Both the position numbers and the translations under genes were made by a program. From Lamellibrachia satsuma (Eukaryota; Annelida; Polychaeta; Sabellida; Siboglinidae), in assembly GCA_033239005.1 (NCBI GenBank), contig BSQZ01000070.1:203617-267616 (forward strand): a DNA stretch of 64,000 bases, given 5' to 3'. This document shows positions 1 to 64,000 of the stretch, piece by piece. The stretch's first letter is position 1. Each line of letters opens with the position of its first letter. The notes beneath the pieces are model-generated. The model was not told the origin of the DNA, did not search any database, and saw only the letters and a program-made list of their open reading frames with translations.

Positions 1-278
1 AAACTATAAAATGGGAGATACTGTTCTGGGTACTACTGTAAAAGAAAACGACTTAGGAGTTAAAATAAGCGCTGATATGAAAGTTTCAGAGCAGTGTGGT
101 ATTGCAGCTTCAAAGGGTAATCAAATTATTGGATTGATTAGAAGAAACATAACGTACAAGGGAAAAACGTTAATTATACCTCTTTATAAAGCAATAGTTA
201 GACCTCATTTAGAATACTGTATACAAGCATGGAGACCATATCGTAAGAAGGATATAGATACGCTTGAACGCATACAAA

Positions 279-282
<4 letters not shown>
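1..282 (+). mobile_element. CR1-like non-LTR retrotransposon fragment (RT C-terminal part)
   Basis: The reading frame from position 11 encodes the post-catalytic (thumb/connection) part of a CR1/jockey-type reverse transcriptase. Motifs include [32 protein letters not shown] and [12 protein letters not shown]. The same stretch is encoded on the minus strand at about 35.5-35.8 kb, so this is a dispersed family. The fragment starts at the window edge and is cut on the right by an AT microsatellite. It is a dead scrap. Confidence 0.75.
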
Positions 283-369
<87 letters not shown>

Positions 370-412
370 TAAGTATATATATATATATATATATATGTAT
401 ACTTACAAATCC
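281..412. repeat. (TA)n microsatellite
   Basis: Near-perfect TA dinucleotide tract with small CACA interruptions near 360. It abuts the end of the CR1 fragment. Confidence 0.95.
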
Positions 413-533
413 AGTACTTATTGATACTTGTGCTAGTCACACGTTCACCTACGATCTGGTTCTCTTCAAACCCAACAGGTGTCACCAACTCTGCCCCAAT
501 CCTGTTGCAGAAATATAAATATCAAGTAAACAT

Positions 534-537
<4 letters not shown>

Positions 538-605
<68 letters not shown>
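538..605. repeat. (TA)n microsatellite
   Basis: Perfect TA tract after a short CACACA lead. Confidence 0.95.
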
Positions 606-607
<2 letters not shown>

Positions 608-2026
608 AGTAAACAACCTCTGAAAAAGGATATGATGACATATGATGCTATCCAACTTTTCAAAATATTCTTGTTGAGGGTGAAATACATCATGTTTCAA
701 GAACACCAGAAATGAAAGAAATACATTATGTCTCAAGAATATCATCATCAAGTACCTTGGTTGTGGATTTGTGTATTTTATTTCTTATTTTACACAAACC
801 TGAACCAAGAGTTTGGTTTAAAGCATGCAAGTGCAAACACGTCAGCATATTGGTAGGGCATAGCCACAAAGATCAGTTCTAGCTGGACTTGACTGTATTC
901 CATACTCCATCTAGACGCACTCACGCACGCACACACATATATTGATGGCTCCGCCATAAAACACATATCTATCCTTACCTTTATATTCAAAACAAAAAGC
1001 ATGCATCATTTTGCACAGATGGTTTTCATGATCTAATTTTATACATTACTCATGAATATATTTACATGCATCAACTAACCTTGTATATATCGTAGCAGAT
1101 GCTGTAAATCAACATGCATTTCTTTACATTATTAACACTACTTAGATATGTGGTTGATACGTTGCTGGCAAACAGGACCACTCTTATGGCTACTGGGCCG
1201 CTGGCCAGCCAAAAGGGAGCGGCACTAGCTGCACATATGTCGACATCGATACGAAACAATATTATAAATATGCGTGGTCGCTCGATTCCTGCAAGAAAGC
1301 GTTGCCCTACGTCTGCCGTGCCCCAGCCTGTCTACTTCGTGAGTCCAGTTTGTCTGCACGTTTATGAAAATTCACATCATCTGGCTATGTTTTTGTGTTA
1401 CACATAGCATGCGAAGTGTGTATATTGCGTATCTTAACTTAACAAATGCCATGTTGTATTCAGCATTATGCATTTGTATCTTGCATGGGGCAATTAGTCT
1501 ACTATGTTATCTAGTTAAGTTAAATTAAACGTGCATTAGTGTCGATTAGTTCAGTTAACTAGTTAAGTTAATGATTAAGTTGACTTATACTACATGTAAG
1601 TGTATAGGATGTGCAGCAGGTCAACTATTTTATCCTCTTGTCACCTATAAAATATTTAACCGGCTACACGTCCTACAAACTCCAAGTGTTACCCACTGAA
1701 CCAATGTCCTTTTACCTGTGTCTATACATGTGGATGTCATTAATCTAATTACTTTGTAAAAAAATAAGTTAACTGAAAATGAATTGAAATGTATCAGTTA
1801 ATGTCACAACAAGTTAAGTTAAATTAATTAACCTTCAAGAGTTAACCAGTTAAAGTAAGTTAATGTTAACGTAATTTATCTTTTGCAAATTAATAATTTA
1901 GCTATGTTAAAGGCCCAAAGTCTGGCATCTTGGTATATTTACCATAACAATATATTACTGATAATTATTATGCGGAAGTTTTTGTTAGTAAATTGTGTAT
2001 GAAGTTGGAATGAGAAGTATGTTAAG
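606..2026. other. Non-coding stretch, AT-rich, with TTAAGTTAA-like short repeats
   Basis: No exon or gene is recognised. Between about 1,480 and 1,880 the word AGTTAAGTTAA and close variants recur many times, a degenerate short tandem repeat. The first CUB/LDLa exon begins after this stretch. Confidence 0.5.
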
Positions 2027-5000
2027 GGTTCTTCCGCTGCACCAATGGAAAGTGTGTCACCAAGAACACAGTCTGTGATGGAAAGAACGATTGCAGAGAC
2101 TTCTCTGATGAACTCGACTGTTGTAAGTTTCCCCCCCAACACTTTCTGTATGAATAATTAAGCATTATAATTTTAAAATGTTGTATAAAATGGCACCTTA
2201 AAAAGTATATTAATGCCTAAATTTATTATCATTTGTTTAACATGACTGGTACTCATCGTCACATTCCTGGACCAGTCGTCTCCAAGAACTCCGACATATA
2301 AGAATAACAAAATAAGGATTGGCATAGTTTGAAGCTTTTGAGAATTTAACATCTGGTGGTTAGTAGTAATTACATGAAATATATATAATAAATCAACATG
2401 CTGTGATAATGCCAAAATGACGACAACTTCATGGACAGGGGTCGCATTTATATGACACCCTTATGAAAATATACCATCGTATTCCATGGTGAAATACCAC
2501 AATGTTTTTAAACAGGGAAACCATGGTGAAATACCATGGTGCTTTTAAACAGGGAAAGCATGGTAAATGCCATACAATTCCCATACGCAATATAATATGA
2601 AAAAGAATGGTCTACTACAGTTTACCATGTAATGTCATGGTATACCATATTATACCATGCAATATAATTAAATGCTATCGTATACGACGATTCACCATGT
2701 AATCCCATGGTATATGTTCATAAGGGCAGGCTGTGTGCTATCAAACATTGATTTCGTTAATGATACAGTAAACCATTCAGTCATTGAACACATGTGAAAT
2801 TTTTCTATTGTTTTTTTCAGCTAACAACTACACATACATCAATACTACTCCCAGGACTAATACACATACATCAATACTACTCCCAGGAACCTTCCCACTC
2901 TGCCTGCCGGTGGACCATGGAGGGAGCAGAAGGAAGCAGACTTGAACTCAAGGTAGATGGGTTGTTATATTTACATCACTAATGCTGGGCTAGAATTAAG
3001 CCAAGGAATGCAGTGTAGTATTAGCTACTGACGCCCAAGTGATACTCTGAAAAATGAATCAATCCACTAAGTTTTACCACTGCTTAGAAATCTTCTTTTA
3101 CATTGACTTTGTTATAATAGTATTGTAATGTGTGTGCTTGCCAACATGCATGTGTACATGCATGTAAAATGCCTCCTGCTGCTATCTGATGTGACATATC
3201 TCTTTATAAATAAATAATATCGTCCCTGTTGCTGCAGGTTGCTTGCTATAGGCTTACTTGATTGTTGCTTGTACAGAAGAATTTGTTTTGTTTCAGTTTG
3301 GCGCCTTTGACACAGAGAAGAACCGTGATGAAGTCCAAGTTTGGGTTGGTGGGAAGACAGAGGTTACAGCCGAGATGGTCGCTCGCTTGTCTGGCTCAGT
3401 GAGCCCCAACACAATTCCTGTCTTCAACAGCCCAAACAACTACATGTTCGTTAAACTTGTCAGTGACAACGCTGTTCAGATGAATGGTTTTTCAGCTGAT
3501 TGGACAGAAAGTGAGTCTATAAATCCAGTGCACTTGTTGAAATTAAAATATGATTGATGTCATGTTTTGTCGTGGTAGGTTGTTTTAATTCATACTTTGC
3601 TTTTGTCATTAATATGATACATTATTATGATGCATAATTAATATTACAAACAGTAGCAGTGAAATTATTTGTAAGTTATGTTTCTGTTAGCCATTGAAAA
3701 CTCACTAACCATACTTTCAATGTGGAACTGTTACTCATATGCTTGTATCTTAGAGTAAATGGAAACTGAAATATTATTTGGATAAACCATAAATGTATAA
3801 TGTAGATATAATATCATATATGAACATGTAGATGTAATATCATATATGAACATGTATGTAGTAATAGTAACAAAAAACTTTACTCCATTGTTTTTTCTTC
3901 AAAGGAACATAAGATAATTTTTTTGTCAATTGGTATGCAGATAACAGTGACATCATCTCACAAATTCTCGTGTTAATATTGTGTGCCTGCAAGTTTCATG
4001 CATATTTACTTAATATAACAATTAATGCTAAAGATTATGTATGTAGCAAATACAAAAGAAGTGCATGTGATTTGTGTAAGATGGAACAAAACAATGAAAT
4101 CTGATTATGAAAGACGTTTAATTATGTCCCAACACTGATGCAAAGAGTCAATGTCATTTGGCTATCCTTGTGACAATCATGACTTATGAGAGAGAGAATT
4201 GTATCCTCCCTGTCCTACTTAGAAGGAACCTCATGCTAAGGACTATTGTTGCTTCTCAGAATTGGCCATAGAGAATGGAGGACGTCTTGATTTGATCGCC
4301 TCTGGAGCTAAACAGTACATCCAGTCACCCTCATACCCTAATATGGTGCTGCCTGGTCTGCGAGAAGTGTGGGTCATTCGTGCCGAGGGGTTACGAAAGG
4401 TCATCTCCGTGCAGGTAAGACATGTTACTATATTCCAACTACTTGTAGGCTCTGTCACTGTGATGTTGACAATGTTGTAAGTTGTGTCTTGAGAAATATT
4501 TACAATTGCCCTGGAGTATATGACATTGTTATCTCGTGATATATATGTAATACTTGAAATATCAAACTTGTTAAAATTTATTTGTTTATCTCTTATGTAC
4601 ATAGATATCTACATACAAACACATGTAGCTACATTCATTTCATCATGCAGTTCTTATAATATGCATCTAGAAAGAACATAATTATATACATCTACATTTC
4701 CTTGCATCCTCAGCTAAAACACATTGATTATCAATAGAAACAATCGAACAGAAGTAAAATATTAAAGGTTCATTAACATTAACACTGTGTATGTTTGTTG
4801 TCATAGATAGAGGACTTGGATCTTGGTAAGGACAGCTACTTGGAGATTCAGGATGGTGACAATGCTGCTGCCCCATCCCTGGCCAGGTTTGAGGGTTCTG
4901 ACGTCAGCCCTAGTATTGTTGTTTCCACGTCTGGTGCAGTGAGACTGTATATTCACACTGAGAAACAGTTCAATGGCAAAGGCTTCAAGTGCTCATACAT

Positions 5001-5992
5001 TGAAGGTGAGTGTATTGAGCTAAGTACTGCACTTCTGTACAGTACTAACACTATGAGAGCAGGTGTATGTTGTTATTGTATTCATTGATGACATTATTCT
5101 TCAGTATATATTTTTTTTATGAAACTAAGTTTATGTAAACTTGTTTCATATAAAACCATCGGGGGAGTGGTGGGCATCAGTGATATTCTAACTCTGTCCA
5201 TTGTGTCAAACAAATTAGTGTTCTTACCATTTATTTATTCATGGTAAAATTGGATCATGCCTCTCCAAAAGAATTTGTAATATTGAAAGGCATGTTGAAA
5301 AACTACACCCACCCCAAAAAAAAATAATCTGCACTTTTTTGCATGAATCCGTAGGATAGTCTTTATTAATCAGATGCCATATAGCAGTGGAGTATAATCT
5401 GGCTGGTCAGACTCTTACATTGATGATAAATCTATGCACAAACCAACATTCGCTAATGGAATGAATCGCTCTAATGGCTTGTGCTTGTAACATTTGTCAT
5501 TGGACACATTTTTATGTATGGTCTATCAGAAGTGATTTTTAAGATCTAAATCAACACAACAAAGATGTTCAGTTGTGAGTGAAAAGTATTTGCTGTTCTG
5601 AAACTGTTTCTTAAGACGTATTTGCTGTTCTGAAACTGTTAATGTAGATGTATTCGTTGATCTGAAGCTGCTGATGAAGATTGTATTTGTTGATGTGAAA
5701 CTGTTGTTTAAGATGTATTTGCTGTTCTAAAACTGTAGACGTATTTGCTGTTCTGAAGCTGTTGTTTAAGACGTATTTGTTAATCTGAAGTTGTTTGCTG
5801 AAGGTGTTCAGGGTGTGGAGGAGTTATCACAGCATCCAGTGGAATAGTGATGTCGCCGGGCTATCATTCCGTCAAATATCTAAACTACCAGGTCTGTCGG
5901 TGGAACATCACAGAGCCCAACGGCAGGAGTATGCAGCTCCAGTTTGAAGACTTTGAGTTGGGAGACGACAAGGACTTTGTTGAGGCCAGCTT
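2027..5992 (+). CDS. Multi-exon secreted or membrane protein with LDL-receptor class A and CUB domains (partial)
   Basis: At least six exons can be traced by domain and splice sites. About 2027-2122 is an LDLa module (FRCTNGKCV then [16 protein letters not shown]), with donor GTAAGT. About 2821-2953 holds a CUB start ([11 protein letters not shown]). 3297-3510 completes that CUB (ending in NGFSADW), with acceptor TTTCAG and donor GTGAGT. 4260-4414 is the first half of a second CUB ([18 protein letters not shown]), donor GTAAGA. 4807-5005 is its second half ([19 protein letters not shown]), donor GTGAGT. From about 5812 a third CUB begins ([32 protein letters not shown]). CUB and LDLa modules bind proteins or carbohydrate in extracellular proteins. 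The first exon lies upstream or is unrecognised. After about 5,992 no clear donor or following CUB exon was found and the frame stops at 6,044, so the 3' end is missing or disrupted. The exon calls are firm; the protein identity is not. Confidence 0.8.
2440..2715. repeat. Intronic repeat of TACCATGG-type words
   Basis: Repeated, partly palindromic TACCATGGT/ATACCATGGTGAAATACC units in the intron between the LDLa exon and the first CUB exon. Confidence 0.7.
5399..5509 (+). repeat. Dispersed 111-bp repeat, copy 1
   Basis: Nearly identical to the reverse complement of 24,926-25,036; one mismatch was seen by eye. It lies in the intron before the third CUB exon. The second copy directly abuts the broken end of Polinton A. 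Confidence 0.9.
5560..5795. repeat. Diverged ~35-40 bp tandem repeat in an intron
   Basis: Units resembling GTATTTGCTGTTCTGAAACT recur about six times with drift, just upstream of the acceptor for the exon at about 5,812. Confidence 0.8.
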
Positions 5993-6044
5993 GTTTTTCA
6001 AATATTTTGAATTGCCTAAATGTATAATTGGATCCTTCCTTTGA

Positions 6045-7489
6045 TTATGCAAGTTAAGGTAGTTGGGGTGGCTAATGTTTTTTACTATTTTTCTCAACAT
6101 GCTAGGATATACTGAACTAAATGTTGACACCACAAATAATCACCAGGCACTATCGTCGTATTTTGCCAATCCATCCTTTAAAAATACAGTCCTTTGGGAA
6201 ATCTCCCTGACTTCTTGGAAATGGTGACGATGTTTCCATAGTAACGACCGTGTGTGCTTCAAGTTATTATGCACTTAGAACCAGTGTAAATTTGTATGCT
6301 GTGAAAGCGGAACATATCGTCTGGTTACTGTGATTCCAATATGTTGCAGTACAATGCCTAAATACATTAATCTGCAAATATCAACGGCTAATTTAGGTGA
6401 ATGGGCCTTTGATGCCGAAACCGAACCCGCCAGTAGTTGTGACCTGATGACCCCATCCATGACTCAGCTGGATAACAGGTCGATCTTGTGCATGTATATT
6501 CGAAATGGCCGTTTTATCAACAATACGTAAAATGCCAGTGAAAAATGTCACATTTCAAGTATGGTACATGTCTCTATTGACATTTCTGTTATCACTAACA
6601 ACCAGGAAACGTTACCTAATTCAATGTGATAAAAACTACAACACTTGCGATGCTAACATTTTTATTATAATTTTTATCATTATTGATGGTGTTGCAGCAA
6701 ATGTTTGTTTGTGTTAACCAAAGTCTCCCATAAAGTTATTAGTGACACTGTCATACTTATATGTATGTCATTTATTTCTTTGAGGATTGTCTCAAAATAA
6801 TATAATTTGGCACTTTGTGGCTATTTTTTCACATTTGCAAACATTAGAAAAATCTTGTGACATAACCAAATAAACGAAAAACTCAAAAATGTTATTAATC
6901 TGGAATATTATATAGTATTTCATCTATAATCTGTGAAGAAATTGTTAATTTATCTTAAAAAGTTCTACTGAAAAACTACTCAATTCAAGACAAGCTTATG
7001 ATAGCTGCCCCCAACAACCTTAATTGTTGAAATACAAATAGAAAACAGTTGGTAGCTCTCTTTGTATGTGTGAGTGTGTGCATGCATGCATGTGTGAGTT
7101 TGTAAAATATCTCAAATATTAAATTTAATATAATTATATTTATGCAGAACAACAACGCAAGTCAGGTATAGATTGAAGTAGGCCAACTTAATGACATGTA
7201 GTTTTATTAATAATAATCATGTAAACATCAATAATCAAGTGACAAATAACCACAGCAAGCATGCCGGCCCCAGACTGGTAATTTCACCTAATAGATATAA
7301 CTCGACATCGTAATAAGTGTGTCAACCAATGGTAACAATATTATGACTACTAAATAAATCACTACAAGCTAATATGTTTATTTTACCATGTGGGTGGGGG
7401 TCACTCCGCCCTAATCACCCAACATTCGTGAAAAAATTCATAATGAAAATTATGGTAACACAACAAACAATGTATAAAGGTTTTACATA
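6045..7489. other. Non-coding stretch
   Basis: No conserved exon, RNA gene or element is recognised. It is AT-rich host sequence between the last CUB exon and the Gypsy remnant. Confidence 0.45.
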
Positions 7490-8856
7490 GCTAGACATTA
7501 GTCAACCAATAACTACTAACACATCAGACCGAGAGGTAGGGCCAAACATCCCTTGGTGCCCTCCATGCGCCAGAGCAATCGCACGTTCTTGCAGTGTTGC
7601 AGGAATGACAATACAAGAACCTCGCACAACAATTTTCGCATTTGGAGCGACTGTCAGTTCATGACGCAGGTTGTAGAACGATCTGAGTTTGGTGTCTGCA
7701 GACTTTTGAATGCTTCTCCTGTGTCCATCTGACACAGCTTTCACAATTTGTTGAAGCACGTTATCCATGAATGTTGCTTGTTCAACTTCATCCATAGTGA
7801 TGGCTTTTGGAACAACATTGACAAAGGTGAAAGTCACATATTCATCCGCCATCTTAGCTTCTCTTCCAGTTATGTCACATCCTGAAGTGGGATGGCGTGA
7901 CATATAATCAGCTAGATTGGTTTCTCCAGGTTGGTAGACAATGTTGTACTTATACTGCTAGAGTTTCAGAGCCCATCGTTCTATTCGTATAGGTGGTTTG
8001 GAGTTTGGATTTCCAAGGATGTTCACGAGAGGTTTGTGATCGGTTACGATGGTGAAAGGACATCCCCATGTTACAGCTAATGCTTCCCTCTCGGTCTGTG
8101 AATATCGACTCTCTACATCGGTCAAAGCTCTGCTTGCATAGGCGATGACCTGTGAGTGACCATCTTTGTCAGTCGCCGAGTTCCACTGGAATTGCGTCAA
8201 CGATCATTGATGTGTCCTTGTTCACATTGAAGTATGCATTGACGGCATCTTGCGACAGTGCATCCTTTAGTTTGTTCAGTGCGTCATCATGTATCGATGT
8301 CCAATTCCATGTACGTTCATTATTGGTTAGATCTCGTAGCGGCTCGGTAGTTGAGGCTAGACCTGGGATGTAGGGAGTACAATAGTTCGCTAGGCCAAGA
8401 AGGCTTCGTATTTCTTTGGGATCATTCGGCGATTCAGCTCGCTTGATGTCCTGGACTTTCTTTGGATCAGGTGATACACCATTGCCACTGACGATGTGAC
8501 CAAAGAACTCAAGGGTTCTCTTGTTGAACACACACTTGTTACTGTTCAGCGTAAGTCCCTTCTCTTTGAGTCTCTCAAAGACAGCTGTAAGCGACTTATC
8601 GTGTGCCTCTTGATTTCTTCCGAAGAACAGGATATCATCGCTGATGTTGAGAGAGCCTTTTATTCCTTGGATGCAATTTCGGATTGCATTCTGAAATATT
8701 TCAGCAGCAGAGTTCATACCAAAGTTCAATCTCTTGTAGCGTCGGAGACCACAGTATGTGCTGAATGTAGTTATGTATCGTGATGCGGGATCCAACTCTA
8801 GTTGATGGTACCCGTTGTTGAGTTTTCAATAGTCATTACGTGGCACGTACGCACGA
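7490..8856 (-). mobile_element. Ty3/Gypsy LTR-retrotransposon pol remnant (RT, RNase H, start of integrase linker)
   Basis: Reading leftward from about 8,850 there is a reverse transcriptase core (NNGYHQLELDPASRYITTF, RLNFGMNSAAEIFQ, catalytic NISDDILFFG, SLLGLANYC). An RNase H follows (AYASRALTDVESRYSQTE, FTIVTDHKPLVNILG) and then a linker into the integrase N-terminus (AHGGHQG). There are frame breaks near 8,190, a stop near 7,958 and another before the RT core. The upstream half of RT, gag and the LTRs are absent. The 5' side is cut where Polinton A begins, so the Polinton probably landed in or beside this Gypsy copy. It is inactive. Confidence 0.88.
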
Positions 8857-8960
8857 ATCACTTCCGGTTGGGCGTGCAGCCTTCTGGGTAAGGAGCGCCT
8901 CCTAGCGACTGTAGCGCCTCCTAGCGACTGGACGAGGATCGAGGTGGACCGAAGGAAGTG
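8857..8960. repeat. Partial left terminal repeat of Polinton A
   Basis: Shares ACTTCCGGT, then CTTCTGGGTA, then tandem GCGCCTCCTAGCGACTG blocks with the terminal repeat of copy B (ACTTCCGGT, GCTTCTGGGTA, CGCCCCCTAGCGACTGG). The outer ~56 bp present in B, including the AG terminus, are not seen here. The element end is therefore eroded or belongs to a diverged subfamily. Confidence 0.65.
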
Positions 8961-10085
8961 TCTTCGGACCTTTAAGAACGATCGGAGCGCTATTTTACCC
9001 CGAACTACCCTATTTTACCCCACGCTACCCTATATTTGAGTCGATGCGGTGCGACGCTATTCTATATTTGAACCGATGTGGTAAACAACTGATAGCTAGT
9101 CGAAACCGGACTATGAACTGCACATTTTTTATGAGTAGATCGCTGTGTCCCATGCAGCGTGTGTGTGTGTGTGTGCGCGACGAATCTGAATCGTTTGGAT
9201 TGTAGGAAATAGGTCGCACAGGGAACTGGCAGAGAATTCGGACCTCGTGAATGCGTTTGGACTACGGTATAGTTAAATTAAATCGAACCGTGTGCGAAAA
9301 CTAACAGTTGCGTTCTGTTGTAGGCTGAAGAATGCGTTTGGACCTCGTTAGTTAAAGCAAATCGGACCGTGTGATAAAACTAAATTTTTACGATGTTGTA
9401 ATTCGACACCCACAGGAACTCTATGAAATGACGCTAGACAGCTGTGCAGAAGAATTCGTGTGGAACGTTTACGACCTTGTGTGGAAGAGTGTTATGGACC
9501 CGAACCCGGTTTTGCGGATACGAACAACATACAGGTATTAACGATACAAAGCAAAATGAATTTAATAGAAAAGAATACATTCATCGCATGGCAAAACAGT
9601 CGCCCACTTAGAGGAAACAGCTCCTATAAAACTGCCAGCTACGCTGACCAAGACATGAATAAATAATTAAGCAAATAACCGTAAATAGTTGTGTAATGAC
9701 TGATAACATGCCGATTAGTAATACAGGTATTAACGATACAAAGCAAAATGAATTTAATAGAAAAGAATACATTCATCGCATGACGAAACAGTAATTTTAA
9801 CTAAAATTATAGAATACATTAATTTAACGATGCATTAATTTCAACTGAATTTCAACTAATAATTTCAACTAATTTTAACAGAATACATTAATTTAATGAT
9901 GCATTAATTTCAACTGATTTTCAACTAATAATTTCAACTAATTTAACGATTGTCAACTAATATATAAACTAAAAGCGTTCATTTTGTAAACTTTATCAAA
10001 GCATTAAAAACGTAGATTTCGTGCAGTTGGTCATTAATTTCAACTAATATCAACTAATAATTTCAACTAAAAGCGTTCATTTTGT
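8961..10085. repeat. Subterminal repeats of Polinton A
   Basis: No gene is recognised. A ~58-bp block (starting CAGGTATTAACGATACAAAG) occurs at about 9,532 and again at about 9,723. From about 9,790 to 10,080 AT-rich units of the type AATTTCAACTAATAATTTCA recur. A stray 65-bp copy of this AT unit sits at about 14,611-14,675 inside the polymerase upstream array. Confidence 0.75.
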
Positions 10086-10486
10086 TCATTTCGTGTGGTC
10101 GTCGAACTTGAATGGAGTGGGTCGTTGAGCGCGATGTTGAGATAAGGAAGGGCGAGGTAAGTCGATGAGTTGGGACGACCAATCCTCAACGGGCGGATCG
10201 AAGCGAGGAGATGGATGGTCGATGACGGCATGCAGATCGAGAAGTTCTTTCATAACGAGCGGCCAGAGTGTTGACGGTGGTGGGGACATCGGAGGAGGAG
10301 ACGAGTGCAACTCGATGAACAAACGGATCGATCGCAGAAATTCGATAGTGCGATGACGATCGACCTTTTCAACAAGTTCATGCATCACATGACACCATTG
10401 GTGTGAGTGGCGACTGCAAGAAAACAAAGTAGAACTGAGGATGTAATAACCACACACACACGCACGCACGCACGCACGCACGCACT

Positions 10487-10529
<43 letters not shown>

Positions 10530-10700
10530 TTACTGTCGATGATATTCGTTGATATACGTTGATATCAACAATGCACACATAGCCCAAACGTCACGGAAGT
10601 AAGCCAAAAAGTAGCTTATTGTCAGACATATCGCGCATAGCATGGCGACTCCAGTGTACACGCCCTGAGTTAACAATAACGTATAGCAGTGAGCCGTCAT
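10086..10700 (-). CDS. Spliced membrane protein with W-x-x-V-M-x-E-L repeats, copy A
   Basis: Predicted two exons: 10,700-10,534 and 10,413-10,086, joined in phase 2 to give about 164 aa. The donor is GTAAGT at 10,533 and the acceptor is TTTTCTTGCAG ending at 10,414. Exon 1 has hydrophobic segments (GVAMLCAICLTISYFLAY, then WAMCALLIST). Exon 2 opens with QWCHVMHEL and later has LWPLVMKELL, followed by a proline-rich tail. The intron contains the CA microsatellite. Copy B has the same architecture at 52,384-53,423 with the same intron phase, and its second exon also opens with a W-x-x-V-M-x-x-L unit. A TATA box lies about 47 bp upstream. It diverges from the NADAR gene. Function is unknown. 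Unlike most copy A genes it is unbroken. Confidence 0.72.
10451..10527. repeat. (CA)n/(CGCA)n microsatellite inside the predicted intron
   Basis: CACACA tract with a CGCACGCA core, lying within the intron of the spliced membrane gene. Confidence 0.9.
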
Positions 10701-10746
10701 ATTGTCGTCTGTAAAATCGGTAATGATGGGAGTATGACGAGAAGCT

Positions 10747-10755
10747 CTTTATATA
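10747..10755 (-). promoter_or_regulatory. TATA box for the membrane repeat gene of copy A
   Basis: TATATAAAG on the minus strand, about 47 bp upstream of the predicted start at 10,700. It is back to back with the NADAR promoter. Confidence 0.65.
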
Positions 10756-10892
10756 ACGAGAGGAAATATTGTTGAAAAAACCTCGCGAGTAATAGCGGAC
10801 TCGTCATATCAGACAGCTGTCGGAAAACGGAAGCAGCAGCCATCCATCAAGCAGACAAAAACCGAGGTGAGCAGCACGCGCACTGCAACGCA

Positions 10893-10899
10893 TATAAAG
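10893..10899 (+). promoter_or_regulatory. TATA box for NADAR of copy A
   Basis: TATAAAG about 40 bp upstream of the ATG at 10,936. Copy B has a TATA box at the equivalent place. Confidence 0.55.
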
Positions 10900-10935
10900 T
10901 AAAGTAAATGTAAATTTTAGCATCATAACGCAAGC

Positions 10936-11372
10936 ATGAACCGTTCGATTCGATTCAGAGGTGGTAATAGTTATATGTCTAATTTTTATGCGTGTAGAAT
11001 ACGCGTGTGGGGTAGAGAATTTCACACAGTTGAGAGCGCCTATCAGTGGAAGAAATGCATGCATCACAAAGATTGGAAAACGGCGGAAAATATGATGATC
11101 ACGCGCACCGGTCTGCAAGCTAAATACCTGAGCAGGAGCATTCGAGAGAAGGTGCATTTACGAGACGAATGGAACAGACAGAGGTATTCCGTGATGTATG
11201 CGCTAATAGCCGTGAAATTCCGTGATCAGCACTTACGAAAACGAGTGAATTGGAGGAATGGGTCAAAAGCAGAGAGGGTTTTTGGGGTGCATTGATCTAT
11301 AATGATCGAACAGGTCAGAATATGCTTGGGAAAATACTTATGCGAGTAAGAGAGCGCATTCGACAACAGTGA
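10936..11372 (+). pseudogene. NADAR (YbiA/DUF1768) family protein, copy A, frameshifted
   Basis: The N-terminal two thirds match the NADAR fold: FRGGNSYMSNFYACR, TVESAYQWKK, then ARG-rich helices ending VMYALIAVKFRDQ. A frameshift near 11,245 moves the C-terminal helix (REGFWGALIYNDRTGQN, MLGKILMRVRE) into another frame that ends at 11,372. NADAR enzymes are N-glycosidases acting on ADP-ribose derivatives, and some remove ADP-ribose from guanine in DNA. The intact homologue in copy B is at 51,260-51,727. Placement next to the element end and the SSB gene suggests an accessory or counter-defence role, which is inference. Confidence 0.82.
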
Positions 11373-11755
11373 TCAGGCAATGTTATGTAACACACATGGC
11401 TCGATTCGAATGCGCCAGACAGCAAAAAGAGGGGTGAATCACGCGGGAGGATCGAAAACATGTTTACGAGATTGCAACCAGGCGTTCAGAGAACTACGCA
11501 TTAACACGAAAACATTCAACAAGCAATGCACCAAGCTTACGAGATTGCAATCAGACACCCGGAGAACTGCGCAATACACGAAAACATTCACTCGTTGTTC
11601 AACGGGCCAAGAGATGACTCAACGAGCAACGTGCCAAGAGATGACTGTGCACCGCGTGATAACAAACCAACTACGCAACAACAGTCTGACTCAACGAGCA
11701 ACGTGTCAAGAGATGACTGTGCACCGCACAAGCCAACTACGTAATAACAGTCGAC
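11373..11755. repeat. Spacer with short direct repeats upstream of SSB, copy A
   Basis: A unit containing CAACGAGCAACGTG, AAGAGATGACTGTGCACCGC is repeated around 11,620-11,745, and GAGATTGCAA words repeat earlier. No supported gene. It probably forms the upstream promoter region of the SSB gene. Confidence 0.6.
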
Positions 11756-11764
11756 TATAAAAGG
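11756..11764 (+). promoter_or_regulatory. TATA box for SSB/leader transcript, copy A
   Basis: TATAAAAGG, about 58 bp before the ATG at 11,822. The equivalent TATATAAG lies in copy B at 51,151-51,158. Confidence 0.7.
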
Positions 11765-11821
11765 CAGGCAAGTGTTGGACAGGACATTCACAATTTGTTC
11801 GATATTCGAATATATACGAAG

Positions 11822-12301
11822 ATGGCGGTCTCATAACAGCAGAAGAACGATGCTGAGATGACTCTGTCAAAACTACAAAACGACGTATGCGCTGGACGGT
11901 ATGTGTTTAAACATCCGTTAGTCATAACGGCATGCGGCGTACAAGACAAGTACGTTTTTTACACTGCATGTTTGAAATGTCCCAAACGCGTCAGCGAGAA
12001 AGGAAACAGCAGCGTCTGCCCGATACATGGATACCAATGAGGCTGCGTGTACAGATTTGCTCTGCACCTCCTTTTCGTAGATGAAATAGGGAGTGAATGT
12101 TGGTGTACCTGTTTTGACGAAAACGGGGTCAACATTCTAGGATTCACCGCAAACGACTACGCGGCACTGGAGACAGACGACGAGCGCTACGCGGCGATGA
12201 ACATACTGCGAGGCAGTCAGGTCATGGTCACCATTAGGAAACGCGTGACCAAAGAGTACGTGAATTACAATGTGGCAGAGATTGATGTGATAAACGTGTG
12301 A
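11822..12301 (+). pseudogene. RPA-like single-stranded DNA-binding protein (zinc-ribbon OB fold), copy A
   Basis: Resembles the C-terminal zinc-ribbon OB domain of RPA70: a C-x2-C (ACLKCPKR) and C-x2-H (CPIHGYQ) ribbon, then WCTCFDENGVNILGFTANDY. It is broken by stops at 11,834-11,836 (fifth codon, although a later in-frame ATG at 11,858 exists) and at 12,038-12,040 in mid-domain. Downstream of the second stop the frame stays open to 12,301. RPA-type proteins coat single-stranded DNA in replication, which fits an element with its own polymerase. A possible splice donor (GAC then GTATGC) at 11,885 could join the first codons to the following two ORFs. Confidence 0.78.
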
Positions 12302-12313
12302 ATTTGTTGACAG

Positions 12314-12922
<609 letters not shown>

Positions 12923-12984
12923 TCTTTCTGTTCGATAGAGGTTGTGCATTGAATCACATATGAACTGATCTTTCTGTTCGATAG

Positions 12985-13467
12985 ATCTATGAAGGTTGTG
13001 CATTGTGTCGTATAAAGACGGCGTACAAGAGAATGGCGGCATCGTATGATAACGATGACATCTCATCGATAGTGGCGGTGAAAAAAACACCAGGTTGGAT
13101 GTCACCGGCTTTGTCGGAAGCGGCTCTGTACGACAGTCCCGAGTCGCCTCCGCCAATGGAGCGCGAATCATCTTCAGCTTCGCCGACGCTGTACGTTCTA
13201 CCGAACGCCAGCGTTATCGTACCGCCACACGAGAGCGTGGCGTTATTCAAGCTAGATACGCCAGACGAAATGACACCGGATGTTGCAGACATCATTTTCG
13301 AGGAGGCCGTTGGCAACAAAATTATATACGAGTGTCAAAACAGTCATTCTTCTCTCGAGACGATAACGCGTGACATGTGTCAGGACATCGCTGCCGTTAT
13401 AACGTCGACGGTGTGGCAGAAGGAGATTCGACGCCAAATTCTACTTACACACCCGCAGTTGAAATGA
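12985..13467 (+). CDS. ORF3 accessory protein exon, copy A
   Basis: Unknown family, 160 codons. The frame is open from just after TTCTGTTCGATAG (acceptor-like, ending at 12,984). The exon begins I-Y-E-G and reaches A-Y-K-R, much as copy B's ORF3 begins I-H-N-G and reaches A-Y-E-K right after its own TATAG. A Pro/Ser-rich middle (SPESPPPMERESSSASP) is followed by a helical C-terminus (PDVADIIFEEAV, MCQDIAAVITSTVWQKEIR). It is in phase 0 with the leader donor at 11,885. The acceptor region is locally duplicated (CTGATCTTTCTGTTCGATAG occurs twice, at about 12,920 and 12,965). It has no internal stops. Confidence 0.65.
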   Translation: MYEGCALCRIKTAYKRMAASYDNDDISSIVAVKKTPGWMSPALSEAALYDSPESPPPMERESSSASPTLYVLPNASVIVPPHESVALFKLDTPDEMTPDVADIIFEEAVGNKIIYECQNSHSSLETITRDMCQDIAAVITSTVWQKEIRRQILLTHPQLK

Positions 13468-13469
13468 AC

Positions 13470-13985
13470 ACTGTTGAAACGAACATTCTACTGTTTTTAG
13501 TTTAATATGAACATTGAAATGAACTGAATCACTGTTGAAACTTAGTTTGAATATAACCACTCTTAGTTGCTATGAAATGAACATTCTATATAACAACTGT
13601 TGAAAAGAACATGCTATATAACCACTGTTCTTAGTTGAATAGAAATGAACATTGAAACTTAGTTTGAATGTAACCACTCTTAGTTGCTTTGACGTTAAAC
13701 TAGTTGAATATATGCTTTGACGTTATGAAATGAACATTCTATATAACCACTGTGGAAACGAACATTCTATATAACCACTGTTCTTAGTTGAATAGAAATG
13801 AACTGAATCACTGTTGAAACTTAGTTTGAATATAACCACTCTTAGTTGCATTGACGTTGAACTAGTTGAATATATGCTTTGACGTTATGAAATGAACATT
13901 CTATGACTAGTTGAATATATGCTTTGACGCTATGAAATGAACATTCTATAACCACTGTTGAAAAGGCAACGTATTTGTAACGAGG
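13470..13985. repeat. Degenerate tandem repeats, GAACATTCTATATAACCACT type
   Basis: Units combining AATGAACATTCTATATAACC, CACTCTTAGTTG and TTTGACGTTATGAAATGAAC recur about ten times. This is the 3' flank of the accessory block of copy A. No gene. Confidence 0.85.
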
Positions 13986-14049
13986 CGAGACTGCTTTCTT
14001 GTTGTGTGTTAATACATATCACTGCGAAAAAGACTTATAATCATCATCA

Positions 14050-14085
14050 ACATAACCTCTGTCGTGGTGTACCAACCCACAAGTT
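14050..14085. promoter_or_regulatory. Conserved 3'-flank block CCTCTGTCGTGGTGTA, copy A
   Basis: AACCTCTGTCGTGGTGTACC followed by CCCACAAG matches, in the equivalent accessory-block orientation, a block repeated four times in copy B at about 48,440-48,640. Its conservation between diverged copies suggests a function such as 3'-end processing or a regulator site; which one is unknown. Confidence 0.45.
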
Positions 14086-14274
14086 ATTCTAGCCACTGCC
14101 GTATCGATAACCGATCGTAAGCTAGGGGTCACTGTCGAGGTCGTAAAGACCCACAAACCCACATGACATCATCATCATCGCATAAGTTGAATCGTAGTAT
14201 AATGTGTATTGACATACAACATGAAACAAAATGTATTGACATACGACATAATAAAAATGAAACAAAATGTATGG

Positions 14275-14835
14275 CGCGTGTGTCAGTCCTTTATCATAGA
14301 ACTCGCAGTCCGTCCGGTCCTTTATCGTAGAACTCGCAGTCCGTCCGGTGTCGCTGCCGTACGGTCCTGTAAAGATAGAGTGGTGCCACCTGTGACGAAG
14401 GACCTCGCAATTCGTCCGGTGTCGCAACCGTATGGTCCTGTATAGATAGAGTGGTGCCACCTACTCGCAATCCGTCCGGTGTAGCCACTGTACGGTCCTG
14501 AATAGATAAATAGAGTGGTGCCACCTGTGGCGGAGGAACTCGCAATCCGTCCGGTGTCGCCACCGTATGATCCTGTATAGATAGAGTGGTGCCACCTGTG
14601 ACGAAGGAAGAATACATTAATTTAATGATGCATTAATTTTAACTGATTTTCAACTAATAATTTCAACTAATTTAACCCGTCCGGTGTCGCCACCGTACGG
14701 TCCTGTATAGATAGAGTGGTGCCACCTGTGGAGAAGGAACTCGCAATCCGTTCGGTGTCGCCACCGTACGATCCTGTATAGATAGAGTGGTGCCACCTAT
14801 GACGAAGGACCTCGCAATCTGTCCGGTGTCGTATA
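14275..14835. repeat. ~65-75 bp tandem repeat array upstream of DNA polymerase, copy A
   Basis: About seven units built on CTCGCAATCCGTCCGGTGTC, CCACCGTACGGTCCTGTATA and GATAGAGTGGTGCCACCTGT. A 65-bp AT-rich piece from the left subterminal region is inserted at 14,611-14,675. The array leads to a TATATATAT tract at about 14,831, so it occupies the polymerase promoter position. Copy B has an unrelated CCAAT-containing array there. Confidence 0.9.
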
Positions 14836-14878
14836 TATATCATAACGAGAGGCAATGTCTGTCAGTTGTAGACGCGTC

Positions 14879-17800
14879 ATGAAACGTCATCTATGTCTGC
14901 GGACTCGCACTCGATACGTGTGCGGAGCTACGACGTCACGTAGAGAGTCATTCGACACCGTCGGTGAATGAGCATTCTTATTCGATAGCACCATCGGTAC
15001 CACCTAGCAACCGTGCAAAGAAAACGAAATACTCATGTAAATGCGATGCGACGTTCACAAGATGGGAAAATCTACAGCATCACATAAGAACAACATGTTG
15101 TCTTACAAAAAAAGACCACCACCGTCATCTACACGTGTACGAAATGCGGAAGGAATTTCAATAAACGTGACCACCTGAATAAACACACGTGTACCAAATC
15201 ACCGCCACCACCACCGAAGAGATCAAGCGTGGAAGACACCACATCCCACCATCCGCTAGTTACCGACGAAGATCCCGTCGACCCACCCACTCGACTTCCC
15301 TTCGCCGACACCCTGTCGACGGAACTGCTAGATGTTGTTCGAGTGCACTGGTCGACCATAAGGACACGCGTGTCGAGAGGACCTCTCCAGTGCAGGTACG
15401 ATTACAGATTAACCACGCTAGACACGACCGTTCTAGAGACGCCTTTGAAGAAAATGTACCAGGAACAGACCAACGCCTTCAAGATTAACCTGAGTTACGG
15501 GTTCGTACTGAGGATCAAGAACACGGATCGATACAAGTACTATCACTCCTCGTGCAATTGCTGTGGACGATACCCGGACGAACCCAGTCTCATCACCAAC
15601 AGCGAGGATTTTGACGACTTTCTCGAACGCATCCAAGAAACCGACATTTTGAAGTGGGCCTTCAATCAAAGACCTGGTTCTGCGTGGGTGTGCAAACTCG
15701 TGACCAATGTCACATTCTTCGTTAACCGCACCATCGATCATCCGATAGGATGTGCAAACATGATCCCTCTTCCATTCTACATCAAGAAGAACAGAGCCGT
15801 CATAGGTTTGGAAAAGGAACCCAACCATAACAAGAGGTACGGTGATAACCTGTGTCTCTACCGCTGTCTGGCCCTGCATCGAGGATGCGATCGAAATCGA
15901 CTGGAACCGGCGGTGACGACGCTGTACGAAGCTTACGCGCAAGACGGTGTGTCCATGGAAAAATTTGCCGGGATCACGATGAAAGACCGTGTGCGTGTAC
16001 AGTCTCGTAAAACCGGACGGGGAGGACGAACAGTTAGCTGCAGAACTCGTTCGGAGATCGGTCTGTAAATATCCTACCATGCTCTACCTCAACCTTCACG
16101 AGACGCATTTCTCCTTCATCCAGGATGCGCGCATGTATTGTCACTCGTACAGATGTCGGAAATGCAACTCGTCATGGACACACGCGTGGAAGCTACGTCA
16201 GCACGAGAGCACGTGTACGGGAGGCGTGCGTCGAGTCTTTCCTGGCGACGTGTATCATTCGACTCCGTCGATATTCGAACGACTGGACGACGAGAACATC
16301 CGAGTGACCGAATCGTTGCGGTACTACCCGTACCGAGCCATCTTTGACTTCGAGTGTTGGTTCGATACCGAACAACGTCCGTCTGACAGTTCTGTTCACT
16401 GGATTGCGCGTCACGTTCCGCTGAGCGTCAGCGTGGCGTCCAACATACCAGGACACGAGCAAGTGAAATGTCTCGTCACGAACGGAGACACCAACAAGTT
16501 GGTGATCGACATGATGGCCATTCTGATATCGATGAGTGACGCCGCGTACGACAGCATCAAAGACTCGTACGAGAACGTGTTGGAACAACTCGCGGAAGCA
16601 GTGACGCAATGGGACGAACAAGAAGAGACTACACGAGCAGCCAACGACGAGAAGAAGAAGAAGAAGAAATCTCGACGTACAAAACATCCATACAAAAAGC
16701 TGATGGGACAACTGTATGGATGGATGCGTCAGTTACCCGTCATCGGGTTCAATTCGGGTACGTACGATCTCAATGCCATCAAACAGTTCCTCGTACCCTA
16801 CTTCCTATCCACGACAAAGACGGATCAACAAAAAGAGAGGGAGGAACATCGAGAGGAAGAAGAAGAGAACGAGGGTGTCGGATCGTTTTTCGTCATCAAG
16901 CGCAACAACACTTTCATGTGTCTTTCGACGGATCAGTTGAAATTCCTAGACATGACCAACTACATAGCCACCGGATTCAGCTACGACAAGTATCTGAAAG
17001 CGTACGGATGCGAGGTGACGAAAGGTCATTTCCCGCACGAGTACATGGACCGTCTGGAGAGGCTCGACGACAATGTTCTACCTCCGAAAGAGGCCTTCTT
17101 CAGTCGACCGAAGAACGACGAGGAGTAAGCCAGTTGTCAGGAGGCGTGGCGCAACAACGGCATGACGACCTTGCGAGACTTTCTCGTCTGGTACAACAAC
17201 AGGGACATGGTTCCCTTTCTGCAGGCCATCGACAGACAGTTTGACTTCTAGCAACAGCGCAGAATAGACATGTTCAATCAAGGCATCAGCGTACCCGGTC
17301 TGACACCGGTGTACCTGTTCAACGACCTTCCGGAGAAGACCTATTTTACCATCTTTAACGAGAAGAACAAATATCTGCACGACCTCGTCAAAGATAACAT
17401 TTGCGGTGGTCCGTCGATCATATTTCACCGCTATCACGAGAAAGGGGTCACCGCGCTACGACGGAATGAGTACGGAGAGGTCGCTCGTCCGTGTCGATCG
17501 ATCGTCGGATACGACGCGAACGCGCTGTATCTGTGGTCGCTCATGCAAGACATGCCTATGGGATGGTACGCGACGGCGGGCTGAGAAGGACTTCCGTCCC
17601 GAATCGGCGCAGATGTACGGACAGATGGCCAAGGAATGGTTGACGTGGGAAACCGAACGTACGGGACCTTCTATACGGCATCAGATCAACGGGCGAGAGA
17701 AATGGATAGGTAAACACCTGGTGGACGGATGGTGCAGCGAGAAGAAGACGGCTTATCAGTTCCAAGGTTGTTTCTTCCACGGTTGCCCGTGCGCTCGAGA

Positions 17801-19232
17801 AGAGGTCAGTTACGTCAACGGGAAACCCATGGTCGAACTGCTCGCCGAGACCCAAAAGACCACCGCCTACCTACGTCACTTCGTCAATGTCGTCGAGCTG
17901 TGGGAATACGAGTGGAAAGAGATGAGACGAGATCCGATCGTAAAACGGTGTTTGGCCGCTGCGTTTCCCCGACGTCGACACGCTCGGTGGACGATGACGT
18001 CGCAACAGATCCTGAGTGACGTGCGCGCGAAAACCATGTTCGGCATGATCGAGTGCGACATTCGCGTACCGGAAGAACTGCGCGACCACTTTGCCGAGAT
18101 GCAGCCCGTGTTCAAGAACATCCGTCTGATGCGCGAGGATATCGGTCCGTTCATGCACCGATACGCCGAATCGCACAACATCCTGACGACTCCGAGGCGC
18201 ATGCTCGTGGGCAGTTATTGCGGCGATAAGACATTGCTCGCCACGCCCCTGCTGCGATGGTATCTGGACCACAGTCTCGAGGTGTTGCACGTCTATCAGG
18301 TCATCGAATACGATCCGATTCCGTGCTTCCGACGATTCGGCGATGCCGTGTCCAAGGCACGTCGCAAGGGAGACGTCCACCGAGACAGGACCATCATCGC
18401 GGACACCATGAAGTTGCTGGGAAACTCGGGCTACGGAAAAACCATCACCAACGTGGACCGACATCGCGACGTCAACTACTGCACGGAGAGGGCGGCATCG
18501 CGCATGGTCAACGATAAACGGTTCCGACAACTCGACATCGTCATCGACGACGCGTACGAGATAGAGATGAGCAAGAGAACCGTCGCGTACACTGTACCCA
18601 TGGGATTCTTCGTGCTGCAGTACGCCAAGATGCGCATGCTGCAGTTCTATTACGACTTTATCGACAGATACGTGGAGCGTCCTCTGTTCCAGTACTGCGA
18701 AATGGATACGGACAGTGCCTATTTGGCCTTGGCCGGCGAGTCAGTCGATGCCCTCGTTACTCCGACACTGAGAGATCACTATTTCCGACATCGTTCCGAG
18801 TGGCTCCCTTCCGAATGTTGCGATGAACATCGGGACGAGTACGTGCGTTGTCGACTCTCCGATCGATCGTGGGTCGGAGACGGGGAGTATTTCAAGGTTC
18901 GACGAGCGTTCGACAAGAGGACGCCGGGATTGTTCAAGGAAGAGTGGTCAGGCGACGGGTTCGTGGGGTTGTGTAGCAAGATGTACTACTGTTTCGGAAC
19001 CACCGACAAGTACAGCACCAAAGGTCTGAGCAAACGTCACAACACCATCGACAAGGAGACGTTCCTGGAGGTGCTCAACAACCGTCGGAGCGGAAGTGGA
19101 ACGAACCGTGGGTTCCGGGTGCATCACTCGACCGTGATGACGTACGTGCAAGAACGAGCAGCTCTCACCTACTTCTACGCCAAACGCGTGGTGTACGAGG
19201 ACGGACTGAGCACGGGTCTGGTGGACGTGTAG
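14879..19232 (+). pseudogene. Protein-primed family B DNA polymerase with zinc-finger N-terminus, copy A (multiply broken)
   Basis: It starts after TATATATAT at the ATG matching copy B's start. A frame break occurs almost at once. Recognisable parts are a zinc-finger remnant (CDATFTRWENLQHH), ExoI FDFECWFDTE near 16,350, ExoII GFNSGTYDLNAI near 16,745, motif A GYDANALYLWSL near 17,510, motif B KLLGNSGYGKT near 18,415, and motif C MDTDSAYLAL near 18,705. Frames change near 15,165-15,230, 16,000-16,070, 17,125 and 17,575. A stop lies at about 17,249. The enzyme would replicate the element from a terminal protein; this copy cannot make it. Confidence 0.92.
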
Positions 19233-19270
19233 ATAAGGTGACGCACTCCGATCATCTGTCATAATCGATC

Positions 19271-19902
19271 ATGGACGCACGATGGAAACATCCCTTCACG
19301 TGCATCGTCGCCGGACCGACGTTATGCGGCAAGAGCATGTTCGTGACGCGTCTGTTGCGTCACGCTGCTGCAATGATCGATCCACCTCCCGAAAACATCA
19401 CGTGGTGTTAGGGAGAATGGCAAGAGGCTTACGCAACGACGGACCTGACTCACGTGCAGTTCAAGGAAGGGTTACCAACGGAGGCCATGTTCGATTCGAC
19501 GAAGAGGAACCTCATCGTCATAGACGATCTCATGACGGAAACGGACAAACGATCACGACCTTGTTCACTAAAAAAAGTCATCACAGGAACACGTCCGTGC
19601 TGTATCTCGTGCAGAACCTGTTCTCTAACAACAAAGAGCATCGTACCATCAGTCTTAACACCCACTACATGGTTGTGTTCAAGAATCCACGCGACGCAAC
19701 GTCGGTGTCGCACTTGGCGCGTCAGATGTATCCGGGACGCACGAAATTCGTGCTAGATGCTTTTAAAGACGCCACGTCGGTACCTCACGGTTATCTATTG
19801 ATCGATCTCAAACAGGACACGTCCGAGGACATGGGTCTGCGGACGTACATCTTTCCCGATGACGACGTGCAGTACGTGTACCTATCGAAGGTACACACCT
19901 GA
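19271..19902 (+). pseudogene. FtsK/HerA-type (A32-like) DNA-packaging ATPase, copy A
   Basis: It aligns along its length with the intact copy B gene. The P-loop is altered: GPTLCGKS where B has GPTGCGKS. A TAG stop lies at 19,409-19,411, and a frameshift near 19,550 falls just after the Walker B segment (NLIVIDDLM). The C-terminal part then runs in a second frame to 19,902. In Polintons and related viruses this ATPase pumps the genome into the capsid. Confidence 0.9.
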
Positions 19903-19922
19903 ATAGTCTCTTCATTCGCACC

Positions 19923-20291
19923 ATGTCTGCTCTGGCGAAGAGACACATTTTGTGCATACAGGCTCTGAACAGGTGCAAGAGTGCCAAACTGAGAAGAGCC
20001 ATCATCGCCAACGACGACGCCGATCTGCTGTGCGCGCTGGCCGAGTGTGCCTACAACATACTAAAGAAGAACATTCCGTTGACCGCTCTACAGAGGCGAC
20101 ATTTGAATAAATACAAGACGAACTTACGCAAGTTGACTCAGAGACGAACGTCGGCAGCCGAAAGAAGACGTCTCTTGTTGCGATCGCAAGTCGGCGAGGG
20201 ACAGAGCGGTGGTTTCCTATCGGCCTTCCTAGCGCCGTTGGCGAGTTCGGTCTTTCTACCCTTGCTTCGCGAGGTGCTGCTCAAGAAATAG
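19923..20291 (+). CDS. pX-like small Polinton protein, copy A
   Basis: 122 aa and uninterrupted. N-terminal helices (DADLLCALAECAYNILKKN) are followed by a basic stretch (RRTSAAERRRLLLRS) and a hydrophobic tail (GGFLSAFLAPLASSVFLPLL). Small basic proteins of this kind, with a GGFL-x-A hydrophobic end, are widespread next to the ATPase in Polintons/adintoviruses and have been compared with adenovirus core or membrane-active virion proteins. The naming is tentative. Copy B lies at 42,175-42,576. Confidence 0.7.
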   Translation: MSALAKRHILCIQALNRCKSAKLRRAIIANDDADLLCALAECAYNILKKNIPLTALQRRHLNKYKTNLRKLTQRRTSAAERRRLLLRSQVGEGQSGGFLSAFLAPLASSVFLPLLREVLLKK

Positions 20292-20295
20292 AGAC

Positions 20296-20984
20296 ATGGA
20301 ACACGCACGCAAGATGGTCTTGATGGATCAGCGAGTGTTGGACACGTTGCGTTCACCACCTCCCCGTAGGTAAGAAGGTGCAAGCGCTCGATGACGAGAT
20401 GAAGACCATCCTCGATAGAAAGGACCTCGACGACGGGACCAAGGTAATGTTGTATAATCAGGTGTTGCAACGGTACAACATCCTGGTCGATAAGCGCGTC
20501 AAGGAACCGATACGCGTGTTCTCAGTAGGGAAGGAGGTGGGACCGAAGCTCGAGAAGGAGGAGGAGGAAGTCTCTAGTATGGAGGCCGACGTGGTGAACA
20601 CCGTTCCAAAGAGTCTGCAGGCCAAAGCCAGACGTTTGATGGAGCATCTCAAAAGAAACGTCGCGTGGAACGATCGTGGCGAGCTCATACACGAGGGTGT
20701 CCCTGTTGCTGGAAGTAACGCGGTGGACCTCGTTCACGACCTGTTGCGTAAGAGAAAGACCGACGATCCGACGGGTTGGCAGTCGTTCGCACGGCAACTC
20801 CGCGCCATCAACATACCCTTGGAGTTGGTCGGTAACGTCGCCAGGAGAGCCTACATAAGACATACAGCAACTCCCGCCGCTATTACGCCACGACGACAAC
20901 GACGACGACGATCGTTAAGCTGGTCGCATGGAACATTCCCTACCTACACCACCTCCCGAATTGATGAGTTGGGACATCTTATAA
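20296..20984 (+). pseudogene. Polinton-conserved ~265-aa protein, copy A (frameshifted)
   Basis: Starts MEHARKM like copy B's gene. A frameshift near 20,365 and another near 20,925 break it. The central conserved part is intact (LDDEMKTILDRKDLDDGTK, RGELIHEGVPVAGSNAVDLV, GWQSFARQLRAINIPLELVG). Widespread in Polintons; its function is not established. Confidence 0.75.
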
Positions 20985-21013
20985 GGAGATCATATCGTAC
21001 CCGCAACGCACTC

Positions 21014-21148
21014 ATGTCGTCGGATCCACAGGACGCGTACTGTTCCGTCGTCGCTGCAATACGTTTCGGAAGACTTTACGCACTCGCCGACGCTATATCC
21101 CGCACTCTTATACAACGGACGTTATTCGATCTATGGCTTCGCCGCTAG
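21014..21148 (+). CDS. Small hydrophobic protein 1, copy A (44 aa)
   Basis: Begins MSSDPQDAY, like the 47-aa copy B protein (MSNDPQDTY), then a weaker hydrophobic centre (VVAAIRFGRLYALADAI). Position and start are conserved between copies. Confidence 0.5.
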   Translation: MSSDPQDAYCSVVAAIRFGRLYALADAISRTLIQRTLFDLWLRR

Positions 21149-21285
21149 ACTGTTGTTCCGTCGCTACCGTTGTGGGAACGATAACTTGCGTCCTACTATA
21201 CGTCGGCGTACTCCGAAGTCGTTCGTCAGTACTCCGAAGTCGTCAAAGACACCACAACCGTCAACGCATCGGACCTTCTGTTTTA
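21133..21285 (+). pseudogene. Small membrane protein 2, copy A, now in frame with integrase
   Basis: Short hydrophobic segment (VATVVGTITCVLLYVGVL) as in the copy B 53-aa protein. It has lost its stop, so it runs straight into the integrase start at 21,286, whereas in B the stop and the integrase ATG overlap (TAATG). Confidence 0.5.
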
Positions 21286-22322
21286 ATGGCGCCGAAGAGT
21301 CTGAAGAAGGTCTACTTCGATCCGAAGCAGGTAGGTAGTTATGGCGGATTCGATGCCTTGCGACGCGTCACGCACGCGCCTCGGAAAATAGTCGCGCAGT
21401 GGTTGTCGGAACAGGACGCCTACAGTCAACACAAGCCGACGAGACGACGTTTCAAGAGACGATGCGTCATCGTGGGTGGTATGAACCAACAGTGGCAGGC
21501 CGATCTCGTCGACCTGACGAAGTTGAAAGACGACAACGACGGTATGAACTTTCTCCTCACGATAATCGACGTATTTTCGAAACGAGCCAGATGCATTCCT
21601 ATGCCGAGCAAGTCCGCTGCGTCGTTGGTCGCGGCGCTGCAAATCGCGTTCGCAGATGACCGGCCACAGACGTTGCAGACGGAATGGAATTTCTGAATAA
21701 ATCAGTTCAGGCTCTCTTAAGGAAACGCGGCGTCCATCACTTCTCCACGCACAACGCGGAGACGAAGGCGAGCATAGTGGAACGATTCAACAGAACGTTG
21801 AAGACGCGCATGTGGCGCTACTTCACGAAACTTCAGACGTGGCGTTACATCGACGTCCTTCCGGACCTGGTGCGAACCCACCATCGCAGCATCGGTATGG
21901 CTCCGGCGCGGGTCAATGCAAAGAATAAAGAAAAGCTGTGGCAACGTCTGTACGGACACGTTGGTAAGGGTGTGCCCAAGTTGAACGTGACGGATCGCGT
22001 GCGCGTCAGCAAGTACAAAGGCACGTTAGAAAAGTGTTACGAGACGAACTGGAGCGAAGAGGTGTTCACCGTACACGAAGTTCATCCCTCCGAGCCGCCC
22101 GTGTACTACTTGCGGGACGATCTCGGCGGCGTGCTGGACAGCACCTTCTACGAACTGGAGCTGCAGAAAGTTTCAGTACCGGACGATAAAGTGTACCGCG
22201 TCGAATCGGTGCTGCAGCGTCGTAAGGTCGGCGGACGAACGGAGGCTTTGGTGAAATGGTTCGGACATCCATCCAAATTCAACAGTTGGATCGATGCCAA
22301 GGCGCTCCGCTATAAAGACTAG
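21286..22322 (+). pseudogene. Retrovirus-type DDE integrase with chromodomain, copy A (inactivated)
   Basis: Starts MAPKSLKKVYFDP. The first catalytic Asp segment (WQADLVDL) and the Glu segment (IVERFNRTLKTRMW) are present. A 7-bp loss near 21,680, relative to copy B, removes the second catalytic Asp region and shifts the frame. A further 12-bp in-frame loss lies near 21,876. The C-terminal chromodomain-like part (LQRRKVGGRTEALVKWFGHP) remains. Confidence 0.9.
22311..22317 (+). promoter_or_regulatory. TATA box before the membrane/penton genes, copy A
   Basis: TATAAAG within CTATAAAGACTAG, overlapping the integrase end and 30 bp before the ATG at 22,347. The same CTATAAAGACTAG is kept in copy B at 39,988-39,994. 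Confidence 0.7.
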
Positions 22323-22346
22323 CAGCGCGTAGGACGGCTCGTCATT

Positions 22347-22623
22347 ATGTCATCGCAAGACACGACATCGCAGACCGTCACCGCCGTCATAGAGGAGGAG
22401 GAAGAGGAGGATTGTACCGACGCGTCGAACGACAGTACTTCTTGGCATCTGTTCGGAACCGAGTGTCCCAAAAAGGAGATTTCTGTGTCAGGTCGTCATC
22501 TTGTACACGGTCATCTACAACCTAACTGTAGGTCACGGCGATTCTAATCTGTGGACGGCACTGTTGAGTAGTTCGTTGGGTTACCTGCTGCCCAATCCTA
22601 CGTTGAGACGTAATGGCGACTGA
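22347..22623 (+). pseudogene. Small acidic single-pass membrane protein, copy A (frameshifted)
   Basis: Acidic N-terminus (VIEEEEEEDCTD), then WHLFGTECPKKE. A frame break near 22,490 separates it from its membrane segment and the conserved end (LWTALLSSSLGYLLPNPTL). The end overlaps the penton start. Confidence 0.75.
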
Positions 22624-23360
22624 TTTCTACATGACGCTGCCTAGCAACGCTTCCATGACGACGCACCTCGACAACACCTTGACCCATTACATCACGGACT
22701 TAACGCATCGATCTGACCGGCGAGTGGGAGTGTGGGTTGTATCCGCACACTTGGTACAACGTCACAGAGAACGATGTCTGGTTATTCCTCTACGAGATCG
22801 ATGATCCGGACATGACCCGACTTTCGAAGTTGTCGTGTGGGTATTACAACGATCCGTTAACATTGATGTATCACGTCAACAAGGGACTGCACAGTCTGTG
22901 GTCGGAGAAGACACGGGCTCAATTGAGCTACAGTTCCATCACTCAAAAAATGACGTTGCTCATGACACCGAACACCGTGTTCGTCATACCGAACGACAGC
23001 GCGACGGCGTCCATGTTAGGATTCCGTACACCCGTAGTCAGCGATCGGGAGACGGTTACGTCATCCTCCATCAGCGACTTACACCCTTCCGACTCCTCGT
23101 ACGTCTACACGGACATCGTGGAGTCTCGTATAGTGGGTGATACTCTCGCGCCTCTGTTACGAGCCCTTCCGATTAGCGGACGTCACGGCGACATACTGTC
23201 CGATCGTTTCCCTAACGTTCACTAAGTACCTCTGTTGTGCTCGACCTTCCACTCGATCGAGGTGGGTATAAGAGACGACATGGGTCGACGCGTGCCATTC
23301 GAATACGGCAGAGTGACGGTGACGCTTCATTTTCGTCGACGCAGGGCCGGACTGTTCTGA
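22613..23360 (+). pseudogene. Penton-like minor capsid protein, copy A
   Basis: Begins MATDFYMTLPSNASM, characteristic of the Polinton minor capsid (single jelly-roll). Frame breaks occur near 22,715, and a stop at about 23,223 follows the conserved YTDIVESRIVGDTLAPLLRA. It lacks the Pro-rich insert seen in copy B. It would form capsid vertices. Confidence 0.85.
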
Positions 23361-23752
23361 TGAATTACAACGACTATTACGCATAACAGGCTGGCGGTAC
23401 GCTGCCCTACTTCGCAGGTGCACAATACCAGCGAGGTCACGGACTGGGCAGTCTGTTCGGCGGTCTATTGCGCAGTGCCATGCCGCTCATCAAGAGAGGC
23501 GCCTTGGCTTTGGGTAAGGGAGCGTTGAAAACCGGCGTTCGTATAGCCGGCGACGTCTTATTAGGTTAGAACATAAAAACAGCTGCCAAACGACCCGTCA
23601 CCAACGCCGTGCTGAGCGATCTTCGGGTCCCCGGTAAACGTATAAAACGACCGTCCGCGAAGACGATATTCACAGCTGTAAAGAGACGACGCAAACGACA
23701 GACGTCCAAGAAACGACAGGCCGAGATATTCGACAATGGCTTTCGTGCATAG
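23360..23752 (+). pseudogene. pVI/pX-like basic virion protein, copy A
   Basis: The ninth codon is a stop (23,384-23,386). It then encodes the conserved TLPYFAGAQYQRGHGLGSLF, with later stops near 23,567 and a basic C-terminus (RRRKRQTSKKRQ). The stop at the end overlaps the major capsid start at 23,736. Confidence 0.7.
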
Positions 23753-24926
23753 ACAGTCGTGCGAGGGAGTCAAGAGCGAGCTGGATCTCTTCACCGTACA
23801 CCCCACTCAGAACTGCATCATCGACAGTCACGTGGTGGAACATCAACCCACGGCCTCTCTGGACTCTGGAGGACCGATATAATTCCTCATCCCCGGATCG
23901 GGCGACGATTACCTGGTTCTCGCCAACACGATGATACACGTGCAGGCGTAGGTGACGCGAGTCAACGGAAACGATCTCGACGCGGCCGAACCCGTGGGAT
24001 CGGTGACCAACTGGCTGCATTCGCTGTGGAGTCAAGTCGACGTCTCCCTGAACGGCACGCTTGTGACCTCTTCGTCCAAAACGTACGCGTATCGAGCCTA
24101 CATAGAGACGCTGCTGAGTTACGGATCCGACGCCAAGTCGACGCAGCTGACGAACCAGCTGTGGTACAAGGACACGTCTAGTAGCATGAACGCCGTCGAG
24201 CTAGCCGCAGGACCCGCTCCTAACCGCGGGTTCGTGGCTCGACGAGATTACATAACCGGCAGTCGCGTGGTCGACATGATGGGTCGTCTCCACGTGGATT
24301 TGTTTCTGCAAGATAAATTCCTGATCAACGGCGTCGACGTCAAAATACGACTGGTGCATAGCAAGCTCTCGTTTGCGCTGATGGCTGCTGGAGCCAACGA
24401 GTACAAGATAACCATCGTCAACGCCGCCTTGTTCGTCAAGAAGGCCACCCTCAACCCCGCCGTGCAGATGGCCCACATCAAGGCTCTCGAACGGAGCACG
24501 GTCAAGTATCCTTACGACCCGTCGACTGCAAGGTGTACTCCATTCCCGCGGGAGCTCTGTCGCACACGCACGAGAACCTGTTCCTCGGCACCCTGCGGAA
24601 CGTCTCGTACTGTGCTGCATCGACAACGACGCCTACAACGGCGCGTACGATAAAAATCCGTTTCACGCCAAGAACAACGCCATAGGCTTCCACTCGGTGT
24701 ACGTGGACGGTCGTCAGATACCCGCCAAGCCCTTCCAGCCCAACTTCGCAGAAAACTTCTTCGTCAGAAGCTACGCGAGCCTGTTCACCTCGACCGGCAA
24801 GATCTGGCAGGACGAGGGGAACGGTCTGACTCGCGACGACTACCGAGACGGCTACACCTTCTTCTGTTTCGACCTGACCCCCGACCAGTGCGATGGTCCC
24901 TGCTTCCATCTGGTGCAAAAGGGCAA
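23736..24926 (+). pseudogene. Major capsid protein (double jelly-roll), copy A, truncated
   Basis: Matches copy B along its length (SCEGVKSELDLFTV, DSHVVEHQP, LINGVDVKIRLV, DLTPDQCDGPCFHLVQKGN). In-frame stops lie near 23,880 and 23,948, with frameshifts near 24,530 and 24,600. It ends abruptly at about 24,925, where the sequence switches to the 111-bp dispersed repeat, so the last ~28 codons and the protease gene are gone. Confidence 0.92.
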
Positions 24927-25036
24927 TGTGTCCAATAACAAATGTTACAAGCACAAGCCATTAGAGCGATTCATTCCATTAGCGAATGTTGGTTTGTGCA
25001 TAGATTTATCATCAATGTAAGAGTCTGACCAGCCAG
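24926..25036 (-). repeat. Dispersed 111-bp repeat, copy 2, at the broken end of Polinton A
   Basis: Reverse complement of 5,399-5,509 with about one mismatch. It marks the exact truncation point of the Polinton. Confidence 0.9.
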
Positions 25037-26156
25037 CGTGCGTTTAAAAGATATTAAGATAACCATAATTTTCAAAAATATATTTTGAAAAGTCTTCTAA
25101 CTGGACCGTTCCATTTGTATTTGTGAAAGAATGCATGATAGCACGCATAACGCAAGATCTAACGTTAATTACTAAAAACATATTGTGCTGCGTAGTGCAC
25201 TGCCAACGTTTGCGGTTTCTCCATATGCCTTCGTGTTGCCTGCATATGATTACAAGGATTATGCCTCGTCGCCGTGGTACCTATCTGAATCAATTATGTT
25301 GCGCCTATCACCAAAGAGGGCGTGTTTATGCATCATAAGACAAACCGCTGTCGCATTTAGTCGTAGTCATTTCATAGTAACTGTTGTTCACGAAGGTGGA
25401 TCGATGTCAGCATTGCAGGTATGTAGTAACTCCAGCCATATTTTTTAAAATTATGTTGAGTTTCTTAACGAAATATGCTAACAGTCGTCAACTTTGGCAT
25501 GTATTTATGTTATTGAATCATTGCATTGTACGCTAGACAATTATACTGCATTCTGTGTTTTGAAGAAGCAAATATTTAGTTACGTAGCCATGTTTATATT
25601 TATGTTTATCTAACCAACTATTTAAGATTGGTTGCAAAATGTCGTAATTATCACCGTGTTGTATTTACAGACAGATGACACAAATGCACTAGATTATACG
25701 CATTCATTCCTCTTCAGTGAAAGTGCATACATTTGAATAAACTGTACCGTGAAATGCTGGCGAGTCGAGGGATAACGACATCGCTAGAAAAACACGTATT
25801 AACGGCTTGTAGGATATGCCTCCCACTAACCTTCTCTTGTCCTGCACGCAATGGTCCGGGAAGTCATTTCTCACAGACGTAGATATAATGTGTTTTAATA
25901 GTAGGTCTTCTTTGCGCTCGCCAATGAGTACTAAAGTACTACAGAAGTGTAGTCAACGCATTGTTCCAGACTCGACGAGATTTGATCGTGTACATCAGAC
26001 GGCTACATATATAATGGCAGTATAAATGTCCACGTTGACAATAACACTGTGAAGATTAATATCACCTGTAACATATATAATCACTTAATGTCTACAACTT
26101 TAAAAGAGAAACTGAATTGTTAAATCTAACCGGCAATTTGGCATTCTAATGTTAAA
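25037..26156. other. Non-coding host sequence
   Basis: No exon, RNA gene or element is recognised. Confidence 0.4.
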
Positions 26157-26248
26157 AGTAGGGGTGGTCCTGGCGAGCCATACTTGTTTTAACAAGATCT
26201 TGTTAAATCTTGTTAAAACAAGTATGGCTCGCCAGGACCACCCCTACT
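26157..26248. repeat. Perfect 42-bp inverted repeat with 8-nt loop
   Basis: Arms 26,157-26,198 and 26,207-26,248 are exact reverse complements (outer AGTAGGGGTGGTCCTGGCGA), with loop CTTGTTAA. No target duplication is evident. It could be a tiny foldback or MITE, or a source of a hairpin RNA. Confidence 0.95.
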
Positions 26249-27753
26249 AATAATTTGGATACCTAAAATGTAACTTATGCCGGCCCCTTCGAATCCATTC
26301 TCGTGTGTATTTATACGCTGAATTTACTAAATGCAGACTCCGTCAATAGAGGCGTCGTAATTGCCTAAATACCCAATGTGTTTTACCATTGGTTCAACTT
26401 GTTAAACCACCATCCATCTCAACTGCAGGACAGCTACATATTCCGCATGTGTCCTTGCCAAAATTGCAACTTAAACTTTTGGAGCTAGGTATATCCAAAT
26501 TTCCCAGGGCTCTTTCGATTCCCGGCTTTCGTTCACCTACGAGGTTAAAACAATTAAGTAAATGCCACAATTAAATGGCGTTATTTGTTTATTTTGGTAC
26601 AATATGGACTTTGTCAATATTAACTTTGGTTTGGCTACAAGCTACTCTTTTTCAAACCCTGCTTTTCTGTTTTCAATCTAGGTGTTTAATATATCAATTA
26701 AGTAGGTCCAAATAACTTAATACAATTCGTTATTAAAGGTAATAAAACGACGATTGCTTGATATCATATTATATCACATCATGCAGTATATTTATATTTC
26801 CACAACACCGAAAATGGTATTATAATTCAATTAATTAATCATTCAAAATAATACCTACCGGCCTACCTCGATTATGCATATTTTTCCAGAGGTTATCGCC
26901 AAGTTTCGATGTGACGTCACTGGTAACATGGAAGCGAGACTGGGACTTTCCATTAATTCTCCTTTACAGCGATAACGGTTGTTTCGAAGCGCGCGTCAGA
27001 ATGTTGTTTGCGCGGCATTCCGTTGTAGTGCAAACAGTAGTAAGACTAGAGGAACATGTGATTCCTCTAGGTGCCCAACGCGGCCAACTTTACTAAATAA
27101 ATGACCGCGAAAATGAAACTAATATAAAACTCATCAAATGGAGATAGGCGTAGGAGAACGCAAGTTTTTGTTTATTTTATTTTTGTAATTTTTGAACGTT
27201 ATGTGGAAGTAAGAGTAATGTTTGACCATTGACATGTGTACATGTATTTTTAATATATAAGCAGAAAATTGGAGGCTCTCTGTGGTCGTTTTCATGGTTA
27301 GGTCAGAAAGTAAATTAGATCAAGTCGAAGTCTACTGGCCTCAATAAACTGTTCCGATAGAACCGAATCCGAGGATGATTATGTGGTATCATTTGCCGCA
27401 AGATGTTCGAAATCGCTACATTTTACTTTTTTATTCCAGAAAAGTGACATCGCCACCACTCGCCATTGAAACGCGAGTGAAACTATGAATCGTTGCATAA
27501 AAATCACTGATTGAATGTAGGCCCATGTCATCAGTTACGTCACAAAAGCACCTGATTAGTCATCTCATTCATTTCGACTATTACGCGGTCTTTGTGCCTG
27601 AAACGCATTAAATACATCATTTTACCTATAAATCTATAAATGCTTATGTTAACTTTTTATGTTGGTATATTTTACATATAGTACACCGAAAAAGCATTTT
27701 TTATAGTGCCTTATTGTTATTCACTTTAAATCAAATTGGTCTATGCTTTGCAG
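26249..27753. other. Non-coding host sequence upstream of the GPCR
   Basis: No coding exon is supported. An acceptor-like GCTTTGCAG ends at 27,753 and could open the GPCR exon, with the 5' UTR exons further upstream. Confidence 0.4.
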
Positions 27754-27870
27754 GCTGACGAAGAGACAAGCACATCCCGTGTCAGTGTCGCATGTGAAGC
27801 ATTCTAGTGTCATTCAGAATGACGTCCCGTGGAAGCACAGGTGCTAAATGACGCTCGACTATAAAAAGCT

Positions 27871-28905
27871 ATGGTTGCGTTTTTAAACGAAAGTATCTTG
27901 GACGGTGGGTGGAACTTTTCTCGACCGCTGCCATCGAACAATGACTCAACGACAAATATAACCCACGACAACTATGAAAACAGCACTGGCGTAACGAACT
28001 ACCAACAACTTGCGTATGGATTGATCGCTACGCTTGGCATGTTTGGAAACGCTGTAGTTATCTTTGTCATATTACACAGTGCATCGATGCGCAGTAGGTT
28101 TACAAACATCTTGATTTTAAACCAGAGCAGCATTGATTTCGCGACGTCCGTACTAATATTAATAATGAAAACGTTGAACGTTTCTAAAGAAAACTTGTCC
28201 GGAGTGGGCGGTGACATTTTGTGTAAATTCTGGCTGAATGAACTTCCGCTGTGGAGCTTCATGGTATCGTCGTCCTACAGTCTGATAGCTATGACCATTG
28301 AACGGTATATTGGGATTGTGTATCCAATGTTCCATCACACGTCTTTCTCAAAGACAAATGTTATATTCTTAGCTATCGCCTCCTGGTGGCCAGGGCCGAT
28401 ATTGATGTTGTGTTTCATTGTGCCAATGTCCAATGTTATTAATGGCAGTTGTACAATTATTGAAATATCTGACAAATCGTTGAGGAGGGCAAGCGGTGTG
28501 GTGTTCTTCGTAATGCAGTATATAATCCCAATTACTGTGTTTATTACGTGCTACAGCAGGATGTTGACACGTCTACGAACACATATATATCCGGAAGCAT
28601 CAAATCTCTGCCACGAGGCAACGGTCAAGAAGGCGCGCGCCAGACGCAACGTTCTAAAAACTCTGTTGCTCGTCGTTATTGGATATATTCTGTGTAACTC
28701 TTGGAACCAGTTAACTTATCTTGCTTTCAATTTCGGCGCCCCTCTGGACTTTTCGAGCAATTATTACAATTTTACCGTCATAGCGATGTTTGCAAACTGT
28801 TGCATCAATCCTTTCCTGTACGCGCTGCAATATCGTCCGTACCAGAACGAACTGCGGAAAGTTTTCTGTAAACGCGATACATCTGTTGTCAGTGATACGT
28901 CTTAG
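27871..28905 (+). CDS. Rhodopsin-like (class A) G-protein-coupled receptor, single coding exon
   Basis: 344 aa. The extracellular N-terminus has several N-glycosylation sites (NES, NFS, NDS, NIT, NST). Seven membrane segments can be followed: GMFGNAVVIFVILHS (TM1), NQSSIDFATSVLIL (TM2), SYSLIAMTIERYIGIVYP (TM3 end, ERY in place of DRY), a Trp-rich TM4 (IASWWPGPILMLCF), QYIIPITVFITCYSRML (TM5), LKTLLLVVIGYILCNSWNQ (TM6), and NCCINPFLYALQYRPYQNELR (TM7, NPxxY as NPFLY), then a short tail. Cysteines at the start of TM3 and in loop 2 can form the usual disulphide. It looks like invertebrate peptide-type receptors of the galanin/allatostatin kind, but the ligand cannot be told. A TATAAAAAG lies only 11 bp before the ATG, too close for it to start the mRNA; an acceptor at 27,753 is the likelier exon start. 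Confidence 0.9.
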   Translation: MVAFLNESILDGGWNFSRPLPSNNDSTTNITHDNYENSTGVTNYQQLAYGLIATLGMFGNAVVIFVILHSASMRSRFTNILILNQSSIDFATSVLILIMKTLNVSKENLSGVGGDILCKFWLNELPLWSFMVSSSYSLIAMTIERYIGIVYPMFHHTSFSKTNVIFLAIASWWPGPILMLCFIVPMSNVINGSCTIIEISDKSLRRASGVVFFVMQYIIPITVFITCYSRMLTRLRTHIYPEASNLCHEATVKKARARRNVLKTLLLVVIGYILCNSWNQLTYLAFNFGAPLDFSSNYYNFTVIAMFANCCINPFLYALQYRPYQNELRKVFCKRDTSVVSDTS

Positions 28906-28950
28906 CTGCTGTATAGTGACAATCAGTGACACGTCATTTTCAGTAAAATA

Positions 28951-29131
<181 letters not shown>

Positions 29132-29139
29132 TTCATACT

Positions 29140-30185
29140 GTTAGTTCACTACATGATTGATGTTGTTTCTTTACTAAATGATTCGTGTTGCTGGTTCACC
29201 AATTGAATCATGTTGTTGGTTGACTACATGAGTAATGCTGTTTTTCACTAAATTATTTGTGTTGCTAAAAGCAAATAAAAAATTCATTTTACATATCCAA
29301 AGTGTGTTTAATTTACCTGGTAGAGGCTTTCGTCAACCTATCACGTCGACCTCATCAGTACCGGTGACGCTGAATGACGTCATCGTACACGTGAGGCAGT
29401 TCGCAACTGCCCTCGTCTCTGTTGATGGGTGTTCTGGTTTTCCTGATATAGATGGCTTCCTTGATATGCCGGATTCTTCGGTTGGGTTCCTTGTCTACAA
29501 GTTTCACTCCCTCCCAGTCTGTGATGTGGTCGTATGGTCTGTAACGGCTCATGAAGTCGACGAAATAGGTTGACGAAAGCCTCTACCAGGTAAATTAAAC
29601 ACACTTTGGATATGTAAAATGAAAGTTCTCTGATTTGAAAACGAACTATCCTGAAAAATGTTCAGTAATAAAACTAAAGATTTGTGCTGCTGTTTCGCCA
29701 ACTAATTCATTTTGTAGATTGAAAGCATGAATAATGTTGTTTGTTTACTGAATTATTTGAGTTGCTGGTTCGCCAATTGATCCATATTTTTGGTTCATTA
29801 TATGAGTAATTCTATTTGTTTACTAAATGGTTCGTGTTGCTTGTTCACCAACTGATTCACGTTGTTGGTTGATTACATGGGTAATTTCGCTTGTTTACTA
29901 AATGATCCGTATTGCTGAATCACCAATTGATTCATGTTGTTATTTCACATATTGATTCACGTTATTGATTCACTACTTAATTATTTGTACCAATTCCCTA
30001 ACTGATTCATGTTCTTGGTGGTTCTACACGTAATTCGTGAAATGGGTTCACCGACTGATTTATGTTGTTAGTTTATTGCTTGATTCATGTTGTTAGTTCA
30101 CTTCCTGATTCATGTTGCTCTTTCAGTAATTGATTCATGTTCTTGGTTCACCAATTTATTCACGATGTAGGTTTTCGTGTTGTTT
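29140..30185. repeat. Diverged ~60-bp tandem repeat, TGATTCATGTTGTTGGTTCA type
   Basis: Phrases such as ACTAAATGATTCGTGTTGCT, GGTTCACCAATTGATTCATG and TTGGTTCATTACATG recur at least 12 times. The array is interrupted by the Penelope-like insertion at about 29,292-29,622. Confidence 0.85.
29292..29622 (-). mobile_element. Penelope-like element fragment (GIY-YIG endonuclease end) flanked by inverted repeats
   Basis: The centre encodes on the minus strand YDHITDWEGVKLVDKEPNRR, then IRHIKEAIYIRKTRTPINRD, the C-terminal end of a Penelope-type GIY-YIG endonuclease. It is bounded by perfect or near-perfect ~54-bp inverted arms (29,292-29,345 and about 29,566-29,622, containing GGTAGAGGCTTTCGTCAACC and its complement). 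Inverted flanking copies are typical of Penelope insertions. The RT is missing. Confidence 0.7.
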
Positions 30186-30506
30186 TCACGATTTTACTGT
30201 CCACATTTTGCTTATTAAATGTACAGATGTTCCACCAACTAGGTCATGTTGTTTGTTCTCATTTTACTATTTCCTTGCTAAGTTTACAACCCACTAGTTA
30301 ATGAATAATTCCGTAACATAAATTAGGGCTAGCTTCCTGCGGTCAGTTGCATGACAGGTACCCCACATAGTCGGTCAATCTACGCACAACTCCTTAAGTG
30401 CCAACTAGTTGGCCAGATGCTTGGGTGTTCGTCCCAGCTATCATCGAACTGGGTTCCACCAGCGGGACCAATCGATAAATTCGTCAATTCGTCATAAATC
30501 AAGATG

Positions 30507-31720
30507 GTGTGTGTATATAGCATTAACTTCACAGCCTGCAACAGCAATGGGACAAGCTGGGGTGTTACAATTAGTAAATTTATTAATTATTTGACCCTTG
30601 TGAACGTATTTCATGTATGCAACACCACAATTAAGACAACTATATATAATATATACTGTAGCACAATGCATTCTTCAAGTCTGGTGTAAATAAAAAACGC
30701 GTTATCGTTCCATATAACAGTTTTAGAACTGTACACATCCATGTAATGGCAATGATATTTCATAAAAAGAAGCCCCTGCTTCTCAGACATTCATCAATAA
30801 AATGCCTAATGAAATGGTTCTGGTCAAGATAAGTATGCTAATTAATTATTAGCCCAAACAAAATTGTTCAGCTTTCAGTAATTGTTTTGTATACAACAAA
30901 TTATATTTCGTGATAATGGCCCGTACTAGGCTAGATGACACTTAAGAGTGCACGGGCTGCCCCGGGCTGCACCAGGAGTTGTGTTCTACTTTGGGTGGGA
31001 ACACAACTCGGCGCCTGACAGTCATGCAACAGCACCTAATGACTAGGTAGTAATTAGCCTAACTTAGCCTAAGCGTGTGTCATGCAACAGGAAACTGGAT
31101 AGAAATACAATAACTAGTTCTCAACATCTATTATATTTACAAATGAGCTCCCGCTGTCTAATTTAACGTAGTGTCACGTTATATGCGATGGCAAGAACAG
31201 AACTGGAGGGAACGTAATTAAGTTGCTCGTGTGTCAAATGGCAATGTAGAAGTAAAAGCGAGAAAATCGAGAAAGGTGATCAAGCGATGATGGGATTAAT
31301 TAGGAGTTCTATCCGTGGTGTCATATTTAGATGGCGGATCCATACGCTTTCGATTTTGCTTAATGATATGACACTAATTCGGCATTCATTAAAAGTAGAA
31401 ACACCAGCTTGCAACATATGGAATATATCTTTGTCCGGGTCTCTCCTATTTCCGCTTACCTCCCCATATCTTGCACTCTTCCTCGATCTTTCGCTCATTT
31501 AACCATACGCCGGCACACGCACGCACACATAATTGAGTTTGCAAAATCTGGAATGTAATGTGGTTGTTCAGCTTCCATTGATTATCACTACAATATGTGT
31601 GTGTGTGTGTGCGTGTGTGTATGTGTTTGCGTGCGTCCGTGCGTGCGTGTGTTTCAAGTCGCCAAAGCAGGCAACTTTGACAAAAGTCTGCATAACTAAT
31701 GAGGGAAACCATTCTCAACT
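30507..31720. repeat. Duplicated host segment, copy 1
   Basis: Matches 32,964-33,955 with drift: CACAGCCTGCA start, the block GGGCTGCCCCGGG to CACCAGGAGTT, TCATGCAACAGGAAACTGGA, CAACATCTATTATATTTACA, and a terminal GTGT/GCGT microsatellite. No coding content is recognised. Confidence 0.8.
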
Positions 31721-31789
31721 TCAAAACAGGCAAGCGTGCTTCCTACTCTATGTTGTTTTGAAATACATTACATACAAGTCATATATGTA

Positions 31790-32285
31790 AACCACGTTTT
31801 GTTCGACTGCAGATGGCGATCCCAGTTTATGTGTGCTCTTCCTCCTTATTCCCTGCTGTACAGGGGTGGGGGTCAGGTAAATTATTGTCGAGCCACTCTT
31901 ACTCTTCTTTCTTTCCATAGTTTTCTATCGGCCGCCCCCTCTCTACATTTTTTATCCTCCCCTAATCTTCTCATATCCATCCTCACGCAGTCCTCCCATT
32001 TCGGCTGTGGCCTTCCCTTTTCCTGCGTCCTTGATGTTTTTCTACCTCAGCTCTCTTTCCTAGTTTGCCTGCATCCATCCTTACCAAGTGGCCAGCCCAT
32101 CTCATCCTGCTTCCTGCAATCTTTCTGTTAGACTGCATTGCATCCCAACCTCTTTCTTCACGTCGTTCTTCCTTCTTTAGTCAACCCTCTTTGATCTTGT
32201 TATTCGACGCACCTTGTTGTTCTCACAAACTTGCAGCTTATTTTGTTGTTGTTCTGTCAACGCCACTGTTTCCATGACCCCGTCT
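31790..32285 (-). mobile_element. Possible non-LTR retrotransposon 3' tail
   Basis: On the minus strand the stretch around 31,990-32,110 reads like the C-terminal tail after an RT domain (basic, GKRKGR-like and RMDAG-like phrases in broken frames). No catalytic motif is present. Low confidence. Confidence 0.3.
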
Positions 32286-32842
32286 GTTGTGAGAGTAACG
32301 ATCAGCGAGAATATTGCGGATGGAACGTTATTAGAAAAACAAATATAGTTAGGTGGTATATCAATACATGTAAACCAATCTTAAATCACCGACTTTGCTA
32401 GTCTACATTATGATTTAAATTGTACACTAATTGGTAAGATCCAACGTGCTTTACTTTCTTGTAGCGTTAGTATTCACTGATGCCAGCACATCATTGAGGA
32501 AACACGCTCTGTTGCTCCAAAACACTCGTTGTTGAACGAGCGATTTCAACAAGAAGAATGGTGACGTGTCTGGCTGGCAGTGGAACTCGTAGCTTTCGCC
32601 AGAAAGCGAGCGTTTGTCGACGTGCAATTTGATGATGCGCAAAACGAATATTAACAACGGCGTCGGTGTCACATTTGTTTAAATCGTGCTTCGTTGCACA
32701 AACAATAACATGGCGATTATGAAGAGACGACTGCATCATAGGTTTGTTGTGTTTGCTAAGCAGCGTTGGCTAAAACTGTCATTGCTGTCAAAGTACATCA
32801 CACAGGTTTTTATATTGCGACAGTTTTTTTATGGTGGCATGT

Positions 32843-33955
<1,113 letters not shown>

Positions 33956-34356
33956 AGCCCTGGCACAACTGACAACGGCTGTTGATAAATTAGTTACAAA
34001 GAAAAGACCGATTTCAAGCAAAACAGACAAAACAGGACTGCCATCTACGTTGCTGTTTCACACATTCTGGACCGGTCAATAATTGCCGGTGATTGTTGTT
34101 TGGTATTTACATGTATATACGATACCCGAGTGTTGTAAAGTTATTACAAAATAACTGTCGATATATCTCGCGGACACGGTTAGCCTACACCTCTACTGTA
34201 TGTCAACTATTCTAACCACAGTTGTGGAATATTTGGTTGAACTCTCTACCTTTCTTGAGTTCAGAGATCCAGTCATGGGGGTAACACGAAATGGCATGGT
34301 GGCAGCACTGTAGATTTTGTTAAATAAAAAAAATTACCAAACGTTATTTTGGCAAG

Positions 34357-35268
<912 letters not shown>

Positions 35269-35800
35269 TTACCTCACGTCCTCTAGTTCTATTATCTTTC
35301 TTGAGTGAGACAAAATATTTCTATCAATATTGTCATAAACACTTAATATCTTAAAAACCTCAATTTTATGTCCTCTTAACCACCTTGTATCTGTAGTTGT
35401 TAAACCACATTCTTTCAGTCGTTCTTCATAGCTAAGGTGTATCAGTTCTGGAATCATTTCAGTTGCTCAACTCTGTTCAGGCGTTTCTATAGCCTTCTTA
35501 TATCATATGGTCTCCAAGCTTATATACAGTACTCTAAATGAGGCCTAACTATTGCTTTATACATAGGAATAATTAGCTTTTTCTCTTTGTATATTATATT
35601 GCTCCTAGTCAACCCAATGATGTGATTACCCTTCGAAGCTGCAATACCACACTGCTCTAAATCTTTCATACCAACGCTTATTTTAACTTCTAAGTCCTTT
35701 TCTTTTACAGTAGTACCCAGAACAGTATCTCACATTATATGGTTTACATCCAAGTTCAGATGTCCTGAATATAAGCGTTTACATTTCCCAAAACTGCATC
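35269..35800 (-). mobile_element. CR1-like retrotransposon, 3' half, left of Polinton B
   Basis: Minus-strand frames encode the late RT region ([22 protein letters not shown], then IPELIHLSYEERLKECGLTT, RGHKIEVFKILSVYDNIDRN). It picks up exactly where the right-hand half (54,267 onward) leaves off, showing that Polinton B interrupted one CR1 copy. The frame contains stops, so the CR1 was already dead or has decayed since. Confidence 0.85.
35795..35800. repeat. 6-bp target-site duplication (left), TGCATC
   Basis: TGCATC directly precedes the AG terminus of Polinton B and is repeated directly after its CT terminus at 54,267-54,272. Six base pairs is the standard Polinton duplication. Confidence 0.95.
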
Positions 35801-35967
35801 AGTAGTTATAGTGTGCTTTTGAGGGATCAAAAGAGCAGCCCAGTAAAGAGCAACCCAGTAACTTCCGGTATAGAGGCTTCTGGGTAGCCCCCAGCGCCCC
35901 CTAGCGGTGACCTACATCCACCACGAGCGCCCCCTAGCGACTGGAGATAACCCTAACGGTCATAACC
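35801..35967 (+). repeat. Left terminal inverted repeat of Polinton B (167 bp)
   Basis: Starts AGTAGTTATAGTGTGC and ends GGTCATAACC. It matches the reverse complement of 54,100-54,266 except for T versus C in CTAGCGG(T/C)GACC. The two tandem GCGCCCCCTAGCG words inside are also seen in the copy A remnant. Confidence 0.97.
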
Positions 35968-35968
35968 T

Positions 35969-36001
<33 letters not shown>

Positions 36002-36545
36002 TGACCTATGACCGGGTAGTGACCGTGACGAATCATACGTAGTAATTATAGGGTCATTAGTAATTAATAATAGGATCGTTAATTATATCAACTATCAAAG
36101 GGGACTAATGGAGACGAGAAATCAACGCAACACGATAGGGTACGAGTGCACACGTATTTTATTGAGTATAATACAAGCAGCATGGCGATACATCAAGCGT
36201 GGTAGCGTGTAATATCACTACAACTACAACTACGATGAATATATATGAATCGACTTGCGTATGTTGACCATCGCGCCAGAGGTCGTGAGCTTAGGGGTGT
36301 TTCCACCGCGCCAGAGGCTCGAGGATGACGACGACGAGGCGACTTGCGGATGTTTACCATCACGCCAGAGGTCGCGAGCTTACGGGTGGTGCACCACCTC
36401 GCCAGAGGCTCGAACGATGATGATGATGTGGTGTACTACTGCTGCTGCTATGAGCGATAATACAGTGTACCACAATATCGCAGCTGTTTTAAGCCAATCA
36501 AATACGCGGCAATCATTAACTACTGAATAGGTGCCGAATATATCA
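35968..36545. other. Left subterminal region of Polinton B
   Basis: Contains a (TG)n tract (about 35,971-36,001), AT-rich sequence, and two ~70-bp blocks at about 36,255-36,420 built on CGCCAGAGGTCG(T/C)GAGCTTA and CGCCAGAGGCTCGA. These lie downstream of the protease stop, i.e. in the 3' flank of the late gene block. No gene. Confidence 0.7.
36158..36163 (-). terminator. Poly(A) signal AATAAA for the late gene block
   Basis: AATAAA on the minus strand, about 380 bp past the protease stop and the first strong signal after the late genes. It probably ends all leftward late transcripts. Confidence 0.6.
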
Positions 36546-37034
36546 TCAGTCTCTGTAAGATACACGATAGTAGGGTATACCCTTTTTCAATAGTCTCATC
36601 CAATCGAACACTTCAACATCGTTATTGACCAGATTAGTGTGGAACATGTTTACGAAACTCTTCATAGAAGAACCTTTACAACGAAACATTACATAAGCAA
36701 CACAATATTGTCCGCAAACGTTAGACAGAGGACTCTGAAGCCTCTGGGTATTATGAGTCCATTCGGAACAGTGTTTGTTCAGGAAGGTGCGGAACGCTGC
36801 GTAACGAGGCGGCAGTCCGTACGAGCAGAAGTATTCGCCGCGTCCGTCGGCGTCCAGGTACAGCGCTATCCAATGTTCGCCTGGTTCGTCGCCGTTGTCG
36901 GTGTTGCACACGAAGGCTGCGGGCAGAGTGCCGTCTATCGTAGTGGGTAGTCCGTCTCTGGGTACGACGCCGCGAAATATAGTTCTGGTGCACGGGTCCA
37001 CTGCCAGTAGTCTAGCGATCTGCAGGGTGTCCAT
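36546..37034 (-). CDS. Adenain-like cysteine protease, copy B
   Basis: 162 aa. The family is the adenovirus-protease/Ulp1-like cysteine peptidases of Polintons, which mature the capsid. The expected order is visible: a His in GEHWIALY, an acidic residue in the following GRGEYFCSYGLPP, then Gln and the catalytic Cys in LQSPLSNVCGQYCVAYV. The length is short but usual for Polintons. The start lies one base beyond the major capsid stop. Copy A lacks this gene because of its truncation. Confidence 0.92.
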   Translation of the reverse strand: MDTLQIARLLAVDPCTRTIFRGVVPRDGLPTTIDGTLPAAFVCNTDNGDEPGEHWIALYLDADGRGEYFCSYGLPPRYAAFRTFLNKHCSEWTHNTQRLQSPLSNVCGQYCVAYVMFRCKGSSMKSFVNMFHTNLVNNDVEVFDWMRLLKKGIPYYRVSYRD

Positions 37035-37035
37035 T

Positions 37036-38352
37036 TTAGTAGTCGTAGATGACGTTGCGATTCTTGTCGATTTCCAGCACGGACTCGAGCTCGGCGTAGG
37101 CGACGACGTTCACGGTGTTCAGCAGCGCATTGCGGAAATGCACTTCTATGCGCAGGTTGCCCTTTTGTACTAGATGGAAGCAGGGACCATCGCACTGATC
37201 GGGGGTCAGGTCGAAACCGAAGAAGGTGTAGCCGTGTCGGTAGTCGCTGCGAGTCAGTCCGTTCCCTTCGTCCTGCCACAACTTACCGGTCGACGAGAAC
37301 AGACTCATGTAGCTCCTGACAAAGAGGTCGTCTTCGAAATTCGGCTGGAAAGGTTTGGAGGGTATCTGGCGTCCGTCCACGTACACCGCGAGGAAGCTGA
37401 TGGCGTTGTTCTTGGCGTGAAACGGATTCTTGTCGTACGCTCCCTTGTAGGCATCGTTATCGATGCAGCACAGCACCAGACGTTTCGGCAGGGTGCCGAG
37501 GAACAGGTTCTCGTACGTGTGCGAGCGAGTGCCGGCAGGAATGGAGTACACCTTGCACTCGACGGACCGCATCGGATACTTGACCGTGCTCTTGTCCAAA
37601 GCCTTGACGTGTGCTATCTGCACGCTGGGATTCACGGTGACTTTCTTTGCAAACAAGCAGGCATTGACTATTTGTATCTTGTAATCGGGATTGGCTCCAC
37701 CAGCCATGAGTGCAAAAGCAGGTTTACTACGCACCAGTCGGATCTTGACGTCGACGCCGTTGATGAGGAATTTATCCTGCAGAAAGAGGTCCACGTGGAG
37801 ACGGCCCATCATATCGACAACACGGCTCCTCAGGATGTGCCCTCGTCGAGCCACGAACCCTTCGTTAGCTGCGGGTCCGTCGGCTATCTCGACGGCGTCC
37901 ATGCGAGTGGCCGTGTCCTTGTGCCACAGCTGACTCGTCAGTTGCGTGTCCTTGGCATCTGGACCGTAGCTGAGCAACGTCTCTATGAGAGCGCGATACG
38001 CATACGTGTTGGTCGAAGGGGTCACGAGCGTATTGTTCAGGGAGACGTCGGCTTGACTGATCAGTGCATGCAGCCAGTTATTCACCGGTCCCACGGGATC
38101 GGCCAAGTCGAGATCGTCCCCGTTGGCTCGTGTCACCTTCGCCTGCACGTGCAGTATCGTGTTGGCGAGATCCAGGTAATCGTCTCCCGATCCGGGTATG
38201 AGGAATTCTATGGGTCCACCCGAGTCCAGCGAGGACAAGGGCTGATGTTCCACTACGTGACTGTCGATGATGCTGGTCTGAGTGGGGGGTACTGTAAAGA
38301 GATCCAGCTCGCTCTTGACCCCTTCACACGACTGTTTATGTACGAATGCCAT
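37036..38352 (-). CDS. Major capsid protein (hexon-like double jelly-roll), copy B
   Basis: 438 aa, intact. Proteins of this type are often named F54H12.2-like in animal genomes and were shown by structure prediction to be the double jelly-roll capsomer of Polintons. Visible landmarks: SCEGVKSELDLFTV near the start, DSHVVEHQPL, then FLIPGSGDDYLDLANT, SQADVSLNNTLV, YRALIETLLSYG, LINGVDVKIRLV, VYVDGRQIPSKPFQP and DLTPDQCDGPCFHLVQKG. The start overlaps the end of the upstream basic protein gene by 17 bp. It would trimerise into capsid faces. Confidence 0.95.
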   Translation of the reverse strand: MAFVHKQSCEGVKSELDLFTVPPTQTSIIDSHVVEHQPLSSLDSGGPIEFLIPGSGDDYLDLANTILHVQAKVTRANGDDLDLADPVGPVNNWLHALISQADVSLNNTLVTPSTNTYAYRALIETLLSYGPDAKDTQLTSQLWHKDTATRMDAVEIADGPAANEGFVARRGHILRSRVVDMMGRLHVDLFLQDKFLINGVDVKIRLVRSKPAFALMAGGANPDYKIQIVNACLFAKKVTVNPSVQIAHVKALDKSTVKYPMRSVECKVYSIPAGTRSHTYENLFLGTLPKRLVLCCIDNDAYKGAYDKNPFHAKNNAISFLAVYVDGRQIPSKPFQPNFEDDLFVRSYMSLFSSTGKLWQDEGNGLTRSDYRHGYTFFGFDLTPDQCDGPCFHLVQKGNLRIEVHFRNALLNTVNVVAYAELESVLEIDKNRNVIYDY

Positions 38353-38749
38353 CGTCGTCGAATATGTCGGCCTCGCGTTTCGCGGACGTCTGTCTCTTGC
38401 GTCGTCTCTTTGCTAAAGTGACTGCTTTCTTTGCCGGCGCGCGTTTTATACGTTTTCGAGGACGCACGCCAGGAACCACCATACGCATCAGATTCCTACC
38501 GGCGTCTGTGACGCGTCGTTTGGTTGCCTTTTTTATGCTCTGTCCAGACATGACGTCGTCGGCTATGCGCACGCCGGTCTTCAAAGCCCCCTTTCCCAAC
38601 GCCACGGCACCTCTCTTGATGAGCGGCATGGCGCTGCGCAGCAGACCGGTGAACAGACTACCTAGTCCATGTCCCCGCTGGTATTGAGCACCGGCGAAGT
38701 AGGGCAGTGCACCACCTGCCTGACGCGCGTAATACTCGTTGTAATTCAT
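38336..38749 (-). CDS. pVI/pX-like basic virion protein, copy B
   Basis: 137 aa, intact. The N-terminal GGALPYFAGAQYQRGHGLG and amphipathic SLFTGLLRSAMPLIKRGAVA are followed by a very basic C-terminus (RPRKRIKRAPAKKAVTLAKR). Proteins of this kind lie between penton and major capsid in many Polintons and are compared with adenovirus minor virion proteins (cement, membrane-active or core). Which one it corresponds to is uncertain. It starts 2 bp after the penton stop. Confidence 0.75.
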   Translation of the reverse strand: MNYNEYYARQAGGALPYFAGAQYQRGHGLGSLFTGLLRSAMPLIKRGAVALGKGALKTGVRIADDVMSGQSIKKATKRRVTDAGRNLMRMVVPGVRPRKRIKRAPAKKAVTLAKRRRKRQTSAKREADIFDDDGIRT

Positions 38750-38751
38750 CT

Positions 38752-39627
38752 TCAGAACAGTCCGATCCTGCGCCGTCGAAAATGAAGTGTCACGGTCACT
38801 CTACCGTACTCGAATGGCACGCGCCGTCCTGTGTCGTCCCTTATATCGATTTCAATCGACTTGAAGTGCGAGTACAACAGAGGCACGTAGTGAATGTTAG
38901 TGAACCTGTCGGATACCGTTTCGCCGTGACGTCCGCCAACCGGGAGGGCTCGCAACAAAGGCGCGACAGTGTCACCTACTATGCGAGACTCCACGACGTC
39001 CGTGTAAACGTATATGGTATCAAACCCTTGATTCATCTGCACCACGTGTTTGGCCTCTTTATGGAAGGGGTACGGAGCATCGGAACTGTGTGTAGGTGGC
39101 GGTGGTATAACCACGCTGGCTGACGATCTAACTGGTCTCGGGTTATCGCGCTGGTGTGTGCTGTCTGGTGCCGGCGGACTGGTGACGATCGACTCACGAA
39201 ATCCTAACATAGATCCTAACGCACTGTGCTGCGGTATGCTGAACACGGTGTTGTATGACATGTGCAACGTCATTTTATGAGTGATCACACTGTAGGTCAA
39301 TTTAGCTTGTGTCTTGTCCGTTGACATAAGTCGCAAACCCCTGTTTACACGGTTCATCAATGTCACAGGACCTCTGTAATACCCAGTGGCTAACTTCATA
39401 CTCGGGATACGACCCGTAGGACTGTTCTCATTGAGGAAGAACCAGACATCTTCCTCTGTAACGTTGTGCCACGTATGCGGGTACTGTATTTCTGCCAACC
39501 CGCATTCCCACTCGCCAGTCAGATCGATAAGTCGAGGTAAGTCTGTGATGTAATGAGCCAACGTATTGTTGGGATACATCTTCATGGAAGCGTTGCTAGG
39601 CAGTGTCAAGTAGAAATCAGTCGCCAT
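38752..39627 (-). CDS. Penton-like minor capsid protein (single jelly-roll), copy B
   Basis: 291 aa, intact. It starts MATDFYLTLPSNASM and continues GEWECGLAEIQYPHTWHNVT, both diagnostic of the Polinton minor capsid family. A Pro/Ser-rich linker (about residues 148-190) divides it, and the C-terminal half has TIYVYTDVVESRIVGDTV and ALPVGGRHG. It would sit at the capsid vertices. The start overlaps the preceding membrane gene by 11 bp. Copy A lacks most of the linker. Confidence 0.92.
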   Translation of the reverse strand: MATDFYLTLPSNASMKMYPNNTLAHYITDLPRLIDLTGEWECGLAEIQYPHTWHNVTEEDVWFFLNENSPTGRIPSMKLATGYYRGPVTLMNRVNRGLRLMSTDKTQAKLTYSVITHKMTLHMSYNTVFSIPQHSALGSMLGFRESIVTSPPAPDSTHQRDNPRPVRSSASVVIPPPPTHSSDAPYPFHKEAKHVVQMNQGFDTIYVYTDVVESRIVGDTVAPLLRALPVGGRHGETVSDRFTNIHYVPLLYSHFKSIEIDIRDDTGRRVPFEYGRVTVTLHFRRRRIGLF

Positions 39628-39952
39628 TACGTCTCAACGTGGGATTGGGGAGCAGGTAACCCAAAGAACTACTCAACAGAGCCGTCCACAGAGTAGAATT
39701 CTCGTGACCTGTGGTCAGATTGTAAATGCTTATGAGAATGACCGTAAACAAGATGAGCACCTGACACAGAAAGACTATTTCCTCTTTAGGACACGCGGTA
39801 CCGAACAGATGCCAAGGAGTGCTACCGCTACTGCTACTACTGCTACTGTCCTCTACGTTCTGCGCGTCAGTACTGTCCTCTACTGCTACTACGTCCTCTT
39901 GTTCCTCCTGTTCTACGACGGTGAAGTCTCGTGTTGTCGTGTCATGTGTCAT
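39617..39952 (-). CDS. Small acidic single-pass membrane protein, copy B
   Basis: 111 aa. An acidic, Ser-rich N-terminus (VEQEEQEDVVAVEDSTD, SSSSSSSGS) leads to STPWHLFGTACPKEE, one membrane helix (FLCQVLILFTVILISIYNL) and a conserved end (LWTALLSSSLGYLLPNPTL). The CPK-E...LLPNP pattern is a recurrent Polinton feature of unknown role. It overlaps the integrase stop (ATGA) and the penton start. A conserved TATA box lies 36 bp upstream. Confidence 0.85.
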   Translation of the reverse strand: MTHDTTTRDFTVVEQEEQEDVVAVEDSTDAQNVEDSSSSSSSGSTPWHLFGTACPKEEIVFLCQVLILFTVILISIYNLTTGHENSTLWTALLSSSLGYLLPNPTLRRNGD

Positions 39953-41055
39953 GTCTCGAATGAAGTCTTACCGAACGCGTGGCTAGTCTTTATAGTAGAC
40001 TGCACCAGTGCCTTGGCATCGATCCAGCTGTTGAATTTGGAGGGGTAGCCGAACCATTTCACGAAAACTTGATTTCGTCCACCTACCTTGCGACGATCCA
40101 GGACCTCTTGTACGTAGAACAGTTTATCGGGGGGTACCAACACTTTCTGCAGCTCCATTTCGTAGAAGGTACCTTCCAGCACTTCGCCGAGATCGTCCTT
40201 CAATCGATACACGGGTGGAGCAGAGGGATGAACCTCGTGTATCGTGAAAATCTCTTCGCTCCAATTCGCCGTGTACCCCTTTTCGAACTTACCTTTGTAC
40301 TTGCTGATACGTACGCGATCCGACACGCGCAACTTGGGCACGCCCTTACCGTCGTGACCGTACAGTCGCTGCCACACCTTTTCCTGATTACGGTAACTCA
40401 CCTGTGAAGGAGCCATGCCGATACTGCGGTGGTAGCTGTTGTTGTACGAATGCACCAGGTCCTGAAGGATGTTGATGTATCGCCACGTCTGGTGTTTCGT
40501 GAAGTATCGCCACATGCGTGTCTTCAACGTCCTGTTGAATCTTTCCACGATGCACGCCTTCGTCTCCGCGTTGTGCGTGGAGAAGTGATGGATGTTGTGC
40601 TTCTTCAATAGAGCCTGGACGGATTTATTCAGAAATTCCTTTCCTTGGTCTGTCTGCAACACCTTTGGCCAGCCTTTGCTGAACGTGCTGTCAAGTGCCG
40701 CTACCAACGACGCCGCGGACTTGTTCTTCATGGGAACACACCAGGCCACTTTCGAGAAGACGTCGATCACCGTGAGGAGAAAGGTCATACCGTCGTTGTG
40801 CTTTTTCAAATGCGACAGATCGACGAGATCGGCCTGCCACTGCTGATGCAGACCGCTCACGATGACGCGTCGTCTCTCGAAACGACGTCTAGCCGGCTTG
40901 TGTAGGGTATAGGCGTCCTGTTCCGACAACCATTCCGCGACCTTTTTTCTTGATATGTGCGTGACGCGTCGCAAGGCATCGGGTCCGCCGTAACTACCTA
41001 CCCTTTTCGGATCGAAGTAGACCGTCCTAAGTGCTCGTTCTTTCTTCGGTGCCAT
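39949..41055 (-). CDS. Retrovirus-type DDE integrase with chromodomain, copy B
   Basis: 368 aa from MAPKKERAL, whose ATG overlaps the preceding TAA (TAATG). Catalytic triad: first Asp in WQADLVDLSHL, second Asp in VLQTDQGKEFLN, Glu in CIVERFNRTLKTRMW. The C-terminus has an SH3-like region (VSDRVRISKYKGKFEKGY) and a chromodomain-like end (EVLDRRKVGGRNQVFVKWFG, then SKFNSWI). It catalyses insertion of the element; the chromodomain may guide target choice. An in-frame start 60 bp upstream would overlap the small membrane protein and is less likely. Confidence 0.95.
   Translation of the reverse strand: MAPKKERALRTVYFDPKRVGSYGGPDALRRVTHISRKKVAEWLSEQDAYTLHKPARRRFERRRVIVSGLHQQWQADLVDLSHLKKHNDGMTFLLTVIDVFSKVAWCVPMKNKSAASLVAALDSTFSKGWPKVLQTDQGKEFLNKSVQALLKKHNIHHFSTHNAETKACIVERFNRTLKTRMWRYFTKHQTWRYINILQDLVHSYNNSYHRSIGMAPSQVSYRNQEKVWQRLYGHDGKGVPKLRVSDRVRISKYKGKFEKGYTANWSEEIFTIHEVHPSAPPVYRLKDDLGEVLEGTFYEMELQKVLVPPDKLFYVQEVLDRRKVGGRNQVFVKWFGYPSKFNSWIDAKALVQSTIKTSHAFGKTSFET
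39988..39994 (-). promoter_or_regulatory. TATA box for membrane protein/penton transcript, copy B
   Basis: TATAAAG inside CTATAAAGACTAG, within the integrase 3' end. The same 13-base word is kept in copy A (22,310-22,322). It is 36 bp upstream of the next ATG. Confidence 0.72.
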
Positions 41056-41216
41056 TAAAAGAGTTCCGATGGACTGACGGTTGTGACGTTTACTGCGCAG
41101 CACGGTGCGCAGCACGGTTCGTGACGACTAAGAAAGAGTACGCTGACGTACACCAGAAGCCCCACTACCACACCCAAGACGATGACGAATGATCTATATT
41201 CTAGTACTGTGATCAT
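41055..41216 (-). CDS. Small membrane protein 2, copy B (53 aa)
   Basis: One membrane helix (FVIVLGVVVGLLVYVSVLFL) followed by a cysteine-rich tail (EPCCAPCCAV). It overlaps small protein 1 by 23 bp and the integrase start by one base. Copy A keeps the hydrophobic core, which supports it as real. Function unknown. Confidence 0.68.
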   Translation of the reverse strand: MITVLEYRSFVIVLGVVVGLLVYVSVLFLSRHEPCCAPCCAVNVTTVSPSELF

Positions 41217-41337
41217 ACTCTGCAGAGCAAATGTTGTAAAGATTTCGCACTACGGCGTCAGCAATCAAGTACAGTCCAACGCAAAATACTGTAACGACGA
41301 CGGAACGGTAGTACGTGTCCTGTGGATCGTTCGACAT
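41194..41337 (-). CDS. Small membrane protein 1, copy B (47 aa)
   Basis: MSNDPQDTYYR, then a hydrophobic helix (VVVTVFCVGLYLIADAVV). The copy A version begins MSSDPQDAY. Placed between the 265-aa gene and small protein 2. Function unknown. Confidence 0.65.
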   Translation of the reverse strand: MSNDPQDTYYRSVVVTVFCVGLYLIADAVVRNLYNICSAEYDHSTRI

Positions 41338-41376
41338 CGCAGTGCACACTGAGCTGTGGACACGTGTTGCAACGAC

Positions 41377-42174
41377 TTAAATGTCTTCCCAACTAGCCAA
41401 TGACGTCAGTGCCTTGCGTTGACGTTCTGGAGGTGGAGTGAGCATGGAATGTTCCATTTGTCCGCGTCGACGAGCGAGGGGTGTCCAACTGAGCGATCTT
41501 CTTGCGCTAGCACCACCAGAACGAGGAGTAGCCGGTATTCGACGACGACCTGGAGTGGTCGGTGTCGGTGCCTGGCGTTTGTAGTCTCTCCTGGCGACGT
41601 TACCGACCAACTCCATGGGCAGGTTCATGGCACGGAGTTGTCTTGCAAACGGTTGCCATCCCGTCGGATTGGTCTTTCTCTTGCGCAACACATCGTTCAC
41701 GAGATCCACCACGTTACTTCCGGCGATGGGCACACCCTCGTGTATCAGTTCGCCGCGGGCGGTCCAAGACATGTTTCTTTTCATGCGTTCCATCAACCGT
41801 CTGGCTTTGCCTTGCATGGTCTTGGGAACGGTATCCACGACGTCGGCCTCCATCTCGCTAGCAGGAGCTTCCCCCGGCCCCGCCTCCGCCCCCGGCCCCG
41901 GCCCCGGCCCCGGCCCCGGCCCAGACTCATTCACCGAGATCACTCGTGTCGGTTCCTTGGCGTGTTTATCGGACAAGACGTTATACCGTTGCAACACCTG
42001 ATTATACAATGTGACCTTGGTCCTGTCGTCGAGGTCCTTTCTGTCGAGGATGGCCGTCATCTCGTCATCGAGAGCTCGCACCTTCTTACCTAAGGTATCC
42101 GTCGGGGGTGGGGGTGATCGAAGCGTGTCCAACATTCGTGGATCTACCAAGGCCATCTTGCGTGCGTGTTCCAT
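41377..42174 (-). CDS. Polinton-conserved 265-aa protein, copy B
   Basis: Intact. N-terminal MEHARKMALVDPRMLDTL, a helical LDDEMTAILDRKDLDDRTKV, a Gly-Pro dipeptide run (about residues 97-115), then the conserved core VPKTMQGKARRLMERMKR, RGELIHEGVPIAGSNVVDLV and GWQPFARQLRAMNLPMELVG, and a basic Ser/Thr/Pro tail. The core recurs in Polintons of many animals; its role (perhaps in the core or in DNA binding) is not established. The ATG directly follows the TAG of the upstream gene. Confidence 0.8.
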   Translation of the reverse strand: MEHARKMALVDPRMLDTLRSPPPPTDTLGKKVRALDDEMTAILDRKDLDDRTKVTLYNQVLQRYNVLSDKHAKEPTRVISVNESGPGPGPGPGPGAEAGPGEAPASEMEADVVDTVPKTMQGKARRLMERMKRNMSWTARGELIHEGVPIAGSNVVDLVNDVLRKRKTNPTGWQPFARQLRAMNLPMELVGNVARRDYKRQAPTPTTPGRRRIPATPRSGGASARRSLSWTPLARRRGQMEHSMLTPPPERQRKALTSLASWEDI

Positions 42175-42576
42175 CTAACCTCCCGAACGAAGGTGACGCG
42201 ATCTGGTTGCTTGCGGGAGCAGCACCTCTCGAAGCAAGGGTAGAAACACCGAACTTGCCAATGGTGCTAGGAAGGCCGATAGGAACCCTCCGCTCTGTCC
42301 CTCGCCGACCTGTCGGTTCAGCAAGAGGCGTCTTCTTCTACCGGCCGACGTTCGACTGTGAGCCAACTCCCGTAACCTCTTCCTGTATTTACTCAAACGA
42401 CGCCTCTGTAATGCAGACAATGGAATGTTCTGTTTTAATATGTTGTAGGCACACTCGGCTAGCGCACACAAAAGATCGGCGTCAGCGTTTTCGATGATGG
42501 CTCTTTTCAGTTTGTTGTTCTTGATCCTGTTCAGCGCCTGTATGCATATAATGTGTCTCTTCACCAGGGCAGACAT
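42175..42576 (-). CDS. pX-like small Polinton protein, copy B
   Basis: 133 aa from MSALVKRHIICIQ. This start was chosen because it follows a TATA box and matches the copy A start; the longer open frame upstream lies inside the ATPase gene. Features: DADLLCALAECAYNILKQN, a basic stretch (RTSAGRRRRLLLNRQ) and a hydrophobic end (GGFLSAFLAPLASSVFLPLL). The likely role is a virion core or membrane-active protein, by position and composition only. Confidence 0.75.
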   Translation of the reverse strand: MSALVKRHIICIQALNRIKNNKLKRAIIENADADLLCALAECAYNILKQNIPLSALQRRRLSKYRKRLRELAHSRTSAGRRRRLLLNRQVGEGQSGGFLSAFLAPLASSVFLPLLREVLLPQATRSRHLRSGG

Positions 42577-42610
42577 GGTGGGAATGAAGAGACTATCCAC
42601 GCGTGCGGTC

Positions 42611-42618
42611 TTTTTATA
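42611..42618 (-). promoter_or_regulatory. TATA box before the pX-like gene, copy B
   Basis: TATAAAAA at the very 3' end of the ATPase gene, 35 bp before the ATG at 42,576. Copy A has lost it at the matching place. Confidence 0.65.
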
Positions 42619-43240
42619 CCTTCGGCAAGTACACGTACTGAACACCGTCGTCTGGAAAGATGGCCGTGCGCAGACGCATGTCCTCCGGCGTGTCCTGCTT
42701 GAGATCGACCAATAGATAACCGTACGGTACCGAGGTGGCGTCTTTAAAAGCCTCTTGAACGAATTTGGCGCGCCCCGGATACATCTGTCGAGCCAAGTGC
42801 GACATCTGCGATGCGTCACGAGGATTCTTGAATACCACCATGTACTGAGAATTCAGACTGATGGTACGACTCTCTTTGTTTTTGGGGAAAAGGTTCTGTA
42901 CGAGATACAGCACGGACGTGTTCCTGTGATGACTCTTTTTAGTGAACAAGGTCGTGACCCGTTCGTCCGTTTCTGCCATGAGATCGTCTATGACGATGAG
43001 GTTCCTCGTCGACGAATCGAACATGCTAGCACTCGGCAATCCTTCCTCGAAGCGCACGTCCGTCAAGTCCATCGTTGCGTAAGCCTCTTGCCATTCTCCG
43101 TAACACCACGTGATCCGTTCGGGAGGAGGATCGATCATCGCAGCAGCGTGACGTAGCATACGCGTCACGAAAGTACTTTTGCCGCATCCCGTCGGACCGG
43201 CGACGATGCACGTGAAAGGATGTTTCCACCGCGCGTCCAT
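42614..43240 (-). CDS. FtsK/HerA-type (A32-like) DNA-packaging ATPase, copy B
   Basis: 208 aa, intact. Walker A GPTGCGKSTFVTRML near residue 15, Walker B NLIVIDDLM near residue 78, and a downstream sensor-like stretch (NTSVLYLVQNLFP) with Arg-rich residues. It begins MDARWKHPFTCIVAG and follows the polymerase stop by 39 bp. It packages the element DNA into capsids in the self-replicating, virus-like form. Confidence 0.95.
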   Translation of the reverse strand: MDARWKHPFTCIVAGPTGCGKSTFVTRMLRHAAAMIDPPPERITWCYGEWQEAYATMDLTDVRFEEGLPSASMFDSSTRNLIVIDDLMAETDERVTTLFTKKSHHRNTSVLYLVQNLFPKNKESRTISLNSQYMVVFKNPRDASQMSHLARQMYPGRAKFVQEAFKDATSVPYGYLLVDLKQDTPEDMRLRTAIFPDDGVQYVYLPKV

Positions 43241-43279
43241 GGTCGCTTATGAAAGACGACCGCAGTGCATCGTCCTTTT

Positions 43280-46200
43280 CTACACGTCCACCGGACCCGT
43301 GCTCACCCCGTCCTCGTGCACCACTCGTTTGGGGTAGAAGTAGGTGAGAGCCGCTCGTTCCTGCACGTACGTCATCACGGTCGAGTGACGCACCCGGAAC
43401 CCACGGTTCTTTCCACTTCCGCTCCGACGGTTGGTGAGCACCTCCAGGAACGCGTTCTTGTCGATGTCGTTGTGACGTTTGCTCAGTCCTTTGGTGCTGT
43501 ATTTGTCGGTGGGCCCGAAACAATAGTACGTCTTGCTGCACAACCCCACGAACCCGTCGCCGGACCATTCCACCTTGAACAGACCAGGTGTCCTCTTGTC
43601 GTACGCCCTACGCGCTTTACAGCACGCCTCGTCGCCGACCCACGGTCTATTGGCGAGTCGACAGCGCACGTACTCGTTCCGATGATGGTCGCAACATTCG
43701 GACGGCAACCATTCGGAGCGGTGCCGGAAGTAATGTTCTCGTAGTTCCGGAGTCACGAGGGCGTCGACGGACTCGCCGGCCAAGGCCAAATAGGCAGAAT
43801 CTGTATCTGTCTCGCAGTACTGAAAAAGAGGGCGCTCCAGGTACCTGTCGATGAAGTCGTAGTAGAACTGTAACATGCGCATCTTGGCGTACTGCAGAAC
43901 GAAGAATCCCACGTGTATGGGCAGGGTGTACGTGACGGTCTTCTTGTTCATCTCTATCTCGTACGTATCGTCCACGATGACATCGAGTTGTCGGAATCTC
44001 TTATCGTTGACCAAGAGCGATGCCGCCTTCTCCTTGCAATAATTGACGTCGCGATGTCGGTCCACGTTGGTTATGGTCTTTCCGTAACCCGAGTTCCCCA
44101 GCAACTTCATGGTGTCTGCGATGATGGCCTTGTGCGAGTGGACGTCTCCTTCGCGTCGCGCCGCGGACACTGCATCGCCGAACCGTCTGAAACACGGGAC
44201 GGGATCGTACTCGATGACCTGATACACGTGCGTCACCTCGAGACCGTGGTCCATGTACCATCGCAGCAGAGGCGTGGCAAGCAGGATCTTATCTCCTCGA
44301 TAACTACCCACGAGCATGCGTCTCGGTGTCGTCATGATGTCGTGCTCCTCGGCGTATCGGCGCATGAACGGTCCGAGATCGTCGCGTGTCAGTCGGATGT
44401 TCTTGAACACGGGCTGCATCTCGGCAAAGTGTTCTCGCAATGCTTCCGGTACGCAAAGGTCACACTCGATCAGACCGAACACGGTTCCGGCACGCACGCC
44501 GCTCAGGATCTGTTGTGACGTCATCGTCCATCGTGCGTGACGTCGGCGCGGAAATGCAGCATCCAGAAGCTTTTTCACGACAGGATCTCGTCTCGTCTGT
44601 TTCCACTCGCATTCCCACATCTCTACGACTTTGACAAAGTGACGGAGGTAGACGGTGTTCTTTCGGGTCTCTTCGAGCAGTTCAGCCATGGGTTTCCCGT
44701 TGACCTCGTTGACCTCTTTGCCAGTGCACGAGTGACCATGGAAAAAACATCCGTGGTACTGATAAGCCGTTTTCGTCTCGCTGCACCACCCGTCCACCAG
44801 CAGTTTGCCTATTCTCTTCTCTCTACCGTTGATCTGGTGTCGTATGACGCGTCCCGTGCGTTCGGATTCCCAAGTCAACCATTCCGCGGCCATCTGACCG
44901 TACAGCTGCGCCGATTCCGGTCGGAAATCCTTCTCTTCCCGTCGTCGCGTGTACCATCCCATAGGCATGTCTTGCATGAGTGACCACAAGTACAGGGCAT
45001 TGGCATCGTATCCAACGATGGACCTACAAGGACGAGCGGCCTCCCGTACTCGTTCTGACGTAGCGTGGTGACCCCTTTCTCGTGATAGCGATGAAAAATG
45101 AGCGAAGCCCCGCCAACCACGTGATCTTTGACGAGATGATGAAGATCTTTATTCTTCTCGTTGAATATGGTAAAGTAGGTCTTCTCGGGAAGGTCGTTGA
45201 ACAGGTAGAGCAAGGTCAGACCAGGTACGCTGATGCCTTGCTTGAACATGTCTATGCCACGTTGTTCGTAGAAGGCAAACTGTCTGTCGATGGCCTGCAG
45301 AAAGGGAACCACGTCTCTGTTGTTGTACCAGACGAGAAAGTCTCGCAAAGTCGTCATGGAATTGTCGCGCCAGGCCTCTTGACAACTGGCATAATCCTCG
45401 TCGGAGATACCTTCGTTCTTCAGTCGACTGAAGAAGGCCTGTTTCGATGGAAGTGCAGTGTCGTCGAGTCTCTCCAAACGGTCCATGTACTCGTACGGGA
45501 AATGACCTTTTGTCACCTCGCATCCGTACGCCTTCAGATACTTGTCGTAACTGAACCCGGGAGCTATGTAGTTGGTCATGTCTAGGAATTTCAGCTGATC
45601 CGTCGAAAGACACATGAAAGTGTTGTTGCGTTTGATGACGAAAAAAGTACCGACACCCTCATTCTCTTCGTCTTTGTCGTCTTGTTCTTCTTCTTGTTCT
45701 TCTTGTTCTTCTTGTTCCTTTGATCCGGTGGATAAGAAGTAGGGTATGAGAAACTGTTTGATGGCATTGAGATCATACTTACCCGAATTGAACCCGATGA
45801 CAGGTAACTGATGCATCCAGCCATAGAGTTGTCCCATCAGCTTTTTGTATGGATTGGTCGTCGGACGAGATTTCTTCTTATCGATGGCTGCTCGTGCAGC
45901 CTTCTCGGTTTCGTCCCATTTCGTCAGTTCCTCTGCGAGTTGATCCAAGACATCTTCGTACGAGTGTTTGATCTTGTCGTACGCGGCGTCACTCATCGCT
46001 TGTAAGATATTCATCATTCTACTCACCAACTTGTTGGTGTCTCCGTCCGTGACGAGACATTGCACTCGCTCGTGACCGGGAACGTTGGATGCTACGCTGA
46101 CGCTCAGTGGAACGTGACGCGCCACCCAGTGGACCTTGTCACTGTCCGACGGAAGTTGTTCCGTGTCGAACCAACACTCGAAATCAAAGGTGGCTCGATA

Positions 46201-47721
46201 CGGATAGTAGCGCAACGATTCAGCCACGCGAATGTTCTCGTCGTCCAGACGTTCGAACACCGATGGTGTGGAATGGTACACGCCGCCAGGATAGACTCGA
46301 CGCACACCTCCCGTACACGTGCGCTCGTGTCGATACAGCAACCATGCCTTTTTCCATAACGAGTCACCGCACTTCCGACATCGATACGAGTTGCAGTACA
46401 TGCAGACATCTTGGATGAATGAAAAATGTGTCCCGTGAAGGTTGAGATACATTGTTTCGGGGTAGTTGCATAACGATCGACGAACCAGTTCGGCAGTCGA
46501 CTTACCGTCCTCCTCACTGACAAGACGGTACACGCACACATTCGTTTGGAACGTGGTCTCTACGCGATAGAGGTCATCCAGCGTGACCCCTGTAAATTCT
46601 TCCATGGGTACGTGATCTCGATCGTATGTCTCGTAGAGCGTCTTCACCGCCGGTTCCAATCGATATAGATCGCATCCTCGATGCAGGGCCAGACATCGGA
46701 ACACACACAGGTTATCTTTGTACCTCTTGTTATGGATGGGATCCGTTTCCAGTCCGATGATGCTTTTCTTCTTCTTGATGTAGGATGGTAGAGAGATCAT
46801 GCCTACACATCCTATAGGATGATCGATGATGTGATTAACGAAAAAAGTGACATTCGTCACGAGTTCGCATACCCACGCAGAATCCGGTCTTTGATTGATG
46901 GCCCATTGCAAGAGGTCGGGTTCTCGGATGCGTTCGAGAAATTTATCAAAGTCCTTGCTGTTGGCGACGAGACTGGGTTCGTCCAGGTAGCGTCCACAGC
47001 AATTACAAGAGGTATGATAATACTTGTATTGACCCGTGTTCTTGTTTCTCAGAATGAACCCGTAACTGAGGTTAATCTTGAACGCATTGGTCTGTTCCTG
47101 GAACATGATCTTCAAAGACGGTTCCAAGTCGGTCGTGTCTAGCGTGATTAATCTGTAATCGTACCTGCATTGAAGTGGACCTCTGAACGCGTGGGTCCGT
47201 ATAGCAGACCAGTGCACACGAACGACATCTAGCAACTCCGTCGACAGAGTATCGGCGAAGGGAAGTCGATCAGGTGGGTCTAACGGATCTTCCTCGGTAA
47301 CGAGGGGATGGTTTTGAGATGGGATAGTGTCTTCTCTTGTTGATCTCTTTGGTGCTGGTGGCTCGGTGACGTCGGTACACGTGGTTCGTGCGTGCATGGT
47401 CAGATTGTAACGTTTTTCGAACTTCCGTCCGCATTTCTTACACGCGTAGACGATGCTTCTACTACTTCTACTACTACTACCTCTACATACCGACCTTACG
47501 TGACGCTGTAGGTTGTTATATCTCCCGAAGGTGGCGCCGCATTTCTCGCATGCGTATTTCGCTCTCTTTGCATAGTCGCTGCGTGGCGCCACCATAGGCG
47601 GTGCCATCGAGTATGAATGTAAGTCGCATGATGGCGTCGAGTGAGTACTCTGCACGTGACGTTGTAGTTCTGCGCACGTGTCGAAGACGAGCTCGCAGTG
47701 ACGACACTGGTGTCTTTCCAT
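43280..47721 (-). CDS. Protein-primed family B DNA polymerase with N-terminal C2H2 zinc fingers, copy B (one frameshift)
   Basis: About 1,480 codons in two frames: 47,721 to about 45,042, then on to 43,280. Comparison with copy A places a one-base loss near 45,041, between the exonuclease and polymerase motif A. N-terminal C2H2 fingers: CRHCELVFDTCAELQRH, CEKCGATFGRYNNLQRH, CKKCGRKFEKRYNLTMH. Exonuclease: FDFECWFDTE (near 46,180), GFNSGKYDLNAI (near 45,780), WYNNRDVVPF (near 45,320). Polymerase: motif A near 44,995, KLLGNSGYGKT near 44,085, TDTDSAYLAL near 43,800. The start MERHQ is preferred over an in-frame ATG at 47,775, because a TATA box lies between them. The loss could be a real inactivation or an assembly error. 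Confidence 0.93.
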
Positions 47722-47762
47722 GACTGCGTCTACAACTGAGAGGGAATGGACTCTCAGTACAT

Positions 47763-47769
47763 CTATATA
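47763..47769 (-). promoter_or_regulatory. TATA box of the DNA polymerase gene, copy B
   Basis: TATATAG 42 bp upstream of the ATG at 47,721. The sequence just before the ATG (CAGTTGTAGACGC) is also kept in copy A before 14,879. Confidence 0.7.
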
Positions 47770-47794
47770 GTGCATGCGAGGTGGATAACATGTA

Positions 47795-48245
47795 AGAGAC
47801 GTTCCTATTGGTCAATTACTAATTAACATGGGTACTATTGACCAATCAGCGTTAAGAGACGTTCCTAGCTTGATTCCTATTGGTCAATTACTAATTAACA
47901 TGGGTACTATTGACCAATCAGCGTTAAGAGACGTTCCTAGCTTGATTCCTATTGGTCAATTACTAATTAACTATTGACCAATCAGCATTAAGAGACGTTC
48001 CTAGCTTGATTCCTATTGGTCAATTACTAATTAACATGGGTGCTATTGACCAATCACGAATAACCTAACATGAGTACTATGGCCTCTCACTACATCTATA
48101 TAGTAGCTGTGAGGTGGATAAGATGTCAATCATTAATAAGAGACGTTCCTATTGGTCAATTACTAATTAACATGGCTACTATTGTCCAATCACAAATGAG
48201 AGACGTTCCTAGCTTGATTCCTATTGGTCAATTACTAAAAAGGGG
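47795..48245. promoter_or_regulatory. CCAAT-box tandem array upstream of DNA polymerase, copy B
   Basis: About six ~65-70 bp units, each with ATTGGTCAATTACTAATTAA and GACCAATCA, so every unit holds an inverted pair of CCAAT boxes, plus AAGAGACGTTCCTAGC. Positioned directly upstream of the polymerase TATA box, it looks like an amplified NF-Y-type upstream promoter. Copy A has a different array at the same place. Confidence 0.75.
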
Positions 48246-48362
48246 CGTTCCTAACTTGGACACTATGTCCATCATAATCGACTACGGGTTTCCCTTTCGT
48301 GAAGAGGGGTGTCAGTCGTGCGAATAATGAAGGTACAACACGTTCCATTCCATTTTGACTAT

Positions 48363-48368
48363 TTTATT
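48363..48368 (-). terminator. Poly(A) signal AATAAA for the accessory block
   Basis: AATAAA on the minus strand, downstream of ORF3 in the sense of transcription and upstream of the polymerase promoter. It is a natural end for the SSB/ORF2/ORF3 transcripts. Confidence 0.55.
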
Positions 48369-48434
48369 CAATAGAATACATTGTCTATGAAATATATATA
48401 CTGATATGAAAAGATAGGCTTCTCTATATATAAG

Positions 48435-48645
48435 TTGATGATGATTGACTTGTGGGCTTTTACACCACGACAGAGGTCACGTGTGTGAATAATGGCTGAC
48501 TTGTGGGCTTTTACACCACGACAGAGGTCACGTGTGAATAATGGCGGACTTGTGGGCTTTTACACCACGACAGAGGTCACGTGTGTGAATAATGGCGGAC
48601 TTGTGGGTTTTTACACCACGACAGAGGTCACGTGTGTGAATAATT
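48435..48645. repeat. Four ~52-bp tandem units with CACGTG
   Basis: Units of GGACTTGTGGGCTTTTACAC, CACGACAGAGGTCACGTG, TGTGAATAATGGC. The core CACGACAGAGG is also found once in copy A (about 14,055, other orientation). It lies in the 3' flank of the accessory transcripts. Confidence 0.9.
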
Positions 48646-48689
48646 GTATATAGAGAAGTCGATCTCTTCATGCATAAAGATTACTATAT

Positions 48690-49247
<558 letters not shown>

Positions 49248-49277
<30 letters not shown>

Positions 49278-49913
49278 TTCTTGTATTAAGTATGCTTGCA
49301 TCTCCTCTGACAGTAGCCGAGTGCATCCTTCTGCACATACGTTGACAGTAGCTTCGGCTACTGTCAGAGGTGTGTTGTGTGCTTTATGCATGATGAGATG
49401 CGTGATTGCTTCTGTGATCATGGTATTTGCTATTTCTGGGTTTAAAATGTTCGGTTTCGTTGGTGATGATGCTAAAATAATGTTTTCTTCGCAGCAGCGG
49501 TCGCAGGTGCAGGGTAATGTTGACGATGTTGATGGCTGCTGTGTGTCGGAGGATGGCGGTGTTAACAATGTCTTGTTCATTGTTTCGAACGACGGTGACG
49601 ATGGCGGCGACGGTGACGATGGTGGCGATGCTGGTGTGAATTCGAATGTTTGTAGACAAGACGGCGGTGGGGGTGGCGGTGTCATTGATGCTGCTGCTGC
49701 TGTCACCGTCGTAGCTGCTGCTGGGGTTGCTGCTGGGGTTGCTGCTGCTGCTGCGGTTGGTGCTGTAAACCGACGTTTTCTGTTGAGCACCAACCGCAGA
49801 TCGTTTGCAGGCAATTTTCGTTTGCGCTGCTGTTGTGGTGGTAGTATCTTGTCATCGTCGACGTCATCGGCTTTTTCGTACGCCTCGCGTAACTGACGCA
49901 GGCCGTTATGGAT
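49248..49913 (-). CDS. ORF3 accessory protein exon, copy B
   Basis: Open for 221 codons from an acceptor-like site (TTGTTGTCCCGTCTATAG ending at 49,914) to the stop at 49,248, with no early ATG. It begins I-H-N-G and includes LREAYEKADDVDDD, a basic QQQRKRKLPAND (possible nuclear signal), Ala/Thr and Pro runs (SMTPPPPPPS, SPPSSPSPPSSPS), a Cys cluster (CTCDRCCEE) and a helical end. The frame is phase 0 with the GTAAGC donor in the SSB gene. Similar to copy A ORF3 at its start and in layout. Function unknown. Confidence 0.65.
49307..49369. repeat. Inverted repeat inside ORF3 (CTCTGACAGTAGCCGA)
   Basis: CTCTGACAGTAGCCGA at about 49,307 and its exact complement at about 49,354. The right side alone also folds as TGACAGTAGC, TTCG loop, GCTACTGTCA. 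Lies within coding sequence. Confidence 0.85.
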
Positions 49914-49944
49914 CTATAGACGGGACAACAAAAGACACACCTGT

Positions 49945-50565
49945 TTAATCAATGTCAGGAACTTCATTGTTACCCGCATATAGACTGGCTATGGTCGCTC
50001 TGATCGTGTCTGCCATATCGTCATGCCATTGCCTTTTACCAACCCTCTCCTCTATCGCTATGACAACCCAGCGCAAGATGTGATTGATCAGACCGGAAGA
50101 CGGTACGTAATATTCACCTTCCGATAAATCTAATATACGCTCAACTTCATTACATGCATAACGAACACAAGCTGCGTCTATCAATGTGTTGAAGGTGTTC
50201 TGGTTCATCATGGCTTCTGTACGATTTCGTATTCTGTCTATGTTCATTGCTGTCGCCTGCATATCGTTGCCACCACTGCTGCTACCGCTGCTGCCGCTGC
50301 TGCTGCTTATGGTCATAGCTGTTTCGCTGCTTACGCTAATAACCGCATCTTTATTTTCCTCGTCTGTTATACACAGAGTCGGTTCGGTAGAGGAAGTGAT
50401 GGATGGTGTGGATGGTAACAGATTACGTTGTTCATACGAGTCTAACCACTGCTGTACCTTTTTATTCATGGTATTTTCCCAGTCCCGTATCTTTTCGTAC
50501 GCGCTTTCTGTACTTTCATTGCTGTTGTCAGAGCTGGTGGCGATGGCATTCTCTTTGTCTTCCTC
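49945..50565 (-). CDS. ORF2 accessory protein exon, copy B
   Basis: Open for 206 codons from directly after TTCTCTTTGTAG (acceptor-like, ending at 50,566) to the stop at 49,945. The first ATG is only at 50,469. It begins with an acidic, Ser-rich stretch (EEDKENAIATSSDNSNES), then AYEKIRDWENTMNKKVQQWL, a second Ser-rich part and a helical C-terminus (ACVRYACNEVERILDL, LINHILRWVVIAIEE). The C-terminus matches copy A ORF2. It is in phase 0 with the SSB-gene donor at 50,996. Function unknown; the acidic/Ser-rich plus helical layout would suit a nuclear regulator. Confidence 0.68.
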   Translation of the reverse strand, partial: EEDKENAIATSSDNSNESTESAYEKIRDWENTMNKKVQQWLDSYEQRNLLPSTPSITSSTEPTLCITDEENKDAVISVSSETAMTISSSSGSSGSSSGGNDMQATAMNIDRIRNRTEAMMNQNTFNTLIDAACVRYACNEVERILDLSEGEYYVPSSGLINHILRWVVIAIEERVGKRQWHDDMADTIRATIASLYAGNNEVPDID

Positions 50566-51068
50566 CTACAAAGAGAATGCCTCGTCAAGAATTTCCAACT
50601 CTGATGCAATGTAGTTTACGTACTCCTTGTTGACACGCTTTTTAATGGTCGCTCTGACACGGACCCCCTCAACACAGACAGGGCTGCCACCCGTTCGTCT
50701 TCTGACTTCATTGCAACGTACTCGTTCGCGGTGAAGCCAAGGATTTTAACTGCCAGCGTATCAAATACGCTAATCCAACATTCACTGCCTATGCTGTCCT
50801 GCAGGAGAACACGGAGGTTGAATCTATACGCTGGAGACCGCTGCCATTTGTGCGTCGAACAGTAGAAGCCCTTACTGGTACTACGCTGGACTCCTACGGG
50901 GCACTGCGAGCATGCCAGATATACTACATATCTCTCCTGCCGTGCGGTAGACACTATGGTTAACGGTGTTGGAAACTTGTATGTTCCAGCGCTTACCTCC
51001 GATTGCAAACGCGTCAGGGTCATCATATGTTCGTCGTCGAAGAGCTGCTGTTGTGCGGCGGCGGCCAT
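50566..51068 (-). CDS. RPA-like single-stranded DNA-binding protein, copy B (one frameshift)
   Basis: Starts MAAAAQQQLFDDEH. Zinc-ribbon OB domain: C-x2-C in ACSQCPVG, then C-x-x-H in YCSTHKW, then the OB strand set (SECWISVFDTLAVKILGFTANEY), as in the RPA70 C-terminal DNA-binding domain. A one-base discrepancy in the C5 run at 50,664-50,668 shifts the last ~32 codons; the other frame continues in homology to copy A and ends at 50,566-50,568. Homopolymer error is a plausible alternative to a true mutation. The stop TAG doubles as the end of the ORF2 acceptor. The likely role is coating single-stranded DNA during strand-displacement replication. Confidence 0.8.
50995..50996 (-). promoter_or_regulatory. 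Predicted splice donor in the SSB gene (leader exon end), copy B
   Basis: GAG followed by GTAAGC after codon 24 of the SSB gene, close to the animal donor consensus and in phase 0. Acceptors ending at 50,566 and 49,914 are both phase 0. Confidence 0.6.
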
Positions 51069-51150
51069 CTTGCTTCGGTAGATCGAGAGAGACTTTCGAG
51101 TGAACGAATCGCTGCGAGAATCGTGTTATGACAGTTGCAGCTGCGGGTCC

Positions 51151-51158
51151 CTTATATA
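51151..51158 (-). promoter_or_regulatory. TATA box of the SSB/leader transcript, copy B
   Basis: TATATAAG 83 bp before the SSB ATG at 51,068, in the gap after the NADAR stop. Confidence 0.7.
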
Positions 51159-51259
51159 GCGAGCCGGTAGCATGGCGCGTCTGTGTTATATTTACCAGCT
51201 GGCCCTCTGGTATGTATTGCGCAATCACCGCGCATTCCTATCGCTATGCGCGCCAGACT

Positions 51260-51727
51260 TTATGGCGCCTGTTTTTTTCGAATGAACTCGCGGCAATTCA
51301 CGAATATCTGGCCCAACACGTTCTGTCCACGCTGTCCAGTGTAAGTGGACATGCTCCAGTATCCCTCCCTACTTCTCACATTTTCCATTAACGACGCTGG
51401 ATATGTTTCTAATAATAGTTTGCGTAATGTCGTGTCGCGAAATTTAATAGCAACTAACGCTCTCATTACATATCGTCTCTGTTTGTTCCACTGCGCGCGT
51501 AACTCCTGTTTCTCTCGGATGGTCTTGCTTAGATATTTCGCCTGTAGTCCGGTTCTTGTGGCAAGCATTTTCTGTGCCGTGTCGACATCTCCATAAAAGA
51601 TGCATTTCCTGTACTGGTATGCAGCTTCAACTGTGCTAAAAACATGACCCCATGCATGTATCCTACATGCGTAGAAATTGGATAGAAACGAGGTTTCTCC
51701 ACGGAAGTATATAGCAGGAGGAGTCAT
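51260..51727 (-). CDS. NADAR (YbiA/DUF1768) family protein, copy B
   Basis: 155 aa, intact. Motifs of the family: FRGETSFLSNFYACR, then TVEAAYQYRKCIF (the conserved E-x-A-Y-Q-x-x-K), ATRTGLQAKYLSKTIR, YVMRALVAIKFRD and, at the end, GYWSMSTYTGQRGQNVLGQI. NADAR enzymes cleave N-glycosidic bonds of ADP-ribose-type substrates. Bacterial DarG-type members reverse guanine ADP-ribosylation of DNA, and YbiA acts on riboflavin intermediates. The domain fills the whole protein. It has its own TATA box (51,760) and diverges from the membrane repeat gene. A possible role is removing host ADP-ribose marks from element DNA or nucleotides; this is inference. Confidence 0.88.
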   Translation of the reverse strand: MTPPAIYFRGETSFLSNFYACRIHAWGHVFSTVEAAYQYRKCIFYGDVDTAQKMLATRTGLQAKYLSKTIREKQELRAQWNKQRRYVMRALVAIKFRDTTLRKLLLETYPASLMENVRSREGYWSMSTYTGQRGQNVLGQIFVNCREFIRKKQAP

Positions 51728-51759
51728 TCATTTATGCTGTTTAATGTTACATGCACTGT

Positions 51760-51768
51760 ATTTATATA
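51760..51768 (-). promoter_or_regulatory. TATA box of NADAR, copy B
   Basis: TATATAAAT 33 bp before the ATG at 51,727. Confidence 0.68.
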
Positions 51769-51770
51769 CA

Positions 51771-51862
51771 TAAAATGCATGCATATATTAATGCATGCAT
51801 AAATTAATGCATGCATAAATTAATGCATGCATATATAACTTAATGCATATGCATTAATGTCC
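51771..51862. promoter_or_regulatory. Palindromic ATGCATGCAT array in the divergent promoter, copy B
   Basis: Four ATGCATGCAT palindromes spaced by AAATTA/ATATTA, about 16-17 bp apart, then TTAATGCATATGCATTAA. It lies between the NADAR TATA box and the promoter of the membrane gene. It could be a shared regulator site or a replication-related palindrome. Confidence 0.7.
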
Positions 51863-52289
51863 ACCAGTTTCCATGCAGCAATAACTTCCATAAGTACACG
51901 GTGTTTTTATGCGTGATAAATGAGTTTTCGGATTCAGCGTTAGTTAGTTGACAAGCTTATCGAGGGAGGAGTTGTTTACTGTTTCGTGCAGAATGTCTGG
52001 AATCGATACAACGTTGGTTGAGAACTGGTTGACTTTGTTTTTTACACGTGATAAATGAGATTTTGCTTTCAGCATCGATTCTCTGACACTTCTGTGACAG
52101 ACTTATCGAACATGTTTTTCGTTGTGAAGGATGACTTATTGTTCTAGCGGATTTGGGAGTTGATTGTTAGCATTCCAGTTTAATAATAATTTTATTATGG
52201 GTGTTTTCTAACATAACTTTCTGACTTTGATGGATTTGTTATTGTGTTATAGCAGCTTATGTCAGCTGTCTGCATTGTTTAGCGTTTCC
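51863..52289. other. Divergent intergenic region, copy B
   Basis: Contains two diverged copies of a block with GTGATAAATGAG(A/T)TTT, CAGCGTTAG/CAGCATCGA and GACAAGCTTATCGA/GACAGACTTATCGA (about 51,913 and 52,047). No gene is seen. Confidence 0.5.
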
Positions 52290-52298
52290 TATATAAAG
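52290..52298 (+). promoter_or_regulatory. TATA box of the membrane repeat gene, copy B
   Basis: TATATAAAG 86 bp upstream of the predicted ATG at 52,384. Copy A has TATATAAAG at the matching place. Confidence 0.68.
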
Positions 52299-52383
52299 CC
52301 GTCCTCAGACAAGGTATTTCTTTATACACTTACCGCCATTCTGCAACCGTCGTTCTGCTGCTGCTGCCTCTGACGTCATCACG

Positions 52384-53423
52384 ATGCTGTCTAGTGTCGC
52401 TTTGTTTTCCGACTTGATGCAAGCCTATATCGAGATTGGCGTTGCGTTGAGCCTGATACTGTATCGATCGTAAGTACATATTGTCCGTGGCTGTTTGGTG
52501 ATACGTACTCCTGTGTTTTTAAAAGGTTTTAAAAGCGTCTACATAACACACACAGTTTAACTTTAAGAGACATCTTTTATGCGTCTGTGACCTAGTTACA
52601 ATGCCTCTTGCTAAGCGGCTGGTAGTCTGATTATAAATAGCACGCGCGCCGCGTCGGCCGAGCGAGGTCGCCGTGTCAGTCTTATCAGTTTTTCGACGAC
52701 CTAGTTTCTACGCGCTTCTACGGCTGTCGGTGTAGCATTACATACGCCGTGGTGGATCCAAAGTACACCGCTCACAGCAGGTCTACTCATAGTTTATTAT
52801 TAACAGATGTGCATGTGCTATTTAATGTATATACGATGCTTTTAACACAGTCCTTTACCAATGGCTCAATGTGTCTTTCACTCTGATTTTTCAGCTTCCA
52901 TAGAATCCACTGGGCGTTCGTGATGAAACAGTTACGTGATCGTACGCCGCTCGTGGTCAACGACGACATCGTCGACGATGGTTATCAGTCCGAGAGTTGG
53001 GACAACGAGTGCGATGACTACGCTGCATTTATAGACCACAGAAAATTATGGGCTGGCGTTATGACGGAGCTAGGAATGGTGCGGCCAATAGAGAGGGTTA
53101 CCATGGAAATTGCCATGGGCTGCAATGCTATGGGTCAAGCGAGACAGCAACCTGCTAACGTTTACGCCGCATTGGTAAAACACAGAGCCCTGTGGCCGGC
53201 TGTCATGCAAGAAATGAAACTATTTAAATCACGTTCTCAGATAGAAATGGAAATGCTGTGGGGGTTTAACGATAAAGGGGAAATAGCAATACCACGTTCC
53301 GTCATAGAAATGGAAAAGGCCTGTAGGGAGTGCAGCAATGTAGTAAAACACCCACCAGTACAACGACCTACAAAACTTATTGACAGAAGAGAAAAATCAC
53401 TGCCACCACTGAACTTGTGTTGA
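52384..53423 (+). CDS. Spliced membrane protein with W-x-x-V-M-x-E-L repeats, copy B
   Basis: Predicted exons 52,384-52,469 and 52,895-53,423 (204 aa), intron 425 bp, donor GTAAGT, acceptor CTCTGATTTTTCAG, phase 2. Exon 1 supplies a membrane segment (AYIEIGVALSLILY). Exon 2 holds three related units: IHWAFVMKQL, KLWAGVMTELGMV and ALWPAVMQEMKLF, the last two within ~54-residue tandem repeats (DYAAFIDHRKLW..., VYAALVKHRALW...). The homologue in copy A keeps the same intron phase and the repeats but little else, so these are the constrained features. It is the only plus-strand gene of copy B and points to the element end. Function unknown; membrane-bound with repeats probably in the cytosol is inference. 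Confidence 0.75.
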
Positions 53424-53429
53424 AATGGA

Positions 53430-53870
53430 AAACAAGATGAACACTTTGTTTCAATATATGACTTTATATGCTTTAACATGACTATTTTTAAATGAACTAA
53501 TGAAAGATATTTATATGACTTTATATGCTTTATATATGGCTATTTTTAAATGAAATAACGAACGATATTTATATGCTTTAATATGATTAAATATATGGCT
53601 ATTTTTCTAAATAATTAATATGATTTTATGTGTTTTAATATGATATATATGGTTATTTTTTAAATAATGATATTACTATATTTATATGATTTTATGTGCT
53701 TTAATTTGATATATATGATTTGATATATATGGCTATTTTTTAAATATTACTATATTTATATGATTTGATATATAACTATTTTTAAATAATTATATTACTA
53801 TATTTTATGTGCTTTAATATGATGTATCGTTATTAAATATTAAAGTTTCTTGATGATTTCATTCAATGAG
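53430..53870. repeat. AT-rich tandem repeats, TATATGGCTATTTTTAAAT type
   Basis: Units such as GATTTTATGTGCTTTAATAT and ATATATGGCTATTTTTAAAT recur through the 3' flank of the membrane gene. Confidence 0.85.
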
Positions 53871-54099
53871 GTGTTGTGTCTGTTAGCAACAGGGTAACGC
53901 GGGGCACAACGAACCAACGGTTAGGGTATCGCGGACTACATCGAACCACGGATTATATGTCTTGGAATAAAATTACTCCTCAAGGATTGGGGTAGCGCTC
54001 ACATAGGGTAGCGGTCACTACGTTAGGGTAGCGGTCACTACTGAGGTCAAGGGTCGTCACACATGAGATCAACAGGTCGGAATCATGTCAACATGTTGG
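53871..54099. repeat. Right subterminal region of Polinton B
   Basis: Short direct repeats: GGTTAGGGTATCGCGGACTA-like and two exact GTTAGGGTAGCGGTCACTAC/GGGTAGCGGTCACTAC units. No gene. The mirrored left side shares only short words (GTAGTGACCG). Confidence 0.7.
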
Positions 54100-54266
54100 G
54101 GTTATGACCGTTAGGGTTATCTCCAGTCGCTAGGGGGCGCTCGTGGTGGATGTAGGTCGCCGCTAGGGGGCGCTGGGGGCTACCCAGAAGCCTCTATACC
54201 GGAAGTTACTGGGTTGCTCTTTACTGGGCTGCTCTTTTGATCCCTCAAAAGCACACTATAACTACT
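54100..54266 (-). repeat. Right terminal inverted repeat of Polinton B (167 bp)
   Basis: Reverse complement of 35,801-35,967 with one mismatch; ends ...GCACACTATAACTACT. Confidence 0.97.
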
Positions 54267-54272
54267 TGCATC
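54267..54272. repeat. 6-bp target-site duplication (right), TGCATC
   Basis: Exact copy of 35,795-35,800. Confidence 0.95.
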
Positions 54273-54975
54273 ATTCATCATCTACCATTTCTGATATTTC
54301 TCACACCATTTCACTATTCTGTCTAGATCGTTTTGTAATTTTTTTTATCACCATAATTGTTTACCTTTCTAAAAACTTTTTTGTTATCAGCAAATTCCAG
54401 TACGTTGCTTGTTATGTTTGAAACCTCCCTATCTACCACAACACGCTGTTATCTGTCAGTCAGCCATTGCTCTATCCATTCGATTGTGCCACCCCCGATA
54501 CCATGGGTTTTTAATTTAAGTAATAATCTTTGGTGTGACACTTTGTCAAAATCGTTATGAAAATCTAAGTATATGACATCTTCTGGTGATCCCTCGTCTA
54601 GCCATTTAGTTATTTCTTCCAAAAACATAACATATTTGTCAAGCATGACTTCGCTTTTAGGAATCCACTTTGAGGTGTATTTAATCATTTATGCCTAACA
54701 AGGAAGTCCACCTTTCTAATAATTTACAAATCGCTTATGTTAAACTCACTGGTCTGTAATTATCTTATTTCTCGAACCATTTTAAAATAATGGCATGATG
54801 TTTGCTTCTTTCCATACAACAGGAACCACTCCCTCTTTAATGACAAGTTTAACACTCTGGCCAGCGGTATATTAATGTGTTCTACTATTTCCATTAGTAG
54901 TGTTGGAGGAATTGCATCGACTGCAGGTGATTTATCGTCCTTCGTTGCTTTTATTTTCTTAGGTAGCATTTCTGG
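54267..54975 (-). mobile_element. CR1-like retrotransposon, 5' half, right of Polinton B
   Basis: Minus-strand frames encode RT: a thumb-proximal start (KKIKATKDDKSPAVDAIPPT), the catalytic palm (DVIYLDFHNDFDKVSHQRLL, GIGGGTIEWIEQWLTDR) and a FAD-type stretch (NVLEFADNKKVF, with the catalytic Asp pair altered) just before the Polinton. The reading continues at 35,800. A deletion separates the palm from the FAD region. Confidence 0.85.
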
Positions 54976-55029
54976 AGTTGCACTTCATCATCATCATCAT
55001 CATCATCATAAGCATCATCATCATCAATC

Positions 55030-55195
55030 CCGTAACCTGTAGTGTCGTTGGGGGCAACACCGATGACCCTGAAACCAGCTGTATCCACTTCTTCTTGTCG
55101 TCTGCCGGCATTTGTGTCTGAGAAGTCCAGGCCTGTCCACTCTTTGATGTTGTCCTCCCACCTCTTCCTCTGTCTTCCTCGTCTTCTTGCTCCCC
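55030..55195 (-). mobile_element. Non-LTR retrotransposon C-terminal tail fragment
   Basis: Minus-strand reading KRWEDNIKEWTGLDFSDTNA, then RVIGVAPNDTTGYGIDDDD, resembles the tail after the RT domain of RTE-like elements. It runs into CAT repeats. Confidence 0.5.
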
Positions 55196-57540
55196 TAACG
55201 ATGATAATGATGATGATGATAACGATGGTGATGATGAGGTTGATAAATTGTTATGATGATGAGGAGGAAGAAGATGAAGACAGTTAAGCGGTCTTAGTGA
55301 TGATGATGACGATGATGATGATTATGATGATGATGATACAGATTATGATGATGATACAGATTATGATGATGATTATAATGATGACGATGATAATGATGAT
55401 GATGATAACGATGGTGATGATAAGGTTGATAAATGGTTATGATGATGATGAGGAAGAAGATGAAGACAATAAGGGTGATCATTATTACGATTATGAGGAC
55501 GAAGACAATGCCACATTCAGCCTCATCATCCTGCTCCTCCTCCCCATTGTCATTATCATCCTCATGGTCATCCTTATAATGGCTAGCCATGCTGACACCC
55601 ACTCGACGCTCACAAACGTATGACTAACATAGGAATCTCAGAACAAGTGAGCCACATGTTTTCTGGGAGGACATATGGAATGCCGTTTATATAAGTTAGC
55701 GCTAATCGTTTTTATTACATTACCGGTCGATTATTAAATTACAGGTGGATTTATTACATTACCGGTCGATTGGTACAACCAGTAATGTAATAATCGACCG
55801 GTAATGTAATAACAATGATGATGATAAGCATTATGATGGTGATGTTGATCATGTTAATGATGATGATGTAGAAGGTGGTGATGAGGGTGATAAACGATTA
55901 TGATGATGATGACAATTAAGGGGTCATCTTAGTGACGATGATAATGATGATGATGATTGTGACGATGATGATGATGATAAAGATTATGATGATGATGATA
56001 ATGATGATTATGATAACGATGGTGATGATGAGGGTAATAAATGGTTAGGATGATGAGGAGGAAGAAGATTAAGGCAATTAAGCGGTCTTAGTGTTGATGA
56101 TGATGATTATGACGATGATGATGATGATAAAGATTATGATGATGATGATAATGATGATGATGATAATGATGGTGATGATGAGGGTGATAAATGGTTATGA
56201 AGATGATGAGGAAGAAGATGAAGACAATTAAACGGTTTTAGTGATGATGATGATGACGAAGAAGATGACAATGAGGGTGATCATTATTAGGATTATGAAG
56301 ACGCAGCCCAATGACACCTTCAGCTTCATCATCCTACTCCTCCTCCTCATCGTCATCCTCGTCCTCGTGTTCACCCTTATAACGGCTCGCCATTCTGACA
56401 CCCACTCGACGTTCACAAACGTCTGATTAACATAGGAATCTCAGAACGAGTGAGCCGCATGTTTTCTGGGAGGACATATATGGAATGCCGCTCATATAAC
56501 CTCCTATGTAACGCACGGCAGTAACTACATGTTGGCAAACAATCGGACCGAGTCAGACAGAGTGGTAAAGAAGGGGGGCATTAAAAAGGGTCACCTCAAC
56601 ACATGAAAGAGGTAATCTACACTCAATTAAGGGAACATCTCAAACAATTATTTAAGGGATCATTAACAATGCTTAATAACTGATCATCATTTGATCAAAT
56701 TAATGGTTCATATTAAACAAGGGAAATCTTAAAATGCAATGTGATATTATATTACAAACTTAAGTTTAACCGCAAAAATAATTAAATAAGGGACCAGCTG
56801 AAACAATTAAGGGATTATCTCAAAAATTAAAGTTAAGGGTAATTTCAGTTAACTAAAATGTCCATCCAAACGACTAAAAGGCACCCAGAGTATTTTAAAA
56901 TATGACTAAAATGAAGGGATTTTATAAAAAAAACAAGTTAAAGGATAATTTAAAGAGGTCTCATTAAGGGTCATTTAATAATAAACTAGCTGATCATCTC
57001 AAAGCATTATGGGATCATCTCATCAAGTCAAGTGTTCGTCTCGAAAAAAGTTAAATAAATTAAGGGGTCATCTCATAAAATAAATGGGTCTTCTCAAAAA
57101 AAGTTAAAGGATCGTCAAAAAATATGTAAGAAATAATTAACAAGTTAACTAGCTGATCGTCTCAACAAAGTAAGGGATCATCTCAACAAAGTAAGTGTCT
57201 TCTGAAGAAAGTTCAAGGATCATATTAAAAAGTAGTCAATACAAATGAACCAGCTGATTGTCTCAATAAATTAAGGGATCATTTCATAAAATAAAGGGGT
57301 CTTCCCAAACAAGGTAAATGATCATTCAAAAAAGCAGGGATTATTTAAAAACGTATCTAGCTGATCGTTATGAAATGAAGCAGTCACTTCATATAATTAA
57401 GGGAAATCTTAACATGTAAGGATTCATAGCAAAACACAAACGTAAGGGGTCATCAAGCAAATTATGGGGTCATATCGAAAATGTAAGGGGTTATCTCAAA
57501 TATATTAAAAGGATTTTAAATTAAGGAATCATTTAAAAAA

Positions 57541-57900
57541 AACGGCAACAAGCGCGGACGTCTTACAAGAACATAACCGCAAAATGGCGTGGAGATTTTT
57601 CTCTTCTCCACCTGCACGCTGCCAGTGTTTGGTTGCATAACTCCGCAACATATACATATCATAATTATATTTTATTATCATGTAATCAAAGAACACAAAT
57701 ATAAGAAGGCCGTCTCATGTGTTTGCCTACGGATTATGGAAGAAACATATTTAAGACATTTAGTCTGAATCAACAACCCACACACGTAGTGATTATATGT
57801 AGTAAATATTTAGTTTAGTTGGTGTTATAGAGGGTTGTCTAAACAATTAAGCGAGCAACTCAACATTTAAAATTTACGACATTAAGAGGTAAAAAGCTAA
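57541..57900. other. Central spacer of the foldback element
   Basis: Unique-looking sequence between the two arms (GGCAACAAGCGCGGACGTCT onward). No gene. Confidence 0.6.
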
Positions 57901-60361
57901 AGGGTATCTTTAAATTAAAAAGCGATCACCTCAAAGCCTAAAATAAGAGGCGACTTTTTAGATGGCCCTCTTATTACAATTTTTAGATGACTCCTTAAAA
58001 TTTTGATGACCCCTTAAGTTCGTCTTTTGACCCCTTACATTTTTTAGATAACTCATTACTTCAATGAGATGACACCTTAACATTTTTAGATGATGAACTA
58101 GTAACTTTGTTAAATGACCCTTATATTTTAAAAATGATTCCTTAATTAATTTATTTTTAAATCCATTTAATTTATTTGAGATAACCCCTTACGTTTTCGA
58201 TGTGACCCCATAATTTGTTTAATCACCCCTTAAGTTTGTGTTTTGCTATGAATCCCTACATGCTTAGATTTCCCTTAATTATATGAAGTGATCGCTTCAT
58301 TTCATAACGATCAGCTAGATATGTTTATATATAATCCCTGCTTTGTTGGATGATCCTTTACCTGGTTTGGGAATACCTCATTATTTTATGAAATGCTCGC
58401 CTAATTTATTGAGATGATCATCTGGTTCATTTGTATTAAATAGCTACACTTTTTAGTGTGGTCCCTGAATTTTTTTAGAAGGCACTCTTAATTATTGAGA
58501 TGATCCCTTAATTTGTTGAGACGATCAGCTAGCTAACTTGTTAATTACTTCTTACATATTTTGTGACGATCCTTAAATTTTTTTAGAAGACCCATTAATT
58601 TAGAAGACTCATTAATAATTAATTTATTTTTCGAGACGACCACTTGATTTTATGAGATGAACCCATAGTGTTTTGAGATGATCAGTTACTTCATTATTAA
58701 ATGACCCTTTAATGGCTCCTTTTTAAATTATCCTTTAACTTATTTTTGATAAAACACCTTAATTTTAGTAATAATTTAAAATACTTTAGGTGCCCTTTAA
58801 TCGTTTAGATGAACATTTTAGTTGACTGAAATTACCCTTAACTTAATTTTTGAGATAACCCCTTAATTGTTTCAGTTTGTCCCTTATTTTATTATTTTTG
58901 CGGTTAAATTTAAGTTTCTAATATAATATCATATTGTATTTTGAGATTTCCCCTAACATGTCTGATATGACCACTTATTGTTGATCAAATGATGATCAGT
59001 TATTAAACATTTGTAATTATCCCTTAAATAATTGTTTGAGGTGATCCTCTTAATTGAGTGTAGATTACCTCTTTCATGTGTTGAGGTGACCCTTTTTAAT
59101 GATCCCCTTTCTTCCTTACTAATCTGTCTGACTCGGTCCGATTGTTTGCCAACATGTAGTTACTGCCGTGCGTTACCTGGGAGGTTATATGAACTGCATT
59201 CCATATGTCCTCCCAGAAAACATGCGGCTCACTCGTTCTGAGATTCCTGTTAATCATACGTTTGTGAACGTCGAGTGGGTGTCAGCATGGCTAGCCATTA
59301 TAAGGTTGAACATGAAGATGATGATGACGATGAGGAGGAGGAGCAGAATGATGATGCTGAGGATGTCATTCTCATCGTCCTCATAATCATAATAATGATC
59401 ACCCTCATTGTCATCATCTTCGTTATCATCATCGTCACCAAGACCGCTTAATTGTATTAATCTTCTTCCTCTCAGCATCATTACCATTTGTCACCCTCAT
59501 CATCACCATCGTTATCATCATTATCATTATCATCATCATCATTATCATCATCAGCATAATCTTTATCATCATCACCATCGTTATAATGGTGATGATGAAT
59601 AGGAGGAGAAAAATTAAGATAATTAATCTTAGCGCTACCTTTGAGGTTATATGAACGGCATTCCATATGTCCTCCCAGAAAACATGCGGCTAACTTGTTC
59701 TGAGATTCCTATGTTAATCATACGTTTGTGAACGTCGAGTAGGTGTCAGCATGGCTAGCCATTATAAGAGTGAACATGAGGATGATGATGACGATGAAGA
59801 GGAGCAACAGGATGATGAGGCTGAAGGTCTTCGTCTTAATAATCGTAATAATGATCACCCTCATTGTCATCATCTTCTTCCTCATCATCATCTTAAACAT
59901 TTATCACCCTCATCATCACCATCGTTATCATCATCATCATTATCATCATCATCATAAACTTTATCATCATCATCATCGTCATAATAATCATCACTAAGCA
60001 AGACCGCTTAATTGTCTTCGTCTGCTTCTTCATCATCATCATAACCATTTATCACCCTCATCATCACCACCGTTATCATCATCATCATTATCATCATCAT
60101 CATCGTCATAATAATCATCATTAAGACCGTTTAATTGTCTTTAACTTCTTCCTCATTATCATCATAACCATTTATCACCCTCATCATCATCATCGTTATC
60201 ATCATCTTCATCGTCATAATCATCATCATCACTATCATCGTCACTAAGATGAACCCTTGATTGTCATCATCATTATAATCGTTTATCACCCACATCATAA
60301 CCTTCTACATCATCTTTATTAATATCATCATCATCACCATCATAATGATTATCATCATTTG

Positions 60362-60575
60362 TATTACATTACTAGTCGATGCATTACATTACCGGTCGAT
60401 TATTACATTACCGGTCGATTTATTACATTACCGGTTTATTATTACATTACCGGTCGATTTATTACATTACCGGTCAACTATATTACATTACCTGTCGATT
60501 TATTACATTACCGGTCGATTTATTACATTACTGATCGATTATTACATTACCGGTCGATTATTACATTACTGGTTG
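60362..60575. repeat. TTACATTACCGGTCGAT tandem array
   Basis: About ten ~19-22 bp units of ATTACATTACCGGTCGATT, ending ACATTACTGGTTGTAAC. The mirrored left form GGTACAACCAGTAATGTAAT begins at about 55,772. Confidence 0.93.
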
Positions 60576-60639
60576 TAACACACGACCCTACACGTATGGC
60601 GGCCCTAGTGTGAAGGTCGTTTTGTCATTGACATGGAGT

Positions 60640-62610
60640 TCACAATGACGTCCGTATCCTGCTAGGGCGACAGAGCAGCCTTCTTTATGGGCAGCACTGC
60701 TCTCTCCAATTGGAGGAAAGGATATAAAAAGTTTCCTAAACAAAGCTGGCTCCACCCAGTCTTGTCCGCAAACCGGGGCAGACTAGTCATCTAACACTGC
60801 GGTCGAAAATAAGAGAAACTATGCAAGATGAATATATGCACATGGAATGTGACAACGGTAATCAACTGGAAAGAAGAACTGTAATCATTGGCAGGGAGCT
60901 GGCAAGATAGGACATCACCATTGCCGCTCTAAGTGAAACACGACAACCAGGCGAATCACAAGTTATCGAGAAGGGTGCCGGATACACTTTTTCTTGATTG
61001 ACAAACCAGATAATGAATCCAGACAAACCAGTGTAGGATTCGCAGTAAAATCAACTGATATCCGATACATGAACTCCTTGCCTACCTAAAGAAATATACG
61101 AACGGCTCATGGCAATGCGCCTCAGGTTATCTGGCGATCGACATTCCACCATCATCAGTGCATATGCGCCAATCATGACCTACCCGGACGAAGAAAAAGA
61201 ACGTTTTTACTAAAATCTGAAAACGATCATTCGTAAAACAGCTCGCCACGACAAACTGATTCTCCTAGGAGATGTCAATGCACGAGTAGGAAGCGACCAT
61301 GGGAAAGGGTCATCGGACACCACGGTGTTGGAAATGAATTTCAACTTTTCATCACAAACACCTTATTCCAACAGGCGGAAAAATACAAAACATCATGGAT
61401 GCACCCACGCTCAAAACATTGGCTTCTGATCGACTACATCATAATCAGACAACGCGATATCCATGACGTAATAAAGACACGGGCCATGCGTTGCACAGAC
61501 TGCTGGTCAGATCACAGAATGACCAGAAGCCAACTGTGCCTCAAGGTACAACCCAGCAGGCACAGATGTAGTGCAAAACCATGGAAAAGCTTGATGTTGC
61601 AAAACCCAAGTCGGCAACCGTCCAACAGCAACTAGTGGGAAAACTTAGCACCATAATCGAGGAAGATATCGAACAAGCACCAGATGCTGATACCGAATGG
61701 GCACGTCTGAGAGATCCCCTATATGGAGCAGCCAATGAAATACTCGGTGATGCCCAGCCCAAGCACAGAGACTGGTTCGACGAAAATGACACAGAGGCAA
61801 TGAACATCCTCGACAACATGCACACTTCACATCTCGCATGGATAAACGACAAGAATTCGCCATCGAAAGCAACATCCTATCGCCACTACAAGCAACAAGC
61901 ACAGGCCAGTCTACGTGCAATGACGGGGGCCTGGTTATCTGATAGAGCTAGCGAGATACAACAAGCATCTGATCAGAATGACGCGATACTCAGGGCGTGG
62001 TACTACTGACATGATCTTCGCAATGCGACAAATACAAGAAAAGTGTCGCGAACAAAACCAAGACCTCCACATGGTCTTCATAGACCTTACCAAGGCTTTT
62101 GATTCAGTCAACAGAACGGGGCTCTGGAAACGGTTAGCAGAAGTTGGCTGTCCATACACTTTTGTTGACGTAATACGGTCCTTCCACGATGGCATGATGG
62201 TCAGTGTGCAAGACCAATTGACAGAATCAGATGCCTTTATTGTATCAAATAGCACCAAACAGGGTTGCGTGATGGCGCCAATGCTGTACTCAATTATATT
62301 TTCCATCATGCTCCAAGATGCTTTCCGTGATAATGATCTAGGCGTTTACATTCAATTTTGCACCAGCGGAAACATATTCAATCTACAACGCCTGAAAGCC
62401 AAGACCAAGACTACAGAACTATTTGTCCGAGACCTGCGGTTTGCTGATGAGTCTGCACTCATTGCACATTCAATCAACGACATAAAGAGAATCACCGACT
62501 CTTTTGCTAAAGCCGCCCGGAAAACAGAAATTACGTTCCAACCAAAGCATAGCACCAACCATGTACTACCAAATATTACTATACACAACGTCCCCTTGAG
62601 GGTCGTGTGA
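60640..62610 (+). mobile_element. Non-LTR retrotransposon (AP endonuclease + reverse transcriptase), decayed
   Basis: Begins with an endonuclease reading MNICTWNVTTVINWK at 60,828, then ITIAALSETRQPGESQ in broken frames, YAPIMTYPDEE-type and LLGDVNARVGS-like phrases. At 61,581-61,980 there is a linker (KHRDWFDENDTEAMNILDNM) and from 61,978 the RT: MVFIDLTKAFDSVNR, KQGCVMAPMLYSIIFSIML, RFADESALIAHS. The catalytic YADD-type motif reads FADE, and the reading frames are interrupted, so it is inactive. Superfamily not fixed; it resembles the RTE/Nimb-like group often annotated near craniofacial development protein 2. Confidence 0.82.
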
Positions 62611-62871
62611 ATAAATAGTGTCATGCCGATGCCCCGCCCATTAAATATAAGCCAAGAATTTAGTTTATGTGAATAAGAATGCAGTGTTATGTTTGCTGTA
62701 CATATTACTATTAAATTTAACAATGACTTAGCAAGATTGCCATCCAAAATTACACGTTCCAGATGGCAAGTGGACAAGGAAGCCATTGGCTTATCGAGAT
62801 TCCAACATTCTATGTATAGCCCACCCTTATCAGATAAATGTCAATTTTATTATTTTTAAGCATATTTTACA

Positions 62872-62923
<52 letters not shown>

Positions 62924-62943
62924 CAGACTGATAAGTAGTATTG

Positions 62944-63011
<68 letters not shown>

Positions 63012-63119
63012 CATGCGTGCAGAAAGCAGCTGGTTATATATATATATATATATATATGATCAATACTACTTATCATATATATATATATATATATATATAT
63101 GATCAATACTACTTATCAG

Positions 63120-63208
<89 letters not shown>

Positions 63209-63266
63209 AACAGAGAAATCAGACTGATTAGGAGTAATGACCACTAAGCTATATTTAAGAGATGTA

Positions 63267-63320
<54 letters not shown>
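62872..63320. repeat. Cluster of (TA)n microsatellites with inverted and direct short repeats
   Basis: TA tracts at about 62,873-62,921, 62,947-62,998, 63,036-63,057, 63,075-63,099, 63,124-63,209 and 63,272-63,329. Between them ATCAGACTGATAAGTAGTATTGATC occurs in both orientations. Confidence 0.95.
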
Positions 63321-63331
<11 letters not shown>

Positions 63332-63393
63332 AACAGAGAAATCAGACTGATTAGGAGTAATGACCACTAAGCTATATTTAAGAGATGTAAAAA
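63205..63393. repeat. Direct duplication of ~64 bp around AT tracts
   Basis: TATATAAACAGAGAAATCAG, GACTGATTAGGAGTAATGAC, CACTAAGCTATATTTAAGAG recurs at about 63,205 and 63,326. Confidence 0.93.
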
Positions 63394-64000
63394 GTAATAA
63401 TTAAAATAATTATGCAGTCGCGATCTGTCTGTTGCGACTGATTATCTATAAGCATATCGTGCATAGCGCTGAGCAAGATTTTCCGGGGAGGCTCTCTGCG
63501 CTAAACAAAAAATATATGGTAATATATTCGACACACAGCTGAATTTGGACGTCCTTGTGACGTTCGATTGGCGATAACATTCCCAGTAATCTTTAAAGGT
63601 TTTACTATACGCTTCACCTATATAGTCCATGCCGTCACATCGTGCTGGACGCCATTACGATTTGTGCGAACCTTTACTTGGGAGACGATTATTCTTCGAG
63701 GAGCGATTGGATAATTCCTGGTTATTCCAATGGACACGCCTATGAAGCATTAATGTACTGTGATTGGTAAGCGGAAAATATACGAAATATAAATGTGCCA
63801 AGCGCCGGTTATTGTGCAGCAGGATACACTTTGAGTCCAATGTTAAACTGGAATTGTACGACGACTTATGGTGGAAATGCAATTTGGAATAACTATGTTT
63901 GAATGTCTTTATCGGTTGGTGGCTATAGTTTCAGATGTCTTCAAAGTGATGGGGAGATCATTCCAGACTCTAGGCGCAGCGACAGAGAAAGCATTCCATC
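63394..64000. other. Unassigned sequence at the window end
   Basis: No gene or element is recognised with confidence. Short open frames are present but lack family motifs. Confidence 0.35.

Follow-up and report, generated by a model that had tools for sequence, protein, structure and literature searches.

In Polintons of the annelid Lamellibrachia satsuma, the gene for a single-strand-binding protein (SSB) probably lends its first codons to two downstream genes, ORF2 and ORF3, by a conserved, parvovirus-like alternative splicing with a shared leader. We read this from the arrangement of signals in two element copies, A and B, of the window analysed here (64,000 nucleotides of contig BSQZ01000070.1), and in their relatives from the same genome. 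A donor within the SSB gene and acceptors in front of ORF2 and ORF3 agree in phase and recur in three lineages of elements, and protein-level constraint begins upstream of any AUG. The features are listed in Table 1.

Table 1. Positions of the Polinton features in the window, with the evidence for each or a remark on it.
Feature	Position	Strand	Evidence or remark
Polinton copy B, 18,466 bp	35801..54266	.	terminal repeats and directly read flanks
TATA box (TATATAAG) of the copy B SSB transcription unit	51151..51158	-	sequence; conserved placement
Copy B SSB ORF	50616..51068	-	ATG at 51068; RPA C-terminal OB domain, PF08646, E 1.6e-11
Coding part of the predicted shared leader exon, 24 codons, start of SSB	50997..51068	-	sequence; in-frame constraint
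Copy B putative 5' splice donor GTAAGC, phase 0	50991..50996	-	after codon 24 (GAG, ends 50997)
Copy B putative 3' acceptor TTCTCTTTGTAG for ORF2	50566..50577	-	TAG doubles as SSB stop codon in 33 of 41 rows
Copy B ORF2, 206 aa	49945..50565	-	first in-frame Met at residue 33
Candidate branch point CTGAC for the ORF3 acceptor	49954..49958	-	motif class in 58 of 62 sequences
Copy B putative 3' acceptor TTGTTGTCCCGTCTATAG for ORF3, phase 0	49914..49931	-	sequence, conservation
Copy B ORF3, 221 aa	49248..49913	-	first in-frame Met at residue 77
TATA box (TATAAAA) of copy A	11756..11762	+	sequence
Copy A SSB region	11822..12301	+	in-frame TAA at codon 5
Copy A putative donor GTATGC, weak, GAC before it	11885..11890	+	junction 11884/11885
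Copy A putative acceptor TTTGTTGACAG for ORF2	12303..12313	+	two in-frame stops before it
Copy A ORF2, alanine-rich start	12314..12922	+	first Met is codon 38 past the acceptor
Copy A putative acceptor region GATCTTTCTGTTCGATAG for ORF3	12967..12984	+	tandemly duplicated in copy A
Copy A ORF3, 160 aa	12985..13467	+	first Met is codon 17 past the acceptor; three-helix C-terminal domain predicted

The two copies and their relatives

Copy B, which lies on the minus strand, is a genuine Polinton and looks complete. As in known Polintons/Mavericks, there are terminal inverted repeats (167 bp, 35801-35967 and 54100-54266, 99.4% identical), a 6-bp target-site duplication, TGCATC, found at both ends in the directly read flanks, an rve integrase with chromodomain (39949-41127, minus strand; Pfam rve, E 7.7e-15, and Chromo, E 7.9e-8) and a predicted IVa2-like ATPase (Adeno_IVa2, E 3.1e-5, above its Pfam cut-off). 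Two further likenesses are weak matches below the Pfam cut-offs, one to polymerase B (DNA_pol_B_2, E 0.0018, 43280-45148, minus strand) and one, in the protease-like ORF, to the adenovirus protease (Peptidase_C5, E 9.2e-4). A capsid-sized ORF of 458 aa (37036-38412), considered for the double jelly-roll capsid protein, was without Pfam match. From the SSB end the gene order is NADAR, SSB, ORF2, ORF3, the zinc-finger ORF and the polymerase-like ORF, followed by the ATPase, the integrase and the capsid-sized and protease-like ORFs. Copy B differs from known Polintons/Mavericks in its RPA-like SSB, for which a comparison with the PDB gave a weak match to RPA1 (E 0.0024), in its NADAR gene and in the two accessory ORFs, which are apparently spliced. 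Copy A is a diverged, broken relative, its ORF3 being 24% identical to that of copy B; no terminal inverted repeats were found for it in the stretches searched.

The comparison set consisted of 69 loci, all from the same host genome of 735 Mb. Copy B DNA gave at least 42 matches there, with the best 40 of 520 candidates scored, and 40 copy-B-like places were read (L001-L040). Since L001 is copy B itself, the 41 rows of the lineage-B alignment represent 40 loci, and the sets of 65 and 70 sequences used below count copy B twice. ORF3 of copy A, searched as a protein, yielded 107 matches down to 34% identity, and 28 places were taken from these (L041-L068). For the SSB there were at least 150 matches, with the best 150 of 826 candidates scored. 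Of the 20 loci L041-L060, 18 have the order SSB-ORF2-ORF3 (the exceptions are L051 and L054), as do three of the eight shorter stretches L061-L068, the rest of which are without one gene or end before it. The elements were sorted by eye into three lineages: B, A with its relatives, and C (L065, L066 and L068). The rows are related and no tree underlies the sorting, therefore the counts given here are not counts of independent events. At L048 and L049 (C31:3854300-3861900), a B-type SSB and ORF2 and a damaged B-type ORF3 are followed by the C-terminal region of an A-type ORF3, an arrangement which suggests recombination between lineages.

Splice signals and coding constraint

A preliminary description of the window had proposed a donor behind SSB codon 24 of copy B, acceptors directly before ORF2 and ORF3, phase 0 at all junctions, and equivalent sites in copy A. 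These sites are present: in copy B the codon GAG ends at 50997 and GTAAGC follows, all copy B junctions are in phase 0, and copy A has GAC/GTATGC at 11884/11885 and acceptors ending at 12313 and 12984. Conservation of donor, acceptors and phase among relatives, on which that description had staked its proposal, holds in nearly all sequences with findable sites. The donor region could be located by its SSB motif in 65 of 70 sequences (L035, L048, L051, L054 and L061 were left out), and in 63 of these 65 the donor reads GTRAGY or GTATGY; L014 and L046 have lost the GT. Where the last base of the exon is A, the intron begins with the full-consensus GTAAGT (5 of 5 cases), while the exon of copy A ends in C and continues with GTATGC. 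Wherever the first intron codon encodes Val it is either GTA or GTG (59 of 59 rows), whereas GTC or GTT occurs in each of five further conserved Val columns of the gene, which served as control; this comparison covered 61 of 70 rows. A self-written donor matrix, applied from -150 to +1000, ranks the SSB donor first in 48 of 65 sequences and in 39 of 40 B rows. One B copy, L032, has CAG/GTAAGA just beyond the scored range, at +1030, and this site outscores the SSB donor.

Both acceptor AGs are kept in 41 of 41 B rows, within TTTGTAG/GAG before ORF2 and TATAG/ATC before ORF3, each likewise in all 41. Matching acceptors occur in lineages A and C, namely TTGACAG/RAC or TTGACAG/GAG for ORF2 and ATAG, mostly with NACTRAT upstream, for ORF3. 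The ORF2 acceptor was not in range in L050, L062, L065 and L067, which were left out of the counts, and eight sequences in which the ORF3 acceptor was not found by pattern reduced that set to 62. A branch-point motif, CTRAY, precedes the ORF3 acceptor by 12-45 nt in 58 of the 62 (39 of 41 B rows, 19 of 21 others), compared with 284 of 3360 control AGs in B and 90 of 1728 in the others, i.e. 5.2-8.5%. The pyrimidine fraction before this acceptor is 0.67-0.73 versus 0.41-0.42 at control AGs, a value matched by merely 1.5-2.1% of other AGs. In copy A a tandem duplication of about 46 bp (12922-12984) doubles the ORF3 acceptor region.

The statement that the reading frames open exactly past the acceptors has to be read with care. 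It is correct for ORF2 and ORF3 of copy B, but a TAG that is both stop and acceptor makes such an opening partly automatic, and in copy A ORF2 opens 3 nt earlier (TGA, then CAG/AAC). In copy B the SSB frame is altered near its end and stops at 50616. In 33 of 41 B rows it continues as far as the TAG at 50566, so that the SSB stop overlaps the ORF2 acceptor. That the arrangement is more than chance is shown by its conservation across relatives and not by a single copy.

ORF2 and ORF3 of copy B lack early ATGs, as described before (Table 1); among the other stop-to-stop frames of this copy, 9 of 11 have an in-frame Met no later than codon 26, the exceptions being a downstream frame of the polymerase and an overlapping one. 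ORF2 is open to its end in 37 of 41 B rows and ORF3 in 30; in four further rows ORF3 stays open as far as the alignment reaches, and in seven it terminates early. The leader exon has a pN/pS of 0.11 in frame (41 B rows). For the first 50 codons of ORF3, all of which precede its first Met, pN/pS is 0.24 in frame versus 2.51 and 1.50 in the other frames (41 B rows), and the variable columns are distributed 7/9/26 over the three codon positions. The first two blocks of 15 columns of the lineage-A ORF3 gave 0.46 and 0.41 (18 of 19 rows); a Met at residue 17 occurs in three of 18 lineage-A rows. When the frame running through the ORF3 acceptor is compared between copy B and L066 of lineage C, 5 of 20 residues are identical before the acceptor, counting the stop common to both, and 12 of 20 behind it, with BLOSUM sums of 3 and 58, respectively. 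Two further pairs gave 5 identities before and 11 after, and 6 and 12. The start I-x-x-G of ORF3, earlier noticed at the acceptor, recurs in lineages A, B and C. ORF3 is therefore under protein-level constraint from the first codons past its acceptor.

For ORF2, coding upstream of any AUG is clear in lineage A and weak in B. The pre-ATG part in B has a pN/pS of 0.61, variable columns of 6/3/7 by codon position, and another frame with a lower value, 0.40. In lineage A, the block around VRKWLEDNSC gave a pN/pS of 0.21 and 250/103/500 differences by codon position (14 of 17 rows); this block precedes the first Met in 13 of 14 rows, the exception being copy A.

Proposed mechanism and its alternatives

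We infer from these signals that splicing occurs and that the leader is translated into all three proteins. One promoter upstream of the SSB would give a single pre-mRNA through SSB, ORF2 and ORF3. On the unspliced RNA, the first AUG would lead to the SSB. The host spliceosome would join the donor past SSB codon 19-24 to the first acceptor, setting a leader of 19-24 residues, which brings the AUG, in frame with ORF2; use of the same SSB donor with the second acceptor would set it in frame with ORF3. For copy B the predicted junctions are 50997/50565 (ORF2) and 50997/49913 (ORF3). The choice of splicing would then set how much SSB is made relative to the two accessory proteins, which would begin with the same residues. 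In 63 of 65 sequences a TATA string stands ahead of the SSB gene, at a distance of 105-175 nt from the donor, which fits a single promoter. Separate promoters for ORF2 and ORF3 were considered and fit poorly. In 8 of 65 sequences a TATA-like string is present within 850 nt past the donor, which counts against the model. Poly(A) hexamers gave no clear pattern.

Which donor is joined to ORF3 may differ between lineages. Elements of lineage A have at least two phase-0 donors inside ORF2, AAG/GTRAGR at K/VRKWL and AAG/GTGAGA at DK/VRE, which often score above the SSB donor. Both are strong in most lineage-A loci (mostly 10.3-11.2 bits) and use GTR with AGR codons, although AGR makes up only 28.5% of the Arg codons of these ORFs (149 of 522). 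In L066 and L068 of lineage C, a site at +633 inside ORF2 outscores the SSB donor as well. Given these higher-scoring sites, and that in L032, ORF3 could be joined to a donor other than that of the SSB. Splicing could then be real but proceed from the ORF2-internal donors to the ORF3 acceptor, producing leader-ORF2-ORF3 chimeras and no separate leader-ORF3. As a general explanation we consider this unlikely, since the corresponding places are weak or absent as donors in B (AAG/GTACAG and ACG/ATCAGA) and in C (AAG/GTAATG and TTG/GTTAGA), and among the sites examined only the SSB donor is common to all three lineages. In lineage A both routes may coexist. Thus, of the earlier proposal of splicing with a shared N-terminus, the conserved sites, the coding constraint past the acceptors and the one TATA box stand, while a direct leader-ORF3 join in every lineage does not follow, nor does an early-gene programme.

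A wider reading, which we put forward tentatively, combines these routes. One promoter, the SSB leader and several phase-0 sites would form a conserved and regulated combinatorial unit giving SSB, leader-ORF2 as a SUMO-binding regulator, leader-ORF3 and, in one lineage, leader-ORF2-ORF3 chimeras, by a logic like that of adenovirus E1A or parvovirus NS that evolved separately.

Explanations that do without the shared leader fare worse. Translation of an unspliced polycistronic RNA, with ORF2 and ORF3 reached by internal entry or near-cognate CUG/UUG starts, appears very improbable. The Leu codon near the ORF3 start is CTG or TTG in several families, however the conserved I-x-x-G lies before this Leu in A, B and C, and L068 has CTA at its position. 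In L065 of lineage C the first codon past the ORF3 acceptor is an ATG, so that translation could start there in this one copy, but the donor and branch-point signals are left unexplained by any such scheme. Read-through of the SSB stop codon would agree with the donor-to-ORF2-acceptor distance, which is divisible by 3 in 50 of 61 sequences and so usually puts SSB and ORF2 in one frame; it is hardly credible in view of the two in-frame stops in members of A and C with an intact frame (e.g. TAA CTT TGT TGA CAG) and of ORF3, which in the window copies is in another frame. Just as little can be said for a trans-spliced host leader RNA at the acceptors of operon-like cistrons, which the acceptor and branch-point signals alone would fit, because in that case the spliced leader must supply the start codon, and nothing accounts for the conserved donor within the SSB.

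Predicted proteins and comparison with known systems

Little is recognisable in the two accessory proteins by profile comparison. The predicted structure of ORF2 is poor (mean pLDDT 49.9) with a helical C-terminal region, and its only match in Pfam and PHROGs is a PHROG of unknown function (E 0.015). The ORF2 linker contains at least one SUMO-interaction-like (SIM-like) motif in 56 of 56 linkers, taken from 56 of the 70 sequences, and at least two in 15; among shuffled linkers 6.7% have one or more, the pattern having been written after the sequences were seen. ORF2 would accordingly be a candidate for acting on host nuclear SUMO targets. In the model of ORF3 the C-terminal three-helix part is confident, with values of 86-91 for blocks of 10 residues within residues 101-150. 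Comparison of this model with the PDB gave no match (best E 3.3), and Pfam and PHROGs gave nothing convincing for ORF3. No relatives were confirmed in viral contigs. Homology of ORF2 and ORF3 by exon duplication, suspected from their similar helix-W-helix ends, was rejected, as the profile comparison gave a probability of <1%.

In parvoviruses (NS1/NS2) and polyomaviruses (T antigens), unspliced RNA encodes the replication protein and spliced RNAs encode others with the same N-terminus. The unit proposed here resembles these in its RNA logic. It differs from them in that the leader protein is an SSB and that two successive acceptors would lead to two exons without detectable mutual homology. 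Small nuclear DNA viruses use host splicing to set the amounts of replication protein and regulators. If our reading is true, a Polinton depends on nuclear splicing of its host and can exploit it to set the ratio of replication protein to regulator.

A further consequence concerns annotation. If two genes have their first exon within the SSB, surveys which assume intron-free genes miss the true N-termini and may miss genes. The 59 ORF2 and 15 ORF3 proteins found in databases all begin with Met and none with the leader; they look like gene calls from internal starts and illustrate such missed N-termini. At least one large survey used a prokaryote-style gene caller, endogenous viruses being taken as intron-free (PMC10120064). 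Intact vertebrate Mavericks are described in PMC8097293 as showing no introns, in agreement with Kapitonov and Jurka 2006. The group I introns reported for cryptophyte Polinton-like viruses (PMC12220804) are of another kind. Searched by word, PMC11071308 contains neither 'splic' nor 'intron', and in PMC11071296 'splic' occurred once, concerning an iridovirus. Within titles and abstract openings, which mostly do not cover subscription journals, we found none that reports a Polinton undergoing alternative splicing by the spliceosome. The shared-leader mode proposed here is thus probably new for Polintons, within the literature searched.

According to PMC11071296, adintoviruses are animal elements resembling Polintons, with a chromodomain at the C-terminus of the integrase, and are defined by an OTU-like domain at the N-terminus of PolB together with a recognisable hexon. 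Copy B can be likened to them by its chromodomain integrase. The copy B ORF before the polymerase match (44875-47811, minus strand) begins with C2H2 zinc fingers; copy A has a weaker match at 15088-16068.

Some additional elements were observed in the window. Directly upstream of the copy B SSB there is a NADAR-domain gene (51260-51727, minus strand; PF08719, E 2.2e-18), an ADP-ribose-related enzyme carried by the Polinton, and an ORF resembling it takes the same relative place in copy A (10921-11295, plus strand). Close to its right end, copy B has on the other strand an ORF of 178 aa (52887-53423, plus strand) without convincing Pfam match. A long CA repeat (49060-49230) starts shortly past the ORF3 stop of copy B. 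Between the two Polinton copies lies a gene for a rhodopsin-like GPCR (27865-28905, plus strand; PF00001, E 5.3e-30).
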